Origin: Chromatiales bacterium
Lineage (GTDB): Bacteria; Pseudomonadota; Gammaproteobacteria; Chromatiales; Chromatiaceae
Assembly (NCBI GenBank): GCA_028280505.1
Contig: JANQLO010000038.1
Span: 1-64,000 of the forward strand
Direction: 5' to 3'
DNA: 64,000 bases
Made by a program: the position numbers and the translations under genes. Of this stretch, positions 1 to 64,000 are shown piece by piece. The notes under the pieces were generated by a model. It worked only from the letters and a program-made list of their open reading frames with translations, had not been told where the DNA came from and did no database searches. Each line of letters begins with the position of its first letter. Position 1 is the first letter of the stretch.

Positions 1-300
1 GCTGGTGTTGTCGCCTTCATAGGGGTCGCTCCACCCCGCCTCGACCTCGACCACACCGCCGATTTCGATCCCGCTGAACCACTCGCCCGTGCCGCCGCCT
101 TTTTGTTCGGTGGTCTGCCTGAGTTCGGCAATTTCGCGGTCTTTCTCGCGGAGCATCCGATTCTGTGCCTTGACCTGATGTTCGAGTTGACTCAGACGCG
201 CCTTGATCGCCGCCAGTTCCTTTTCAAATGAGGCTGCGGACGCACTGCCGGAACAAACCAGCATCACTACAGCGATCACCACGATTAACTTTTTTAACAT
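1..300 (-). CDS. LbtU-like outer-membrane siderophore porin, N-terminal part (cut by window edge)
   Basis: Exactly 100 codons read from an ATG at 298-300 towards the window edge, so the C-terminal barrel is missing. The start is a hydrophobic signal peptide (MLKKLIVVIAVVML...) ending near ASA. It is followed by a short Leu-heptad coiled coil (about residues 25-60, containing RLSQLEHQV and EIAELRQT) and then the opening of a barrel, WFSGIEIGGVVEVEAGW. Signal peptide, coiled coil and an I-x-IGGVVEVEA strand are what I know from the LbtU family of Legionella-type siderophore porins. The product would be an outer-membrane beta-barrel. The gene points away from the DUF1348 gene, sharing a 314 bp intergenic region. 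A degraded fragment resembling its coiled coil lies at 30200-30273. Confidence 0.75.
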   Translation of the reverse strand, partial: MLKKLIVVIAVVMLVCSGSASAASFEKELAAIKARLSQLEHQVKAQNRMLREKDREIAELRQTTEQKGGGTGEWFSGIEIGGVVEVEAGWSDPYEGDNTS

Positions 301-614
301 GCAATACTCCCCTTACCCGCCAATGTCGCGAAAGCGAACAAACGTTTAAAACAACCTTACCCAACAACGTGATTGAGTTAAGACCAATTCGCGGGAGCGA
401 CAAGAGACCCGTTTTCGAGACCTCGTTCCATTAGGACATCGAACTCGCTCCGCGATCGATCCAAAGCATAGTCGGCAACCGGGGGGTTTCCTGCAATCAT
501 TTCTCAACAGCCTCAATGCAATTGGTCGGATCGAAAAAATCCGGCAGAACAAAGAAAATTGATGTACCGTTAAGTACACACTGTACCAAATGGTACGAAA
601 TGGGAGAAACGACG
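301..614. other. Divergent intergenic region between the porin and the DUF1348 gene
   Basis: No gene seen. It carries the upstream region of the leftward porin and, close to the rightward gene, the two GTACC-N4-GGTAC palindromes listed separately. A GGGAGA ribosome-binding site sits just before the DUF1348 start. Confidence 0.7.
564..596. promoter_or_regulatory. Double palindromic operator upstream of DUF1348/TetR pair
   Basis: Two tandem sites are seen: a degenerate GTACC-GTTA-AGTAC at 564-577 and a perfect GTACC-AAAT-GGTAC at 583-596, with centres 19 bp apart, just upstream of the DUF1348 start. Palindromes of this size suit a TetR dimer, and a tetR gene is cotranscribed two genes down, so autoregulation is the inference. 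The same double site recurs at 30631-30664 before a DUF1348 remnant, which supports real function. Confidence 0.65.
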
Positions 615-1082
615 ATGTCCGATAGACCGCCTCTACCGCCGTTCACCATGGAGACGGCCGTACAGAAAGCGCGTATGGCCGAAAACGCCTGGAACACCCG
701 CGACCCTGAGAAAGTCGCGCTTGCCTACACCGAAGACAGCCGATGGCGTAACCGCGGCGAGTTCCTGCAAGGTCGCGAGGAGATCGTGGCCTTCCTGCAA
801 CGTAAATGGGCGCGTGAGCTCGATTATCGTCTGATCAAAGAACTGTGGGGCTTTCGCGAGAATCGTATGGCGGTCAGATTCAAGTATGAATACCATGACG
901 ACACCGGCAATTGGTTCCGCGCCCACGGCAACGAACTATGGGAATTCGATGAACACGGCCTGATGCGGCGCCGTGAGGCCAGTATCAACGACGTCCCCAT
1001 AAAGGCCTCGGAACGCATGTTTTTGTGGGATGCCGGCCCCAGGCCCGAGGATCATCCCGGACTGACCGAACTCGGACTCTGA
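615..1082 (+). CDS. DUF1348 / SnoaL-like (NTF2-fold) small protein
   Basis: About 155 residues with the DUF1348 pattern: PPFTMETA near the start, then [11 protein letters not shown], a central [13 protein letters not shown] and a C-terminal [11 protein letters not shown]. The family has the NTF2-like cone fold and usually no proven enzymatic activity. The ATG at 615 was chosen because GGGAGA precedes it and the family begins just before PPF. An in-frame upstream ATG at 600 is possible. It is followed after 5 bp by tetR, so the two probably form one operon. Proteins of this family are often induced under stress by a neighbouring TetR repressor, which would fit the double operator upstream. Confidence 0.8.
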
Positions 1083-1087
1083 CGGCA

Positions 1088-1648
1088 ATGCCACGCAAGA
1101 TTACGGAGCGCAACGATGTCATCCCGATCCTCGCGGAACTGTTCCGTGAGCGTGGCTTCGCCGGCACCAGCCTGTCGGAGATCACCGAAAGGACCGGGTT
1201 GGGCAAAGGCAGCCTTTACCATTTCTTTCCGAACGGCAAAGAGGAAATGGGCAAGGCGGTACTCGATGATGTCGCCAATTGGTTCGAATACCACATATTT
1301 GCCCCATTACGCGAGGGCGAGGATCCTTACGCCGATATCGATTACATGTTCAAAGCCACTACGCAGTTTTTTCACTCCGGCAGACGGATCTGCCTGGTAG
1401 GCGTTTTTGCGCTGGATGATACCCGGGACCGCTTCAGCTCCGAGGTGCAATCCTATTTCGGGACCTGGACCAAAGCGCTTACGATTGCACTGAGACGCAC
1501 AGACTTCGGTGCGGCACAAGCGCGCGAGATCGCCGAGGATGTTGTGGCCGGTATTCAGGGCGCACTGGTACTGGCGAGGTCACAGGATGATCCCAAAATT
1601 TTCACACGCGCGATAAAACGTCTAAAGGCACGAACCCGCATAACATAA
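1088..1648 (+). CDS. TetR family transcriptional regulator
   Basis: About 186 residues. The N-terminal helix-turn-helix covers roughly residues 5-55 (GFAGTSLSEITERTGLGKGSLYHFF), the typical TetR DNA-binding domain, followed by an all-helical ligand domain. The C-terminal part resembles the LmrA/YxaF type (SYFGTWTKAL, AEDVVAGIQGALVLAR). The ATG at 1088 was chosen because it gives the standard N-terminus. The track-length extension to 1025 would overlap the DUF1348 gene. It lies 5 bp after DUF1348, so it is probably the repressor of its own operon acting at the GTACC-N4-GGTAC sites at 564-596. Confidence 0.88.
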   Translation: MPRKITERNDVIPILAELFRERGFAGTSLSEITERTGLGKGSLYHFFPNGKEEMGKAVLDDVANWFEYHIFAPLREGEDPYADIDYMFKATTQFFHSGRRICLVGVFALDDTRDRFSSEVQSYFGTWTKALTIALRRTDFGAAQAREIAEDVVAGIQGALVLARSQDDPKIFTRAIKRLKARTRIT

Positions 1649-2054
1649 GCCAACCGTAGCAGCCCCGTATGCGGATACCCACCGACCCAACACGACCAAA
1701 ATAGCCAACGCCTATAGGGTCGATCAGGATTACATCTTGGACATCGCTGCTTGCTCGGCAAATAATTTGCGGGACGATGTTGAAGCCGGCACGACAAACG
1801 CGGCATGACCGCGCAGCTGACTAAACCCGTCGACTAGAGGCGTCTATAAAGCGCACATATGAACACCGGCCATGCACGGGGGATCTTCGTCGTCCGTGAT
1901 GAGCGCCAAAGGAAAAGATACCGTCATCGACGATCGTACGTCGACCGACGGCCTTCAATAATCTCGGGATCGACACCTCTAACATACCCCGTTAACCCGG
2001 TCGGTTATCACGGACGCCCGGCCCACAAGGCTTCCGAACACCGGAGGAAAGCGC
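1649..2054. other. Intergenic region between tetR and the porin
   Basis: No supported gene. One frame (about 1644-1808) is open without a start codon and ends in a stop. It could be a remnant but matches nothing I recognise. The last 100 bp should contain the porin promoter, and a GGAGGAAAGC ribosome-binding site precedes its ATG. Confidence 0.5.
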
Positions 2055-3518
2055 ATGCACGCATTCAAGCCCGCTCCATATCTCCTGGTAACCGCGATGG
2101 CGATTTTCCCGCAAGGCGCCAGTGCCGTAGGCCTGCCCGATGTCAGCAACGCCCATTTCGGCAAGGTGCTACCCCAGGCCGACGGTTTCTCCAACGCCGT
2201 CACCGGCGGCAAAGTGGATCTCAGTTTACGCCTGCGTTACGAATCGGTCGACGACAGCATCCCGTCGGGATCGTCGCTCGCGGGAACCGATGATGCCGAG
2301 TTGTTGAGCCTGCGAACCGCGCTCGGCTACACCACGGCACGTTATCACGGCTTTTGGGCCCGTCTGCAATTCGAGGCCAATACACGTATAGGCAGCGACA
2401 AGGCGCTGAACGTCGACGATGATCTCACCTTCCCACCCGGACCGGGCGGGTCGCGTATCGCCGAAGGCCATTCGTTGATCCCGGATAACAATTTCGAAGA
2501 AATCAACGAAGCCTATCTGGGCTGGCGCAGTGCCACCGGCGGCTGCCCCAATGCGCCGGGGGGCTGTAACGGCAACACCACGGTCAAGCTCGGGCGCCAA
2601 AGCATCATCTACGATAATCATCGCTGGGTCGGCAACATCGTCTGGCGCCAGAACAACCAATCGTTCGATGCCGTGCGGATCGACAACACCACGATCAATA
2701 ATCTCAGTATTTCCTATGCCTATGTAGACAGGGTCAACCGGCTGTTCGGTGCCGACTCGGCATTCAAGGAATTCGAGTTGACCGATTCGCATTTCATCAA
2801 CGTCGGTTACAAACTGCCGTTCGGCAAACTGACTGCTTATGGGTATCTGTTGGATTTCGACGACAACCCGCGAACACCATTCGTCGAAGGCGTTGGAGCC
2901 GGTGCCGGCATAACCAATTTCGACTCCGACACCTGGGGTGTGCGCTTCGTCGGCAAGCATCCGATCGGAGATGACTTTACCCTGTTGGGCGAACTCGAAT
3001 GGGCGAACCAGGACCCCACGAACGACGCGAGTTCGGCATTGGACGACAACGACTACGTCAACGTCGAGATCGGTGGTGCCTTCAAGTTCGCGGGCAAAGA
3101 CATGGTCATCAAGATCGGGCGGGAAGTTCTCGAGGGCAATGGCGTCAATGCCTTGCAGACCCCCCTGGCTACCGTCCATGCGTTCAACGGCTGGGCGGAC
3201 AAGTTCGTCGGCGCACCCGGCGGTTCCGCTACCCCGGTGGGCGGTCTCGAGGACACCAGTGCCACCCTCGTGGTCAAGGGCCTGTTAGCAAACCTTATCG
3301 GTCCGTCGAAACTCGTCTTACAGTACCACGACTATGAAGCCGACAAGACCGTCTCGGGCATCAAGGACTATGGCGACGAATGGGGCGTGCTGTTCGCCAA
3401 GCCCTTCTCGAAGGAATGGCTCGGGGTGTTGAAATACGCCAACTTCGATGACGGCGGCGACGGCTTCAGCTTCGACACGGAAAAATTCTGGGTCATGCTG
3501 CAGTATCAATACAAATGA
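2055..3518 (+). CDS. Alginate-export-type outer-membrane porin
   Basis: 487 residues. A signal peptide (about 1-25, cut near ASA-VG) is followed by a beta-barrel with alternating polar and aromatic residues. It has features I associate with the alginate_exp/OprD-like porins of marine gammaproteobacteria: LRLRYESVDD near the start, FEEINEAYLGW, the VKLGRQSIIYDNHRWVGN stretch, and strands ending in an aromatic-rich C-terminus (FWVMLQYQYK). The product would be an outer-membrane channel for small organic or anionic solutes, and the substrate is unknown. GGAGG precedes the ATG. The gene stands alone and is closed by a strong terminator. No Sec or transport partner is adjacent. Confidence 0.8.
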   Translation: MHAFKPAPYLLVTAMAIFPQGASAVGLPDVSNAHFGKVLPQADGFSNAVTGGKVDLSLRLRYESVDDSIPSGSSLAGTDDAELLSLRTALGYTTARYHGFWARLQFEANTRIGSDKALNVDDDLTFPPGPGGSRIAEGHSLIPDNNFEEINEAYLGWRSATGGCPNAPGGCNGNTTVKLGRQSIIYDNHRWVGNIVWRQNNQSFDAVRIDNTTINNLSISYAYVDRVNRLFGADSAFKEFELTDSHFINVGYKLPFGKLTAYGYLLDFDDNPRTPFVEGVGAGAGITNFDSDTWGVRFVGKHPIGDDFTLLGELEWANQDPTNDASSALDDNDYVNVEIGGAFKFAGKDMVIKIGREVLEGNGVNALQTPLATVHAFNGWADKFVGAPGGSATPVGGLEDTSATLVVKGLLANLIGPSKLVLQYHDYEADKTVSGIKDYGDEWGVLFAKPFSKEWLGVLKYANFDDGGDGFSFDTEKFWVMLQYQYK

Positions 3519-3560
3519 GCAAAGCGGGCCTGCCGGCTGAAGTACCACAGTGCGGCTTTT

Positions 3561-3602
3561 CACTTCAACACACGGTAACCGTGTGTTGAAGTGATTTTTT
3601 TT
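3561..3602 (+). terminator. Rho-independent terminator after the porin
   Basis: A near-perfect 15-16 bp stem (3561-3576 pairing with 3578-3593) is followed by a T run at 3595-3602, starting 43 bp after the porin stop codon. Confidence 0.92.
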
Positions 3603-3690
3603 GCATTTCGGCTGGAACGGTGTGCCTCGTCCGTATGGCAGGTACTCGCTCGGCTACGGCCGACATTCCCGACCTCTCGACGGCCATGCG

Positions 3691-4677
3691 TCAACCGTAA
3701 CCAATCTGCTCGTCGTTATCGTCATTACTAAAAGTCGTGGGCAGCTTGCCCGGCGAAACATTTTTCAGGTGATCCACTCGCCATTGCTCGGCGGCTTGCA
3801 TAAAAGCCAGGCACGCGGGGCAGCGATAGGCACCTTTGCGGCAGATCAGCGTAATGCTGTGTTGCGGTAATTCCGGATCCAGCATAACGGGGTGCACGCT
3901 TGTTTCTGCGCTGGTCATGGTTCTGGGCAGGATGGTGGTGAGCCGCCCCATACGAACCAGCTCGACGATCACACTCAGCGAATTGCTCTCCATCGCAATC
4001 TGTGGCGAGACGCCGATTTTGCGGCAATACCGATCCACGTGTCGACGCAGTGCAAAATCCGGATTCAGCAGAGCCAATGGCTCCTGTTCGAACTCGCGTT
4101 TCGTCAATGGCGTGTCTCTACCGGCGTAGGGATGCGAGTCACCGACCGCCAGATTCAACGACTCGATAAACAAGACCCGCAATTCGACCTCGTTGGACCG
4201 GGACTCCGACGCAAGCGTATTGGTGAACGCTATGCCGATATCGGTCCGATCTTCCGCGACGGCGGCCTCAATTTCGTCTTGCGGCATCTCGGTCGTGACA
4301 AATGTGATGCCCGGGAACAAGGTGTTGAACTTGTCCAGAAGCGGCGCAGCGAGGTACTCGGTGATCGGTGTCATTCCGATGTGCAACGAGCCCCGGCTGA
4401 GGTCCATCAGCTCGTGTATGGCACGCTGGCCCGCATCCAGCTCACTTATCGCGCGGCGTGCGTATAGCGCATAGGTCTCGCCGGCGTCAGTCAAACGTAC
4501 TTTTCTGTTCGACCGATCCAACAGCTGTACGTCCAGCGTCTCTTCGAGTTGTTTGATTTGTTGCGACAACGTGGGCTGTGAAACGTGCAGGGCCTCGGCC
4601 GCGCGGGTAAAACCTTGATACTCAGCCACGGCAAGCAGATAGCGGATTGAGCGCGGACACATCGCGTTACGATCCAT
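3691..4677 (-). CDS. LysR family regulator, CynR-like
   Basis: 328 residues. The N-terminal winged helix (about 10-70) includes FTRAAEALHVSQPTLSQQIKQLE, the classic LysR helix-turn-helix. The effector domain carries RGSLHIGMTPI and a pattern very close to E. coli CynR (RYLLAVAE, LYARRAISELDAGQRAIH, DIGIAF, IAMESNSLSVIVELVR). CynR senses cyanate, but no cyanase or cynT is in the window. The nearest nitrogen/sulfur-anion genes are the thiocyanate genes 4.7 kb to the right. The true start may be the internal Met at residue 6, which matches CynR better. It is divergent from the methyltransferase across an AT-rich 355 bp region where it may bind. Confidence 0.85.
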   Translation of the reverse strand: MDRNAMCPRSIRYLLAVAEYQGFTRAAEALHVSQPTLSQQIKQLEETLDVQLLDRSNRKVRLTDAGETYALYARRAISELDAGQRAIHELMDLSRGSLHIGMTPITEYLAAPLLDKFNTLFPGITFVTTEMPQDEIEAAVAEDRTDIGIAFTNTLASESRSNEVELRVLFIESLNLAVGDSHPYAGRDTPLTKREFEQEPLALLNPDFALRRHVDRYCRKIGVSPQIAMESNSLSVIVELVRMGRLTTILPRTMTSAETSVHPVMLDPELPQHSITLICRKGAYRCPACLAFMQAAEQWRVDHLKNVSPGKLPTTFSNDDNDEQIGYG

Positions 4678-5032
4678 AGCCTTATCCTATAGGTTTCATC
4701 AAAACTATATCTTGGACAATTTATTTGTTCTAGTAAATAGTCTGTATATGCTTAAGCATGTATGCCTTGCAGTTTAGGGCTTACAAGTACGATAGAAGTT
4801 CCTACATTATTAATAAACGGTTTTATTACTTAGCAGCTTTATAAGCTAAACATTATATATTGATTCAATTGTCGGGTAGCGGCCGACAAAGCGGTTCCGG
4901 GGTGTAACAAAACACCTTTATGTGACCTTGACTAAGGCTCGTTTTCCGTCGTCGGCGTACCTTCCGACCGCAGGAGCAGACACCGTTTGATCTTAATGAC
5001 GGCATAGGCCGAGCAACCCATACCGAGGCACC
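4678..5032. other. AT-rich divergent intergenic region
   Basis: 355 bp without a gene. The left 190 bp are clearly AT-rich compared with the neighbours, which suggests promoters for the leftward lysR. LysR-type T-N11-A sites would be expected here but I cannot single one out. The right part precedes the methyltransferase. Confidence 0.6.
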
Positions 5033-5902
5033 ATGTTATCGCGTCGACGAAAAGCATCTCGAGGTCAAGCGAACGTGTCGCGAGATCCACACCGCTTTGT
5101 CAACGAACTCGATGGCGATGCCGTCGAGCAACTGATCGGCCGCTTGGAAAGCCGGGCAAAAGACCAAATCTTCACCGATCTATGGTCGAAGTACATCGAT
5201 CGTCTAACGTTGTCGGCATCGACCCGATTACTCGAAGTAGGTTGTGGCACGGGCAATGTCTTGAGGTCAATAGCGCTGCTGAAGCAAGACTGGAACGGTG
5301 CCATGGTCGGGGTCGAGCAAAGTGAAGCATTCATCAATGCCGCACAACGTTTTGCTGCTCGGGATGGTATCGCTGATCAAATCGAGTTTCGCGTCGGTGA
5401 TGCGCATAGCCTGGATTTTCCGGCCGCCTCGTTCGATATCGTCATCGCCAACACGGTGATTAGCCATGTCACGGACCCGTTAGCGGTACTGGACGAGATG
5501 TCACGTGTGGTCAAGCCGGACGGCATAATCGTGATTTTCGACGGAGACTATGCCTCGCTGAGCTACGCCTACCCCGATCATGCCTTTGGCAAGCGTATGG
5601 ATGACGCACTCACACGGGTGACATTCAACAATCCCTGGATAATGCGCGATTTGCCTCGGCTTTTTGCCGAACACGGATTGCGGATCGTGGAAACCTGGGG
5701 TGAAGCAGTGGTTGAGATTGGCGACAGCAGCTATTTCAAATCATTCGCCGCAACCTATGTGCCCTACGTGCTGAGGGAAACCGAACTGCCTGCCGCCGAT
5801 GTCGAACGATGGCATACAGAGCAGCTCGATGCTATGCGCTCGGGGAAATTCTTCGCATCCTGTAACTATTGCACCTATCTGCTGCAACATGCCCACGGTT
5901 GA
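5033..5902 (+). CDS. Class I SAM-dependent methyltransferase
   Basis: 289 residues. SAM-binding motif I, RLLEVGCGTGNVL, lies at about residues 64-76. An acidic end of strand 2 (VGVEQS) and the motif IV region SFDIVIANTVISHV follow. This is a Methyltransf_11/25-type Rossmann fold with an extra N-terminal helical region. The substrate is not evident. Its C-terminal half (YFKSFAATYVPYVL) is like family members acting on small molecules. It is divergent from the CynR-like regulator, which may control it. Confidence 0.82.
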   Translation: MLSRRRKASRGQANVSRDPHRFVNELDGDAVEQLIGRLESRAKDQIFTDLWSKYIDRLTLSASTRLLEVGCGTGNVLRSIALLKQDWNGAMVGVEQSEAFINAAQRFAARDGIADQIEFRVGDAHSLDFPAASFDIVIANTVISHVTDPLAVLDEMSRVVKPDGIIVIFDGDYASLSYAYPDHAFGKRMDDALTRVTFNNPWIMRDLPRLFAEHGLRIVETWGEAVVEIGDSSYFKSFAATYVPYVLRETELPAADVERWHTEQLDAMRSGKFFASCNYCTYLLQHAHG

Positions 5903-6247
5903 GTTTTCGATGGGCAGCGAAGCGAAATTCTGCCGCCGTATCGAGTATCCGGAAGCACACGAGGGGCAACCGGGCGATGACTGTGAAAGTCATGTGACGT
6001 TACAACGGACAAGGCGTCCTATCGATTGTGATCACGTCGCTTCCGGGCCGACGCTTTTGACGTTGCCCGCTTTGAGTTCGGTATCCACCAGAGATGCGTC
6101 GCAGCCGTTGCACGAAAGATTCACCCCGCCCTTAAGGTGCGACGACCGTCGACCGATCTGGCTTTGTCGTCAAGGACGGTTCGAACCGAATCCGGGACGC
6201 GTGATGACCGAAAGACAGAGACTTGATTTTGTAACCGGAGGACGAAA
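5903..6247. other. Intergenic region
   Basis: 345 bp with no supported gene. A GGAGGACG ribosome-binding site for the next gene is at the right end. Confidence 0.5.
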
Positions 6248-6646
6248 ATGGGAACTGTCGACCGGATGAAACGTGGATTGCCGGGTGGTTTATTGTTCGC
6301 ATGTTTTTTCATTGCGATTGGTGGTCACGCGCAACCAAATCAGGAAAAATTCATCGTCACTTACAAAAGCCAGGTCGAACCCATGCCGCTCAACCGTATT
6401 CACAGTTGGCGCATGCGTGTCGAAACTACCGACGGGATGCCCGTTACCGGTGCCGATATCAGAGTGGATGGCGGTATGCCGGCGCATGGCCATGGGCTTC
6501 CGACACAGCCCGTCGTCCGTGAGATCGGCGAAGGGAATTATCTCGTTGAAGGGCTTAAATTCAGCATGACCGGATATTGGGAAATGTGGTTCGAGATCAA
6601 GGCCGGTGGCATCAGCGAAAAAAAGAAATTCGCGCTCGATTTTTAG
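6248..6646 (+). CDS. FixH/YtkA-like exported protein
   Basis: 132 residues. An N-terminal signal or anchor helix (about 9-27, GLPGGLLFACFFIAIGGHA) precedes an immunoglobulin-like YtkA domain with the landmark PLNRIHSWRMRVET, GADIRVDGGMPAHGHGLPTQP and a C-terminal GYWEMWFEIK. The HGHGLPT stretch is typical and may bind copper. The protein would act in the periplasm. It is followed after 76 bp by a di-haem peroxidase; FixH-like proteins are often found with MauG-type genes. A strong GGAGG site precedes the ATG. Confidence 0.8.
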   Translation: MGTVDRMKRGLPGGLLFACFFIAIGGHAQPNQEKFIVTYKSQVEPMPLNRIHSWRMRVETTDGMPVTGADIRVDGGMPAHGHGLPTQPVVREIGEGNYLVEGLKFSMTGYWEMWFEIKAGGISEKKKFALDF

Positions 6647-6722
6647 TGGGCTCGTTGTGCGCGTTTATTCAGGTTAACAGCGACGATATGCGTAACATTC
6701 GGCTAACCGGACGGTCCACGCG

Positions 6723-8033
6723 ATGACCAGATTGAGAACCGGTCCATATCTGCTGTCGCTACTGTTGTCTATCACGGCGCCAAGTTCGATAACCGCTGCC
6801 TGGAGCCCATCCGAACTCTCACTACTGCGACTACAATGGCTCGGCAGTCTGCCGCCATTACCGGCGGACCCGAGTAACCGCGTAGCGGACGATCCGCGTG
6901 CAGCCGAATTCGGTCGGCGGCTCTTTTTTGACAGACGCCTGAGTGCCAACGGCGAAGTGGCATGCGCGAGCTGCCACATACCGGGGAAGTCTTTCACCGA
7001 CGGTCTGGCCCGATCCCGGGGCGTCGGGGAAACGAAACGAAGTGCGCCGACGCTGATCGGTGCCGCCTATGCGCCATGGTATTTCTGGGACGGACGCAGT
7101 GACAGCTTATGGTCCCAAGCCCTAGGACCGCTGGAATCCCCCGTTGAGCACGGCGGCAATCGACTGCAATACGCCCGGTTGATTCGTAACGACCCTGTCT
7201 ACAGCGACCACTATGAAACATTGTTCGGCCCATTACCCGATCTGTCCGATCGACAGCGTTTTCCCGACGGCGCCTCGCCGGTCGGCACCGATGCAGCCAT
7301 TGCCGAATGGCGAGGTATGGCCGAGGTCGACCGCAAGGCCGTCACCCGCATTTTCGTCAATGTCGGCAAGGCCGTCGCGGCCTATCAACGCAAACTGGTG
7401 CCCGGGCTCGCACGCTTCGACCGCTATCTCGAGAAGGTGTTTCAAGGTGACCCGTCGGGCGGAGGACTGATGAGCACCGACGAAGTGGCCGGGTTGAAAC
7501 TGTTTGTCGGCAAAGCCATGTGTGTGACGTGTCACATGGGTCCGCTCTTTACCAATCATGGCTTTCACAACGTTGGTGCGCCGGACCCGGCCATGTCGAA
7601 ACCCGGGTATCGGCTACCTATCGTTCACCTTTTTATAGAGAAACCGGAACCGGACATGGGGCGATATCGTGGTGTACGCCAGTCTTTGGCGAGTGAGTTC
7701 AACTGTCTCGGCGAGTATAGCGATGCCACGAAAAACGATTGTTCCGAACTTGTTTTTGCCAATACGCGGCACCAGGACACGCTGGGGGCATTCAAAGTGC
7801 CGACGTTACGTAACGTGGCCGATACCGCACCTTATATGCATGTTGGGCAGTTCGCGACCTTGGGAGAGGTTTTGAGACATTACAACGCCCCACCTGTTGC
7901 ACCCAGTGGTCGCAACGAATTGATACCTCTGGCGTTGACAGATCGGGAGTTAAATCAGCTTGAAGCCTTCCTCCATAGTCTGAGTAGCCCGCCAGCCGTT
8001 TCCGCGGAATGGCTGCAAATACCCGATCTTTGA
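6723..8033 (+). CDS. Di-haem cytochrome c peroxidase / MauG family protein
   Basis: 436 residues with a signal peptide (about 1-26). Two haem c sites are seen: CASCH at 81-85 and CVTCH at 267-271. Conserved family segments include GRRLFFDRRLSANGEVACASCH, APTLIGAAYAPWYFWDGR and FKVPTLRNVADTAPYMH. The periplasmic product either reduces hydrogen peroxide or, as in MauG, oxidises a protein side chain. The segment before the second haem is short on the classical peroxidase calcium-site residues, so the MauG-like group is the better fit. It probably forms a pair with the FixH-like gene upstream. Confidence 0.88.
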   Translation: MTRLRTGPYLLSLLLSITAPSSITAAWSPSELSLLRLQWLGSLPPLPADPSNRVADDPRAAEFGRRLFFDRRLSANGEVACASCHIPGKSFTDGLARSRGVGETKRSAPTLIGAAYAPWYFWDGRSDSLWSQALGPLESPVEHGGNRLQYARLIRNDPVYSDHYETLFGPLPDLSDRQRFPDGASPVGTDAAIAEWRGMAEVDRKAVTRIFVNVGKAVAAYQRKLVPGLARFDRYLEKVFQGDPSGGGLMSTDEVAGLKLFVGKAMCVTCHMGPLFTNHGFHNVGAPDPAMSKPGYRLPIVHLFIEKPEPDMGRYRGVRQSLASEFNCLGEYSDATKNDCSELVFANTRHQDTLGAFKVPTLRNVADTAPYMHVGQFATLGEVLRHYNAPPVAPSGRNELIPLALTDRELNQLEAFLHSLSSPPAVSAEWLQIPDL

Positions 8034-8166
8034 GCCGCTGACGTGATACGCCCGCAGGGTTTTTGCTCTGCAACATCGAATCTTGGTCTCTGCGCACTGC
8101 CTCGGTGATGCCTAGCGGCGTATGGCCATCAGGTACCCTGTCGGCACGGTCTGAGCCGGATTTGCA

Positions 8167-8508
8167 TCAGCGGTGTTCTATTGATTTCCGGCCGACATGC
8201 CAAACGAGTGCGTAGACGGACTTATCCGTGTTCCCGCAGTTGGTCTCGATGATGACCTCGGCACCGAGCTTTTTCACGGCCGCGTTGACAGCGCTTCCAT
8301 AAATCCCTCGGCGAAATTGCCGATAGGTGCAGGGACCGAGATGCCCACCCTTCTGGCTCATAAACGAAAACAAGTCGGGCAGCGTAAAGCACCATCGATC
8401 GGGTGTGATGTCGAATCGACGGTCCTGTTCAAGTGCATGCATCAGGCACGTATCCTGATTTGCGACTTGCTCGAAGAAATCGACTACCGTCTTTTCCAGC
8501 GCAGGCAT
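8167..8508 (-). CDS. Hypothetical protein, 113 residues
   Basis: No family recognised. The composition is protein-like, with four Cys and several aromatics (WCFTLPDLFSFMSQKGGHLGP; KSVYALVWHVGR). There is no signal peptide. The start codon at 8506-8508 lies only 9 bp from the left end of the inverted-repeat element at 8518-8761, and no good ribosome-binding site is left in front of it. The element may therefore have inserted at or in its 5' end, making this a truncated gene. Confidence 0.5.
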   Translation of the reverse strand: MPALEKTVVDFFEQVANQDTCLMHALEQDRRFDITPDRWCFTLPDLFSFMSQKGGHLGPCTYRQFRRGIYGSAVNAAVKKLGAEVIIETNCGNTDKSVYALVWHVGRKSIEHR

Positions 8509-8517
8509 CTAGCGTTC

Positions 8518-8761
8518 TGTCCGGTTAATTCGTTGAACGTCAGAGCCGCCCAAACGGACCGAGACAAGCCGCGGTTCGCAGGGAATGGCCCGCGCCCTTT
8601 CCAAAAACCGCAACGCCGTATCGGTCCTTTTTTGGAGGCCTTCGGACGCACCGGCAAGGGCTTTCGGCATTGTTGCGCACGCTTAACCGGTTCCGCGCTC
8701 GCACGCCTAACTGACGAAGGGCCCTTACCGGTGCGCTGAGGTGCAACGAATTAACCGGACA
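8518..8761. mobile_element. MITE-like element with 26 bp inverted ends
   Basis: The left end 8518-8543 and the right end 8736-8761 are inverted copies matching at 24 of 26 positions, starting TGTCCGGTTAATTCGTTG. The 192 bp between them hold no gene. This is the shape of a small non-autonomous transposable element. No clear target-site duplication is visible at the two borders, and no related transposase is in the window. Confidence 0.55.
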
Positions 8762-9369
8762 GGACACGAACATCGCAATGTTACCGGGCCGAATTGGCCC
8801 GCCCGAAAGCAGCATCGCGGGTAAGCGCTGCTCGATAAACGTGCAACACATGCAATCACCCTTAACCGATGGGTCATCCTTTACTCAACGCAAGTGTAGC
8901 GCATGCATCGTAACAACATAGCTACACCGGTACCGGGGCATTCTCGCCACGTGTGCAGCCCGGGTATCGTGTATGCAACGGCCGGATACCTGAAGGCGCC
9001 TCCAACAATGCATGAGCCTGTCTCTCGGGCGTCCATAAACCTCATAACGCTTTTGTTACAGTGATTTGATTCCGGTATCGAGTCTGTAGCGTAAACGGAA
9101 AAATCGAGGTTAACGGCGAATAGCACGCATATTAGACGTTAACTATGAGGTAACTCATTAACTAAGAACAAAGTTCTTTGTTTCGAATAGGCAACTCCTA
9201 TGCGAAACATAGTTTTTTAGTCTTCGACTAATTCAGCAACCCGCCTAGACTTCTTGTTACGCGACGAACGCTTTCGTCCATAAAAAGAATTAAATCCGCG
9301 GCAATGACCCTGGCATGGGGCGGTGTTCCAGAATCAACCGCTCGCAACTCATAGAGGAGGCTACGACTA
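8762..9369. other. Long upstream region of the thiocyanate hydrolase operon
   Basis: 608 bp with no supported gene. The right half (about 9130-9235) is AT-rich and full of small inverted repeats, described separately. A GAGGAGG ribosome-binding site at about 9354-9360 serves scnB. Confidence 0.6.
9138..9231 (+). promoter_or_regulatory. Hairpin-rich leader upstream of scnB, possible attenuator
   Basis: Successive inverted repeats are seen: 9138-9162; 9167-9182 (AACAAAG-TT-CTTTGTT); 9180-9208 (GTTTCG and ATAGG on the left arm, CCTAT and CGAAAC on the right, one mismatch); and 9217-9231 (TTAGTC-TTC-GACTAA). The 9180-9208 hairpin is followed four bases later by six T residues, like a terminator, and it overlaps the 9167-9182 hairpin by three bases so the two cannot both form fully. 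Transcription attenuation of scn is an inference. Confidence 0.4.
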
Positions 9370-9801
9370 ATGTCATCGAACATCAGGCAGAAAGTGATGC
9401 GGCATTTGGAGCTATGCGGTCAAGTTCAGCCCGCACTGCATGAAGAGACGCACGCACCGGCACCCGATCAAATCGACAATGCGCATTTTCGCGCCTACAC
9501 GCGTATGTCGCACGATGTCGGCGGAGAGCCGGACGTTCCCATTGTTTGGGAAGAGAAAGAAGAAGAAGTATGGGAACACAACACGTTTGTGACCTGTGAG
9601 GTCCTTGCGTGGCGCGGCGTGTGGAATGCTGAAGAAAGACGCCGGCGACAAAACGTCGATGTCGGCCAGACGCAGTATCTGGGCCTGCCCTACTACGGTC
9701 GCTGGTTACTGACTGCAGCACGCATCCTCGTGGACAAGCAATACGTCACGTGTTCCGAACTCTCCGACAAGATAGATGAGGTTAGGAAACGCTATGAGTA
9801 A
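9370..9801 (+). CDS. scnB: Thiocyanate hydrolase beta subunit
   Basis: 143 residues, homologous to the N-terminal half of cobalt nitrile hydratase beta subunit. It carries ARMSHDVGGEPDVP-type sequence (here TRMSHDVGGEPDVPI) and WRGVWNAEERRRR, matching ScnB of Thiobacillus thioparus (157 residues). Thiocyanate hydrolase converts thiocyanate to carbonyl sulfide and ammonia in the cytoplasm. The beta subunit forms part of the alpha-beta-gamma protomer and supports the active site in gamma. The gene order B-A-C is the known one. A GAGGAGG site precedes the ATG, and the stop codon overlaps the start of scnA by 8 bp, suggesting translational coupling. Confidence 0.92.
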   Translation: MSSNIRQKVMRHLELCGQVQPALHEETHAPAPDQIDNAHFRAYTRMSHDVGGEPDVPIVWEEKEEEVWEHNTFVTCEVLAWRGVWNAEERRRRQNVDVGQTQYLGLPYYGRWLLTAARILVDKQYVTCSELSDKIDEVRKRYE

Positions 9802-10162
9802 ACCACACTACGATCGAGAGCATCACGCCAAAAAGGCCACCGGGATCGGCGATCCCCAGTGCTTCAAAGGCGAAGCGCCGCCCCCGAAGTTCAAGGTAGG
9901 CGACAAGGTGAGAGTCAAAGACCTGCCCGACATTTTCTACAACCGCGCACAGGTCTATACCCGGGGCGCGCCCGCCGTCGTCGCTGAGCTCGTTTACGAG
10001 AGCCCGGCGGCTGAAGACGAATCCTGGGACAACACGGAAAACGTTACATGGTTCTACAGCGTGATTTTCAAACAGAAGGATTTGTGGCCCGAATACCCCG
10101 ATACGTTTGCTAACGACACGGTGGAAACCGAGTTGCCGGAACGATGGTTGGAGCCCCTATAG
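9794..10162 (+). CDS. scnA: Thiocyanate hydrolase alpha subunit
   Basis: 122 residues, corresponding to the C-terminal half of nitrile hydratase beta subunit. FKVGDKVRVKDLPD and a later TWFYSVIFKQKDLWPE are the SH3-like barrel landmarks. ScnA of T. thioparus has 126 residues. The split of the nitrile hydratase beta chain into ScnB and ScnA is a hallmark of thiocyanate hydrolase. The ATG at 9794 overlaps the end of scnB. A 60 bp gap separates it from scnC. Confidence 0.92.
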   Translation: MSKPHYDREHHAKKATGIGDPQCFKGEAPPPKFKVGDKVRVKDLPDIFYNRAQVYTRGAPAVVAELVYESPAAEDESWDNTENVTWFYSVIFKQKDLWPEYPDTFANDTVETELPERWLEPL

Positions 10163-10222
10163 GCTGCACCGCTCGTTCATCGGACCGCGAAAATTTCAGA
10201 CGTACGAGATGAGGACACTGTT

Positions 10223-10927
10223 ATGACGGATGAACACAAACCACATGCGCCGGCGCCGATGGTCGACGAAGTCAGCGAGTTCGAGGTACTCGAGATTGCC
10301 GTCCGTGAGCTGGCTATCGAAAAAGGGCTGTTCACTGCAGAAGATCACCAGCGCTGGACCGAGTACATGCATACCCTGGGCCCCTTGCCGGCGGCGCGCT
10401 TGGTAGCCAAGGCCTGGCTTGATCCCGAGTACAAAAAGCTGGCGGTCACAGACGGTGTCAAAGCCAGTCTGGAAGTCGGCATAGACTGGGTAAACAGCAT
10501 GCCGACGAAATTCGGTACGCCCAGCGACTACTGCAATCTGCGCGTCCTTGAAGACACGCCGACGCTGCACCACGTTGTCGTTTGTACCCTGTGCTCCTGC
10601 TATCCCCGACCGATCCTTGGGCAATCGCCGGAATGGTACCGGACGCCCAACTACCGTCGTCGCTTGGTTCGCTGGCCGCGCCAGGTGCTTGCCGAGTTTG
10701 GTTTGCAGTTACCCGAGGAGGTAGAGGTCAGAGTCGAAGACTCCAACCAGAAATCCCGCTTCATCGTGTTGCCGGTGCGTCCCGAGGGCACCGAAGGCTG
10801 GACCGAAGATCAGTTGGCCGAAATCGTCACCCGCGATTGCCTGATCGGTGTCGCTTTGCCTCGACCGGGCAAGACGGCAAACGATCCGCGCCCGGTGCGT
10901 CCGGCACTCAAACCGTATCACCACTAG
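10223..10927 (+). CDS. scnC: Thiocyanate hydrolase gamma subunit (cobalt active site)
   Basis: 234 residues, homologous to nitrile hydratase alpha subunit. The metal motif VVCTLCSCYPRPILG is seen at about residues 120-133. C121, C124, S125 and C126 would be the cobalt ligands, with the last two cysteines usually oxidised to sulfinic and sulfenic acids. Thr after the first Cys marks the cobalt rather than the iron (CSLCSC) type. The pocket residues WYRTPNYRRRLVRWPRQVL follow as in ScnC. A dedicated activator gene lies 9 bp downstream and cobalt-transport genes lie 5 kb downstream, which fits the metal need. Confidence 0.94.
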   Translation: MTDEHKPHAPAPMVDEVSEFEVLEIAVRELAIEKGLFTAEDHQRWTEYMHTLGPLPAARLVAKAWLDPEYKKLAVTDGVKASLEVGIDWVNSMPTKFGTPSDYCNLRVLEDTPTLHHVVVCTLCSCYPRPILGQSPEWYRTPNYRRRLVRWPRQVLAEFGLQLPEEVEVRVEDSNQKSRFIVLPVRPEGTEGWTEDQLAEIVTRDCLIGVALPRPGKTANDPRPVRPALKPYHH

Positions 10928-10936
10928 GATTTCGAC

Positions 10937-11389
10937 ATGGCCGAGATAAATCCAGAGTACCTCGATCTCGATGCCGATATGTCCAAGCGCGACATGGATC
11001 AGTCGCCGGTTTTCTTGCTGGAGAAAATTAAACAGGAAGGACGCGTTTGGGGCGATCTTTGCGAACAGTATGGCGTCAAGAACCCCGACCCGCCTTGGCG
11101 GGTTACGTTGGAAGCGACCTGCGACATGCTGGCGGAAAACAATTGCCGAACGTCGGACACCGGCGAAGCGGCACAAACGGCGGAAGCCGAAAAAGATACG
11201 AAAGTGCTGGACGGCATCGAACGCCGATGGGAAGAAGATCATTTGGTGAAAGAGCACTATGCGAACGTTCCCTTCCCTGAGAACCAGCTTCTCGCCTTGG
11301 CTCACACGCTCATTCGTCGAGGCTTAATGGATGAGAACGAGCTTGCCAGAAAAATGAAGGAGGTCGATCAGCGACTCAATATGACCTAA
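10937..11389 (+). CDS. P15K-like thiocyanate hydrolase activator
   Basis: 150 residues, placed directly after scnC (9 bp gap). Position, size and an acidic, helical C-terminal half (YANVPFPENQLLALAHTLIRRGL) match P15K, the protein encoded after scnC in T. thioparus that is needed for cobalt incorporation and cysteine modification. It also resembles the activator fused or linked to cobalt nitrile hydratases. The N-terminal part VFLLEKIKQEGRVWGDLCEQYGV is unlike ScnB, so it is not a subunit duplicate. It acts in the cytoplasm as a metallochaperone or self-subunit-swapping partner, by analogy. Confidence 0.85.
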   Translation: MAEINPEYLDLDADMSKRDMDQSPVFLLEKIKQEGRVWGDLCEQYGVKNPDPPWRVTLEATCDMLAENNCRTSDTGEAAQTAEAEKDTKVLDGIERRWEEDHLVKEHYANVPFPENQLLALAHTLIRRGLMDENELARKMKEVDQRLNMT

Positions 11390-11400
11390 CGCCTATTGAG

Positions 11401-11435
11401 CTCGTCATATACCGATTGCATGAATCGGCGACGAG
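11401..11435 (+). terminator. Nested hairpin after the scn operon
   Basis: CTCGTC at 11401-11406 pairs with GACGAG at 11430-11435, enclosing CCGATT/AATCGG. There is no T run, so it is either a transcript-stabilising hairpin or a weak terminator between scn and the ABC genes. Confidence 0.45.
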
Positions 11436-11454
11436 TTACGAGCTGACATTGCAC

Positions 11455-11541
11455 ATGAAACATACCCTCATAGCCTCTTGCCTTGTTCTGAACGTGTTTA
11501 GCGGACGCATTACGGCTTGGCTGCATCCCATAAGGAGTTAA
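11455..11541 (+). CDS. Possible 28-residue leader peptide before the ABC operon
   Basis: A small frame from ATG 11455 encodes a signal-peptide-like sequence (MKHTLIASCLVLNVFSGRITA and a few more residues). It stops inside the ribosome-binding site of the ABC ATPase, 3 bp before its start. It may be a coupling leader, a remnant of an exported protein, or chance. Confidence 0.25.
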   Translation: MKHTLIASCLVLNVFSGRITAWLHPIRS

Positions 11542-11544
11542 TCG

Positions 11545-12381
11545 ATGTCAATCCGTGGTGTACACCTCGACATTGAGAACCTGATCCATCGTTACACACC
11601 GAAGAGCCCGTTGACCTTCGACGGCGTGCGAATTGAAGCAAAACCGGGCGAATCGCTGGTAATCATCGGTCGGTCCGGATGCGGTAAGTCCACACTGTTG
11701 CATATCATTGCCGGCCTCTTGAAAGCGAGTGGGGGTAAGCTCAGGCTGGACAACGAAGAAGTAAAAGGACCGTCGTCCCGCTGGGTCATGATGTTCCAGG
11801 CCCCCCATCTTTTTCCATGGATGACGGTAGAGCGCAACGTCGGCGTCGGCCTGCATTTCGCGGGCTGGTCGAAAGACAAACTGCGTGATCGCGTCGCCGA
11901 GGCCATCAGTCTCGTCAGCCTCGATGACTATGCGCAAAACAACGTTCAGGATCTTTCCGGCGGGCAGCAACAGCGCGTCGCACTTGCGCGCTCTCTCGTC
12001 ATGGAACCTGAAATGCTGTTGCTGGACGAGCCGTTCTCGGCACTGGACGCCTTTACCCGTGCGGCCCTGCAGCGCGATGTCCGATCCATTTCGAAAGAGT
12101 TGGGCTTCAACCTTGTCATGGTGACTCATGACATAGATGAAGCCGTGTTGATGGCAGATCGCGCGTTGGTTATGGCCGGCTCGCCCGGAAAGATCATGCA
12201 TGATATCAGCGTCGATCTACCCGACCCGAGGAATCGGGAAGATCCTGAAGTTCAGAAGATGCGCAGATACTTGATGGACACCTTCGAAGAAGCAGTAGCA
12301 CTGCAAAAAGGAAATGGCGGTACCCAGACCAAGGTCGGTAGCTTGAGTCGAATGAACGGTATTTCTGAGCCGGCCGGGTAG
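11545..12381 (+). CDS. ABC transporter ATPase, nitrate/sulfonate/taurine type
   Basis: 278 residues. Walker A GRSGCGKS at 42-49, signature LSGGQQQR at 137-144, Walker B MLLLDEP at 157-163 and switch His195 are all present, so it should be active. It belongs to the SsuB/TauB/NrtD group (LFPWMTVERNVG). It energises import through the two permeases encoded downstream. AAGGAG precedes the ATG. Position directly after scnBAC and P15K makes thiocyanate, cyanate or another small anion a reasonable substrate, but that is inference from context. Confidence 0.9.
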   Translation: MSIRGVHLDIENLIHRYTPKSPLTFDGVRIEAKPGESLVIIGRSGCGKSTLLHIIAGLLKASGGKLRLDNEEVKGPSSRWVMMFQAPHLFPWMTVERNVGVGLHFAGWSKDKLRDRVAEAISLVSLDDYAQNNVQDLSGGQQQRVALARSLVMEPEMLLLDEPFSALDAFTRAALQRDVRSISKELGFNLVMVTHDIDEAVLMADRALVMAGSPGKIMHDISVDLPDPRNREDPEVQKMRRYLMDTFEEAVALQKGNGGTQTKVGSLSRMNGISEPAG

Positions 12382-12432
12382 ACCGTAGGGTGTAACCGGC
12401 CGCTGGCGACCCTTAAGGAGGGCTAACCCGTC

Positions 12433-13767
12433 ATGAGTGAGAAAATTCAGCAGACAATCCTTGACGATCCGACAGCCGAATCGTTGATCGCTATGCGCAG
12501 GAAGCACGACGGGATCATCGACGATCCCAATCTGGTCATTGACTACGACCCTTTGTTTTCACACGTACTGGGAACCAGTGTCGACAGGCGCGATTTCCTC
12601 AAGATCGGTGCGGCCGGTATGTTTGCCGGCGCGGTGCCGAGTGCCAAAACATATGCCGCCAAGAAAAAATGGGACCCGGTGGTAAGAATCGGCTACATCC
12701 CCATTACCGATTCCGCGGCATTGTTGATCGCCCACGAACTGGGCTTCTTCAAGGACGAAGGCATCGATTCGGTCAGACCGAAACTGATTCGCGGCTGGTC
12801 ACCCTTGGTCGAAGCATTCGCGTCGCACCAGTTCAATCTGACGCACATGCTGATCCCCATCCCGATCTGGATGCGCTACAACAACAATTACCCCGTCAAG
12901 ATCACCGCATGGGATCACACCAACGGATCGGCCATCCTGGTTGGCAAGGACTCGGGCATCAACTCGCCCAAAGACTTCGGCGGCAAGCAGTTCGCCATCC
13001 CCTATTGGTATTCGATTCATAACATTGTCTCGCAACGCATCATGCGGGATGCCGGCATCACGCCGGTGATCAAACCACAGAGCGCGAAGCTGGCGCCCAA
13101 CGAATGCAACTACGTGGTGCTCGCGCCGCCGGAGATGCCGCCGGCACTGGCCGCCAAGTCGATTGACGGCTATTGCGTCGCGGAGCCTTTCAATGCCTTG
13201 GGCGAGATCAAGGCGGGCGGCAAGGTACTGCGTTTCACCGGCGATGTCTGGAAAGGCCACCCGTGCTGCGTGGTCGTCATGCACGAAGAGAACACCGAGG
13301 ACCCGGAGCGTGCGGCATGGGCACAGGGGGTCCACAACGCCATCGTCAGAGCCCAGCTTCATCTGGCGGCGAATCGGGAAGAGATGGCCGTACTGCTGTC
13401 GCGCAACGGCAAACGCTATCTGCCGTTCCCGAAAGAGGTGGTCAAACGCGCGATGATGTTCTACGACCCGGCGTATTACAACAACCCGTTGGCGATCAAA
13501 CACCCGGAATGGGGTATGGACCGCATCAACTTCCAGGGTTGGCCTTATCGCTCTGCGACAGAGTTGGTCGTGAATGACCTGAAGAACACGCTGGTCACCG
13601 GCGACGACAAGTTCCTCGACGATCTGACGCCCAAGTTCGTTGCCGACGATCTGGTCAACTACGACTACATCAGGAAATCGCTCGAACTCCATCCGGACTG
13701 GAAGAAAGACGCCAGCGTGCCGAAAACGGGTGACCCTTATGTGCGCACGGAGGTCGTCAGACTGTGA
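12433..13767 (+). CDS. ABC transporter substrate-binding protein (NrtA/TauA-like), Tat-exported
   Basis: 444 residues. A twin-arginine motif, DRRDFLK at 51-57, is followed by a short hydrophobic stretch (IGAAGMFAGAVP) and a cleavage region near YAA. The mature part opens with VRIGYIPITDSAALLIAHELGFF, the NMT1/NrtA-type fold that binds nitrate, sulfonates, thiamine precursors or similar. An N-terminal extension of about 50 residues before the Tat motif is unusually long. The stop overlaps the GTG start of the first permease. Folded export via Tat might mean a cofactor or metal-containing ligand, but nothing in the sequence proves it. Confidence 0.88.
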   Translation: MSEKIQQTILDDPTAESLIAMRRKHDGIIDDPNLVIDYDPLFSHVLGTSVDRRDFLKIGAAGMFAGAVPSAKTYAAKKKWDPVVRIGYIPITDSAALLIAHELGFFKDEGIDSVRPKLIRGWSPLVEAFASHQFNLTHMLIPIPIWMRYNNNYPVKITAWDHTNGSAILVGKDSGINSPKDFGGKQFAIPYWYSIHNIVSQRIMRDAGITPVIKPQSAKLAPNECNYVVLAPPEMPPALAAKSIDGYCVAEPFNALGEIKAGGKVLRFTGDVWKGHPCCVVVMHEENTEDPERAAWAQGVHNAIVRAQLHLAANREEMAVLLSRNGKRYLPFPKEVVKRAMMFYDPAYYNNPLAIKHPEWGMDRINFQGWPYRSATELVVNDLKNTLVTGDDKFLDDLTPKFVADDLVNYDYIRKSLELHPDWKKDASVPKTGDPYVRTEVVRL

Positions 13768-14600
13768 GTAACGGCGTCGCACACACCGATGCGATCGCGC
13801 CGGCGGTCAAGACCGGTGAGCTGCATCCCGTGTGGCGGCGCATTTTCAACGGCGTCGTCGGGCTGACCATCCTGTTTGTCCTTTGGTGGCTGGGTGGGTA
13901 CATCCTGTCCGCCAACCCGACGACGGAGAGTTTCGCCGATTTCGGTCCCATCCCGACCTTCCATGCGATTCCGGAACTGTGGGGGGAAGGGAAAATCCAG
14001 AGGGCGATCAGCGCCAGCGGCTACCGCTTGGGCATGGGACTGCTGATCGCATTCATGATCGGTGTACCGCTGGGCATCCTGATGGGACGCAGCAAACGCT
14101 TCCGCGAACTCAGCAATTCGCCGTTTCAGTTCCTGCGCATGGTCAGCCCGTTGTCCTGGATGCCGCTGGCGGTATTGATTTTCATAGCGGCCTGGGATCA
14201 GTCGATTATCTTTCTGATCGCGATAGCGTCGGTCTGGCCCATCGCGTATGCAACGGCGGCCGGCCTGGCAAAGGTTGATCCCGCCTGGTTCAAGGTTGCA
14301 CGAAATCTTGGTGCCAGTCGTTGGCATATGCTGGTGACCATCACTATTCCGGCAATCGCCTTTGACATCTCTACGGGTACGCGTTTGGCACTGGGTGTCG
14401 CGTGGGTCGTCATCGTTCCGGCCGAGCTGTTGGGCGTGACCTCCGGCCTCGGCTACCTGATCAAGGATGCGCGTGAAACCCTTTCCTACAACGAACTCTC
14501 GGCCGCGGTTCTCATCATCGGTCTGATCGGTTGGCTCTTGGACAGCCTTGTCGCGATGATCATCAAGCGCTTCAACTGGCACAAAGGAAACGCAGCGTGA
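13764..14600 (+). CDS. ABC transporter permease 1 (SsuC/TauC-like)
   Basis: 278 residues, BPD_transp_1 family with about six membrane helices. The EAA-loop region GLAKVDPAWFKVARNLGASRW lies at about 170-190. It starts with GTG, which overlaps the binding-protein stop, and GGAGG lies 10 bp upstream. It is closely similar to the next gene over its whole length, including DFGPIP, ASGYRLGMGLLIA and the coupling loop, so the pair arose by duplication. In the membrane it would form a heterodimer with permease 2. Confidence 0.9.
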   Translation: MSNGVAHTDAIAPAVKTGELHPVWRRIFNGVVGLTILFVLWWLGGYILSANPTTESFADFGPIPTFHAIPELWGEGKIQRAISASGYRLGMGLLIAFMIGVPLGILMGRSKRFRELSNSPFQFLRMVSPLSWMPLAVLIFIAAWDQSIIFLIAIASVWPIAYATAAGLAKVDPAWFKVARNLGASRWHMLVTITIPAIAFDISTGTRLALGVAWVVIVPAELLGVTSGLGYLIKDARETLSYNELSAAVLIIGLIGWLLDSLVAMIIKRFNWHKGNAA

Positions 14601-15415
14601 GCGGTGCTACACAGACAATGCAGGCGAACGAGTCGAACACATCGATGATGTTCAAGTCGACAGGTCGGGAGCTGGTCAATTTCGTTGCCGGTTTACTGAT
14701 CCTGTTCGTTGTCTGGTACCTCGGTATCGAGTGGATTGCGTCGGATCCGGACAAGGCCAATTTTGCGGACTTTGGCCCCATACCCGCGTTCAATGCGTTT
14801 CCCTGGCTTTGGGAAGACGGGATCATTCAGGACGCCGTTACCGCCAGTGGATACCGCTTGGGCGTCGGTCTGTTGATCGCCATCGCCATCGGTGTACCGA
14901 TCGGCATCGTCATGGGCACGAGCAAGCGTTTTCGCGAATACAGCAACGCACCGTTTCAATTGATGCGCATGGTCAGTCCGATGTCTTGGGAACCGATTGC
15001 GGTACTGGCATTCGGTCTTGCCGGGGCGACCGTTATCTTCCTGGTCGCGATTGCAGCGGTTTGGCCGATTATTTTCGCGACGGCAGCCGGACTGGCCAAG
15101 GTTGACCCCGCTTGGTTCAAGGTGGCACGTAATCTCGGGGCAAGCCGTTGGCACATGCTGACCCAAATCATTATTCCTGCCATCGCTTACGACGTGTTGA
15201 CCGGCGTCCGGCTGGCTTTGGGGGTCGCTTGGATCGTGCTGGTCCCGGCAGAGTTTCTCGGTGTATCGGAAGGTCTTGGATATGCCGTGCAGGACGCGAA
15301 AGAATCACTGTCTTATGACAGTTTGATGGCGATGATTCTCGTCATCGGAACCGTAGGCTATTTGCTGGACGGCCTTTGCGTGCTGGCGTTGAAACGCTAC
15401 AGCTGGCACAAGTGA
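14597..15415 (+). CDS. ABC transporter permease 2 (SsuC/TauC-like)
   Basis: About 272 residues from a GTG at 14597 that overlaps the stop of permease 1 (GTGA), with AAGGA upstream. It is BPD_transp_1 family with about six helices, and the coupling loop KVDPAWFKVARNLGASRWHML is almost identical to that of permease 1. The two differ mainly in the N-terminal extension and in the helix after MRMVSP (SWEPIAVLAFG against SWMPLAVLIFI). Most SsuC/TauC-type importers use one permease as a homodimer, so two dissimilar copies are a point of note. Confidence 0.9.
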   Translation: MSGATQTMQANESNTSMMFKSTGRELVNFVAGLLILFVVWYLGIEWIASDPDKANFADFGPIPAFNAFPWLWEDGIIQDAVTASGYRLGVGLLIAIAIGVPIGIVMGTSKRFREYSNAPFQLMRMVSPMSWEPIAVLAFGLAGATVIFLVAIAAVWPIIFATAAGLAKVDPAWFKVARNLGASRWHMLTQIIIPAIAYDVLTGVRLALGVAWIVLVPAEFLGVSEGLGYAVQDAKESLSYDSLMAMILVIGTVGYLLDGLCVLALKRYSWHK

Positions 15416-15498
15416 TCATTGTAGCTACGGAAGCGAGCCACTGACCGCATAACAAGAGATCAGGGCAGCCCACTGAAACATTGGAGGAGATGGCAATC

Positions 15499-15687
15499 AT
15501 GCAAAATCACTCTTCGACAGTCCGCCAGGACGTGACGCGTACGCACTCCGTCGCCAAACCATTGCAGCTTGTCAGTGCGTTTGTACTGGGCGGCGTGATC
15601 GTTTATGCCGCCGGATTCTTGAACACGGCGGCCGTTCACAATGCCGCACACGACACCCGACATTCCCAAGGCTTCCCCTGTCACTAA
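15499..15687 (+). CDS. cbtB: CbtB-like cobalt transporter subunit (copy 1)
   Basis: About 62 residues: one membrane helix (LQLVSAFVLGGVIVYAAGF) and a histidine-rich tail ending HNAAHDTRHSQGFPCH, the CbtB signature. CbtB works with CbtA in predicted cobalt uptake, where its tail would bind the ion. The ATG at 15499 was chosen because GGAGGAG at 15483-15489 sits at the right distance and copy 2 starts the same way (MQN). The longer TTG form at 15481 overlaps the ribosome-binding site. Cobalt supply for ScnC is the likely reason for its place here. Confidence 0.88.
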   Translation: MQNHSSTVRQDVTRTHSVAKPLQLVSAFVLGGVIVYAAGFLNTAAVHNAAHDTRHSQGFPCH

Positions 15688-15709
15688 CCACAGCCATGAG
15701 GTGATAGCC

Positions 15710-16498
15710 ATGCTTTTCAGACAAATTGTGTTCTATGCGCTACTCATGGGCCTTTTAGCCGGTGCGGTGGTTACTATCGTACAAACCGTCCAAGTCGTAC
15801 CCATTATTCTGAGCGCGGAAACCTACGAAGGTGCCGAGGAGCCCGCTTTGGCGCCGTTCAAAGCGGAAGGTCATACGCATGGCGGCGGCGAATCCGAAGA
15901 CGCCGACGCATGGGCACCGGCCGACGGCATGGAGCGCACCTTATTCACATTCATATCGAACACAATCACGGCAATGGGATTCGCGCTACTGGTGCTGGTT
16001 GCAATGTTCGCCACACGTAACCTGACAAATAGCGGCAACAACGATTTCAATTGGCGTCACGGCCTCATCTGGGGCGCCGCGGGTTACGCGGTCTTCTGGC
16101 TGGCCCCGGCAATCGGTATGCCACCGGAGATACCCCTCGCGACAACCGCACCGCTTGAAGATCGCCAGTTGTGGTGGGGGTTCGCCGCCATCTGTACCGC
16201 CGCAGGTCTCGCCGGTCTGGCATTCGCCAAGTCGCCGTGGCGCTGGGTATTGGCATTGTTGGTTTTGGTTCCGCACATCGTGGGTGCACCGCATCATGAG
16301 GGCGCCTTGTTTGCGGAGCAACCACCGGAAGCGGCGGCAGCGCTGGAAGCGCTTGCCCAGCAGTTTGTCGGTGCCAGTGCAATCGCGAACGCATCGTTGT
16401 GGATTGTGTTGGGCTTGGTTGGCGTTTGGGCGTTACGACGGATAGTCGTTTCCACGGACAGGAGTACGGATGACGAGGCATTTTCCTCGAGGGTTTAA
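15710..16498 (+). CDS. cbtA: CbtA-like cobalt transporter subunit
   Basis: About 262 residues and five or more predicted membrane helices: FYALLMGLLAGAVVTIVQTVQVVP, the segment around residues 85-105, and WGAAGYAVFWLAPAIGMPPEIP, which is characteristic of CbtA. A periplasmic or cytoplasmic loop with EGHTHGGGESED and a later VPHIVGAPHHEG could bind metal. AGGTGATAGCC precedes the ATG at 15710. In other bacteria cbtAB genes are under cobalamin riboswitches. I see none here, so control is probably shared with the thiocyanate island. Confidence 0.88.
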   Translation: MLFRQIVFYALLMGLLAGAVVTIVQTVQVVPIILSAETYEGAEEPALAPFKAEGHTHGGGESEDADAWAPADGMERTLFTFISNTITAMGFALLVLVAMFATRNLTNSGNNDFNWRHGLIWGAAGYAVFWLAPAIGMPPEIPLATTAPLEDRQLWWGFAAICTAAGLAGLAFAKSPWRWVLALLVLVPHIVGAPHHEGALFAEQPPEAAAALEALAQQFVGASAIANASLWIVLGLVGVWALRRIVVSTDRSTDDEAFSSRV

Positions 16499-16539
16499 CT
16501 CGCAGTCGGTTCAATGCAAAGACAATAGGACAGATGATC

Positions 16540-16734
16540 ATGCAGAACATAAACAATCAGGCGGCCACGCCGCATATCTCCACTCAATCGACGACAATCT
16601 CGAAAACCCTGCAGCTGGCAGCTGCGTTCGTGCTCGGCGGTGTCATCGTTTATGCAGCGGGCTTCGTCAACACCGCAGCCGTGCATAACGCCGCGCACGA
16701 TACGCGACACTCTCAAGGTTTTCCTTGTCACTAG
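16540..16734 (+). CDS. cbtB: CbtB-like cobalt transporter subunit (copy 2)
   Basis: About 64 residues, a second CbtB 41 bp after cbtA. The membrane helix and the tail (AAVHNAAHDTRHSQGFPCH) are almost identical to copy 1, while the first 25 residues differ, so the copies have been kept under selection for the C-terminal part. The start is either ATG 16534 or 16540; the second aligns with copy 1. A cbtB-cbtA-cbtB arrangement is unusual. Confidence 0.85.
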   Translation: MQNINNQAATPHISTQSTTISKTLQLAAAFVLGGVIVYAAGFVNTAAVHNAAHDTRHSQGFPCH

Positions 16735-16749
16735 CGGCGGGTAACTTGA

Positions 16750-16770
16750 CGGTCGTGCCATGCACGACCG
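16750..16770 (+). terminator. Hairpin after the cobalt transport genes
   Basis: A perfect 8 bp stem (CGGTCGTG at 16750-16757 with CACGACCG at 16763-16770) lies 16 bp after the second cbtB. No T run follows, so it may stabilise the transcript end rather than terminate. Confidence 0.45.
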
Positions 16771-16920
16771 CGATTGACGGATTGGGCTACAAACTCGATC
16801 TGTAGTTAATCGAGGTCATGCGAATGAGCCGGGTTGGATTCGACGTTCGATTTCATCCGGCGGCATGAATCAGCGAAGGGTCGCGACATCGGCGGCTCCG
16901 GGTAACTAGAGGATAGTCTA

Positions 16921-17313
16921 GTGTCTAACGGCATCTTTATTATTTGTACCAGCGGCACAAGAGAAAAACTGCAGATGGCGGCCATGATCGCCGCGGTCGG
17001 TGCGGCCAGCGGGTCGGCTGTTTCCGTGTTCTTTTCGATGAACGCGCTGCAGTACTTTATCAAAGGCGGCAGTACAGACGCTCCGGTTGAAGGTGAGTTC
17101 GGATCTTTGATGGCAAACAACGAGGGCGTTCCACGTTTCAAAGACCTGTTCCTCCAGGCGGCCGACTTGGGTGACGCAGCCCTGCTCCCCTGCTCCATGG
17201 CGATGGACTTGATGGAGGTCTCGGAAAGCGATCTCGATGCCGAGTTTGGGGCTCCCACGGGATTGACCCGTTTTCTGAGCGATGCCGAGGGTGGTCAGCT
17301 CTACACGTTTTGA
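16921..17313 (+). CDS. DsrE/DsrE2-like sulfur-handling protein
   Basis: 130 residues from a GTG start with GAGGA at good distance. It has the DsrE/F fold pattern: IFIICTSGTREKLQMAAMIA at the start and SVFFSMNALQYF in the middle. Cys9 and Cys91 (LLPCSMAMDLM) are candidates for persulfide carriage, and the second sits where DsrE-like proteins keep their conserved Cys. Such proteins pass sulfane sulfur between TusA and oxidation systems in the cytoplasm. It is followed by tusA and an SQR-like gene, which is a known neighbourhood in sulfur oxidisers. Confidence 0.85.
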   Translation: MSNGIFIICTSGTREKLQMAAMIAAVGAASGSAVSVFFSMNALQYFIKGGSTDAPVEGEFGSLMANNEGVPRFKDLFLQAADLGDAALLPCSMAMDLMEVSESDLDAEFGAPTGLTRFLSDAEGGQLYTF

Positions 17314-17354
17314 AACGCAATTCACAACGGATCGAACACACAGGAGCATGCCCG

Positions 17355-17585
17355 ATGAATGAAACAAAGATTATCGATGCAAGAAACACGTTCTGCCCCG
17401 GACCGCTGATGGAACTCATCACCTACATAAGGCAGGCCGATGTCGGCGATAGCCTCGAACTGCTTTCTACCGACGATGGGACGGCCAACGATGTGCCCGA
17501 ATGGATAGAGAAAGTCGGGCATGAAATGATCAGCAGCGAGAAAGTCGAGGGGGTTTGGCACATTACTGTTCGTAAAACCAAATAG
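17355..17585 (+). CDS. tusA: TusA family sulfur carrier
   Basis: 76 residues with DARNTFCPGPLMEL near the start. The CPGP motif carries the persulfide-forming cysteine (Cys14). The ATG at 17355 was chosen because GGAG precedes it and TusA proteins start a few residues before this motif. In sulfur-oxidising bacteria TusA relays sulfane sulfur with DsrE and rhodanese proteins to cytoplasmic oxidation enzymes. Here it lies between dsrE-like and the SQR-like gene. Confidence 0.9.
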   Translation: MNETKIIDARNTFCPGPLMELITYIRQADVGDSLELLSTDDGTANDVPEWIEKVGHEMISSEKVEGVWHITVRKTK

Positions 17586-17657
17586 TAGGCCATGTCTGAC
17601 CGACAGGCTCTAGTGTGGCCAATCGAACAGTGTTCTGTTAACGAATAGGAGAAGGCA

Positions 17658-18791
17658 ATGAGAATCTTAGTCGTCGGTGGCGGAACGGGTGGCACCATTG
17701 TGGCTAACAATCTCGCACGGCGGCTGGCTCCCGAGATCCGTGCCCGCAAGGCATGGATAACTATGCTGTCGGCTTCGGACAGGCATATGTACCAGCCAGG
17801 CTTGCTGTATGTGGCATTTGGCCAGATGATGCCGGACGAGCTGTATCGAGACCAACAAAGCCTGCTCGAATCGTCTATCGATTTTCATGTCGACCCGGTT
17901 GAGACGTTTGAGCTCGACAAGAATCAGGTCAAGACCAAAAGCGGCGCCCTGCACGCCTACGATGTGCTGGTGATCGCAACTGGCTCTCGGGTGATGCCGA
18001 AGAAGATTCCCGGCCTTGAAGAAGGCGCGGAAACATTTTACACGGAGGCGGGAGCGGTCAAGCTTTTCAAGGCGCTGCGTGAGTTTGAAGGCGGCAAGGT
18101 ATGCATTGTCGTCGGCGTACCGCATAAATGTCCGATTGCACCGGTCGAGGTTACGTTTTCGCTGCATGACTACTTCAAGACCCGCGGTATTCGCGACAAG
18201 GTGCACATCAAGTACAACTATCCCATCAACCGTATTCACAGTATCGAGAATGTCGCAAAGTGGGCGCAGCCCGAATTCGATCGCATGGGCGTCGAATACG
18301 AGACACTGTTCAACGTCGAGGCAGTGGATGTCGAAAACAAAGTCGTCAAGAGCCTCGAGGGATCGGAAGACCGGTACGACTTACTGATATCGATTCCCGA
18401 GCATCATGGCATGGATGTCATCGAAAGCAATAACCTCGGCCCGGACGGCTGGATTCCCACCGATCGGCATAAGCTGACGATGGAAGGACATGACAATGTC
18501 TACGTCGTTGGCGATACCACAAATCTACCTGTCAGCAAGACCGGGTCGGCGGCACACTTCGAGGCGGAGGTGATCGCCGAGAACATCGCGTCGATCGTGA
18601 AGATCGGCACACCGGTCAAGGACTACGACGGCAAAGTTTACTGCTTCATCGAAGCCGGACACGACCGCGCCACCTACGCAATGTTCAATTACGAAAACCC
18701 GCCCGATCTCAAGGCGGCAAACAAGTCGATGCACTGGTTCAAAATGTCCTACAACAAGATGTACTGGGCCAGCGTGCGCGGTCTACTGTGA
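17658..18791 (+). CDS. Sulfide:quinone oxidoreductase-like flavoprotein
   Basis: 377 residues. The N-terminal FAD-binding motif is ILVVGGGTGGTIVANNLA. A second dinucleotide region holds VLVIATGSR, and the third FAD contact is NVYVVGDTTNLP. Cys149 and Cys158 (CIVVGVPHKCPIAP) and Cys329 (KVYCFIEAG) are positioned like the redox cysteines of SQR-type proteins. The enzyme would oxidise sulfide or a persulfide and reduce quinone or another acceptor at the membrane. The DsrE-TusA-flavoprotein-DUF1641 order is known from sulfur oxidisers. It may not be a true SQR, since flavoproteins of this group vary in substrate. A 77 bp fragment of a diverged copy is at 30786-30862. Confidence 0.82.
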   Translation: MRILVVGGGTGGTIVANNLARRLAPEIRARKAWITMLSASDRHMYQPGLLYVAFGQMMPDELYRDQQSLLESSIDFHVDPVETFELDKNQVKTKSGALHAYDVLVIATGSRVMPKKIPGLEEGAETFYTEAGAVKLFKALREFEGGKVCIVVGVPHKCPIAPVEVTFSLHDYFKTRGIRDKVHIKYNYPINRIHSIENVAKWAQPEFDRMGVEYETLFNVEAVDVENKVVKSLEGSEDRYDLLISIPEHHGMDVIESNNLGPDGWIPTDRHKLTMEGHDNVYVVGDTTNLPVSKTGSAAHFEAEVIAENIASIVKIGTPVKDYDGKVYCFIEAGHDRATYAMFNYENPPDLKAANKSMHWFKMSYNKMYWASVRGLL

Positions 18792-18804
18792 GGAGTCATC
18801 AATA

Positions 18805-19248
18805 ATGAGTACGGCCATACAGACAGAGTCAACTTCAGAGCCAAGTCCGGAAGTGACGGTTTCTGAAACGGATGTGCAACGCCTCGCTGAGCTGGCAACG
18901 TTGGTCTCGGCGGCGCAGGATGCGCTGAGCGACGATATGGTCTCCCGAATGGCGTCGGCCTTTAGCGAGGGTATCACGCTCCTCGATCGGCTGACGCGTA
19001 ACGAGGGCCTGATTCGGCTACTGCATATTCTCGATACCCCGGAAGCGCAGCATTTGCTCATCAGTTTCTCTCACGCATTGAGACAAATGAGTCGTGAATT
19101 CGCCACTACCCCGCCGACCAAAGGCGGCATTGTCTGCTTGTTGAAGCTGGCCAAAGATCCCGGCATGCAGGAAGGCCTGAGGTCGCTTTCATTGCTCGGC
19201 AAGTACATGGATGAAAGCATGCGGGAGCTTCACCGCAAGGGTGGATGA
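18805..19248 (+). CDS. DUF1641 protein
   Basis: 147 residues, helical, with LAELATLVSAAQDALSDDMV and the DUF1641 core TKGGIVCLLKLAKDPGMQEGL. The family occurs next to SQR-like flavoproteins and formate dehydrogenase components and may anchor or regulate them; no activity is known. It lies 13 bp after the SQR-like gene and ends that operon. The last 11 codons plus stop recur, diverged, at 30957-30992. Confidence 0.88.
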   Translation: MSTAIQTESTSEPSPEVTVSETDVQRLAELATLVSAAQDALSDDMVSRMASAFSEGITLLDRLTRNEGLIRLLHILDTPEAQHLLISFSHALRQMSREFATTPPTKGGIVCLLKLAKDPGMQEGLRSLSLLGKYMDESMRELHRKGG

Positions 19249-19478
19249 CCACCTTGCACGAGCTGCCCGCGCAATCTAAACACAGTGGCAAAGTCGGCCG
19301 TAAGAATGCATAAAGGCGCATGGTGCGCAGCCACATACCCTTTTACAACAACGTGCGTTTGCACTCGGCATCGGCGTATTGCACCCCAGCGAGCTTCAAA
19401 TTGAGACGTGGAGCATGAAAACGGCGTCTACTTTAAGGACCAACATTCGTTGGATTAACGACTACCCGGTGCGATGTT

Positions 19479-20060
19479 CTACATGTTGGTAAAACCATTT
19501 GCTGTGCGGTCCTTCGGATCAGCCGGGCGTCCCAGGTAACGCATCTGAAGCTGATCCCAGATCGCCAGCCTGTCCCAGGCCGGTTTGTCGCGGATCTTGT
19601 CGTCATCGGTAACAAAGGGGTTTGGAAACAGTACGGTGAGCTGTTGCTCTCCGGCGCCGGTGAACAGCCTTAAGCCCCAACTGATCGGAGCCCCCGCGCG
19701 GTCGCGGTCGCGAAAAAACTCCGCCCGATGTGTCTTGCGCTGATTCAGTGCGTCGTCAGCATTTTCGGAGATGTTACCGATACAAAGGTGAAAATGTGGT
19801 ACACCAAAAAATATGCTGAGATAGCCGGATTTTAGGTCAATTTTACTGGGGCCCCGTGTGCATCGCATTTCGTATGCGGCACCATCGATCATTGGCCCGA
19901 AGATGATCTGTTGCCAATACCGGCTGAACAGATGCTCGAGTAGTTCAAACAGGAATTCTTCGTTAGCCGGTAGCGGAAAGATATCGGTTGCTCTACCGTT
20001 AGGATGAGCGATCTGCTGAACGTCGGACTTAACAGGTAATTGCATTGCCTCATTCCTCAT
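19479..20060 (-). CDS. Unassigned protein with H-x-H motif (A)
   Basis: 193 residues, no family I can name with confidence. An N-terminal helical part (FLFELLEHLFSRYWQQIIFGP) is followed by GYLSIFFGVPHFHLCIGNI with His89 and His91. A motif of the same form occurs in the two genes at 20557 and 21235. The C-terminal half is LRLFTGAGEQQLTVLFPNPF followed by WDQLQMRYLG. There is no signal peptide, so it should be cytoplasmic. It points away from the other two across an AT-rich 500 bp gap and sits beside the TonB-dependent uptake operon. Confidence 0.75.
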   Translation of the reverse strand: MRNEAMQLPVKSDVQQIAHPNGRATDIFPLPANEEFLFELLEHLFSRYWQQIIFGPMIDGAAYEMRCTRGPSKIDLKSGYLSIFFGVPHFHLCIGNISENADDALNQRKTHRAEFFRDRDRAGAPISWGLRLFTGAGEQQLTVLFPNPFVTDDDKIRDKPAWDRLAIWDQLQMRYLGRPADPKDRTANGFTNM

Positions 20061-20556
20061 GTATATAAAGAATTCGTCGATTTCTTCCCGCTACAATACC
20101 ATTATAAAAATCGCCGCTAAAAAGCAATGGAACTGGACGATTTTTTGGACGCATTAACAAGATCAAGGCGTCCTGTTTCCATACTAAATAATAATAGTTC
20201 AACATGGGAAGTGATTTATAGAATCAGCAACACCCCAACCCCGTTTTGTGAAAGATCAAGGTAACGGTAGGTTGGACATAAGCAATCTGCAGGAATTGAG
20301 GATGATTTGGATATACAATTAAGTGCTTTCCGCACCGTATAATACGGCATACTGATGTTGTGGGCATTTCTCCATAGGGATTGACATCGTTGATTCAAGC
20401 ATGCCCAAGCCAACCTAAAAAAAGGGCAGAACCGGGGCACGAATTCCCCTATAACTATTCCCTATCGAACTAATAACAATTCGCCATTTAACTTAAGGGG
20501 GCTGGTGTGCTTTCCTATAATTTGACTATAGGATTTTTCTATCTGGACAAATCAGC
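20061..20556. other. AT-rich intergenic region with possible small remnant
   Basis: 496 bp, AT-rich compared with its surroundings. It holds the promoters for the divergent genes. CCTATA-N7-TATAGG followed by a T run lies at about 20515-20540, just before the next gene. A 45-codon frame at 20127-20264 is described separately. Nothing else is supported. Confidence 0.5.
20127..20264 (+). pseudogene. Possible remnant, 45 codons
   Basis: The frame begins MELDDFLDALTRSRRPVS and continues with protein-like composition to a stop at 20262-20264. No strong ribosome-binding site, no recognised family. It could be the preserved start of a broken gene or chance. Confidence 0.22.
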
Positions 20557-21234
20557 ATGTCTGACGGGTCGGTGAGAAAGCGCGAGGTTTCTGTGCAGGA
20601 TGTAGCGGCCTCCGAGGCCACGCCGGATCTGGTGACAATTCGTAGTATTGAGAATGTCCTGCGCGATTGGCTGACAGAAAAGAAAATAGTGCTTGTGTGC
20701 GGCAGATGGGACCAGGGAGCGGTTTCCGAAATCGTCAGCAATGGCAAGGCATGGCTCACCGGATCCACTTACACCGGTAAGTTTGCCGGCCTTAGAGATC
20801 TTCGCGTTCGCGGAGAAAAGCACCATCTTCACCTCGATCTTGGAAAGTTCAGTCATGCCGAATACGCGATCCGGCCGAGTGTTTGTTACGGATGGAAGCC
20901 TGCGTTCGAAATACTTCTCGTCGGCGATCATGGTCCCGGCAATATTGCTGTATCGGCAGGGAGGCCGTACCGTAAACATGAACTCAACCGGGCCATGGTA
21001 AAGGCGTATTTACAGAAGTTCATGGAACACAGGCACCGTTTCGGAGAGATTATCCAGTGGTCTGCAAAAAGTTCAGGACGCGGACCCGAGTCCGCTGCCG
21101 TCAATGACTGCTGGCGTGAAATAAAGAGCTGCGCCCTTGAAATGATTCCGGAGGACGAACAGCCTGATTTCTGCCTCGACAATGAACACCCTTGGGAGTC
21201 CGTTCGGAAAATCATGGAGCGACTGGCAAGGTAA
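20557..21234 (+). CDS. Unassigned protein with H-x-H motif (B)
   Basis: 225 residues, family not recognised. The centre carries GEKHHLHLDLGKF with His90 and His92 in the H-x-H arrangement. Downstream come AFEILLVGDHGPGNIAVSAGRPYRKHELNRAMVKAY, a strand-loop-helix pattern also seen in the next gene (GGYLSVTLNSPY...EVIDPVINLYRRY). There is no signal peptide. The stop abuts the ATG of the next gene, so the two are translationally coupled. A weak ribosome-binding site makes the start slightly uncertain. The possible role is intracellular handling of the ligand taken up by the neighbouring TonB system, which is inference only. Confidence 0.75.
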   Translation: MSDGSVRKREVSVQDVAASEATPDLVTIRSIENVLRDWLTEKKIVLVCGRWDQGAVSEIVSNGKAWLTGSTYTGKFAGLRDLRVRGEKHHLHLDLGKFSHAEYAIRPSVCYGWKPAFEILLVGDHGPGNIAVSAGRPYRKHELNRAMVKAYLQKFMEHRHRFGEIIQWSAKSSGRGPESAAVNDCWREIKSCALEMIPEDEQPDFCLDNEHPWESVRKIMERLAR

Positions 21235-21747
21235 ATGACTGAATCGTCTTCAACAGAACCGATCCCGGTGTCAGCGGATCCGGAAAACGAACCATGGGTT
21301 GCATCGTTGTTAAGGGAAGCACTTGGGCTTCAGGATGCTTCATTGGTTATTTGCCGCCCAAAACTGATAATCGAATTCAAAACTGAGGGTTTGGGACGGG
21401 GACTCCAGCGTTTTACGCAAGACGGGCACGAGACTTGGCAGATCGGCGAATTTCGAGGGCACCATTGTCATGTGGACCTCAATACCATCGCACAGGTGGT
21501 GTTCGATGCAGCCCCGGTCGCATGTCAGGGTGGGCGACCAAACTATACTGTCTGGTTCATGGCCGATTGGGACTGTGCAAACCCTTTTCGCAAGGGCGGC
21601 TATCTTTCGGTTACCCTCAATTCACCATACACCGAAATGGGAACCCCCAGGCGGGAAGTCATCGACCCGGTGATCAACCTGTACCGTCGTTATTGTAATG
21701 ATAAACGTGTTTTCGCCGAGCCGGGCTTTCTGCATGCCATCGCGTAG
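21235..21747 (+). CDS. Unassigned protein with H-x-H motif (C)
   Basis: 170 residues, starting directly after gene B's stop codon. The motif GEFRGHHCHVDLN (His77, His79) lies in the same relative place as in A and B. It is followed by NYTVWFMADWDCANPFRKGG and SLY-like TEMGTPRREVIDPVINLYRR. No signal peptide or membrane helix. The shared architecture argues that A, B and C are distant paralogues. Function unknown. Confidence 0.75.
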   Translation: MTESSSTEPIPVSADPENEPWVASLLREALGLQDASLVICRPKLIIEFKTEGLGRGLQRFTQDGHETWQIGEFRGHHCHVDLNTIAQVVFDAAPVACQGGRPNYTVWFMADWDCANPFRKGGYLSVTLNSPYTEMGTPRREVIDPVINLYRRYCNDKRVFAEPGFLHAIA

Positions 21748-21872
21748 GCTATTGGTTCAATAGCAGCACGCCCGCAATACATCTTTCAGACTGCACTTCC
21801 TCGACCTATATCCATGAGCATCCGAGATGGCGAGTGCCAAGCCGAATGGAGGCCGGTATCGGTGGCGATCAG

Positions 21873-22697
21873 TTAGCGTCGAAAGCGCAAGGGCAAGTTG
21901 AAGTGATAAGTACCGGTAGTTAAATCGTCGGGCGCATGGGGGAAACGAGCGCGTTTGACAGCCTGTATCACCATCCGGTCGACGGCTCGTTTACCTGATG
22001 TTGTCGTTAACTCGAGCTTATCGAGCTTGCCCGTGGTCGTTAAGGCAAGTTGGAGTTGAATCGTGCCGGCACGGTGCGCGGCAGGTGTACGTTCCATGCT
22101 TTTTTTAACGGCCATGCGTATTCGTCCACCCCAGACTGCCAACAGACGGTCGCTATTCGCATCCGATACTACTTGGTGGCTTGAACGGCCGGTACCAGCA
22201 GTAGACGCTTTGCCTTCACCCGTGGCGATTTCAGCTTTGCGCGCATCCTCAGCCTGATCTTTGGATTCTGTTGCCGATGCTATTGTTTTTTTGGGTTCCT
22301 GTTGTCTTGCTGCGGTATCGATATTTGCAGATGTTGTTTTGAAGTCGTCTACGACGTCGATTGTATGTGGTAACGGTTCGCTAACAGGCGGTACGACCCT
22401 TTTCGCATCAGGTGGCTCGAGGGAGTTTTCTGCTGTCACCTGCTGCTTCGCAGGCCTATCTACTGAAATCTCCGGGTTGGGCGCTTCGGATACAGACGCC
22501 CTTTCCTTTTTCATGGCTGCGGCCAGGCTCCATTCTTCAACAACACTGGACAGGTCGCCTGAAAATGCCATCAGACTTATCGTCGAATCGTCACCGCCGG
22601 GCGAACTGACGCCCGACGAGGTGGTCGTCGTCCACGCCAGTATGTGCAAGCCCATGGACAGTGCGACAAAGACGGGAAAACCGATACTTGAACGCAT
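21873..22697 (-). CDS. tonB: TonB energy-transducing protein
   Basis: 274 residues. One N-terminal membrane helix (about 6-25), then a long hydrophilic linker rich in Glu, Lys and Ala instead of the usual Pro-Lys repeats, and a C-terminal TonB domain: GTIQLQLALTTTGKLDKLELTTTSG, then VIQAVKRARFPHAPDD and a last strand YHFNLPLRF. It connects the proton-driven ExbB/ExbD complex to the receptor encoded at 27857-29785. It is the last gene of the minus-strand uptake operon. Confidence 0.88.
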   Translation of the reverse strand: MRSSIGFPVFVALSMGLHILAWTTTTSSGVSSPGGDDSTISLMAFSGDLSSVVEEWSLAAAMKKERASVSEAPNPEISVDRPAKQQVTAENSLEPPDAKRVVPPVSEPLPHTIDVVDDFKTTSANIDTAARQQEPKKTIASATESKDQAEDARKAEIATGEGKASTAGTGRSSHQVVSDANSDRLLAVWGGRIRMAVKKSMERTPAAHRAGTIQLQLALTTTGKLDKLELTTTSGKRAVDRMVIQAVKRARFPHAPDDLTTGTYHFNLPLRFRR

Positions 22698-22702
22698 CTC
22701 AA

Positions 22703-23080
22703 TCAGCGCGGTGTGGTGACCAGGTCAATACGTGTCCAGCCATACGAACCCAATCGCGTCATGGTACGGGCAAGTTGTTGTGCGGGCAGGTCACGATCGA
22801 CATGCAGCATTAACTGTTCTTTGCCGTCTGTATCAGCCAGGGCTAGCCATGCCTGATCGTTCCATGCGCCTGCAAAGTTGATCTGTCCATCGGCCAGCAG
22901 GTAGAGACGATCGTCACTGCGGTGGCGCTCACTTGCATCAGACTCCGGCAGCGTAAGAGGCAGAGACAGGGGTGCAATTTCTGCCGTCATCAGAAAGAAA
23001 ATCAGTAACAGAAAGACCACGTTGATCATTGGCACGATACTTTCTGTCCTGTTTCGTCTGTTCGGGCGCGGAAAATGCAC
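22703..23080 (-). CDS. exbD: ExbD-like protein with Asp-to-Asn change
   Basis: 125 residues with one membrane helix. In the helix the normally essential Asp of ExbD (PLIDVVFLLLIFF) is replaced by Asn20 in PMINVVFLLLIFFLMTA. Without the carboxylate this copy is not expected to carry protons alone. It is probably the partner of the second ExbD (23084-23464), which keeps the Asp. Only 4-5 bp separate it from its neighbours. The C-terminal periplasmic domain is of ordinary length. Confidence 0.85.
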   Translation of the reverse strand: MHFPRPNRRNRTESIVPMINVVFLLLIFFLMTAEIAPLSLPLTLPESDASERHRSDDRLYLLADGQINFAGAWNDQAWLALADTDGKEQLMLHVDRDLPAQQLARTMTRLGSYGWTRIDLVTTPR

Positions 23081-23083
23081 GTC

Positions 23084-23464
23084 TCACTCCACCAGCACGA
23101 TGCGCTGAAATCCGTTGTCTCGCAGCGCTTGTGTGACTTCGATAATGCGCTGCACGTTGGCGCCCTCCCGGCCACGCAGCACGATAATGTCTTCAGGTTT
23201 ACGCACCAACGGTTGCACAGCTGCGTGTAGTTCCATCGCGTTAATGTGTATCCCGTTGAGAGCCAGCCTGTCAGGGTATATTTCTATCAGTCTGGGTGGA
23301 CCGGAATAGCTGCCCGCCGTGCCGTCTTCCGAAATCAGCGGCATCGTCGTGTTACGCCCGAATTGCGAAGCCAGCATAAAGAAAATCAACAGGAGGAAGA
23401 CGACATCGATCATGGGCGTCAAACTTGGCTTGCGACCCAGCCTGTGTTGAGAAAAACAAAACAT
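23084..23464 (-). CDS. exbD: ExbD biopolymer transport protein
   Basis: 126 residues with one membrane helix holding PMIDVVFLLLIFFML. Asp20 is the proton-carrying residue of ExbD/TolR/MotB proteins. The periplasmic domain runs to the C-terminus (VQRIIEVTQALRDNGFQRIVLVE). Its first base overlaps the last base of exbB. Together with ExbB and the Asn-bearing ExbD it would form the motor for TonB. Confidence 0.9.
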   Translation of the reverse strand: MFCFSQHRLGRKPSLTPMIDVVFLLLIFFMLASQFGRNTTMPLISEDGTAGSYSGPPRLIEIYPDRLALNGIHINAMELHAAVQPLVRKPEDIIVLRGREGANVQRIIEVTQALRDNGFQRIVLVE

Positions 23465-24120
23465 CAGGCGGTCTCTTCGCTGATTGCCATATTCGGGCTG
23501 TATACGAACAGTCGTGTTGCCAGATCTTCCATGTCATGCTGAGCGCGTTCAGCTACGCTTTCAAACCAGCTTAATGCGATGGCCGCCGGAATCGCTACCG
23601 CCATGCCTGCGGCAGTGGTCAGCAAAGCCTCCCAGATACCGCCAGCCAGTATCGAAGGATCGGCGCTGGTGCCGGTTTCCTGAAGCGCCTGGAATGCCGC
23701 GATCATTCCCAGTACGGTACCTAATAACCCAACCAGCGGGGCGATGGTGGCGATCAGATCAAGTGGCCGCAGACCCTTGCGCAAACGACACAGCTCACAC
23801 ATCGCGAGCCGAGTAGTCTCTTCACGGGCCATTTCAGGCTCAAGCTTGATGTCCTGCAGTACACCGATGACATTGTTGACAAAACCCAAGTACATATTGC
23901 CTGGCCGTTTTTCGGACAAGTTTACTTTTCCCTGGTCCAGCCATTGCCGGACCAGTTGTTCAGCCCCATGGCGCGACCAGATACCGTAACGGTTAAGCTG
24001 CCAGAGTTTCCACAGGATGACGGCGACAGTGAGTATCGACAGGCCCACAATAACGACCAGAGCCGGCCCGCCACGATCGAGAAACGCAAACAATGCCTGT
24101 TGGTCGAAAGTAAGCTCCAT
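23464..24120 (-). CDS. exbB: ExbB/TolQ/MotA-family proton channel
   Basis: 218 residues, three membrane helices: about 17-38 (GPALVVIVGLSILTVAVILWK), about 118-140 (DLIATIAPLVGLLGTVLGMIAAF) and about 155-185 (ILAGGIWEALLTTAAGMAVAIPAAIAL). The TVLGM and LLTTAAGMAVAIPA segments are the family signature and line the proton pore. It overlaps exbD by one base and lies 6 bp after the 333-residue unknown, which places it in the uptake operon. Confidence 0.92.
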   Translation of the reverse strand: MELTFDQQALFAFLDRGGPALVVIVGLSILTVAVILWKLWQLNRYGIWSRHGAEQLVRQWLDQGKVNLSEKRPGNMYLGFVNNVIGVLQDIKLEPEMAREETTRLAMCELCRLRKGLRPLDLIATIAPLVGLLGTVLGMIAAFQALQETGTSADPSILAGGIWEALLTTAAGMAVAIPAAIALSWFESVAERAQHDMEDLATRLFVYSPNMAISEETA

Positions 24121-24126
24121 GATTGT

Positions 24127-25128
24127 TTAGTGCCCTGGAAACTCCGGCTCTGCCTCCCCGGGGTTACGATCAAAGGCCTCGCACCAGCGCCGCAATACGT
24201 CGTCGTCGCCGTGCATGCGATACCACTGGCGCAGAGCATTGCGCACACTGCTGCGTCCAAGCCGTGTTGACGGTGCTTCAAATTCGTCGGGGCTTTGCCG
24301 CTTTTTCAGCGCTTGCCAAACCGCATTTTTTATTTCCAGATGACCCTCGGAACCCCAGGTCTGCAGAAGCTGCTGGAAACGGTCGAAGGAATCGCGGTCA
24401 AATTCACGGTCCTCACCCATACGCCCGCTTACCGGACTTTCGGGGTGTATCGCCCCACAGGGTACCCAACCTTCGGGTATCGGTGTATTGGCCGAGTGGG
24501 TGCGTCCGGTACGCAGTAACTTTGGCAGCAGGTGGGTGTGTGGCCCCTCAGGGGATTTGCCGGCGGTATCCGGTCCACCGATTTTCTGATAAACCTCAAC
24601 CCGGCCAATGCGAGTAAGGGCAACCCGATGTGGGTGCGTTTTCATGATTGCCGTCATGGCCGGATTATCCGCATCGAACAAGGAGCGGCCCTCGTTTTGG
24701 CGCAGCACTTCAAGCAATTCGTGATCTGACGTACGTATGCAGAAATCGACCTGGTGTTGGCCCAGGCCCATGTCAAATATGACGGCATCCTGGTCTTGGG
24801 CACGGATAGCCCGTGTATCGACGCCGAGCTCGGTTAGCACCTTGCGGTTTGACATGGCGGCATTGCCGGTCGGCAGACAAAATGAGATACCTTGTGCCCA
24901 CCGGTGGGGGGCGGCGCTTAACGTTTCGTAGGCCAACGGGCGAACAGCCTCAAGCTGCTCTATACGGATGGCGCCACGCGTCGTCGCCTGGGTAAGGTCG
25001 GCAGGCAACTCGGGAGGGGGTTCATCGCCGACGTGATGAAACTCTGCTATCGCTCCAAAAGAACCCATATTCCAGCCTGTTTCCGGGTCGGTCAGACTGT
25101 TGTTGACAAAATCATAAAGCCGTTGCAT
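24127..25128 (-). CDS. Unassigned protein of the TonB uptake operon (DUF6925-like)
   Basis: 333 residues, no signal peptide. It opens with LTDPETGWNMGSFGAIAEFHH, which resembles a family I recall as DUF6925, though I am not certain. The middle holds HRWAQGISFCLPTGNAAM and DAVIFDMGLGQHQVDFCIRT. A strong AGGAGG site precedes the ATG. It sits inside a transport operon between the ABC ATPase and exbB, so a role in processing or sensing the ligand is likely. Its His, Cys and Glu content would allow metal binding, but no classical motif is seen. Confidence 0.8.
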   Translation of the reverse strand: MQRLYDFVNNSLTDPETGWNMGSFGAIAEFHHVGDEPPPELPADLTQATTRGAIRIEQLEAVRPLAYETLSAAPHRWAQGISFCLPTGNAAMSNRKVLTELGVDTRAIRAQDQDAVIFDMGLGQHQVDFCIRTSDHELLEVLRQNEGRSLFDADNPAMTAIMKTHPHRVALTRIGRVEVYQKIGGPDTAGKSPEGPHTHLLPKLLRTGRTHSANTPIPEGWVPCGAIHPESPVSGRMGEDREFDRDSFDRFQQLLQTWGSEGHLEIKNAVWQALKKRQSPDEFEAPSTRLGRSSVRNALRQWYRMHGDDDVLRRWCEAFDRNPGEAEPEFPGH

Positions 25129-25229
25129 GGCAATCCTCCTGTTACGTAGAAATCATCGTTATGTCTCAAAGAGTCCAATAAAGAGCAACGGGTAAAAACC
25201 GGTGCGGCTTGTATGGATTGATGTGATTG

Positions 25230-25988
25230 TCATGAAGTCACCTCAAGCGCCTGGAACACAGGGCCCTTTGATGTTTTTTCAAAGAAGGCGGATATGCCGA
25301 AAACCTGTGCAATACGCTCCGCCGTCAGGATATCGGAAGGACTGCCATCAGCCGCCAACCGTCCCTGACCCAACATGATCAAACGGGTGCAGTGACGGGC
25401 CGCAAGGCCGAGATCATGCAACGAAACAACGATCGTACGCCCTTCCTGTGCAAGCCTGGAAAAGATCTTCATGGTCGATATCTGATGTGCGGGATCCAGT
25501 CCCGCAATCGGTTCGTCAGCAAGCAACAGCGGCGTGTCCTGTGCCAATGCGCGGGCAATCAGTACCCGCGCCTGCTCGCCACCGGATAGCCGAGTCGCGC
25601 TTCGACGTCGAAAGGTCTGCAATTCCATATAGTCAATTGCGCGGTCGATCAATATCCGGTCCGCCGGTGTCATCTTTTGGCCAAGGGGAATATGCGGTGT
25701 GCGACCCAGACCGACCAATGTCTCCACGGTGACGGGCCATGCAATTTCTCGCGACTGGGGCATCCAGGCCGCCGTTTTTGCCCGTTCACTTTCCGGCAGA
25801 GCTGCGAGTGAAGAGTAACCCTTGGATTTCAGGAGGCCCAAACAGGCTCGCATAAGCGTTGTTTTCCCGGCACCGTTTGGGCCGACAAGACCAACCAACT
25901 CACCCGCATACAACTTGAATCCGACATTACGGAATACTTCGCAGGGACCTCTGCTGACCTTCATGTTTTCTACGGTCAGTACACTCAT
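25230..25988 (-). CDS. ABC transporter ATPase, FecE/BtuD/HmuV type
   Basis: About 252 residues from ATG 25988, chosen because it overlaps the permease stop by 4 bp and starts the standard domain (MSVLTVENMKV). Walker A GPNGAGKTT, signature LSGGEQARV and Walker B LLLADEP are intact. The family powers import of iron-siderophores, haem or cobalamin through FecCD-type permeases. The substrate cannot be told apart from this sequence. Confidence 0.9.
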   Translation of the reverse strand: MSVLTVENMKVSRGPCEVFRNVGFKLYAGELVGLVGPNGAGKTTLMRACLGLLKSKGYSSLAALPESERAKTAAWMPQSREIAWPVTVETLVGLGRTPHIPLGQKMTPADRILIDRAIDYMELQTFRRRSATRLSGGEQARVLIARALAQDTPLLLADEPIAGLDPAHQISTMKIFSRLAQEGRTIVVSLHDLGLAARHCTRLIMLGQGRLAADGSPSDILTAERIAQVFGISAFFEKTSKGPVFQALEVTS

Positions 25989-26965
25989 TCCGGTTCCCGC
26001 CTTGTCTTTACGATCAGATGCAAGAACAGCGGTGCCCCCAACAATGCGGTCAACACACCGAGTTTCAGGTCTTTCGACGGCAGGATCACTCGTACGGCGA
26101 TATCGGCTGCGAGCAGCATGATGGCGCCACCCAATGCCGAAGCCCATAGCAATAATGAAGGGCGGGCACCCACCAGCGGTCGAAGGATATGCGGCACGAC
26201 GAGTCCAACGAACCCAATCGCTCCGGCTACTGCGGTACCGGCGCCGACTACAGCCGCAGTCCCGAAAATCAGCAGATAACGTATATGCATCAGCCGAATG
26301 CCCATGGCCGCAGCGGCATCTTCGCCCAGAGTCAGTGCATCCAGTCCACGGCCAAGACCAGCCAGGCAGAACAGTCCTACCAGCATGAAAGGCAAAGCCA
26401 ACCAGACATGGGTCATGGATCGGTCTGCCAAAGACCCCATCAACCAGAAAACAATTTCATTGGCGGCAAAAGGATTGGGAGATAGATTGAGCACCAGCGA
26501 GGTTAATGCAGCGGCCAGCGCAGAAATCGCGATGCCTGCCAGAATAAGCGTAAGCGACGAGCCGTGGGGTCCGGCCAGTAGCAGGAGCAGTGCCACTCCG
26601 GCCAGCGCACTGATCAATGCCGCCAGCGGTAAACCCAATACAAAGCTGGCGGCCAGCCCGGTCTGAATAGCCAAGACAGCGCCTAGCGCAGCAGATCCGG
26701 AAACGCCGATAAGACCGGGCTCAGCGAGCGGGTTGCGCAAGTAACCCTGCATGGCAGCCCCCGCTAGTCCTAAGCTGGCACCGATCATCAGAGCCAACAG
26801 GGCACGTGGCAAACGGATCTCACGCATCACCAGAGTTAATGCGCCAGCATCACCGCCGACCAGCGCCGCGATACTTTCACCCGGACCGACTGCTGCCGGC
26901 CCGATCAGCAACGAGGTAACGAACAATGTTATCGTGCCCATTATCAAGACGGCGGTAAGGCGCAT
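25985..26965 (-). CDS. FecCD/BtuC-type ABC permease
   Basis: 326 residues with about nine to ten membrane helices. Family marks are RLPRALLALMIGASLGLAGAAMQGYLRNPLAEPGLIG and the C-terminal GFVGLVVPHILR with an R-P-L-V-G-A-R loop. The ATG at 26965 was chosen because the binding-protein stop overlaps it (TAATG). It forms the inner-membrane channel of a siderophore, haem or cobalamin importer. Confidence 0.92.
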   Translation of the reverse strand: MRLTAVLIMGTITLFVTSLLIGPAAVGPGESIAALVGGDAGALTLVMREIRLPRALLALMIGASLGLAGAAMQGYLRNPLAEPGLIGVSGSAALGAVLAIQTGLAASFVLGLPLAALISALAGVALLLLLAGPHGSSLTLILAGIAISALAAALTSLVLNLSPNPFAANEIVFWLMGSLADRSMTHVWLALPFMLVGLFCLAGLGRGLDALTLGEDAAAAMGIRLMHIRYLLIFGTAAVVGAGTAVAGAIGFVGLVVPHILRPLVGARPSLLLWASALGGAIMLLAADIAVRVILPSKDLKLGVLTALLGAPLFLHLIVKTRREPE

Positions 26966-27843
26966 TACGGATGAACACCGCGATGTCTGAAATGGGTCTG
27001 GTTCAGCCCCCGTACGGCCTGTAATACATGCGGCGTGCCGCAGATCCAATCACGGTCGGTAACTGAGCCTGCACCGCGTCCACGCCGCAGCGTACTCACA
27101 ACCGGATGGTCGAGGATGTCCTCCGCTCGGGATGATCCGGGGTATTTTTGCCCGGTGATGATGATACTGGGGTTACTGAGCGCCAATACTTCCAGGGGCA
27201 TCAGCTTCATGCTGCCAGCGCCGTAGCCTTTTTCTGCAGCAATGTTGATAAACCCCGCGGCATCAACGATTTCGCCGGCGAGCGACTTATCGCCGGAAGT
27301 GTAGCCATTGGCATAGTAGAGTGCCGCGCGTGGACGTTGCTTCGGCTTAGCGCGCAATGTCGCGAGGTCTCGCTTGTAAGCCGTAATGACATCGGCCGCA
27401 CGTGATTCCTGCCCAAGCACTTCACCCAACTGCCGAATCCGATTAGGCACGTCAGCCAGACGATTGGCCGGCTCGAACACAACAACCGGTATGCCCAGGC
27501 GCTTGAGCATACTCACGGTGGCCTGGGTTGAATAACGCCCGGCGATCACCAAATCGGGCTCCATCAGGTAGATTTCCTCGGCCAGGCCACGGTTGACCCG
27601 ATAGTTTTCAGCTTCACGCACCATCGCCGATACACGGGGGTCATGTGCCAGATGGGATACCGAAAGGAGTTGATCACTATCGGCCAGCATCATGGCCAGC
27701 TGGTCCGTGCAGACATTCATTGAAACAACGCGCTGTGGCGATTCACGGGCCGGCGCTTCCTCGTTAGGGAAGGGCCTCGCCAGGGCGACGCAAGCCACAA
27801 AGACCAATACGCTGACCAGTAACAGTGATTGCAGGCCACGCAT
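26965..27843 (-). CDS. Periplasmic binding protein, BtuF/FecB type
   Basis: 292 residues with a signal peptide (about 1-22) but no lipobox. The two lobes are linked by a long helix as in BtuF. RVVSMNVCTDQLAMMLAD is the usual opening strand and helix, and EIYLMEPDLVIAGRY follows. NVCTDQL is common in family members near corrinoid or iron importers. It delivers the ligand from the receptor to the permease. The receptor gene ends 13 bp upstream. Confidence 0.88.
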   Translation of the reverse strand: MRGLQSLLLVSVLVFVACVALARPFPNEEAPARESPQRVVSMNVCTDQLAMMLADSDQLLSVSHLAHDPRVSAMVREAENYRVNRGLAEEIYLMEPDLVIAGRYSTQATVSMLKRLGIPVVVFEPANRLADVPNRIRQLGEVLGQESRAADVITAYKRDLATLRAKPKQRPRAALYYANGYTSGDKSLAGEIVDAAGFINIAAEKGYGAGSMKLMPLEVLALSNPSIIITGQKYPGSSRAEDILDHPVVSTLRRGRGAGSVTDRDWICGTPHVLQAVRGLNQTHFRHRGVHP

Positions 27844-27856
27844 AGCGATACTTGGA

Positions 27857-29785
27857 TCAGTAGGTCATGCCAAGACCGATATAGACCGTGGTACCTTCCG
27901 TGGCATACCCGTGCAATTCTTCGTAGTTCTCATCGAAGAGGTTGTTAACGGAACCGGTCATGTAAATCCGGTCATTGAAATCGTGGCGCAACGCCAGGTC
28001 GACCACGCTATAGTCGTCAAGATTCACACGCCGGGTAGAATCAACCGGAGATGGGCCAAGGAAGTTCAAATCCTTGAGATTGGAGACATGTCGCAGGTTA
28101 CCGGACAGCCTGGTGCGGTTGTTGCTGAACAAGTAGGAGGCACTAACACCCAGTTCTTCTCTCGGTCTGCGCACCTCCCTGCCTTCGGGCTCTTTCGCGT
28201 CCAACGAGGTGAAGGCTAGACCTATGTCAAGACGGTCGGTGACAGCCCACTGCGCTTCGACTTCAATGCCGCGCCGTTTACTGGTGCCGGTACGGTTGAC
28301 CGGTGTGGCGACAAAGGTCGGCGCGGGAAATATTGTGGTGATTTCGTTTTCGAGCTCCTCTTCGAAATAGGTGATATCGATCACGGCACGGCCATCAAGG
28401 AACTGCTGTTCGATGCCGATATCCCAACCGCTGCTCTCCTCTGCTTTAAGGTTGGGATTAGGATTAAACGAACCGGGAATAAAACCAAACTGCTCGAACA
28501 GCGTCGGTGTTTCCACACCACTGCTGTCTGAAAAATGCAGGCGAGTCGACTGGTTCGGAAAGGTATAAGACAGTCCAAGAACATGCGTCGTGAAATTATC
28601 AAAGGTATCGTTATCATCCAGGCGCACACTGGCCTGGATATCGAGGCCGAAATCCAGGTTGCCCTGGTATTCCAGCACATAGCCGGTCTGATCTCGTTCA
28701 CGCTCGGTCAATTGGCTCGCGGCAAAGACCGGTGGCCGAGCTCTGAATTTTTGAGTTTCTCTATCGATGGCAAAAGTTATCTTGTGATAGGCGGCATCCA
28801 GTGTCGCTGCATCAAGGGCGAAAGTGGCCTGGTAACTTAATTTGTCCCGGGATTGGGTATTCGCCGACGTCGCCACATCGTTTCGTGTGTTTTTCATATC
28901 GATATCGGAAAAACTGAACATCAGTTTGTGGGCAAGGCGATCGCCGAAAGTATCGGCCTCCAAGAAGACGGAGCCGAACAATTCGTCCATCTCGTTCGTA
29001 TTGTCTTGTTCGAAGACCAAAGCCGATTTGGTGAGTGCACCAAATGCGAACCCGTCGAAATCGGAATCTCTGTTCACGCTGCGCAGCGTACCGCCTAGCG
29101 TGACCGAATCATTGATGAAAAAACGACCATTGGCATTGAACGTCGTATTTTCATCCTCGTCATCTTTACCGCCAACGCTATCCGAGACGTCAAATCCACC
29201 GGTATTACGTTGTGCCAGCGACACGCTCAAGTCACCGTGCTCCCCCGCATAGCGCATCGCCAGCAGCCCTCCGTCGTTACCACGCGAACCGAACTCGATT
29301 TCCGCCTGGCCGGCGAAACCCGGTTTGGTGGCCCGCTTGGTAGTGATCGAAATCACACCACCGATCGCGTTCGAGCCGTACAGCGATGACTGAGCACCGC
29401 GCAGTACCTCAATACGTTCGATATCGGCGGCCAGCAATCCGCCGAAATCGTATTCGGAACCGCTGGGTGCCGCTACCTCGACCCCATCAATGAGTACAAG
29501 CGTATGGTTACCCTCATTTCCGCGAATGCGTACTTGCGTGAATCCGCCGAAAGAACCCGTACGTGATACCGACACACCTGGCAATGCACGTAAGGCTTCG
29601 GCCGCATAACGTACACCCTTGCGCTCGATGTCTTCAGCAGTGATTACGCTCACTGCACGTCCATAGGCTGACGCCTTGACCGGCGTAAGACCTGCCGACA
29701 TAACGATTTCATCGAGATCCAGTGCTTGCTGCGCCGAAGCCGGTATTGCCAGCATGGCGACGGGCAACAGATAGGCGTGTTTCAT
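27857..29785 (-). CDS. TonB-dependent outer-membrane receptor, BtuB-like
   Basis: 642 residues with a signal peptide (cut near ASA-QQ). LDEIVMSAG is a TonB-box-like start. The plug domain holds VSVSRTGSFGGFTQVRIRG, VLIDGVEVAAPSGSEYDFGGLLAADIERIEVLRGAQSSLYGSNAIGGVI. The barrel ends with YIGLGMTY. The plug is close to BtuB/CirA-type receptors. Cobalamin would match the cobalt theme of the region, but iron complexes are equally possible. GGAGGGGG precedes the ATG. It is the first gene of the nine-gene uptake operon. Confidence 0.9.
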   Translation of the reverse strand: MKHAYLLPVAMLAIPASAQQALDLDEIVMSAGLTPVKASAYGRAVSVITAEDIERKGVRYAAEALRALPGVSVSRTGSFGGFTQVRIRGNEGNHTLVLIDGVEVAAPSGSEYDFGGLLAADIERIEVLRGAQSSLYGSNAIGGVISITTKRATKPGFAGQAEIEFGSRGNDGGLLAMRYAGEHGDLSVSLAQRNTGGFDVSDSVGGKDDEDENTTFNANGRFFINDSVTLGGTLRSVNRDSDFDGFAFGALTKSALVFEQDNTNEMDELFGSVFLEADTFGDRLAHKLMFSFSDIDMKNTRNDVATSANTQSRDKLSYQATFALDAATLDAAYHKITFAIDRETQKFRARPPVFAASQLTERERDQTGYVLEYQGNLDFGLDIQASVRLDDNDTFDNFTTHVLGLSYTFPNQSTRLHFSDSSGVETPTLFEQFGFIPGSFNPNPNLKAEESSGWDIGIEQQFLDGRAVIDITYFEEELENEITTIFPAPTFVATPVNRTGTSKRRGIEVEAQWAVTDRLDIGLAFTSLDAKEPEGREVRRPREELGVSASYLFSNNRTRLSGNLRHVSNLKDLNFLGPSPVDSTRRVNLDDYSVVDLALRHDFNDRIYMTGSVNNLFDENYEELHGYATEGTTVYIGLGMTY

Positions 29786-30199
29786 CGCGATGACCCCCTC
29801 CGAATTCTTTGTCCAACAGCAAATTGTTTAACTGTTGTAGTGACGGGAATGGCCTTGGCCGCAGCACTGTTATGGCACTACAGCGGCAAGTTCCGTGACC
29901 CAAACTGCATCCGCAAACGGGCAAGATGATCGCTTCGCCACGCGTCGACTTCCCCGTTACCAACACATGCCTAAACCGGCGCTTTCCAGTTTCCGCCGTT
30001 ACCGCCGTTACCGCCGTCAGACCCGCCATAGTCCTCGTCATATGTCCACTCGATTGAGGCCATGTGTATTCAGCGACCACGACGAAAGCCCACCGCTGAG
30101 CATGTCTCGATGTCGTTAAACCGGCCGTCGCGATTGTTGCCATTCTGTACGCTTGCCCAGTTGAGTTGATGTCGCGATCTCGTTCGTGCAGGCTTTACA
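29786..30199. other. Receptor leader and unassigned sequence
   Basis: No gene supported. On the minus strand about 29840-29990 has some resemblance to the core of a cobalamin riboswitch but lacks the closing box. A short triple repeat of CCGCCGTTA lies at about 29993-30020. Confidence 0.35.
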
Positions 30200-30273
30200 T
30201 GCGTTTCGACTTGTTGTTCGAGTCGATTCATGCGGGCTTTAGCTGCGGTCAGCTCTTCGGCAATAAGGCTACC
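30200..30273 (-). pseudogene. LbtU-like porin remnant (coiled coil)
   Basis: The minus strand reads LIAEELTAAKARMNRLEQQV, which aligns with the coiled coil of the porin at 1-300 (FEKELAAIKARLSQLEHQV). The surrounding frame has no signal peptide or barrel. The orientation relative to the DUF1348 remnant is the same as at the left end of the window. Coiled coils look alike by chance, so the call rests mainly on synteny. Confidence 0.4.
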
Positions 30274-30630
30274 GGGGCTATTCCCGGACCTGCCAAGACA
30301 GTAATCAACGTGGCCGCTACTAAAGTTCTATTCATTCACGATTCCGAAAAACCACCGACACCGAAACATTGGACAGACCGAGCATCAACCAACAAACGAC
30401 ACATGCTCATCCTCGGGCTGTAACACCGTGTGACGCGATAAGTCATCGGCTATCTACAAGCCAGTAAACTGCACGAGTTTCGTCGTTAATGTGATGCAAA
30501 GCATAGCTTTCAATTTTAAGTTGTGAAGTAAAAAAATTCGAAACCACGAAATAAAAAAACTTACTTACATCAATATTCCATAAACAACTATTCACTTAAA
30601 AAAGAAACAGAGAAAATACTTTAAAATAAT

Positions 30631-30664
30631 GTACCTATCGGTACATTACTGTACCAGTTGGTAC
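30631..30664. promoter_or_regulatory. Second copy of the double GTACC-N4-GGTAC operator
   Basis: Two perfect palindromes, GTACC-TATC-GGTAC (30631-30644) and GTACC-AGTT-GGTAC (30651-30664), centres 20 bp apart, lie 21 bp before the ATG of a DUF1348 remnant. This repeats the arrangement at 564-596 with different spacer bases. Confidence 0.65.
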
Positions 30665-30684
30665 ATTTTAGCGACACCACAATC

Positions 30685-30831
30685 ATGGCTGATCGAGCGC
30701 CACTACTCACGTTCGATATGGAGATTGCTATAAAGAAGGTTCGTGTTGCGGAATCAGCAATCGGCGTCATGATCCCGTTTGGGGAATCGAGAATGCTGCA
30801 AAGCGGGCACAGCCGGAATTCGACCGCATAG
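30685..30831 (+). pseudogene. DUF1348 remnant, N-terminal 27 codons
   Basis: From an ATG the reading MADRAPLLTFDMEIAIKKV matches the start of the intact DUF1348 protein ([19 protein letters not shown]), then RVAES matches RMAEN. After about residue 27 the similarity stops and the frame runs out of frame into the SQR-like remnant, ending at a TAG. The operator in front is still intact. Confidence 0.75.
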
Positions 30832-30862
30832 GTCTTGAATACGAGACGCTGTTTAACGTCGA
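30786..30862 (+). pseudogene. Remnant of an SQR-like flavoprotein gene
   Basis: 77 bp match 18243-18319 of the SQR-like gene at 65 of 77 positions without gaps. The reading IENAAKRAQPEFDRIGLEYE corresponds to IENVAKWAQPEFDRMGVEYE. The match breaks off on both sides. Confidence 0.85.
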
Positions 30863-30956
30863 CGGAATAGCTAAGGCGAAATGTACCGCCTCACCGGGGT
30901 CAGGCATGATCGCGCCATCTCTGAAAAAACGAGGGATTGATTCAGCTACTACATAG

Positions 30957-30992
30957 GAAAGTATGCGGGAGCTACATCGGCGCGGCACCTGA
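30957..30992 (+). pseudogene. Remnant of a DUF1641 gene, last 11 codons and stop
   Basis: The frame reads ESMRELHRRGT followed by TGA, against ESMRELHRKGG and TGA at the end of the intact DUF1641 gene (19213-19248). The stop codon is at exactly the same distance. Confidence 0.7.
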
Positions 30993-31084
30993 AGATGTAT
31001 CGACCATCGACAGACCGAGCCGTTCGGGTTCATCATGTCTTTCGGGAAACAAATCCCATTGGACAACCTACCCGGAGGGCTACC

Positions 31085-31522
31085 TTGTCTGCACAACAGG
31101 GACTTTTGCTGATCGCTGCAATCGGTGGCATATCGGTCAGCCTACAGGCACATTTCCTAGGCTTGATGGACAAACGCGTCGGCACATTCGAAAGCGTGTT
31201 CATCACCTATGCGATCGGCGGCCTGTTGGCGGCACTGCTGATGCTTTTTTATCGTGGGCACAATCTCGCTGCCGCACAGCACCTGCCTTGGTATGTCTGG
31301 ACCAGCGGGGCATTGGGTCTGGTCATCGTCGGCGCTATCGGTTACAGCACCCCCCGCCTCGGCTTGGTGACGGCATTGGCCATCGTAGTCGGCGCACAGT
31401 TCATTACGGGTGCTTTGATCGATCAGTTCGGCCTGCTCGGCGCCGAACTGCGGCCGCTCGATTCGGTCAAACTCGCCGGGCTGGGGCTGATCGTCGTCGG
31501 CATCTGGCTCACCTTGCGCTGA
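31085..31522 (+). CDS. YdcZ-type DMT family transporter (DUF606)
   Basis: About 145 residues from a TTG start at 31085, chosen because GGAGG lies at 31074-31078 and the upstream part of the frame runs through remnant DNA. There are about five membrane helices (GLLLIAAIGGISVSLQAHF; IGGLLAALLMLFY; TSGALGLVIVGAIGYSTPRLG; LAIVVGAQFITGALIDQFG; LAGLGLIVVGIWLTL). The ALIDQFG motif is typical of DUF606. Family members are small inner-membrane exporters, often working in pairs. Here the gene is single. Confidence 0.82.
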   Translation: MSAQQGLLLIAAIGGISVSLQAHFLGLMDKRVGTFESVFITYAIGGLLAALLMLFYRGHNLAAAQHLPWYVWTSGALGLVIVGAIGYSTPRLGLVTALAIVVGAQFITGALIDQFGLLGAELRPLDSVKLAGLGLIVVGIWLTLR

Positions 31523-31550
31523 CCGCCTTTTGCTTCGAAACAAAAGGCGG
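31523..31550 (+). terminator. Hairpin at the end of the YdcZ gene
   Basis: A perfect 10 bp stem, CCGCCTTTTG (31523-31532) with CAAAAGGCGG (31541-31550), starts right after the stop codon. A T run does not follow directly. Confidence 0.5.
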
Positions 31551-31736
31551 ACGATGACGTAGCACTCGCCTAGCGGCATCGCGCCTGTATCCGTGGGTAC
31601 CGAATGCCGGTATTTCCATCACAGGCGATATCAACGCTTTAGGGCCCCCGCGGGCATCGATGTCCGACTGTACCCCATCGGCATCACCCTTGGGGCCCCG
31701 GATCGACCCTGGATTATGGCTTTCAGGACGCGCGAA

Positions 31737-32849
31737 TCAAAACAAAACAAGATCGTCGTCTTCTTCCTCGGTAATGTCCATCAGCTTTTCCAGCTCGGGT
31801 GGCGGCGTGCGCAACTCGGCGATCACCTGCGGGATGATCTTATTGTTTTCCGCAAGTGCCTGGAGTTCCGCCTTGATCTTCTCGCTGAAGCTATCCAGCA
31901 GGTCGGTCAATCTGTCCTCGTCTTCAATATCGAGCGCCGCGACCAGGCCCAGAGAGAGTATGGCGTCCTTGAGATCACCATTCATCATGCCGAACAACTC
32001 GGCAACGCGTTTTTGTGCCTTGACATTGCTCGAATCGAGCGCCTCTATCTGTTGCAGTAAACGCTGCTCGGTATCGACCAGCTTGAGGCCGGCCTCGAGG
32101 GCGTCCATGAAAACGGCGGCGGTATCGATCATCTGCCCTATCTGACGAACCAGCATGGTCGCACGTCCCCAACGATAAATGGCCCTGCCGTTACCGAAGG
32201 AATGAATACGCTCCACGGCCGACGACAGCTCCAGGATCTCTCTTTCCAACGTACTCGCGCTATCGTCGCTCGAACGAAAGTCAACCTGGCCCGCGCAAGT
32301 CACGCGCAATACGCAGCTCAATCCGATCTCATGCGCCGTCTTGAAAAAATGGCGCAGCAGGGTATCGGTATCGTGGCAAAAAAGCGTGGCCTGGGTGAAT
32401 CGGCCGATACTCCCGACATTGGCGGCGGAAGTTTGCAACTCCATCACCAGACGATGGGAATCCTGTAGCTCCTGACAAATCCTGCGCTGTCTCTCGATAA
32501 TTTTTCCATATGAATCGATTTTACTTTGCAGCTCGGCGGCATCGAACGGCTTGCTGATGTAGTCGTTACCGCCGGCCCCGTAGGCAAGCAGGCGATCCTC
32601 CAGCGCGGTAAAGCGCGAAACGAAAATGATCGGCGCATTCTTCGTCTGGTCCATCCCGCGCAGACGACGACACGTCTCGTAGCCATCGATTCCCGGCAAT
32701 TCGATGTCCATGATCACCAGATCCGGCACCTCGGAGGCGGCCTCGAGACCCGCCTCGCCCGAATCGACCAGTGTGACATCGTGATTCGACAGCATGCTTT
32801 TGAGCATAAGCTGGGACGTCACATCATCTTCGACTGCCAAAATCCTCAT
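31737..32849 (-). CDS. Response regulator with C-terminal chemotaxis-like helical domain
   Basis: About 370 residues. The N-terminal receiver (1-120) has the acidic pair ED, the phospho-acceptor in VIMDIELPG and Lys in YISKPFD, so it should be phosphorylatable. The remainder is mostly helical (coiled coil around 225-300) with no DNA-binding or GGDEF domain seen, ending in an acidic tail, DITEEEDDDLVLF. The ATG at 32849 was preferred over a TTG one codon upstream because GGGAG precedes it. It is the last gene of the signalling operon and probably a phosphorelay output or scaffold. Confidence 0.82.
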   Translation of the reverse strand: MRILAVEDDVTSQLMLKSMLSNHDVTLVDSGEAGLEAASEVPDLVIMDIELPGIDGYETCRRLRGMDQTKNAPIIFVSRFTALEDRLLAYGAGGNDYISKPFDAAELQSKIDSYGKIIERQRRICQELQDSHRLVMELQTSAANVGSIGRFTQATLFCHDTDTLLRHFFKTAHEIGLSCVLRVTCAGQVDFRSSDDSASTLEREILELSSAVERIHSFGNGRAIYRWGRATMLVRQIGQMIDTAAVFMDALEAGLKLVDTEQRLLQQIEALDSSNVKAQKRVAELFGMMNGDLKDAILSLGLVAALDIEDEDRLTDLLDSFSEKIKAELQALAENNKIIPQVIAELRTPPPELEKLMDITEEEDDDLVLF

Positions 32850-32868
32850 CAAAAACTCCCTGTAAGCA

Positions 32869-33783
32869 TCAAATCATCGGAGCAAAGGTAATTTCTTTCC
32901 GCCCGCCTGCCCTGCTCTTTTCCAGAGCGGCATCGGCGGCCGCAAACAATTGTGTCGCATCGCGTGTATCCTTCGGCGGTACAAAGGAGGCGACGCCGCA
33001 GGACAGACCGATCGGCCAGGTCCGCTGTTTGTACGAAACCGGCGTATCGCTCATCGCGCGGCGAAACCCGTCGAACAGGATCGGGGCATGCGCCACACCG
33101 CCATTGATCAGCAGCAAAAACGTCCCGCCATCACAACGCCCGGCCAAATCGTAGCACCGAAGCTTACTCAAAAGGCGCGTCGCAAGCTCCCGCAGCAGAA
33201 CCTCCCCGACGGAGTCATGATGGCCGTGAACGGCTTGTTCGGGCACACCGACACCGAGCAAACCGATATGCAGCGGCAGGTCGTCGAGCCGCGCGCGTAC
33301 CAGTTGCCGCTCGAGCGCCCTCATCACCGCAGCATGATTCAAAAGCCCCGTCAGCCTGTCGCGGTCCGCACCACGTTCCGGGTCGTGCATGGCGCGCATG
33401 GATTCCTTTTGCACACTGAGCATACGCCGACCTGTCCGCAGGCGTGTCTGCAGATCCACGCTGTCAAAGGGTTTGAAGACATAGTCGTCGGCGCCGGCCT
33501 CCAGCCCTTTAGCGATATCCGCGGCGTCCTGGCGTCCGGTCAACAAAAGTATATAGGGTTGTTCCCGTCGATCGACGGCACGCACGCGCCGACAGATCTC
33601 CAGGCCGTCCAGATGAGGCATCTCCCAGTCCAGTAGGGCAAGACGCGGGGCATCCTCATCGTTCAGTACATCCCAAGCCTGCTGTCCGTCCTCGGCCAGA
33701 ACGATGTCGAATCCCGATCTGGTCGCAACGGCCTGCAACATCAACCGTGCGCTCATAGTGTCCTCGGCGATGAGCAGTTTCAT
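32869..33783 (-). CDS. Response regulator with degenerate GGDEF domain
   Basis: 304 residues. The receiver (1-120) has [13 protein letters not shown] and FKPFD. The C-terminal half is a GGDEF fold ([20 protein letters not shown]), but the active motif reads CDGGTFLL instead of GGDEF, so diguanylate cyclase activity is unlikely. The ATG overlaps the stop of the large sensor kinase (4 bp). It would receive phosphate from the kinase's HPt domain. Confidence 0.88.
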
Positions 33784-36700
33784 GCGAGCAAATCCTTCAT
33801 CGCATGCTTTAGCTCGGAGAGGTGTCGCTGCAACAACGGCAACGCATCACGAACGTCTTCCGTATCACCGGCCTTGCCTGACGTTTCCATGCGCAGCGCG
33901 ACCGCGCTCATGGCCATGCCCCCCACATTGGCCGAGGCACCCTTGATCTTATGCGCCACGGCGCCGGCCTGTCCGGCATCCCTCGCGTCCACATGCCCTT
34001 GCAGTTGTTCGAACAGTTTATCCATATCGAATACGAACGCCTCGGCCACCGCGCGCATCAACGACTCGTCGCCCATCAGGCGCTCACGCATGGCCTCTTG
34101 ATCGAACACCGGTTCGCCATTGAGCGGCAATGGCTGATCTCCCCCCTGATCCGCGGACCCGGCATCGGACCGGTCCGCATCCTGTCGACCGGTAACACGG
34201 CAGGAATCCGGCAACCATTGCAATAGCGCCTGCTGCAATTTGTATGGACCCACCGGCTTGGAGAGATGATCGTCCATGCCGGCCGCCAGGCATTTTTCGC
34301 GATCGCCCTTCATGACATTGGCGGTCATCGCCAAAATGGGTACTTTTGGATCCCTGACGCCCGTTTGCGGATCGCGGATATGACGACTGGCCTCGTAGCC
34401 GTCCATCACCGGCATTTGGCAATCCATGAATACCAAGTCGCAGGGCATATCCCGCAAGGTGCGTATCGCCTCTTCGCCGTTAGCTGCCACGTCGACGCGC
34501 AGACCGAATCCCTCCAACATACCCTTGGCGACGATTTGGTTGGTGGTATTGTCCTCGACGACCAGCACCCGGGCATTGAACAAATGTAACTCACGCGAGG
34601 TGTACTTTGTGGCCATGCGTTTGTCTTGCGGCTCGACGCCGGCCACCTGCAGAAGCAGGTTGTAAAGCACCGCCTGCTCGATGGGTTTACCGAGGTAACC
34701 GGAAAAACCGACCGCTTCGAGGCGCTTGACGTCGCCACGCCGGCCCTGGGAGGTCAGCATCACCAGGCGCGTATCGGCCAGCCGGGGATCTTCCTTGATT
34801 TTCTTACCGAGTTCGGTGCCGTTCATACCGGGCATCTGCATATCGAGGACCGCGATGCTGTAGGGCTTATCCGTATCGACGGCGGCGTGCATCGCTTCGA
34901 TGGCCATTTGCCCGCTGTCCGCCACACCATGCTCGATCTGCCAGTTTGTGAACAATTGATCGAGCAAGCGGCGATTGGTGCGATTGTCGTCCACTACCAG
35001 GACCCGCTGACCCCGCAGATCGGTCATCACCGGTATCGCGGGCTGTACTTCGGCATTCGCCAGGTCGAGCGTGAACCAGAACGTGGCCCCCTCACCCAAT
35101 GTGCTTTCCACGCCGATCTCACCACCCATCAGCTCGACCAATTGCCTGCAAATGGCGAGCCCCAGACCGGTGCCGCCATATTCGCGAGTCGTGGAACCGT
35201 CGGCCTGGCTGAAACGTTGGAATAGCTTGTTCTGTTGATCCGCAGTCAGCCCGATCCCGGTATCGTTGACCTCTATTCGGACGCGCGTTCGTGTCTCCGT
35301 GCGCCCCAATACCTTGTAATAGACCGCGATCTCACCCCGCTCGGTGAACTTGATGGCATTGCCGACGAGGTTGGTCAGTATCTGGCGGATACGACCCGGA
35401 TCGGCATTGAGCCATTGATGTTGAACCGGATTGGCCGGACAGATCAGCTCCAGGCCTTTCTCGTGAGCGCGAAACGCAATCGATGTACCAAACTCGTCGA
35501 TCAATTGCCCGATATCGAAATCGATCAATTCCAGATCGAGTTTACCGGCCTCTACCTTGGAGAAATCGAGAATATCGTTCAGCAAACCCAATAGGGCCTC
35601 GGCACTGCGCTTAACCGTTCGGGCATAGCCGTGTTGTTCGTCGCTCAGGTTGGTATCCAACAGCAAGTTGGTCATTCCGATAACGCCATTCATCGGCGTA
35701 CGGATCTCGTGACTCATATTCGCCAAGAACTCGCTCTTGGCATGGCTGGCCTCTTCGGCCAACTCTTTGGCCGCCTTGAGTTCCCGCTCGGCCTCTTTGC
35801 GTTTCGTGACATCTCTAAAACTCCAGACCCGTCCCGCTGCTTTACCATCGTCTAACATCGGCAACGAAACCCTTTCGAACACTCGGCCATCTTTAAGCTG
35901 CAAGATCTCGAAACCGGTTTCATTCGGGTTGGCATGCAAATATTCGACACCCTCGATATAGGCCTGCGCGTCAGACAATTGAGCGACCATATGATCCGAC
36001 ATGGCCTTTTCATCGTTGCTCGCTGCCGCCGTCTCGGAAATATTCCAAAGCTCAGCCAGGCGGCGATTCGTACGTATTACGTCACCCGATTCGCTGGTGA
36101 CCAGAATACCGTTGTCCGTGGAATCCAAAGTCGATTCCAGCAACGACATGGTTTCATGCAGTGAAATCTCTGACAGTTTGCGCTCGGTGATATCCAGGTA
36201 GGTGCCGATCATCCGTTTCGGCTTGCCATCGGCCTCCCATTCAACCACCTTGCCGGTATTCAACACCCAGATCCAACGGCCATCCTTATGCCTCATGCGG
36301 GCTTCAAAAACATAACGCTCGGCATCGCCGCTCCAATGCCGATTCAACAACCTTTTGGACTCCACCCGGTCATCCGGGTGCATGAGCGACATACGGGCCT
36401 CGATGCCACCCGGCTCGAGTTCGCCCAAGGTATAACCGACAATCTGGGCCCAGCGTTCATTCGTATGGACCTCACCGGTCTGCACCTGCCAATCCCAGAT
36501 TCCCACGGCGGTGGCATCGATCACCAGTTCCAGCTGCCTGCCGCTTTCTTCCAGCATTTGCGCACTGCGCACGCGATCCGTTATGTCGGTCCGGATCGCG
36601 ATGTAACCATGCGGTTTACCATCTTCTCCCTTAAACGGGACGATGGTCGTATCGACCCAGTAAAGAGAACCGTCCTTGGCACGATTGCAGATCTCGCCGT

Positions 36701-38060
36701 GCCACACCTCACCCTTGGCCACGGTGCGGTACATATCGCGCCAGAACGTTTTGTCCTGTCGGCCGGAATTGAGTAGCCGGTGATTCCGACCAAGCAATTC
36801 GCTCTCGCTGTAGCCGCTGATTTTGCAGAAGCTTTTATTGACATAGGTGATAGTGCCCTGAACATCCGTGGTGGCAACAATGGCGTGCTGATCCAACGCA
36901 TACTTCTGCTGGGCCAGTTCGACCATGACTTGTTGCTTTTCCCGAATCTCCTCGTTCAACCGATCCATGGAGATCATGGTGTTGGCCTGTTTGGCAACCA
37001 TGGCGTTGAAAGATCGTCCCAGATCGCCTATTTCATCGAAACCGAGATCGCCAACCCGATAGTCGAGGCTGCCCTCACCAATCCGTTCCGCACCCTGATT
37101 GAGCTGCTGGAGACGTACCAGCAATGCACGATTGAGCAGCAGATAAAGCAAAACCAACAGAACCATGGTGCCGGCAAGGGCGACGACCACGCTGATAACC
37201 GTGATACGCCGGACCGGCTTGAGCACCTTGCCACGATCGTAGCGAATGAATAGCTGAGAGACCTTGCCGCCGCTGTCGATCAACCGGCTCACGACCAGCA
37301 CGTTTTGGTCTGCCGCCACGGTCCGGCCGACTTCCAATGCGATAGGTCGCGTCGCCGAGCCTTGTTGCCCCACACCGACCAACAAACGATTCCCCTTGTC
37401 GGCGAAATAGGTATCGATAACCGGATGGTCCGTGGCAGCCAACTGGGCCATGAGTAACTGCAAAACTTGTTGGTGTACGGCACGCCAGTCGACGACCAGG
37501 ACCACACTGCCGATGGATTTGTCTTGTCTATCGATCGATGCGGTGAACCATTGTGCCAAACCCGGCTCCAAACCCAATGTGGTCCACCAGGGATCCTGGC
37601 CATAAGGGCCGACCTCCACCCAACCGGAGATCGCCGGTACATGCAACGGGTGTCCGTTAATCTGCTTGAATAGCAATTGCTCGCTCGGTAGCTTGCGGCC
37701 CATCGGGTCATCTGTGCTGATCGCAAAAATCCTACCCTCTTGATCCACGATCAGGACATAAGCAATAAAGGGATAGATATCGACCAGATTGTTGATCACC
37801 CGATTGACCTCGGATCTTTGCGAAAGATCGAGTCCCTCGATGATGTGGCGGTCTCTCGACAACGCCAGGGTTAACGCCTTTTTTTGATTGATGGATTGTT
37901 TAAGGCTACTGATGGCGAACTCGGCATCGGCCTGTAAACTCTGGCCCATCGTATCCAACATCACCGACCTGATTTGACTGACACCCACGGAACCCGTGAC
38001 CAGCATGGTCAGACAAACGGTGATAAGCGCGATGCCAACGATTTTCGGCACCAGCTTCAT
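33780..38060 (-). CDS. Hybrid sensor histidine kinase, BarA-like with three PAS domains
   Basis: 1426 residues. The order is membrane helix (about 7-27), a periplasmic sensor of about 250 residues, a second helix (about 282-305), HAMP, and PAS 1 ([16 protein letters not shown]). PAS 2 ([15 protein letters not shown]), PAS 3, HisKA with [19 protein letters not shown] and a HATPase domain with N box (NLVGNAIKF) follow. The rest is receiver 1 ([11 protein letters not shown]), receiver 2 ([12 protein letters not shown]) and a C-terminal HPt with [13 protein letters not shown]. The protein would sense a periplasmic and a cytoplasmic signal and feed the two downstream regulators. All key residues look intact. 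Confidence 0.93.
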
Positions 38061-39436
38061 CGCAAGCCCTCCGTGGAGGTGACCCGGCGTATTGTCTTAT
38101 TGATCGGTTGGACACCCTTGCCGACGCTGCGACCGAGTGTGGCTAACAAAGGACGATAGCACCCGCCTTCGCCGAAGCCGGCCAATCGACTGCCTCCCCG
38201 GATAAAAGCCCTGCTTTCGACGACCGAGGGCGACGCCACGACATACTTTCTCGGGACGGGCGCCGCTGGGATCTTGTTGGAACCGTGATGGCTTTCGACA
38301 TGACCGGCCCATGGAATCCGACGAAACGATGAAAGGCGGCTGATTTGGGCAACGAGGTTCTGCGCACCCGTAAGGCCGATCCGTGATATCAACCGACAAG
38401 TGATACGACCGATATCCGGTTTCCAGCCATCCCGGTTCCACTTCCTTGGAAATGGATATGCCTGCTGCATGTCCCACATCACTCCTTGATACTGCTGTTG
38501 AAGGGCAAATTATCGCGACCGATCGGGGCTTCAGGCACACTGGCTCACAGGCGCCCGGCAAAACATCACATGGCCAACCGACAACCCCGTCGGTGATTTA
38601 TCGGCCCGTTTGACGGGATTTGTAGGGCTTTTCTTGCCACTTCAGGTGCCCGGAGCAGGCGCCTGAGTCATGGACCACCGGGGTGCAACGCCCTCACGAG
38701 GCGGTTAATGCAGATGTTTGGTATCGAGTCTTGGCGCTCGGAGTATGAAAACCACCGAGTGCTCCTTCAAACTTGTGCAGACGATCAAAAGCGAGCCCGA
38801 CGAGAATCGCCCGCTGCCGAATGAGCGCATTGGCCGATCGACCCGCGACCAACCCATCTCGAGACCCACAGGTATTGGCGAAGCCTGTTGACCGACCCGA
38901 ACATTCAAGGCACGCCAAGGTACCCCGTCGGTGACAAAACCAAACTGGACCGCCACTTGCTCGGATTGGCCCAACCGGACGTTCCGCGTTCCGCCGGGGC
39001 GTCTTTCTGCGTTTCAGACGACATTCTGACTCTCGGTACAACGGGCTAAGCTCCATCACCGCCGATAGGCAATGAAAACCCACTTCCGCATGCCTCCCTC
39101 AACGACTTTCGTTCAGTTCGCCTGCTTGGGCTCTGTCACCCCGGCACACTTATCAAAAAAGTGTAAGCTTTTGAAAAAAAAGAATTTATTTTCAACTCCA
39201 CTGCCCACTCGACCCCGTCGTTTCCCAGGCACGATCATAGTGATGTTCAGTTATCGCACTATCCGACACCCGCACTGATTGAGATCAGGAACAAGAAAGT
39301 ACCGGAAGGATATCTTTAAAAACCTAATACGAATCAAGGTTTTTCTTCTCTTCACGCGGTGAACTCTGCTTAGTCCGCACTTGCCGCACCGCGGGCGCAA
39401 ACCAGATACGTTCCAAAACCAAGAAGGAGGCCCGCA
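38061..39436. other. 1.4 kb without a supported gene
   Basis: Several open frames on the minus strand (38057-38482, 38097-38561, 38694-39083) lack recognisable domains and ribosome-binding sites and I do not call them. The piece 38700-39090 has protein-like composition in one frame and could be a decayed gene. A hairpin with T run lies at 39318-39344 upstream of the HAO-like gene. Confidence 0.5.
39318..39344. terminator. Hairpin upstream of the octahaem cytochrome gene
   Basis: AAAAACCT (39318-39325) pairs with AGGTTTTT (39337-39344), giving a terminator-like hairpin in both directions, 93 bp before the ATG of the cytochrome gene. It could end incoming transcription or act as an attenuator. 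Confidence 0.4.
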
Positions 39437-40912
39437 ATGCGTGCAATCCAGTCAGTTGGTTGGCGGACGATCGTTGGCTTGCTGTCCTGCTTGTGCATGT
39501 CGTATGCACAGGCGTCCAATGATCCCGTTAAAACCTTCGATGCCGATAAGAAGCTACAAGGTGACTGTATCGGATGTCATATCAACGTTACCCCTGGAAT
39601 CGTCAAGCAACATCTTGACTCCCCGCATGCCAATGCAACCAATCCACAAGACGAAGTTTTATGTTCGGACTGTCATGGCGACAAACACGTCACGATGGAG
39701 GATTGGAAAGAGTCGCTGATGCCCACCGCCGACACCTGTGGCGAATGTCACAAAAAACAGGCACGACAACACGCGAAAGGCAAACACCAACTGGGCTGGC
39801 TGGCGATGAAATCGCAGATTGCCTGGCATGGTCAGCCCGGGGCGATTACCCAAACCGGTTATCGCGGTTGCTCCGGTTGCCACAAGATCGGTAAGAAAGG
39901 CCTGATGGGCGTCACCGACGGCAACATGGGTGAAGTGAAATTCGACGGCGGCAAAGAGGAAGCCCACTATCGCTACGGTAATGCGCAATGCGATGCCTGT
40001 CATACCCGCCACAGCTTCAAGAAATCCGAAGCGCAGGATCCGCGCGCCTGCTCCAACTGCCACATGGGCTTCGACCATCCGCAATGGGAGATGTACACCT
40101 CGGCCAAACATGGTGTGATCTGGGGCATCGAGGGCCACCAGGAAGGTGGGCGGGCCCCGACCTGCCAAAGCTGCCATTTGATGGAAGGCGATCATGCCGT
40201 GGTCACGCCTTGGGGCTTTTTGGCTTTGCGCATTCCCACCAAGGAAAACGTGCTTGCGCTGATCGACGTCGCGCCGCAACTCGAGCCACAGCTGACAAAG
40301 CTCGCTGCCGCGCTACCCAGCGGTAACTACATTGATCTGGACGACGACCCGACCTGGGTGTTCAACCGCGCCTTGATCCTGCAGGCCGCGGGCGTGTTGG
40401 ATGCCGATCTGCAACCGACCGAGCGCTTCGTGGAAATCGTGGTACAAGGCCAAGCCGCACGCGGCCCGGACGAGTTCAACGAAATCCGCACCAAGATGAA
40501 GGCAAACTGTAACAAGTGCCATTCCAAGGGCTTTGTCGATATGCACATGATGGCCTCGGACGAAATCATCAGAGCGGCCGATGCCGAGTTCGCCAAGGCG
40601 ATACTCGCCGTACAAGGTTTGTACCGGGACGGCATCTTGAAGAAACCGGAAGGCTGGAAGTATGCACCTGACGTACTGCAATACTACGACGCCAAAACCA
40701 AGATCGAGCAAGAGCTGTATCACATCATGCTCGAGTATCGTCAGCGCACCTTCCAAGGCGCTTTCCATGCCAGTAACGACTATATGCACTGGTACGGATG
40801 GGCACCGTTGAAAACGGCAGTCAATACCATCCTCGACGAAGAGAAAAAGCTACGTGCGGAACACGCCGCGTTGCAGGCGAAAGAGGGAAATGCGGTCGCA
40901 CACAATAAATAA
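39437..40912 (+). CDS. HAO-like octahaem cytochrome c
   Basis: 491 residues with a signal peptide (about 1-26). Eight CxxCH sites start at residues 44, 76, 101, 145, 185, 205, 243 and 358, the count and spacing of hydroxylamine oxidoreductase. WEMYTSAKHGVIWG and ASNDYMHWYGWAPLK are family marks. HAO enzymes oxidise hydroxylamine (forming NO or nitrite) or, in the variants lacking the cross-linked Tyr, reduce nitrite. Tyr residues exist near the C-terminus but which type this is cannot be settled by eye. No haoB, cycA or quinone reductase gene is adjacent. GGAGG precedes the ATG. Confidence 0.9.
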   Translation: MRAIQSVGWRTIVGLLSCLCMSYAQASNDPVKTFDADKKLQGDCIGCHINVTPGIVKQHLDSPHANATNPQDEVLCSDCHGDKHVTMEDWKESLMPTADTCGECHKKQARQHAKGKHQLGWLAMKSQIAWHGQPGAITQTGYRGCSGCHKIGKKGLMGVTDGNMGEVKFDGGKEEAHYRYGNAQCDACHTRHSFKKSEAQDPRACSNCHMGFDHPQWEMYTSAKHGVIWGIEGHQEGGRAPTCQSCHLMEGDHAVVTPWGFLALRIPTKENVLALIDVAPQLEPQLTKLAAALPSGNYIDLDDDPTWVFNRALILQAAGVLDADLQPTERFVEIVVQGQAARGPDEFNEIRTKMKANCNKCHSKGFVDMHMMASDEIIRAADAEFAKAILAVQGLYRDGILKKPEGWKYAPDVLQYYDAKTKIEQELYHIMLEYRQRTFQGAFHASNDYMHWYGWAPLKTAVNTILDEEKKLRAEHAALQAKEGNAVAHNK

Positions 40913-40956
40913 AACTCGGATTGGTCGCGGCTAACCGGCCGACCAAGAAGGCATCA

Positions 40957-40997
40957 CCGTCGCTCAACTCGTGGGTTCATGTTGAGCGACGGTTTTT
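40957..40997 (+). terminator. Rho-independent terminator after the octahaem cytochrome
   Basis: A 12 bp perfect stem (40957-40968 with 40981-40992) is followed by TTTTT at 40993-40997, in the convergent space between the cytochrome and the reductase gene. Confidence 0.9.
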
Positions 40998-41140
40998 GTT
41001 TGAACCTGCGAAGAGCCCCGGCGTTTACCAAGCCATGCACATCGATGAAAGGCCGCCGAGCTCGACGACAATCAAAAAGCCCAAGCCTCCGTTGACGTTT
41101 CCCGCTCGAGCGTGCGGCGGGTGGACGAGGGCTACCCGAC

Positions 41141-42211
41141 TCATCCGTTCGCCACCCGTCCGCCGGGCATATGCGATGCATCAAGGAATTTGTCGAAATG
41201 GATACGGTCATCGGCAACCCCGTTTTCGTGTAGCGTCGCGATTGCGGCATCGACCATGCCGGGCGGGCCGCACAGATAGGCGTCACAATCTCGAACATTA
41301 TCGACTGCATCGGCGATGAACTCGGTACACATGCCGCGTAGCCCCGCCCAATCACTGTCTTCGGGCTCTTCGGAGAGCACCGGTAGAAACTCGAAGCGTT
41401 CTTCTGCTTGTCCGGCGATGTTGCGCAGTTCTTCGACGCAGTAGAGATCACGCTGGCGGCGTGCGCCAAAAATCAGGGTGACGTCGCGGGTAAAGCCCTG
41501 CGCGCTGACCTGCTCGAGCAGTGCCTTTATCGGCGCCATGCCACTGCCGCCACAGACGAATACCAGCGGGCGCTGTGTGTTGCGTAGCCAGAAATTGCCA
41601 TAGGGTCCGCAGACCTCGACTTCGGATCCGGTGCGATCGGTCTCGTGAAGCCAGCCGGTCAGGCGTCCGCCGGGGACCAGGCGAATGAAGAAGTTTATCC
41701 GTTTGATATCGCCGTCTTCCGGTGCGCTGGCAAATGAATACGAGCGCGGTTGATCGATGAAGCCCGGGATACACAGTTGAGCGTACTGACCGGCCAGATA
41801 GCCGGGGATCGGCTGATCCAGCCGGATGCCGATCTCGACGATATCGTGTGTGAGTTGGCGGTAGTCGGCAATGGTGCCGTTGACCGACGTCGCCGGCGGC
41901 AAGGTCATATCGGCCTCGATCGCCACCTCGACTTCGATGTCGCTGCGCAGACAGGTCTGGCAGGCGAGGATCATGCCGTCGTCCATTTCTTCCTTGGTCA
42001 GGACGTAACTGAAGTCGTTGAGTGGCTTGATCTTGCCGCTTTTGAGTTTTGACCGGCATTCGCCGCAGCTGCCCACACGACAGTTGTGTGGCCAGGCGAT
42101 GCCTGCATCCAATGCCGCCTTGAGCAGATTGTCCCCGTTCTTTACCGTGAAGCTGTCGCCGTTGGCCATTGCAGCGGTGAAAGGCCCCTTGCGGCCGAAT
42201 AATCCAAACAT
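41141..42211 (-). CDS. Ferredoxin-NAD(P) reductase, electron donor of monooxygenase
   Basis: 356 residues from ATG 42211, chosen because GAGGAG precedes it and the N-terminal 31 residues of the longer frame are not protein-like. Plant-type 2Fe-2S ligands are C44, C49, C52 and C84 (NCRVGSCGEC and LACQTC). They are followed by a flavin domain (RSYSFASA) and a NAD(P) domain (CGGSGMAPIKAL, ending FDKF). The class is that of XylA, BenC and MmoC-type reductases. As the last gene of the AlkB cluster it would pass electrons from NADH to the di-iron enzyme. No rubredoxin is present. Confidence 0.9.
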   Translation of the reverse strand: MFGLFGRKGPFTAAMANGDSFTVKNGDNLLKAALDAGIAWPHNCRVGSCGECRSKLKSGKIKPLNDFSYVLTKEEMDDGMILACQTCLRSDIEVEVAIEADMTLPPATSVNGTIADYRQLTHDIVEIGIRLDQPIPGYLAGQYAQLCIPGFIDQPRSYSFASAPEDGDIKRINFFIRLVPGGRLTGWLHETDRTGSEVEVCGPYGNFWLRNTQRPLVFVCGGSGMAPIKALLEQVSAQGFTRDVTLIFGARRQRDLYCVEELRNIAGQAEERFEFLPVLSEEPEDSDWAGLRGMCTEFIADAVDNVRDCDAYLCGPPGMVDAAIATLHENGVADDRIHFDKFLDASHMPGGRVANG

Positions 42212-42261
42212 GGCGATGCTCCTCGTTTCTGTCCGCTGATGGCGATTGCCGGTCGTCGGTG

Positions 42262-42660
42262 TTATTGATAAACGACTTCGTTTTTTAACGAATACAAAAT
42301 GCACAGAATCTCGTCCTTCTCACGTTGGCCCACATTGTTTTGGTCCAGCGCCTTGAGGACGTCGTCGCAGACCGCGACGAATTCGGTATCGTTGATATTC
42401 ATGCCTTTGTGAGCGGTGATCATGTCCTTACCGGTATAGGTCTCGGGCCCGCCGAAACCGGCACAGCACATCTCGGTGACCAGACGCTTGACCTCGGCCG
42501 GGTCGCTATCGGCATAGCGTTTGTTGATCAGCGGATTGCTGACGTGGTTCTCCCAGATGTTGGCGACGATCGCTTCGATGCCCGGACGCCCGCCGAGGCG
42601 GTCGTACAGGCTGGCCTGGGCGTTCTGTTCGGCCGCAACGGCCTGTTCTGTGATGCTCAT
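42262..42660 (-). CDS. Truncated haemoglobin (group 1)
   Basis: 132 residues with the opening SLYDRLGGRPGIEAIV, a truncated-globin landmark. His84 in MITAHKGMNI is the likely proximal haem ligand, and GPETYTGKDM fits the short E-F region. Truncated globins bind oxygen or detoxify NO. Its place between the monooxygenase and the reductase suggests oxygen supply to the oxygenase or protection against NO, the latter fitting the nearby HAO-like gene. Confidence 0.9.
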   Translation of the reverse strand: MSITEQAVAAEQNAQASLYDRLGGRPGIEAIVANIWENHVSNPLINKRYADSDPAEVKRLVTEMCCAGFGGPETYTGKDMITAHKGMNINDTEFVAVCDDVLKALDQNNVGQREKDEILCILYSLKNEVVYQ

Positions 42661-42730
42661 GGTTCCTCTCCCAACATTTCTGATTTCGGTACCGCGGCCG
42701 ATACCTGCCGGCCGCGGCGTTTATGTCCGC

Positions 42731-44032
42731 TTACATTGCGTAAGACACGGCCAGCGTCTGCCCCTTGATCTCCTCGGGATGGACGTCATAGCCGACCTTG
42801 CGGTTGATCTCGCGTGCGATCTCTTGTTCTTCGGGGCTGGCGAAGTCACGGTCCCATATCGCCAGTTTGCGCTTGTAAACCCTGTGCCAGAGCGGCGGGA
42901 TCAACGCCAGGCAGAACTCCGTGTAGTAGCCGATACGGGCGTTCGGTGCACCGTTCGGTGCCGTACCGACGCTTGAAAGTTCCCAGAAATGGGTCTCCCC
43001 ACGATCATGGTGGTCGGCCTGACGACCGATTTCGATGAAGGCCCAACTCGTGAACGCATTGTCGTTATCCCAGGAGTGGCGATACTCGATCGGTTCGTCT
43101 TTCACCCGAATCAAGCCATAGTGCTCCATGTAGTTGAGCGCCTCGAGTTCGAAGTTGGAGATGATCCAGACCACCAACATGACCGCGAGGCCAATCAACA
43201 GGCCGTCGGTACCGCCGCCGAGCCAGCCTGCGCCAAGGAACAGCGCAACGGTGGGGATGCTCATCAGGTAGCCCCGAATCCAGCGGTTGGACAGCGACAA
43301 GAAACCTTTGCCCTGACGTGCCAGGCGCTTCTTCTCGGTCAGAATGCCGAAGTACGACTGACCAATGTGCGAGATGACGAAGTGCTTGTAGATGCTGCGT
43401 CCACGCGGCGCAGTCGCCGGATCGGTGTCGTCGCCCATCTTGTTGCCCTCCGGGCCCATCCAAGCGCGCCCAAGCTCGAGGTGATGGTTGTAGACATGTG
43501 CGAAGCAGAAGTGTGCGGCACCCGAAAGCGCCATCATCCAGCGCGAGACGAGGAAGCCGAAGCCTTTGGTATGCGAAAGCTCGTGACCGAACATGATGCC
43601 GAGCCCCTGATGCATACCGGCACCGATGGTCGCGACGATAAGCTCCAGACCGGTGATCCCGCTCGTGTAACTGAAGCTGGTGTCCAGACCGGTCCATGCG
43701 GGCAGCGTGTAGATCATGGCCTCGATAGGTGCGCCGCTGACGTATTGATACACTCGCCATGCGAGCGCGATCTGCAGCGCCACGAAGCTGACGAGCTGCA
43801 TATACATCATCATGTTAAGGATCGGTCCGATACCCGCGGGGCGGCCGTCACGCTTGGTTTGGGCGCCTTTGGTGTGGAATGACGAAGTCAGCGTATCGAG
43901 CACGATGTTCATCGCGAAGATGCCCGTGCCGATCCAGACCCAGTCGCCGCCCTTCAAAATCCCGAGCAGGCACGCAATGATGCCGAGCGGGGTATAAAGA
44001 TAGACCAAATGGCCGAATATCAGGCTGCGCAT
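42731..44032 (-). CDS. AlkB-like integral-membrane di-iron monooxygenase, divergent
   Basis: 433 residues with about six to seven membrane helices. His boxes are HELSH (150-154), HVYNHH (179-184) and RQADHH (337-342), plus NYMEHYG (300-306). These match AlkB/XylM enzymes, which hydroxylate alkanes or methyl groups. The third box is normally LQRHSDHH; here the first His is replaced by Gln, which may mean a different substrate or activity. A GGAGGAG site precedes the ATG. The reductase and truncated globin follow, and a two-component system precedes it, so regulation by that pair is likely. Confidence 0.82.
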   Translation of the reverse strand: MRSLIFGHLVYLYTPLGIIACLLGILKGGDWVWIGTGIFAMNIVLDTLTSSFHTKGAQTKRDGRPAGIGPILNMMMYMQLVSFVALQIALAWRVYQYVSGAPIEAMIYTLPAWTGLDTSFSYTSGITGLELIVATIGAGMHQGLGIMFGHELSHTKGFGFLVSRWMMALSGAAHFCFAHVYNHHLELGRAWMGPEGNKMGDDTDPATAPRGRSIYKHFVISHIGQSYFGILTEKKRLARQGKGFLSLSNRWIRGYLMSIPTVALFLGAGWLGGGTDGLLIGLAVMLVVWIISNFELEALNYMEHYGLIRVKDEPIEYRHSWDNDNAFTSWAFIEIGRQADHHDRGETHFWELSSVGTAPNGAPNARIGYYTEFCLALIPPLWHRVYKRKLAIWDRDFASPEEQEIAREINRKVGYDVHPEEIKGQTLAVSYAM

Positions 44033-44197
44033 TTTTGTTGCTCCTCCGAGTAAAAAGTGGGTAGACAGTCCCGCTGCCCTCTACGTGGCCTGCGCGTCGT
44101 CTTAGGAACAGTTATATGAAAAGGAGGAGGGTCGCCGACAGCCGTAAAACTACGTGGGTACGCGGCGGGATATACAGTAATGCGGTGGGAAAAGCGG

Positions 44198-44827
44198 TTA
44201 GCCGTTCTCTCGGGTAACGAGCCCGGCATCGAGCACGATCTGCATTAACTCACCGATGGTTCGTACCTGCAGTTTGCTCATGATGTTGGCACGATAGCCT
44301 TCGACGGTACGCACCGAAAGGCCCATGTCATAGGCGATCACTTTGTTGGGCTTGCCCAGACCCAGATGCTGCAACACTTCACGTTCACGCGGAGTCAGAC
44401 TCGACAGATTCTGCGACAGACGGGCCTTTTCCTCTTCTTGCTCCCAGACTTCCGAATACTCGGCCAAGGCCGTCTGTACCGCATCCAAAAGATCCTGGTC
44501 GTTAAACGGTTTTTGTAGGAACTCATAGGCCCCGGCTTTCATCGCACGCACGGTTATCGGCACGTCGCCGTGACCGGTGACGATGATTACCGGCAAATGA
44601 CTATAGCTGGTGCGCAAGCGGTCCTGAAGCTCCAGTCCGCTCATGCCGGGCATACGGATGTCGAGAACCAGGCAGCCACGTGCGCCGGGTTCGCATTGCG
44701 CAAGAAACTGCTGCGCCGATTCATAGGGGCGCCCTACGAGCCCCACTTGTTCGACCAGCCAGCAGATCGCGTCGCGTACGGCGGGATTGTCATCGACCAC
44801 ATGGACAACCGACCAGTCTTTTTGCAT
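44198..44827 (-). CDS. FixJ/NarL-type response regulator
   Basis: 209 residues from ATG 44827, which gives the normal receiver start (VVHVVDDNPAVRDAICWLVEQVG). The phospho-acceptor is Asp56 in LVLDIRMPGMSG. The C-terminal LuxR helix-turn-helix holds LTPREREVLQHLGLGKPNKVIAYDMGLSVRTVEGY. The group includes FixJ, TodT and StyR. It lies 31 bp after its kinase and directly upstream of the AlkB-like gene. This is the layout of the regulators of aromatic and hydrocarbon monooxygenases. Confidence 0.92.
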   Translation of the reverse strand: MQKDWSVVHVVDDNPAVRDAICWLVEQVGLVGRPYESAQQFLAQCEPGARGCLVLDIRMPGMSGLELQDRLRTSYSHLPVIIVTGHGDVPITVRAMKAGAYEFLQKPFNDQDLLDAVQTALAEYSEVWEQEEEKARLSQNLSSLTPREREVLQHLGLGKPNKVIAYDMGLSVRTVEGYRANIMSKLQVRTIGELMQIVLDAGLVTRENG

Positions 44828-44858
44828 TACATTTTTTTCATTGTGTGTGTTCCGCGAA

Positions 44859-47318
44859 TCACGACGCGGCCCGCTCGGTCGGCAAGGTAAAGCGGAACGT
44901 GGCGCCGTTTTTGGAATTTTCCGCCAGCCACAAGCTGCCTCCATGCGCCTCGACAATGCTATGGCTGATGCTCAGACCGATGCCCAGTCCCTTGGGCTTC
45001 GACGTGACGAACGGCTCAAACAGGCGCTCCGCCATGTCCTCCCGACAACCGGGGCCTTGGTCCCGAATCTCCAGCGTGACCCAGCCCTCCGGCGCCGGAT
45101 AGGCCGTGAGCGAGATCTGCCGACGCGACTTGTCGATGCTGGCGACTGCGTCCACCGCATTGCGTACCAGATTCAACAGTACTTGCTCGATCTGAATCGC
45201 ATCGACAATGACATCGTCGATATCCTTCGGCACGTCATGTTGCAGTCGCACCAGCTTCTGTTGCGCTTCGGCGGTAACGAAGCTGATCACCTCCTTGACG
45301 ATCCGGACCGGACTGACCGTCTCGCGGCGCATTTCGCCCTTGCGGGAAAAATCGCGCAGACGCCGAAATATCTCGCCGGCCAGTTCGGCCTGTTTTACGA
45401 CCTGCTCGATGCCGTAACGTACCTTGTCCGCTTGGCATTCGTCGGATCGCAGAATATGCAGACAAGTTTGGGCATAAGTGGTGATAGCACACAGAGGTTG
45501 GTTCAGTTCATGTGCCAAGCCAGAGGTCATTTCACCCAAGGTGCTCAAGCGGGCAACGTGCGCCAACTCTGCCTGGTGCGCACGATTACGTTCTTCGGCC
45601 TCGATCAGATCGGTGATGTCGTGACCGGTAGAGATGAAATGGGTGATGGTGCCTTTTTCATCGCGCAGCGGGCTGATGGTTTTCTGTTCGTAGTAGAGAT
45701 TGCCGTCTTTCTTGCGGTTGACCAGAATGCCGCGATACACATCGCCTTTGCCGATCACTTCCCAGAGTTCGTCGTAGAATTTCCTGTCGTGCAGTCCCGA
45801 ACGCAAGAAGTAGGTCTTCTGCCCGATGGCCTCTTCCTTGGTATAGCCGGTAAGATTCTCGAAGGCGGGATTGACATACTCGATATAACGGTTGCGGTCG
45901 GCGATCATGATCGCATCGGCGGTGCGTTCCAAGGCACCGGACAGCTTGCGCATCAGCGCGTCCGCGCGCTCGCGTTGAAACTCGCTGCCGACCCAGCGCG
46001 ACATCAGCCTGATCAGTTCGCTGTCTGCCGAATTGAAAGGTCGTTCACGCGATGATTTGCTGAAGAAACAAAGCGTACCTTGGATACCGTCCTCAATCTG
46101 GATACAGGTGCCGATATAGGCACGATGGCCGGACGCGCGGTAGGCTGGATGCTCATGCCAGTCCTGATGGGCCGCGTCGGCCAATGCCAGGGGTTCGGAT
46201 GAACACAGCGCAATGCCGCAATAGGTGTTTTTGAGCGGATGTATGCTGCCGACGGCATAGATGTGATCGTTGCCGACCGAGCGGACAACGCTCAATTCAT
46301 CGCCGTCGATTCGCGTCAGGATGCCGATCGGCAGCCTGAATTGTTCGCAGCCCAGGCGCAGCACCTCATCGAGCTTCTCTTCCAGACTGAGTGATTCCGA
46401 CGAGGTGATTTCGTGGAACCGACGAAGCAGTACGGCATGATGACGTAGCTCCTCTTCGGCCCGCTGACGCTCTTGTTCGGCCTCGACCCGCGAAGTCACG
46501 TCTTGCAGGATCAACATGAAACCGCGTTGGCCGGTGCGGTAAGCCAGTGGCGCCAGCGTAATCTCGACAAAGCACTTGCCCGTTTGCCCGTCACTGAGCT
46601 GGAACACATCGCTGAATGGCTGCACCTGCCCTGTCGCACACTGTTTTTGCAACTCGGCCAGGCGCGCGCGTTCGTCGTCGGGAAAGAAACGGGTAAGCGG
46701 TTGGCCCAGCAGGCGTTGCTCACTGCAGGCCAGGATGTTCTGGGCCTGGCGGTTCAGCGTGATCACGGTGCCGGCGAGATCGACTGTCATGACACCGACC
46801 GGGGCATGATCGAGCAGACGGTCGAGATAATGGGTTGCCTCGGGCTGCTGTAGCGGCAACTTTTCCAAGCGGATCTGTGCGGTGGACAAGGTGTTGCGAT
46901 GGCGTACACGTTGACGACGGCGACTCACCGCTTGGCGAAGGGTGGCCGGCAGAATATCGATATCGTCAGTCGACCAGGCAATCACTTCGTTGCCCAGGAA
47001 CGGGCTGAACATAAGAATGCGTTTGAGCTCTTCGCTGCCCGTCGGCGGGCTGAGGATCATGACGGGTATCAGTTTGTCATAGGCGTGGATCCGCTGCGCC
47101 ACCCGGACGGCGTCTTCGACGTCCATGCTGATGACGATAGCGTCGATTGGGACGCCACCGTTTTCCATATGGTCGAACAACTGGGAAGGATCACCCGACG
47201 CGGCGATGGTGAAATCCGGTAAGAGATGCTGGTCGAGCTGTCGTCGTAGCTCGTCGCTCAATCCAACGAAACCGATCCGTCCGGTTGGTTCGGCGGTGAC
47301 GGCGTGAAGTGGGCACAT
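44859..47318 (-). CDS. Sensor histidine kinase with receiver-like, PAS, GAF and PAS domains
   Basis: 819 residues. The N-terminal domain (about 13-130) resembles a receiver but lacks the DD pair (GFVGLSD, IVISMDVE), so it is a pseudo-receiver. Next come PAS (about 163-275), GAF (about 305-455, LSVVRSVGNDHI) and a second PAS with YIEYVNPAFENLTGY. HisKA with LAHELNQPLCAITTYA and HATPase with NLVRNAVDAV and GLGIGLSISHSIVEAHGG follow. There are no membrane helices, so the kinase is cytosolic. The layout resembles TodS/StyS-type and FixL-type kinases and pairs with the FixJ-type regulator downstream. Confidence 0.9.
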   Translation of the reverse strand: MCPLHAVTAEPTGRIGFVGLSDELRRQLDQHLLPDFTIAASGDPSQLFDHMENGGVPIDAIVISMDVEDAVRVAQRIHAYDKLIPVMILSPPTGSEELKRILMFSPFLGNEVIAWSTDDIDILPATLRQAVSRRRQRVRHRNTLSTAQIRLEKLPLQQPEATHYLDRLLDHAPVGVMTVDLAGTVITLNRQAQNILACSEQRLLGQPLTRFFPDDERARLAELQKQCATGQVQPFSDVFQLSDGQTGKCFVEITLAPLAYRTGQRGFMLILQDVTSRVEAEQERQRAEEELRHHAVLLRRFHEITSSESLSLEEKLDEVLRLGCEQFRLPIGILTRIDGDELSVVRSVGNDHIYAVGSIHPLKNTYCGIALCSSEPLALADAAHQDWHEHPAYRASGHRAYIGTCIQIEDGIQGTLCFFSKSSRERPFNSADSELIRLMSRWVGSEFQRERADALMRKLSGALERTADAIMIADRNRYIEYVNPAFENLTGYTKEEAIGQKTYFLRSGLHDRKFYDELWEVIGKGDVYRGILVNRKKDGNLYYEQKTISPLRDEKGTITHFISTGHDITDLIEAEERNRAHQAELAHVARLSTLGEMTSGLAHELNQPLCAITTYAQTCLHILRSDECQADKVRYGIEQVVKQAELAGEIFRRLRDFSRKGEMRRETVSPVRIVKEVISFVTAEAQQKLVRLQHDVPKDIDDVIVDAIQIEQVLLNLVRNAVDAVASIDKSRRQISLTAYPAPEGWVTLEIRDQGPGCREDMAERLFEPFVTSKPKGLGIGLSISHSIVEAHGGSLWLAENSKNGATFRFTLPTERAAS

Positions 47319-47330
47319 GGTCGGACCCGA

Positions 47331-48494
47331 TCAGTCGGCCAGCAGGGGCTGACCCAATAATGCCCGCCCGATCCATACGCGCAATATATCCGTGGTGGGG
47401 GACATCAGGTGGCAGGCCCGGGCATCCCTCAACATCCTGTGTAGTTTTGAGCCTTTGCGATAACCGATGCCACCATTCAGCGTCATCGATTCGTTGACCA
47501 GCATGACCACGCAGTCGGCGACCTCGGCCTTGGCCGCCATGACGGAGATCAGGGCATCGGGTTCACCGGTGTCGAAGCTTTGTGCCGCGTGATAGATCAG
47601 CCGTCGTGTACGTTCGACTGCGGACCACAAAGACGCCAGGCGATGTTGCAGTACCGAAGACTGCGCAAGATTGGTGCCGGTATGCGCGTGGTAGCGACGC
47701 GTCATATGTTTGCGCGCCTCGTCCAGCGCCGAACTGGCGACACCCAGAAAAGTGCCGCCCATCGCTACCAGGAAGTGCGGCATGATGACGTTGAAGGTGT
47801 ACCAGATCTGATCGCCTTCGTTACCGAGCAGGTTGGTGCGCGGGACCTGTACACCGGGAAGCTCCATACAGCGTGAGGAATTACCGCGCATGCCGAGACC
47901 ATCCCACGGGGCACCCCAATAAATATCCGGTGTATCCTTGTCGACGATGACGCAGGAGAACTGGCCGATTGGGGCGTCGGGATCGGCGGCGACCGCGGAT
48001 ACCACGTAGGAGTCGGCATAGCCTCCGTTGGTTACGAAAGTTTTGGTGCCGGTCAGTCGGTAGTGCTCGTCGTCCAGCGCTTCGAGCGAGGTCTGCGGTA
48101 GATAAAAATGGGCACCGGTGCCGGCCTCGCTGAGCGAGAGGGTGGTGATATGCCGGCCCTCGCAGATCGGGGCGAGATAACGTTCCCGCTGATCGCCGGT
48201 GGCATTGGCTGCGATCACCGAGGTACCGACCGAATGCATCCCGAAGCAGATCGCCGTGGATGCACATTCCCTGCCGAGGATCTCGCAGACCCGGGTCAGG
48301 GCATACAGCCCGCAGCCTTTGCCGCCGAATTTCTCCGGCGCGACCAAGCCACCGAAACCGGCCTGCTGCATGGCGCGCAGACCGTCGGCCGGCCAACGCG
48401 CGAGTTCGTCGGTCTCGGCGCTCTGCGGTGCCACGGTCCCGGTGGCGATTTCTTGTACCTGAGCCAGAATGGTGTCGAGATCACCACCGAACAT
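47331..48494 (-). CDS. Acyl-CoA dehydrogenase family protein
   Basis: 388 residues from ATG 48494, chosen because AGGAG precedes it and the length is standard. A TTG 35 codons upstream is possible. Family marks are GFGGLVAPEKFGGKG, LSLSEAGTGAHF, LTGTKTFVTNGGYADSYVV and the C-terminal GGIGYRKGSKLHRMLRDARACHLMSPTTDILR. The catalytic base position of the family is not clear by eye. The enzyme is FAD-dependent and cytosolic. Within the AlkB-like cluster it may act on acyl-CoA made from the hydroxylated product, though that is inference. Confidence 0.88.
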   Translation of the reverse strand: MFGGDLDTILAQVQEIATGTVAPQSAETDELARWPADGLRAMQQAGFGGLVAPEKFGGKGCGLYALTRVCEILGRECASTAICFGMHSVGTSVIAANATGDQRERYLAPICEGRHITTLSLSEAGTGAHFYLPQTSLEALDDEHYRLTGTKTFVTNGGYADSYVVSAVAADPDAPIGQFSCVIVDKDTPDIYWGAPWDGLGMRGNSSRCMELPGVQVPRTNLLGNEGDQIWYTFNVIMPHFLVAMGGTFLGVASSALDEARKHMTRRYHAHTGTNLAQSSVLQHRLASLWSAVERTRRLIYHAAQSFDTGEPDALISVMAAKAEVADCVVMLVNESMTLNGGIGYRKGSKLHRMLRDARACHLMSPTTDILRVWIGRALLGQPLLAD

Positions 48495-48605
48495 CCCGCG
48501 CTCCTCGCCGCTTTGCCTATCTGGCAAGGATAGAATACCCGAGGGCGGGGTTTCCGCCCCCGGAGTGAACTTGACACGATTGACCTGTTGCTTGGCCAAG
48601 CCTGC

Positions 48606-48908
48606 TCAGTGATGATCGATTAACGAAAAGGTGCGCACTTTATCGACGGGTTCGATTCTGTTGGCGTGCGTACCGACCAGACAATTGCCACCACGATCAC
48701 AGCCCCAGATGTGGTAAGCCTTGAAGTTGTGCAGATCCTCCGGGAGTTGTTCACGATGAGGCATCTCTTTGGCAATCAGACGTTCGGTCGAATTGCTCGA
48801 CCGCAGGTCGTCACGAATGCGGGTCAGTTCGCTCTGGAGTTCTTCGGCGCTCTCACCGCTCCATTGGCCAACGGTGCGCCCGGTATTGGTTTTGATCTCA
48901 TTGCTCAT
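48606..48908 (-). CDS. Hypothetical 100-residue protein
   Basis: No family recognised. The composition is hydrophilic and it ends GCDRGGNCLVGTHANRIE...SLIDHH, with two Cys close together. It lies 19 bp after the Nif11-like gene and ends before the acyl-CoA dehydrogenase. Small size, placement and a Cys pair fit either a small accessory protein or a peptide precursor related to the Nif11 neighbour. Confidence 0.6.
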   Translation of the reverse strand: MSNEIKTNTGRTVGQWSGESAEELQSELTRIRDDLRSSNSTERLIAKEMPHREQLPEDLHNFKAYHIWGCDRGGNCLVGTHANRIEPVDKVRTFSLIDHH

Positions 48909-48927
48909 TGTTCGGATACCTCGCCTG

Positions 48928-49206
48928 TCAGAATCGTTCCGCGATCAGTCGCAGGACGGGCTTGGGTATGACCCAGTTGCTGCCTTGCTTCTGTTCTTGC
49001 ACCGCGATCAGCAGGTCGTCGCGGGAGAACTCGCAACCGTGTTCAGCCGCCAGGGCGAGATAAAGATCGATGAAACTGTCTTTATCCGGTGTCTCGCTGA
49101 GTTTGTCGTACAACGAGGCATCCTGCTTGATGATTTCCCCCAATTGTCTGATTGCCTTTTCGAACGGGCGGGCCTTCAGATCTCTTTCCAAGGCAGACTC
49201 TAACAT
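48928..49206 (-). CDS. Nif11-like domain protein
   Basis: 92 residues. The C-terminal two thirds (DSFIDLYLALAAEHGCEFSRDDLLIAVQEQ) match the Nif11 pattern of an N-terminal helix pair with an FxxLA-like core. Nif11 domains serve as leaders of ribosomal peptides or as stand-alone proteins of unknown role in nitrogen-fixation loci. No double-glycine cleavage site and no maturation enzymes are seen, so a stand-alone role is more likely. It heads the minus-strand cluster ending at 41141, with GGAGGAAAAA before the ATG. Confidence 0.7.
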   Translation of the reverse strand: MLESALERDLKARPFEKAIRQLGEIIKQDASLYDKLSETPDKDSFIDLYLALAAEHGCEFSRDDLLIAVQEQKQGSNWVIPKPVLRLIAERF

Positions 49207-49333
49207 TGCATTTTTCCTCCGGTAGCTGATTAGATGGTCGCGCTGCCGGATGTCTTCGTATCCTGCAGGCCGACGGGCAGGCAGAGCGATCCGGATGTCG
49301 CGCTGATATCAGGCTAAACCGTGGTGGCAATGA

Positions 49334-49364
49334 GGATAACCGGAGTGTCTACGTTCGGTTATCC
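49334..49364. promoter_or_regulatory. Inverted repeat GGATAACCG-N13-CGGTTATCC
   Basis: A perfect 9 bp inverted repeat with a 13 bp spacer lies about 130 bp upstream of the first gene of the Nif11-AlkB cluster. It is a candidate binding site for the FixJ-type regulator or another dimeric factor. Role is inferred. Confidence 0.4.
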
Positions 49365-49531
49365 GTAGTTCTACGGTATTGCTTAGGGGTTGCGCTCTTC
49401 AGCGCAACGTGAACCGGATGCCGAGGACGGTCAATCCAAAAGCGGAAAAAAGGAATGACTCGGGGCTGCGCCGCTCCTTGTCGAACCATAAGAGGGTTCT
49501 TATCGGATCCGCCAATCACGACCCGAAATAC

Positions 49532-49558
49532 AAAAAGGCCCCAACAAGGGGCCTTTTT
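49532..49558. terminator. Bidirectional terminator
   Basis: AAAAAGGCCCC (49532-49542) pairs with GGGGCCTTTTT (49548-49558). A and T tracts on both sides allow termination either way. It ends transcription coming leftwards from the tRNA region. Confidence 0.85.
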
Positions 49559-49666
49559 GTAGTTGGCGGAGAGGGGTGAGCCATGACCGTTATGCCAGTG
49601 GCATAACGCAGCATGGTGAACGACCGCCGAAGGCGGGCCGGACGGTCACCGACCTCGACGACAACG

Positions 49667-49690
49667 AAAAGCCCGCAAAAGCGGGCTTTT
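49667..49690. terminator. Terminator in repeat unit 1
   Basis: AAAAGCCCGC (49667-49676) pairs with GCGGGCTTTT (49681-49690), with A and T tracts for either direction. Confidence 0.75.
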
Positions 49691-49800
49691 TTAGTTGGCG
49701 GAGAGGGGTGAACTACGACCGTTATGCCAGTGGCATAACGCAGCGTAGTGAACGACCGCCGAAGGCGGGCTGGACGGTCACCGACCTAGACGACAACAAG

Positions 49801-49823
49801 AAAGCCCGCAACAGCGGGCTTTT
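49801..49823 (-). terminator. Terminator after tRNA-Ser
   Basis: AAAGCCCGC pairs with GCGGGCTTT around a short loop, directly downstream of the tRNA on the minus strand, where the A run becomes the T tract. Confidence 0.8.
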
Positions 49824-49828
49824 GGAGT

Positions 49829-49919
<91 letters not shown>

Positions 49920-50032
49920 GGAACTGCATTCGGGCGTATGGCACGAGCGGCCAACAGGCGCGCGAAAACAAGGCGCCGAAGGGTAAACCAGACCGCTCGG
50001 GGACGCAACCGGGAACGCCCGAGACGGCAGAC

Positions 50033-50503
50033 TCAGAGGTGATGGCTAACGTGGGCGCGTAGGACGTTTTCCATCAGGTGACGAAAATCCTCGCCATGCA
50101 CGTGGATCAGATGTTCGTGATCACCGGATTCGAAGTACACCTCAGGCTGCTGAATCAACGCCGGATCGACAACGACATCCACCCCGTAAGGCTCACCAAG
50201 CGCTGGAATGGCTCCGCGTTCGCAGTCCGAAAAAGTGGCTTCGATTTCGTCCTCGGGCAAGATCTCCAGGCTTCGTGCCATCATCTGGTTCAGCCGATCC
50301 AGTTCCAAGCGATGTGTCGCCGGAATGACGGCCAGCAGATAACTATGGTCGTCGCCCAACAAAACCGGCTTGGCGACTTGATCACCCGGTACATGCGCAG
50401 CCTCGGCGGCACGCATTGCCGAATCGGTGTGTGGATGCTCGACTACTTCATAAGCAATGTTGCGGCTGTCCAGATAATCCTGGAGCGTCGTCGCGACCCC
50501 CAT
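50033..50503 (-). CDS. YbaK/EbsC-type aminoacyl-tRNA deacylase family protein
   Basis: 156 residues. The YbaK fold is marked by EVVEHPHTDSAMRAAEAAHVPGDQVAKPVLL, with Lys in the AKPVLL segment as catalytic residue of the family. FSDCERGAIPALGEPYGVDVVVD is also characteristic. Proteins of this kind clear mischarged Cys- or Ala-tRNA(Pro) in the cytoplasm. A short C-terminal HLIHVHGEDFRHLM completes it. Free-standing gene. Confidence 0.88.
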   Translation of the reverse strand: MGVATTLQDYLDSRNIAYEVVEHPHTDSAMRAAEAAHVPGDQVAKPVLLGDDHSYLLAVIPATHRLELDRLNQMMARSLEILPEDEIEATFSDCERGAIPALGEPYGVDVVVDPALIQQPEVYFESGDHEHLIHVHGEDFRHLMENVLRAHVSHHL

Positions 50504-50670
50504 TGCTGATTCCTCCCATTATTTGGTTTCAACCAGGCTTTCGCCCTGCCAGCGACATACTCCTGAAGCCACACATCTCCCACCGCGAAACCTTCCAAAC
50601 AAGACGCGAGGCTTTGTCGCTCAACTGAAGTATAGTCAGCACTGCGTTTACTAAGGAGTACCCGAAAAGC

Positions 50671-51507
50671 ATGAAAAACAGCGCAAAGCGCAGGAAATCC
50701 GTCCCCACCCTTGCCGATTTGGCCGATCGCCACCAGCTCTACGAGCTTTCGGTGCAATGTGCAGAGGGCGAAATCGATTTCGTCGACGAAACTTTCAGGC
50801 GCCTCCGCAAACGCAAGGCAAGACTGTTACGCGAGGATTTCTGTGGTACCGCCAATGTCTGCTGCGAATGGGTAAAACGCGGTAACAAGCGAGAAGCGAT
50901 CGGAATAGACCTCGACCCCGAAGTCTTGAACTGGGGGCGCGAACACAACCTGGGTCAACTTAAAAAGACTCAGCGCGAGCGCATCACATTGATGGAGCAA
51001 AACGTCCTCACTGCCAAGACCGAGCGGCCCGACATCATCTCGGCGATGAACTTCAGTTACTGGCTATTGCAGGATCGCGCACTGGTGAAACGCTATTTCA
51101 AACAGGTGCATGCCGCACTCAAAGATGACGGCATCTTCTTTCTCGATGCCTATGGCGGTTACGACAGCCATAAAGAAATCGTCGAGGAACGCGAGATCGA
51201 CGACGGCGGCGACGGTTTCACCTATATCTGGGAACAGGCCGAGTTCAACCCTATCAGCCACAAGCTGATCTGCCACATTCACTTCGCCTTTCCCGACGGT
51301 TCGGAGATGCGCAACGCTTTCAGCTACGAATGGCGTCTTTGGACCCTGCCCGAAGTGCGTGACCTGCTGGATGAAACGGGATTCAAGAACGTCACCGTGT
51401 ATTGGCAGGGTTGGGATAGCGAGGGCGAACCCGACGGCGATTTCAGGCCGACAAACAATGCCGATGCCGATGCCGGCTGGATTTGTTACTTGACCGCGGA
51501 GAAGTAA
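50671..51507 (+). CDS. Class I SAM-dependent methyltransferase
   Basis: 278 residues. LLREDFCGTANVCCEWVKRG stands in place of the usual glycine-rich motif I, followed by AIGIDLDPEVLNWG for the acidic SAM contact. MNFSYWLLQDRALVKRYF and FFLDAYGGYDSHKEI follow. This methyltransferase family is well spread in proteobacteria with no assigned substrate. It stands alone; GGAG precedes the ATG region. Confidence 0.78.
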   Translation: MKNSAKRRKSVPTLADLADRHQLYELSVQCAEGEIDFVDETFRRLRKRKARLLREDFCGTANVCCEWVKRGNKREAIGIDLDPEVLNWGREHNLGQLKKTQRERITLMEQNVLTAKTERPDIISAMNFSYWLLQDRALVKRYFKQVHAALKDDGIFFLDAYGGYDSHKEIVEEREIDDGGDGFTYIWEQAEFNPISHKLICHIHFAFPDGSEMRNAFSYEWRLWTLPEVRDLLDETGFKNVTVYWQGWDSEGEPDGDFRPTNNADADAGWICYLTAEK

Positions 51508-51553
51508 TCCAACACCAGGCGCCCGCACGAGCGACTGCGGGCCATGTCCTCGA

Positions 51554-53683
51554 TTATCGGAACAATTCGCGCAACTTGTCGTCGAGCTTTTCTTTCACCT
51601 TGTCCTCGACCTTTTGTTGCAATTCTTGTTTCTTCTCTTCCAATTGGGCTTTGGCCTTCGCGCTCAACGCAGCTTCCAGGTCCGGTTTGTAGCTGGGCTT
51701 GGCCAAAGGCCCTTTGATTCTCACCGGGATAGGAAGACCGGCCAACTCGTCGCGCCCCCTACCGCCCTGCCCTTCGAGCGAACCGACCAGCTCGGTGATC
51801 ACCAGATAGTCGATGGCATCCCGCGGCAAATCGACCTCGCCATTGCCTTCGATACGCAGCAAGGGCGACTTGGCCTGCAAATCACGATTCTTGATCACCC
51901 CATTGGCCATGGTCAACGAACCGCTGAGCTCGCTGAAATCGGTTTGTCCCGCTGTACCGGTCGATTCGTCACCACCGCTCAAACCAAGGGTCTGACTGCC
52001 CTGGCGGATGATCTGTGCGATGTTTACACCCTTGACCGCGCCATCACGGAAGGCAAAACGCGATGTACCGTTCAGGCTGCGGCGAATCTCCGGCTCCGTG
52101 AGACCGACCATACTGACATCGGCATGCCATTCACCTTTTCCGATCAGACGATCCTCACCAACCACGTCGGCGAGTAAAGGACCGACCTGGATACCGGTCA
52201 GATGCTTCTTCGCCGACACCTTGGGCTTTTTACCCTTGGCGTCGAGTACCACACTACCTTTGAACTTCCCCTCATAGACATCCGCAGCCACCGGATCGAT
52301 CTTAAGCACCCCCTTTTTCGATACCAGCCTGGTACTGAAGTTGCTCATTTTTGCATTGTTGATCTTCAGACTGCCGATTTTGAACTCGGCCACCAGGTCC
52401 AAGGTGCGCAATGCCGCGAATGGGTCGTTGGCCTGTGCCGCCGGACCGGCGGCCTGCCCGCCCTCGGCGGGCTGCGCGGCAGGCGCGGGTGTTACGGTTT
52501 CCGGTGTGGGCGGCGGCATATAGCGATCGAGATCGATCCGATCGAGCTCGAGTTCGGCGCGCACTACCGGTGCAGAAGTGTCGAGCACGTGCAGATAACC
52601 TTCGATGTTGGAATCATCGAGCCCGAAACTCAGCGGGTCGAGTTTCAATGCCCCATCAGCGTAGGCAAACACGAGATCGCCCTTGGCTTTGGTCAACGCA
52701 TCGGGGTCGCTTGTCTCAATCGGACGCGCAAACATGGATGCCAGGGTTTTGAGATTGGTCTCGGCAACGTTGAGGCGCCCCTTTACGGCCGGTTTGGTCT
52801 GCAGGGCGGTGACCGACAGTTCGCCAGTAGCCGATAACGCCGGCCCGGTGAATGCAAGCGTGTCGATACGCAGCTTATCGGCCTTGGTATCGACCACCAG
52901 ATCGGCCTTCAGGCTCAAATCGGCACCACCGGCAGGCAAACCCTCGCCGCTTGCGCTTAAATCGAGCACCAAACCCGATATCCGATACACCGCCAACGCG
53001 GCATCCGTGGCGACCTGCGCTCGCAGCACCGTGACCAGCTCCATGGCGGGCTTGTTACTGGTAAAGGTCACACCGGCCTCAACAGGCACGGTCGCACCCG
53101 GAACCAAGCTGCCGGTCACCAGGCGCACACCGTCGAGCACCATCTTCTGACCGGATTGCCGATCGTCCCACGACAATCTGGCGTCCTCGATCTGAATACC
53201 CTGCACGCTCAGAGCCAGCCCACCACCGGCATCTCCACCGGTCGCCGGTGCCGGATCGGCGGATGGCGCGTCATCCTCGGGTGCCGCCAAGTCCTGCCAG
53301 TTGGTCTTACCCTCAGCATTCTTCTCCAGATTCAGCTTCAGCCCTTCGAGCACCAACGTGTCGACTTCGACCCGACTGCTGAGTAACGGCACCAACTTCA
53401 CCTTGAGGCCGAGTTGTTCGATCTCGGCAAAAGGTTGATCAGAGAATCCCGGCGCATTACCGACTCTTACACCACCGGTCTCGATGCCCAGCCAAGGAAA
53501 CACCGATAGCCCGAGGTCCTGTTCGATCGCCAGATCACGTCCAAGCTTTTGCTCGGCGGTCTGAACGATCTGAGCCTTGTAGTCGTTCGGATCGATCACC
53601 ATCGGCAGGATCACCACCGCGGCAACCACCAATACCACGATCAGGACGACCAGGCCGAACAGCCATTTAAACAGCGATGCCAT
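51554..53683 (-). CDS. AsmA family protein
   Basis: 709 residues. One N-terminal membrane helix (about 5-28, LFGLVVLIVVLVVAAVVILP) and then IDPNDYKAQIVQTAEQKLGRDLAI, the AsmA opening, after which the protein runs as repeating beta strands in the periplasm. The end is a charged coiled coil (AKAQLEEKKQELQQKVEDKVKEKL). AsmA-like proteins help move phospholipids to the outer membrane or affect its assembly. A low-complexity Pro/Ala stretch lies at about 400-425. Confidence 0.9.
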   Translation of the reverse strand: MASLFKWLFGLVVLIVVLVVAAVVILPMVIDPNDYKAQIVQTAEQKLGRDLAIEQDLGLSVFPWLGIETGGVRVGNAPGFSDQPFAEIEQLGLKVKLVPLLSSRVEVDTLVLEGLKLNLEKNAEGKTNWQDLAAPEDDAPSADPAPATGGDAGGGLALSVQGIQIEDARLSWDDRQSGQKMVLDGVRLVTGSLVPGATVPVEAGVTFTSNKPAMELVTVLRAQVATDAALAVYRISGLVLDLSASGEGLPAGGADLSLKADLVVDTKADKLRIDTLAFTGPALSATGELSVTALQTKPAVKGRLNVAETNLKTLASMFARPIETSDPDALTKAKGDLVFAYADGALKLDPLSFGLDDSNIEGYLHVLDTSAPVVRAELELDRIDLDRYMPPPTPETVTPAPAAQPAEGGQAAGPAAQANDPFAALRTLDLVAEFKIGSLKINNAKMSNFSTRLVSKKGVLKIDPVAADVYEGKFKGSVVLDAKGKKPKVSAKKHLTGIQVGPLLADVVGEDRLIGKGEWHADVSMVGLTEPEIRRSLNGTSRFAFRDGAVKGVNIAQIIRQGSQTLGLSGGDESTGTAGQTDFSELSGSLTMANGVIKNRDLQAKSPLLRIEGNGEVDLPRDAIDYLVITELVGSLEGQGGRGRDELAGLPIPVRIKGPLAKPSYKPDLEAALSAKAKAQLEEKKQELQQKVEDKVKEKLDDKLRELFR

Positions 53684-53770
53684 ACCCTTGCTCCTCCGAT
53701 CGACGGCGTGATGGTTTGCGGTAACGACCTAATCGGCGGCGACCTTCGTCGCCGATCACATAGATACCGT

Positions 53771-54595
53771 TCAAGCGACCTTGTGTTCGTAGAGATGGAC
53801 GTCGCGTTGAGGATACGGAATACCGATACCGGCGTCGTCGAGCCGCAGCTTGACCGATTCGGTGGCATCGAAGTAAACACCCCAGTAATCGGCCGTCTTC
53901 GTCCAAAGCCGCATAACCAGATTGACGCTGTTGTCAGCCAATTCAGACACCGCTATCTGGGGTTCCGGATCGGTCAGCACGCGTTCGTCTTTAGCCGCAA
54001 TGTCATTGAGAATGCGTTTCACCTCGGCCAGATCGGCGTCGTACGACACACCCACCGTTAGGTCGACACGGCGCGTTTCCTTGGTCGAATAATTGATGAT
54101 GTTGTCGTCCAGTAGTTTGGCGTTGGGCACGATGACCGTCTTGTTATCGCCGGTACGCAGGGTCGTCGTGAAAATTTGAATGCTTTCGACAATACCGGCG
54201 ACACCGGCACCCTCGATGAAATCGCCCACTTTGAACGGACGGAACATGATCAACAGAAAACCGGCAGCGAAGTTCGACAACGAACCCTGCAGTGCCAAAC
54301 CGATCGCCAAACCCGCGGCACCGAGTATGGCGATGAAGCTGGTGGTCTGGATACCGAGCTGCCCGAGCGCGGCAACGATGACGAATGCCAGCAAGGCCAC
54401 GTAAACGATACTGCCTACGAAACCGATGATGATGGGGTCGGCCTTGCCCTTGGCCATTACCTTGTTGACCAGCTTGCGTGCCCAACCGGCCAGGATCCGG
54501 CCGACGATCAGAATGGCCAGCGCGGCGAGCACTTTGAGTCCGTACACCGCCAGTAGCTCTTGTATCTGGACCATGATCTGTTCTGTGTGTTCCAT
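53771..54595 (-). CDS. Small-conductance mechanosensitive channel (MscS family)
   Basis: 274 residues, close to E. coli MscS in length and plan. There are three membrane helices, the third being the pore helix: AILGAAGLAIGLALQGSLSNFAAGFLLIMFRPF. The beta domain starts with KVGDFIEGAGVAGIVESI and includes TTLRTGDNKTVIVPNAKL. It opens under membrane tension to release solutes during osmotic downshock. Stand-alone gene. Confidence 0.95.
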   Translation of the reverse strand: MEHTEQIMVQIQELLAVYGLKVLAALAILIVGRILAGWARKLVNKVMAKGKADPIIIGFVGSIVYVALLAFVIVAALGQLGIQTTSFIAILGAAGLAIGLALQGSLSNFAAGFLLIMFRPFKVGDFIEGAGVAGIVESIQIFTTTLRTGDNKTVIVPNAKLLDDNIINYSTKETRRVDLTVGVSYDADLAEVKRILNDIAAKDERVLTDPEPQIAVSELADNSVNLVMRLWTKTADYWGVYFDATESVKLRLDDAGIGIPYPQRDVHLYEHKVA

Positions 54596-54644
54596 TGCGT
54601 TTTACCTTGTCAGCACTTTATTGAAGAATAAGTTTTATATGTTG

Positions 54645-55412
54645 TTAATTCGTGAACACGGTCTTGAGAATGTCCGTGGTTCGGGCCACCGGATTCTCGC
54701 GGATACGTTTCTCTTCAGCGGCCAGTTTGAGAAACAAGCCGTCCATCGCCTTGTCGGTGACATAGCCATCGAGATCCAAAGACCGGGTGTCAAGCAAACC
54801 ACCCAGGCCACCGAGCATACCGCCGGCTTCCGCCTGCAGGGATTTATAGGCCGCGGTTGCACCGGCATTGTCGGTTGCGCGCGAGACAATCGGCAAAATC
54901 GCAGCATGCAATGATTCACCGGCACGCGCGCGCAGGAAACGGGTCGCCGCTTCGTCTCCCCCGGACAGGATGCCACGCACGTCATCCAAGGTCATCTGAC
55001 TCACCGTTTGTTGGACGATCGCCAACGTCTCCGGAATCGCTTCCTCGGCGGCGCGATTGATGGTGGTTTCGAAAGTATCGACATAGTGGCCCTGACCGGC
55101 CGCACGCAACCCCTTCGCCACACTGCCGAGCATGCCGGGCAGCGGGATACGCACACTCACGTCGTTCAGATAGCCACCCTCTCGGCCCAGCAGCGCCACT
55201 GCACGCTCGGCCCCGATACGCAGCGCATCCCGCAATCCGGCGCCGATCTGTGCATCGCTGAGCCCGGGCGAGACCGCATCGGTCGACTTATCGGAAAGGT
55301 TGTCGAGAATACCACCGGCCGACTTGAACAAATCGTCTAACCCGGCGTGTGCAATACCCGCGCCGAACATGAGTCCCAACGTGAGAACAAAGACCTTTGT
55401 TTGTAAGTGCAT
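54645..55412 (-). CDS. DUF4197 exported protein
   Basis: 255 residues with a signal peptide (about 1-23, cut near AHA-GL). The mature part is helical, with the DUF4197 marks IGAGLRDALRIGAERAVALLGREGGYLNDVSVRIPLPGML and TRFLRARAGESLHAAILPIV, and a conserved DGLFLKLAAEEKRIRENP end. Periplasmic, function unknown in the family. Confidence 0.9.
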   Translation of the reverse strand: MHLQTKVFVLTLGLMFGAGIAHAGLDDLFKSAGGILDNLSDKSTDAVSPGLSDAQIGAGLRDALRIGAERAVALLGREGGYLNDVSVRIPLPGMLGSVAKGLRAAGQGHYVDTFETTINRAAEEAIPETLAIVQQTVSQMTLDDVRGILSGGDEAATRFLRARAGESLHAAILPIVSRATDNAGATAAYKSLQAEAGGMLGGLGGLLDTRSLDLDGYVTDKAMDGLFLKLAAEEKRIRENPVARTTDILKTVFTN

Positions 55413-55516
55413 TTTGCCACTCGACGACTGCGGTATGGCATTGGTACCACGATTTAGGCCGCGAAACCAAGCATCCGGTGCGACCCTTATTCGAAAAAAG
55501 CGAAGTGGTTAAGATG

Positions 55517-55933
55517 TCAGGCGGAATCGCGCTGACCGTGCAGACGGGTGATGAGTTGGGCCTCGCTCTCACTCAACCCAAGTTCGTCGACCAAACGACC
55601 GACACCCGCGCCTTGCTGCACGAGTCGAATCGCATGGCCGTACGGAGGATCGTCGACCTGCTGAATTTCGTAAGTTTCCTGGCGCTCGGCGAGTACCTTC
55701 TCGCGCGCCTCCAAACGCTGCATACGTTTGTCCATACCCACCGCACCTGCGGTGAGTCCGCTGATACTCTGACGAACCAGTTCGAGCTGACGCTCCAGGT
55801 TCTGCTCCAGCGCTTCTGAACGGTTTTTCTCAGCACGCAAGCGCCTGTTCAGCGCAATCACCGCGAACAGGGCGATCAGCCCAAGCAGGAGGGCCGCACC
55901 CGCCAAGATCAGCGCGACATCGAATTCAGGCAT
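55517..55933 (-). CDS. DUF2802 protein of the chemotaxis cluster
   Basis: 138 residues. An N-terminal membrane helix (about 7-28), a coiled coil (about 30-95), and the C-terminal DUF2802 part with YGHAIRLVQQGAGVGRLVDELGLSESEAQLITRLHG, which looks helix-turn-helix-like. It is the usual last gene of the gammaproteobacterial cheA-motCD-parA-cheW cluster. Role unknown. Confidence 0.88.
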   Translation of the reverse strand: MPEFDVALILAGAALLLGLIALFAVIALNRRLRAEKNRSEALEQNLERQLELVRQSISGLTAGAVGMDKRMQRLEAREKVLAERQETYEIQQVDDPPYGHAIRLVQQGAGVGRLVDELGLSESEAQLITRLHGQRDSA

Positions 55934-56105
55934 ATTCGTCTACGTGCGGCGGCCCGTCCGACACAGGCCGATCGCGTTTATCCGATTTCGGCTTGGCGGG
56001 AGGTGCAGGCGCACGCTTTTTGCGCCCGGCATCGCGCGACCGGGTCAACGGCGTAATCCTACCGATGTTGTCCGATTGCTTAATGCCGCCCGCCATAAGC
56101 CTTGA

Positions 56106-56588
56106 TCAGAAATTGGCCATTTCAGACCATTCTTCCTCGGTGAGTAGCTTGTTCAAATCGACCACGATCAGAAGATCCTCGTCGCGACTCGCCACGCCTT
56201 GAATGTAGCGCGAACTTTCCTCGTTGCCGATATTCGGCGCCGAATCGATCTCGGACTGACGCAACTCGACCACCTCCGCCACGCTGTCGACCAAAATACC
56301 GACAACCTGCTCCTCGGATTCGATAATCACGATACGGCTCGAATCGTCGACCTCGGTAGTCGGAAGACCAAAGCGAGTGCGTGTATCGATAACGGTAACG
56401 ACATTGCCGCGCAGATTGATGATACCCAGCACAAAACCGGGCGCACCGGGGACCGGGGCGATCTCGGTCACGCGCAATACCTCTTGAACCTGCATCACGT
56501 TGATGCCATAAGTCTCGTCCTTGAGCCGGAAAGTCACGAACTGAATCACCGGATCGCCGGCCGAACTGTCTACCGCAGTATTACTCAT
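56106..56588 (-). CDS. cheW: CheW chemotaxis coupling protein
   Basis: 160 residues, a single CheW domain: QFVTFRLKDETYGINVMQVQEVLRV, IAPVPGAPGFVLGIINLRGNVVTVIDTRTRFGL and the strand-rich C-terminal half. It links chemoreceptors to CheA at the cell pole. Family-typical length. It follows the second, longer CheW-like gene in the cluster. Confidence 0.94.
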   Translation of the reverse strand: MSNTAVDSSAGDPVIQFVTFRLKDETYGINVMQVQEVLRVTEIAPVPGAPGFVLGIINLRGNVVTVIDTRTRFGLPTTEVDDSSRIVIIESEEQVVGILVDSVAEVVELRQSEIDSAPNIGNEESSRYIQGVASRDEDLLIVVDLNKLLTEEEWSEMANF

Positions 56589-56664
56589 TTTTCATAGTCT
56601 CCGTTTTCGCCTTCGGAGTGCTGTCAAAAGCTTGTCTCCGAACACGGTTTATGTAGTTGAAGCA

Positions 56665-57369
56665 CTATCCGTGCCTAATTCTTCGACCGATCACCTCGGC
56701 ATCCAATAATCCGCACATATGGTCCACCAGCAAACCGGATAGCCATGGCTGCCCGGCCGCCCGTCGCCAGCGAACCTGATCGGCGGTAACCACTACCGCC
56801 TCTTCCACCGCATCACAGGCGATCGCCTCACGCCCGTCACCGATCACCAACAGATAGGCCGGATCGGGACACGCCGTCCGCAAGCCCAGCAATAAGCCCA
56901 GATCGGCCACCACCACGGACTCTTCGCGGTAGCGTGCCACACCGCGGTGCCAAGCCGGCTGTGCCGGCACCTGGGTGAGGCGATCCGGTATTCGCGTCAC
57001 GCTGCACATCAGAATCAGCGGTATCGCAAAACGCAACTCACCGATTCGAAACAACAGCACACGAAAAGGCTCTCGCGCCCACGCCGGCATCTCGCCGTGA
57101 TGCTGGGTTTCGCCGGACTCATCGTTAGTTAGCGGCGCATCGCTCGCAGGGTTGAGGGATGTTTTCGGTGGGGGAGAATCGGCGACCTCGTGTGGTGCCG
57201 GTTCCAATGGTTCGGAGGGTTCGAGCTTGGTATCCGGGTCAGCGGCAGGCGGTGCCGAAGGCGTCTCGCGTCCATGCTCGGGAACCTCCGCGAGCAGCGA
57301 CTCCAGCAGATTACCGAGTGCGGCATCGTGCTCGACCAAACGCGTGGGCCTGGTGCGCTCGTCTTTCAC
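56665..57369 (-). CDS. CheW-like protein with N-terminal extension
   Basis: 234 residues. About 100 N-terminal residues are Pro-, Ala- and Glu-rich and probably disordered. The C-terminal CheW domain contains REPFRVLLFRIGELRFAIPLILMCSVTRIPDRL and VVADLGLLLGLRT. This second CheW-like gene is usual in polar-flagellum clusters (ParC-like/ParP-type proteins can sit here), linking ParA to the chemotaxis array. Its stop is followed by the cheW gene after 76 bp. Confidence 0.85.
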   Translation of the reverse strand: MKDERTRPTRLVEHDAALGNLLESLLAEVPEHGRETPSAPPAADPDTKLEPSEPLEPAPHEVADSPPPKTSLNPASDAPLTNDESGETQHHGEMPAWAREPFRVLLFRIGELRFAIPLILMCSVTRIPDRLTQVPAQPAWHRGVARYREESVVVADLGLLLGLRTACPDPAYLLVIGDGREAIACDAVEEAVVVTADQVRWRRAAGQPWLSGLLVDHMCGLLDAEVIGRRIRHG

Positions 57370-58164
57370 TTAACCGACCTCGCGCGAATCGGCAGCCGGA
57401 CGCTGCACCAGCATTTCGAGCAAACGCGCATAGGCCTGCACGCCACGCGCCCCCGGATCGTATATCGCGGGCGGCAGCCCGACCCGACTCGCCTCGCGAA
57501 AGCGGGTATCGATGGGAATGATGCCGTCCCACAGATCTTCAGCGTGATCGCGCCGCAGCACCGCCAAACTGTCGTGTGAGGCCCGCGTGCGCCGATCGAA
57601 AAAGGTCGGCACGACGACGACGTCCAGCGGCGTCGGGCGAGCCCGCGTCACCATGCTTAACGTATGACGTAAACGCTCCAAACCCTTGAGCGCGAGAAAC
57701 TCGGTTTGTACCGGCACGATCAGACGCTCACACGCCGCCAGCGCATTGATCAGCAGCACGCCGAGCACCGGCGGACAATCGATGACGATGTAATCGAAAT
57801 GCGCTTGTAAATCGTTTACCGCCCGTTTCAGCACGAGCCCGAGTCCTTCCAAACGACCGGACTGCCGATCCAAGGTCGCCAATGCAATGGCCGCCGGGAT
57901 CAGGCTCAAACCCTCGGTACCGGTCTCGCACACCAGCGACAACGGATCCGCATGGCGTTTCTCGGCCGCCGCTTCGAACAGGGTGTAACTGCTTTGTTCC
58001 AGGGAATCGGGATCGAGCCGGAAATAGCTGGTCAGGGAGCCATGTGGATCGACATCGATCATCAGGGTGCGAAAACCCCAGGCCGCCAGCAGACCGCCCA
58101 GGGCGACGGTGGTGGTAGTCTTACCGACCCCTCCCTTCTGGTTGGCGACCGCCCAGACCCTCAC
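57370..58164 (-). CDS. parC: ParA-type ATPase of the chemotaxis cluster
   Basis: About 264 residues from a GTG at 58164 overlapping the motD stop (GTGA); the longer frame to 58200 adds no conserved part. Deviant Walker A KGGVGKTTTT, then MIDVDPHGSLTSYF and DYIVIDCPPVLG. It belongs to the ParA/Soj group used as ParC to place chemotaxis arrays at the pole, as the neighbours imply. The symbol follows Vibrio usage and is tentative. Confidence 0.85.
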   Translation of the reverse strand: MRVWAVANQKGGVGKTTTTVALGGLLAAWGFRTLMIDVDPHGSLTSYFRLDPDSLEQSSYTLFEAAAEKRHADPLSLVCETGTEGLSLIPAAIALATLDRQSGRLEGLGLVLKRAVNDLQAHFDYIVIDCPPVLGVLLINALAACERLIVPVQTEFLALKGLERLRHTLSMVTRARPTPLDVVVVPTFFDRRTRASHDSLAVLRRDHAEDLWDGIIPIDTRFREASRVGLPPAIYDPGARGVQAYARLLEMLVQRPAADSREVG

Positions 58165-59069
58165 GGGACCTGAACCTCGACTGCCGGCCCTTCTGCCCAA
58201 GGGACTTCATGATCGATGACCGGCTCGGCCTCTCGCTGCTTGGTCAGCACCACCACGGTTACTCGGCGGTTCGCGGCGCGTCCCTTCTCATCGGCGTTCT
58301 CGGCGATCGGGCGATGTTCGCCGAGACCGACGGCAGCCATTCGCCAAGGCTCGACACCCTGACGGGCGAAAAAGTGCACCACACTGGCCGCACGTGCTGC
58401 TGAAAGCTCCCAGTTCGAAGGGAACTCCGACGTGGCGATGGGAACATTGTCGGTATGGCCCTCGATCTGCAGATGACTCGGAATGCGCACCAAGGTCTTG
58501 GACAATTCACGCAAGGCGCGCAGCGCCATTGGCGACAGACGAGCTTCACCCGACCCGAACAACATTTTCTCCTTCATCTCGATTTCGATGCGATCACCGG
58601 TGAAAGTGACCTTGAGCAGATCCCGGTCCACATAGTCCTGTAAGGAAATCGCGATTTCGTCGGCGATACGCTGGGCCGAACCGTCCTCCTTGAAACGCTC
58701 GTTTTCTCCCAGGCCTCCTTCACCCGCCCCCTGCTCGGTCGCGGACGCGGGCGACGGTGGCGCCTCGACAATGTTCTCCGGATCGGTCTCGCCGACGGCA
58801 TCCGACCGCTCCGGTGCCAACGGCCCCTCGGGTAACACCAGAACCTCGCGCGGTCGCTCGCCGACCTGGATGGGTTCGTCGGCGCTCGGCGTCGCCTGGA
58901 ATATCGCATTCAAACTCTCGGACAAAACCCGATACTTACCCTCGTTCACCGACGAAATGGCATACATGACGACGAAAAACGCGAACAGCAAGGTGATAAA
59001 GTCGGCATAGCTCACCAACCAACGTTCCAGGTTTTCGGGTTCTTCTTGGCGACGACGTCGTCTGGCCAT
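58161..59069 (-). CDS. motD: Flagellar stator protein MotD (MotB family)
   Basis: 302 residues. One membrane helix, YADFITLLFAFFVVMYAI, includes Asp23, the proton-binding residue. The C-terminal OmpA-like peptidoglycan-binding domain has LQIEGHTDNVPIATSEFPSNWELSAARAASVVHF. Between them is an acidic linker. MotC and MotD form the second stator set in Pseudomonas-type polar flagella. Confidence 0.93.
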   Translation of the reverse strand: MARRRRRQEEPENLERWLVSYADFITLLFAFFVVMYAISSVNEGKYRVLSESLNAIFQATPSADEPIQVGERPREVLVLPEGPLAPERSDAVGETDPENIVEAPPSPASATEQGAGEGGLGENERFKEDGSAQRIADEIAISLQDYVDRDLLKVTFTGDRIEIEMKEKMLFGSGEARLSPMALRALRELSKTLVRIPSHLQIEGHTDNVPIATSEFPSNWELSAARAASVVHFFARQGVEPWRMAAVGLGEHRPIAENADEKGRAANRRVTVVVLTKQREAEPVIDHEVPWAEGPAVEVQVP

Positions 59070-59077
59070 GCGTCACC

Positions 59078-59818
59078 TCAACGCAGAAAGCCCTGCAATC
59101 GGCTTTCGATCTGACGCGGATTCTCGCCTTCCGAGATCGCGACCAGACCCTCGATGATCAATTCACGGTAGTGGGTTTCCTCCAATACATAAATCTTCAG
59201 CTTAGCCGCCATCGGCAACAAGAACAGGTTCGCCAAGCCAACGCCGTAGATGGTGGCCACGAACGCGGTTGCGATACCGCCACCCAATTTGGATGGATCG
59301 GACAGGTTCTGCATCACATGAATCAAGCCCATCACCGCGCCGATGATGCCGATGGTCGGCGAATAACCGCCCATCGCTTCGAGCACCTTGCTGGCTTGCA
59401 GATCGAAACGCTCGCGACTATCGAGTTCAACCTCCAGCGTGTGCCTGATTTCATCCGGTTCATTGCCGTCGACCAACAACTGCATGCCTTTACGCACGAA
59501 CAGATCGGATTCCTCCTGTGCCACGGCCTCGAGCCCCAGCAAACCATCCTTACGGGCAACCCGACTCCATTCGACCAACTTCCCGATCGTCGCATCAAGC
59601 GGGTGTTTGGGAGGGATGAACACCATGCCCAGCATGCGCATGGTGCGTAAAAACAGGTTAAGCGGGGTTTGTAGAAGCACCGCCCCGATGGTGCCGCCCA
59701 GTACGATAATCATCGCCGGGCCATTGGCCAGCATCTCCAGGTGACCGCCTTCGAGCCAGTTGCCGCCGAGTATGGCGGCGAAGGCCACAACGACACCAAG
59801 AAAGCTCAAATAGTCCAT
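59078..59818 (-). CDS. motC: Flagellar stator protein MotC (MotA family)
   Basis: 246 residues with four membrane helices. Marks are GGTIGAVLLQTPLNLFLRTMRML, the cytoplasmic loop with Arg/Glu residues that drive the rotor, and GAVMGLIHVMQNLSDPSKLGGGIATAFVATIYGVGLANLFLLP. Proton channel with MotD, 8 bp upstream of motD. Confidence 0.93.
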   Translation of the reverse strand: MDYLSFLGVVVAFAAILGGNWLEGGHLEMLANGPAMIIVLGGTIGAVLLQTPLNLFLRTMRMLGMVFIPPKHPLDATIGKLVEWSRVARKDGLLGLEAVAQEESDLFVRKGMQLLVDGNEPDEIRHTLEVELDSRERFDLQASKVLEAMGGYSPTIGIIGAVMGLIHVMQNLSDPSKLGGGIATAFVATIYGVGLANLFLLPMAAKLKIYVLEETHYRELIIEGLVAISEGENPRQIESRLQGFLR

Positions 59819-59821
59819 GGT

Positions 59822-60883
59822 TCATGCCAACCCGGACAGGGCGCCTCCAATCTCCTCCAAAGGCAGAACCCGATCGGTATAACCCGCTTTGGCCACCGAG
59901 TAAGGCATACCGTATACGACGGAAGTCGTCTGGTCCTGACTCCAAACCGTCGACCCGTTCTCTTTCAACAAGCGCGCACCTTGCGTACCGTCTGCGCCCA
60001 TACCGGTCAACACCACACCGAGCACACCTTCTCGCAAGGCGCGCGCGGCCGAGGTGAACATCAGATCGACGCTTGGTTTGTAGATATGATTACCACCGGG
60101 ACCCACCTTTACCTGCAGTTGCTTACCACGTAGCTCGACCTCGGTCTGCATGCCTCCCGGCGCGATCAACACCTGGCCCGGACGAAGAAAATCGCCATCG
60201 GCGGCGAGCTTGACCCTGATCGTACAGACGGTATCCAGACGTTCGGCAAAGGTTGCCGTGAATTCCGCCGGCATGTGAACCGCAGTCAATATCGGATACG
60301 GATAGTTGGTCGGCAGCTGTGCCAAGACTTTTTGAATCGCTACCGGACCGCCGGTCGATGCCCCAATCAACACCAGCTTGGGTGCGGACATACGCCGCCC
60401 GCTAGACCGCACGACCGGCGGCGGTGCGGGTTTGACAGTCGGCGCATGCATGCGGGTCGCCTGGCGCCGCGAACGCTTACTGCGCGCGATGCTGATCACC
60501 CGATCGCTCAGACTGGTGCCCGATCCATTGCCGTCGGCGGACCCTTGCAGACCACCCTGCTTTGCAAGGAAGTCGACCGCGCCGGCATCCAATGCCTCCA
60601 TGGTCGAACGCGCACCCTCGCGCGTGAGTGCGGAGAACATAATGATGTTGGTTGGATTGTCGCGCATGATTTCGCGCACCGCGGAAATGCCGTCCATCAA
60701 CGGCATCGCGACGTCCATGGTGATCAAATCGGGCTTTAAACGTGCGGCCATATCGACCGCCTCACGGCCGTTGACCGCTTCGCCGGTTATGTCGATCTCG
60801 CCGGTGCGTTCGAGTTCCTGTCGGATTCGCCTACGAAAGAAAGTGGAATCGTCGACAATCAGCACCCGGACTTTTGCCACCAT
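59822..60883 (-). CDS. cheB: Chemotaxis methylesterase CheB
   Basis: 353 residues. Receiver with LIVDDSTF, Asp57 in DLITMDVAMP and KQ instead of the usual KPF segment (DFLAKQGGL). A linker of about 45 residues leads to the methylesterase domain with the catalytic Ser in LIGASTGGPVAIQKV, His in TAVHMPAEFTATFAERL and Asp in TGMGADGTQGAR. It removes methyl groups from receptors during adaptation. Confidence 0.94.
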   Translation of the reverse strand: MVAKVRVLIVDDSTFFRRRIRQELERTGEIDITGEAVNGREAVDMAARLKPDLITMDVAMPLMDGISAVREIMRDNPTNIIMFSALTREGARSTMEALDAGAVDFLAKQGGLQGSADGNGSGTSLSDRVISIARSKRSRRQATRMHAPTVKPAPPPVVRSSGRRMSAPKLVLIGASTGGPVAIQKVLAQLPTNYPYPILTAVHMPAEFTATFAERLDTVCTIRVKLAADGDFLRPGQVLIAPGGMQTEVELRGKQLQVKVGPGGNHIYKPSVDLMFTSAARALREGVLGVVLTGMGADGTQGARLLKENGSTVWSQDQTTSVVYGMPYSVAKAGYTDRVLPLEEIGGALSGLA

Positions 60884-60932
60884 GTTTAATCCAGGACTAC
60901 GTCGATCTCGTCCTGCCTCCCCTGATTCGTGC

Positions 60933-63050
60933 TTAGTAACGACGCGCGTATTTGCGCATCAATCCGGGTACATCGAGGATCAAGGCAATTTTGCCGTCGC
61001 CGGTGATCGTTGCACCGGCCATGCCCTCGAGCCCCTGCAACAACGCACCTAGGGGTTTGATGACGACTTCTTCCTGACCGATCAGAAAATCGACGACCAA
61101 GCCGACTTGCACACCGCCAACGTTCACCACCACGACATGACCGTTGTGATCACCCTCTTTGGTAGTGAAACCGCCCTTGGTAACCAGCCAATTACTCAGA
61201 TAGAACAACGGCAATGCGCGATCGCGTACACGAATGGTCAGCTGACCATCGACAGTATTCGTACGTGAGAGATCGAGATTGAAGATTTCAACCACGCTGG
61301 CCAACGGCAGCGCGAACGGTTGCTGACCCAGGATCACCATGAGCGTCGGCAGAATCGCCAAGGTCAACGGTAGCTTGACCGTAATCTTGCTACCCTTGCC
61401 CCGTACCGAGTCGATCTCTACCGAACCGTTCATCTGCGCGATCCGGGTCTTGACGACATCCATGCCTACACCGCGTCCCGATACGTCGGAAATCTCGGTC
61501 TTGGTGGAAAAGCCCGCCTGGAAAATCAGATTGTAACAATCCTTGTCCTCGAGACGTGCCGCTGCATCCTCGTCCATCATGCCTTTTTCGACCGCTTTAC
61601 GTCGCAACACATCGGCGTCCATACCTTTGCCGTCGTCTTCGATCGACAACAGAATATGATCGCCTTCCTGCGCCGCAGAGAGAATGACGTTGCCACGCCG
61701 TGGCTTACCGGCACGCTCGCGGTCTGCGGGCGCCTCGATGCCGTGATCGACGGCATTGCGCACCAGATGCACCAGCGGGTCGGCTAGGGCCTCGACCAGG
61801 TTTTTGTCGAGATCGGTATCTTCACCATGCAACACCAGATCGACTTCTTTCTTCAGGTTGCGTGCGAGATCGCGTACCACGCGCGGGAAACGGCCGAACA
61901 CCTTCTTGACCGGCTGCATGCGGGTTTTCATCACCGACAGTTGCAGATCGGCGGTGACGACATCGAGATTGCCAACGGCGTTGGCCAACTCTTCGTCGGC
62001 CATGGTCGACTTGAGGGTCGCGAGGCGATTGCGGACCAATACCAACTCGCCGACCATGTTCATGATATCGTCCAGACGTTGGGTATCGACTCTTACCGTG
62101 GTCTCACCCTGGGTTGCCTTGGCGACACCACGTGATGCCTCGGCGGTCGGTTTCTTGTCCGCGGCAGGCTTGTCATCGGCCTTGGGTGCCGGAGCCGCTT
62201 TGGGTTTCGGTTCGGGTTTGGGCTCGGGCTTTGCTGCCGCCTGTGGCGCCGTCGATGGGGCAGGCGCAGCGGGTGCCGCTGCCGAGGCGGCTTGGTCCGG
62301 CACGCCACCGTGTTTGCCCTTGCCATGCAACTGATCCAGCAAGGCCTCGAATTCATCTTCGGAGATTTCGTCACCGGCATTCACACTGGCAGCCGGCGCA
62401 CTGGCAGGCGCGGCTTCCTCGGCCGGCTCGTGCGGCACACCGCCATGCTTGCCCTTACCGTGTAGCTGGTCCAGCAATGCCTCGAATTCTTCTTCGGTGA
62501 TATCGTCGCCACCCGGCGCTTTGCCACCTTCGGCGGCGGCGACCGGCTCTTGTACCGGCTCGGGCTCAACCTGCGGCTCGGGTTCCGGCTGCGGTTCGGG
62601 CTCCGGTGCCGGCGCGGCTTCTGCCACGGGTTGCGTCGCCCCGGTGTCACCACTGCCGTCGTCCGGCTTGGCAAGCCGCTCCAGATTGGCGATCAGTTCC
62701 GGATCGGCCGGCTCGGGCATCTCGCCATCACGAATCATGTCCATCATGTCGTTGACGACATCCAAGGCCTGCAGGATGGTGTCCATCAGGTGCGGCGTGA
62801 CGCTACGTTGCCCCTGGCGGAGTACGTTGAAAACGTCTTCCGAATTGTGGCAGGTCTCCACCAACGGTGTAATGGCGAGAAAACCGGCGCCGCCCTTCAC
62901 CGTATGGAAACCACGAAAAATGGCATTTAACAGATCACTGTCGTCCGGACGCTGTTCCAGATCGACCAGTTGTTCCCCAAGTTGTTCGACGATCTCCGAG
63001 GCCTCTACGAGAAAATCCTGGAGGATTTCGTCATCTGCATCGAGACTCAT
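60933..63050 (-). CDS. cheA: Chemotaxis histidine kinase CheA
   Basis: 705 residues. HPt domain with phospho-acceptor His49 in FHTVKGGAGF; then a long Pro/Ala/Glu linker (about 125-330) holding two copies of EFEALLDQLHGKGKHGGVP about 60 residues apart; dimerisation (DTQRLDDIMNMVGELVLVRN), HATPase (HLVRNAVDHGIE; DDGKGMD) and the CheW-like end. The duplicated motif is likely the docking segment for CheY or CheB. It heads the kinase part of the cluster. Confidence 0.95.
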   Translation of the reverse strand: MSLDADDEILQDFLVEASEIVEQLGEQLVDLEQRPDDSDLLNAIFRGFHTVKGGAGFLAITPLVETCHNSEDVFNVLRQGQRSVTPHLMDTILQALDVVNDMMDMIRDGEMPEPADPELIANLERLAKPDDGSGDTGATQPVAEAAPAPEPEPQPEPEPQVEPEPVQEPVAAAEGGKAPGGDDITEEEFEALLDQLHGKGKHGGVPHEPAEEAAPASAPAASVNAGDEISEDEFEALLDQLHGKGKHGGVPDQAASAAAPAAPAPSTAPQAAAKPEPKPEPKPKAAPAPKADDKPAADKKPTAEASRGVAKATQGETTVRVDTQRLDDIMNMVGELVLVRNRLATLKSTMADEELANAVGNLDVVTADLQLSVMKTRMQPVKKVFGRFPRVVRDLARNLKKEVDLVLHGEDTDLDKNLVEALADPLVHLVRNAVDHGIEAPADRERAGKPRRGNVILSAAQEGDHILLSIEDDGKGMDADVLRRKAVEKGMMDEDAAARLEDKDCYNLIFQAGFSTKTEISDVSGRGVGMDVVKTRIAQMNGSVEIDSVRGKGSKITVKLPLTLAILPTLMVILGQQPFALPLASVVEIFNLDLSRTNTVDGQLTIRVRDRALPLFYLSNWLVTKGGFTTKEGDHNGHVVVVNVGGVQVGLVVDFLIGQEEVVIKPLGALLQGLEGMAGATITGDGKIALILDVPGLMRKYARRY

Positions 63051-63052
63051 TA

Positions 63053-63796
63053 TTAAAACCCTAGGCTTGAAAGCAGATCATCCACGTCGTCCTGGCTGGT
63101 GACCACGTCACCCTTGTCGACACCCGGAACGGCGGGACCCTGTGCGGTGGTATCGGGACCTTCCTGTCTACTCTTTTCCCTTGGCTTGGCGTGAGGGCCT
63201 GACAGGCGCACCAGTTCAACCAACTTGGTTTCGACATCTTTCACCAGATCGATCACCTTTCGGATGATCTGACCGGTGATGTCCTGGTAGCCCTGTGCTA
63301 ACAGCACCTCCGACAGCTTGTCGTGCAGAGCATCGGAATTGGCCTGCGTGATTTCGAGAAAGTGCGACATTTCGCTAGTCAGATCGCGAAAGTCTTCCAC
63401 CGAAAGCTGACGCGAATTGAATTTTTCCCATTGTTCGGATAGACGCCTTGCCTCGGCGCGCAACGAATCGGCAAGCGGCAAGCTGTCTTCGACCGCGCCC
63501 AAAGTCGTATTCGCAGCCTGCTCCGTCGTTGCGATCACATAACGCAAACGTTCAGCAGCGTCCGGTATCTCGTTCTGAGCAATGGAAACCAGATGTGCGT
63601 CGGCGACAAAGCTATTGATGGAGTTGTGTAACTCACGGGTTAAGCGTCCGATCTCCTGAAACAACAGGCTATCGGTGAAACCCGCCAACTCGGCAATCGC
63701 CGAGTCCGCATCGTCTTCATTGCCGGATTCAAGATGGGCGACCAGGCTTTTGGCCAAGGCCAATTTATCGTTCATTTGTTCTGCGGTTTCTGCCAT
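63053..63796 (-). CDS. cheZ: CheY-P phosphatase CheZ
   Basis: 247 residues, long helical with the family core ANTTLGAVEDSLPLADSLRAEARRL and LLAQGYQDITGQIIRKVIDLVKDVE, where the Gln of QDITGQII is the phosphatase residue. The C-terminal tail ends in a CheY-binding-like DVDDLLSSLGF. Found between cheY and cheA as expected. Confidence 0.93.
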   Translation of the reverse strand: MAETAEQMNDKLALAKSLVAHLESGNEDDADSAIAELAGFTDSLLFQEIGRLTRELHNSINSFVADAHLVSIAQNEIPDAAERLRYVIATTEQAANTTLGAVEDSLPLADSLRAEARRLSEQWEKFNSRQLSVEDFRDLTSEMSHFLEITQANSDALHDKLSEVLLAQGYQDITGQIIRKVIDLVKDVETKLVELVRLSGPHAKPREKSRQEGPDTTAQGPAVPGVDKGDVVTSQDDVDDLLSSLGF

Positions 63797-63814
63797 GTCG
63801 AATCCTGTTAAGTC

Positions 63815-64000
63815 CTACGCGGCGACACGTTCGAATATCTTGTTGATCTTTTCTTCCAAGGTACCGGCGGTGAAGGGTTTCACCACATAGCCGTTCACCC
63901 CGGCCTGTGCAGCCTCCACGATCTGTTCACGCTTCGACTCGGCCGTTACCATCAGCACCGGCAACCCTTTGAGTTTGTCATCGGCACGCACGGCCTTGAG
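63815..64000 (-). CDS. cheY: CheY, C-terminal part (cut by window edge)
   Basis: 61 codons and a stop on the minus strand. [20 protein letters not shown] carries the Thr of the receiver switch and [23 protein letters not shown] the conserved Lys-Pro. The acidic N-terminal half lies outside the window. It is the CheY of the cluster, upstream of cheZ. Confidence 0.92.

Follow-up and report, generated by a model that had tools for sequence, protein, structure and literature searches.

A likely collapsed relic of a second thiocyanate-degradation gene cluster, with an intact operator, in a Chromatiales bacterium

About 1 kb of broken gene pieces (approximately 29989-30992) in the DNA of a Chromatiales bacterium is likely to be a relic left by the collapse of a second thiocyanate-degradation cluster, the intact copy of which lies in 1-19248. 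Positions refer to the window, the whole 64,000-nucleotide stretch that was analysed (contig JANQLO010000038.1, assembly GCA_028280505.1). The relic is larger than a preliminary description of the window had reported. Two pieces of an LbtU-type porin gene lie on the minus strand; they are followed by a double operator that is perfect, by stretches of 25 codons from a DUF1348 gene and 26 codons from an SQR-like gene, and by two fragments of the gene that comes after SQR, labelled 'DUF1641'. These pieces are homologous to genes of the intact cluster, follow them in order and strand, and differ from their parents by 14-35% in sequence. Truncated frames and the alteration of one residue that is otherwise invariant show that their coding capacity has been lost. 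The relic brings together what had seemed two separate loci as a single thiocyanate cluster, gives a readable case of cluster shrinkage, and links a testable TetR regulator to a defined operator and to the DUF1348 family, which is uncharacterised.

The intact thiocyanate hydrolase cluster

The parents of the relic pieces had been described as two distant loci. Pfam and NCBIfam assignments show that both are ends of one cluster, since a run of recognised families extends between them, on the forward strand save for a LysR gene. In order, the run comprises the DUF1348-TetR pair (0.6-1.6 kb), a porin (2055-3518), LysR, a methyltransferase, a YtkA-like protein, a protein of the di-haem cytochrome c peroxidase type, three nitrile-hydratase-type subunits, an ABC transporter, CbtA, DsrE, TusA, the SQR-like protein and the last gene, which ends at 19.2 kb. 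The reading frames at 5799, 8197 and 10937 matched no Pfam family at E 0.001. scnC was assigned to TIGR03887 (392.9 bits against a cut-off of 291.45) and has scnB and scnA as neighbours; by these family assignments, 9370-19248 is an intact thiocyanate hydrolase cluster. The name 'DUF1641' given earlier to the last gene did not hold, as 18805-19245 has no match to Pfam DUF1641; it is used here as a label.

The first 300 positions of the window, at the start of contig C44, and 8564-8863 of L137, at the end of contig C71, hold two LbtU-type genes that are broken at the same codon. What is missing of the gene was probably collapsed as a repeat in the assembly. On C71, the copy is preceded by a short gene resembling heme-uptake HemP.

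The pieces of the relic

That this stretch is a degraded duplicate of genes of the same genome was borne out by alignments and shuffle tests of the single pieces, and the order and orientation said to repeat those of 1-700 and of 17658-19248 were found again (Table 1). Strength of support varies among the pieces. When 30450-31000 was compared with the whole genome (4.65 Mb, 85 contigs) at E <= 0.001, the sole non-self match was the parent stretch of the SQR piece, whose 77-bp alignment stands as first described. In this piece Trp202 is changed to Arg, at a site where every one of the 47 relatives read, out of 51 loci, has Trp. The homology of the DUF1348 piece is also real, with a local score of 28 where 300 dinucleotide shuffles reached no more than 23, but it is clear over about 25 codons rather than the 27 reported.

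The end of the gene after SQR, 11 codons with the stop, was likewise recognised correctly: the relic reads ESMRELHRRGT and stop where the parent reads ESMRELHRKGG and stop, and 1 of 2000 shuffles was as good. A further piece of the same gene, at 30928-30955, had been overlooked; it scored 36, the shuffle maximum being 27 of 300. As read from these frames, the coding pieces of the relic are dead and make nothing.

The LbtU-like coiled-coil remnant was confirmed at the protein level, where the coil (30172-30288, minus strand) scored 66 against a maximum of 42 in 500 shuffles. The signal-peptide-like frame was weaker (41, shuffle maximum 44), and the match at the DNA level was not clear (26 against a maximum of 28 in 300 shuffles, p 0.013). 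When the peptide SIEWTYDEDYGGSDGGNGGNGGN was compared with the C-termini of seven relatives, three comparisons beat all 300 shuffles (best 80 versus 42) and four did not. With the NF033652 model (LbtU_sider_porin, cut-off 90), two full-length relatives scored 340.6 and 344.4 bits, and the short 100-aa window piece gave no match. Upstream of the relic operator, 30360-30622 showed no clear match to 301-555 (p about 0.07). The region before the relic DUF1348 (30500-30684) has 29% G+C, compared with 52-59% in the nearby gene stretches measured, and 29786-29988, between a TonB receptor gene and the LbtU relic, has no recognised origin.

Table 1. Features of the intact cluster, the relic and the adjoining gene (positions in the window)
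Feature	Positions	Strand	Remarks
Double operator of the intact DUF1348-TetR pair	562..599		22/24 scored positions
DUF1348 gene, intact, left end of cluster	615..1082	+	PF07080, 219.7 bits
TetR-type regulator, presumed binder of both double operators	1088..1648	+	PF00440 and PF21993; homologues beside similar dyads on plasmids
Thiocyanate hydrolase genes, order scnB, scnA, scnC, middle of cluster	9370..10927	+	PF21006, PF02211, PF02979
DsrE, TusA, SQR-like and 'DUF1641' genes, right end of cluster	16921..19248	+	Pfam/NCBIfam
LbtU-family siderophore porin gene, C-terminal relic piece	29989..30057	-	Glycine-rich, hence less certain; peptide SIEWTYDEDYGGSDGGNGGNGGN
LbtU-type gene, N-terminal relic piece	30172..30335	-	Start codon, signal-peptide-like stretch and coiled coil; frame change between signal stretch and coil
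Double operator of the relic	30629..30666		Two TGTACC-N4-GGTACA dyads 20 bp apart; 24/24 scored positions
DUF1348 gene, first ~25 codons, relic	30685..30759	+	49/75 nt identical to 615-689
SQR-like gene, codons 196-221, relic	30786..30862	+	65/77 (84%) identical to 18243-18319, E 3e-17 genome-wide
Gene after SQR ('DUF1641'), codons 66-75, relic	30928..30955	+	24/28 identical to 19000-19027
Gene after SQR ('DUF1641'), last 11 codons and stop, relic	30957..30992	+	25/36 nt identical to 19213-19248; frame and stop kept
YdcZ-type (DMT_YdcZ) small membrane exporter gene, intact, abutting the relic	31085..31522	+	TTG start; PF04657, 99.3 bits

The double operator and its regulator

The double operator in the relic is intact at every scored position, as had been claimed. 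An exact search for the double pattern gave two sites in the genome itself; among 210 genomes of the family, two were hit, G097 once and in a simple repeat. The pattern written backwards, used as a control, was found in three of the 210 (G161, G162 and G217) and not in the genome itself. With three mismatches and fixed spacing, on both strands of nine genomes of the genus, the relic site alone was found, and the control matched once in the genome itself and once in G008. Since controls match too, the operator pattern alone is weak evidence, and it is the placement before DUF1348 that carries weight. In the aligned stretch, 19 of 20 positions in the operator arms (counted by hand) are conserved, compared with 69 of 112 in the rest (Fisher p 0.002), with the division into arms and rest chosen after the alignment had been viewed. 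Selection before decay would give the same conservation of the arms, so that selection after decay is not proven by it.

Dyads were also found upstream of all five plasmid-borne DUF1348-TetR pairs (L140-L144), with 17 to 22 of 24 positions matching (p 0.005, 200 shuffles). Four of these pairs were taken from 8 of the 57 records that matched in a search with TetR, and one was the only pair among 10 DUF1348 loci taken from a spread of 60 out of 269 matching records. When 32 other DUF1348 loci were scored, L056 (p 0.015) and L151 (p 0.005) stood out. Apart from these two exceptions, dyads occur where TetR adjoins DUF1348 and not at DUF1348 genes without TetR. At E 1e-20 this TetR was detected in 2 of the 210 family genomes, the present one and G008 (35%); a shortened gene in G004 fell below the threshold. 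By analogy with the similar dyads before DUF1348-TetR pairs elsewhere, the double operator of the relic is taken to be a site of the TetR encoded at 1088-1648, which probably still binds it.

DUF1348 and the cluster in other genomes

The association of DUF1348 with the cluster was followed through 51 SQR loci, which came from one scan of genome contigs and differ in the length of their flanks. DUF1348 was present in the available flanks of four of them, never directly upstream of SQR, and absent from the flanks of the other 47; LbtU was absent from the available flanks of all 51. Upstream sequence longer than 7.5 kb was available for 35 loci, and 29 of these have scnC. Directly after the last cluster gene, DUF1348 lies on the same strand in L068 and on the opposite strand in L086 and L088. 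The record of a metagenome-assembled genome (L056) has a broken DUF1348 gene and one matching dyad upstream of its own scn-SQR cluster, on the same strand; the dyad and the frameshifted gene lie at 1246-1500. The porin gene at 2055-3518 also has homologues behind the last cluster gene, on the same strand in L056, L092 and L095 and on the opposite strand in L069 and L071.

In the genus-mate G004, a 7.2-kb contig carries DUF1348, an internally deleted TetR gene, LysR, a methyltransferase, a second LysR and, at the contig end, the first 33 codons of scnB. Another contig of G004 carries the ABC transporter genes, DsrE, TusA, SQR and the last gene, so that with the cluster split over two contigs the whole is not seen unbroken there. 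The large internal deletion in the G004 TetR gene (L023, 6473-6699), whose neighbour DUF1348 extends as far as the end of the contig, is a second case of regulator decay. Linkage of DUF1348 to the cluster therefore recurs, yet it is a minority arrangement.

Across the 210 family genomes, DUF1348 was found in 19 (E 1e-30), SQR in 18 (E 1e-120) and both in 8 (hypergeometric 2e-5, uncorrected for relatedness). Co-occurrence is not linkage, as the two genes are about 470 kb apart in G162 and on different contigs in G003. On plasmids, 31 records match SQR, all with less than 60% identity. The proposal that DUF1348, its TetR and sulfide oxidation belonged together survives as linkage to the cluster, but 'sulfide oxidation' is too narrow for a thiocyanate hydrolase cluster, and the pair is also found on plasmids without annotated sulfur neighbours. 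In a Gluconobacter plasmid (L150, 1951-2959) DUF1348 directly follows cyanase (cynS), which again hints that it may be connected with the chemistry of cyanate or thiocyanate. The literature found on DUF1348 concerns Cercospora genes in the available part of its text (PMC4608573).

Origin of the relic

Under the favoured history, a second cluster copy would have arisen with the order and strand of the intact one, and successive deletions would have removed its middle (about 17 kb if the layout was the same) and parts of each end gene. In 29800-31100, compared with the window, no trace of TetR, the porin at 2055, scn, the ABC transporter, DsrE or TusA was found, so that the middle of the second copy is an inference; surviving remains of the scn core are expected only if the deletions spared part of the middle. 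The copies would have diverged mostly while still in use and then decayed. This is suggested by the number of changes at third codon positions in the SQR piece (9 of 12) and in the C-terminal piece of the last gene (7 of 11); the 30928 piece has 2 of 4. In the DUF1348 piece (12 of 26) the third-position pattern is not clear, and its decay may have begun sooner or its origin may be a different one. The history gains from the DUF1348 and TetR pieces on the G004 contig that ends in scnB, from the adjoining of DUF1348 to the cluster in L068, L086 and L088, and from the dyad and broken DUF1348 of L056.

Alternatively, two histories may have met at one place, in that most of DUF1348 was deleted from a DUF1348-YdcZ locus like that of genus-mate G001, while the SQR-'DUF1641' end was duplicated over a short length in a separate event, dropped in between and then decayed. 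This course of events is unlikely, although the neighbourhood speaks for it. The protein of the YdcZ gene beside the relic is 77% identical to one on contig C111 of G001, whose gene directly follows DUF1348 after about 53 bp (of 145 codons, 62 differ silently and 34 by amino acid). G001 has no SQR match at E 1e-30 in its genome, and of the window genes compared with 20 kb of it, DUF1348 and YdcZ alone were present there; the DUF1348-YdcZ locus may thus predate the SQR piece. At E 1e-10, among the nine genomes of the genus, this YdcZ is found only in G000, the present genome, and G001, beside DUF1348 sequence in both, and the relic site shares this neighbourhood with G001. In the family, YdcZ occurs in 10 of 210 genomes, and in the eight that belong to other genera the available flanks, about 1.3-1.5 kb long, do not contain DUF1348.

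The DUF1348 and SQR pieces also differ in codon-position pattern and in divergence, the former (65%) being further from its parent than the latter (84%), which could mean separate origins or separate times of decay. However, the first 75 nucleotides of DUF1348 vary fast anyway, with 52 of 75 identical between the present genome and G001. A 12-mer at 30901-30912 recurs exactly in the DUF1348-YdcZ gap of G001 (L022), possibly by chance. The left side of the site offers no clean orthologous empty site for reading, because the TonB receptor gene there (27857-29785) has no match at E 1e-60 in any of the eight other genomes of the genus. Two separate events would further need the coincidence that order and strand came to match those of the intact cluster, and it is because of this match that collapse of a whole second cluster is favoured.

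The compact LbtU-DUF1348-TetR-SQR-DUF1641 ancestor first proposed is very improbable. It takes up the order of the surviving pieces, and DUF1348 does stand upstream of SQR-'DUF1641' on the same strand in the window (615 to 19248), but over the length of the whole cluster. Neither a contiguous locus of the proposed kind nor a compact DUF1348-SQR locus was found among the 51 SQR loci, and TusA lies at most 400 bp upstream of SQR in all 42 that could be tested, where the start of SQR is present together with 400 bp or more of preceding sequence. An assembly error joining unrelated contigs is scarcely credible: the contig does start inside an LbtU gene at the codon where C71 ends, and repeats probably break the assembly, but the 14-35% divergence and the invariant-site change argue that the pieces are not misplaced copies from the same genome, and YdcZ recurs beside DUF1348 in G001.

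The surviving operator and the exporter gene

The surviving operator may still gate transcription towards YdcZ at 31085. It could be that operator and promoter were kept by selection after the genes had decayed since they drive YdcZ, in which case one TetR would serve two promoters, those of DUF1348-TetR and of YdcZ. This proposal is tentative and rather doubtful. Scans for promoters and terminators did not exceed chance, and at the operator itself they showed no promoter-like site. Between the operator and YdcZ, one promoter-like and one terminator-like site were seen, the latter across the YdcZ start, with totals not above chance; the outcome of the scans speaks mildly against the proposal. 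If the operator does still control the exporter, loss of cluster genes would have rewired regulation, and the site would be a clear example of it.

Comparison with known systems

Decayed gene-cluster relics in bacteria keep their gene order while deletions shorten the frames and otherwise invariant residues change. The relic in the window is alike in these respects; it is unlike them in that its operator is intact and abuts an intact gene.

The DUF1348-TetR pair of the window resembles those on plasmids of Komagataeibacter, Ensifer, Agrobacterium, Pararhizobium and Sphingopyxis, whose TetR proteins are 47-55% identical to that of the window. In the plasmid pairs TetR starts 2-3 bp after DUF1348, compared with 5 bp in the window, and one or two TGTACC-N4-GGTACA-like dyads lie upstream, as in the window pair. 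The relic, by comparison, has lost TetR and keeps just 25 codons of DUF1348. The 2.5-4 kb flanks of the four annotated plasmid loci out of five list no thiocyanate or sulfur genes in a gene table that is incomplete, the Pararhizobium record being unannotated. The presence of the pair and its operator on alphaproteobacterial plasmids without annotated sulfur neighbours marks it as a separate regulated pair that joined the cluster.

As given in the available part of its description (PMC5328954), the Thiobacillus thioparus cluster has the order scnABC, a hypothetical gene, ABC transporter, DsrE-like, TusA, SQR and a hypothetical gene. The window cluster comes close to this order and has in common with it scn, a hypothetical gene, a NitT/TauT-type ABC transporter, DsrE-like, TusA, SQR and a final hypothetical gene, and in both a cobalt transporter gene and a methylase are in the neighbourhood. 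In the window the gene for the cobalt transporter comes after the ABC transporter and before DsrE, in T. thioparus upstream of scn. Unlike the T. thioparus cluster as far as that part of the text describes it, the window cluster has DUF1348-TetR and a porin at its left end, and of such a cluster the relic retains mere bits of both ends.
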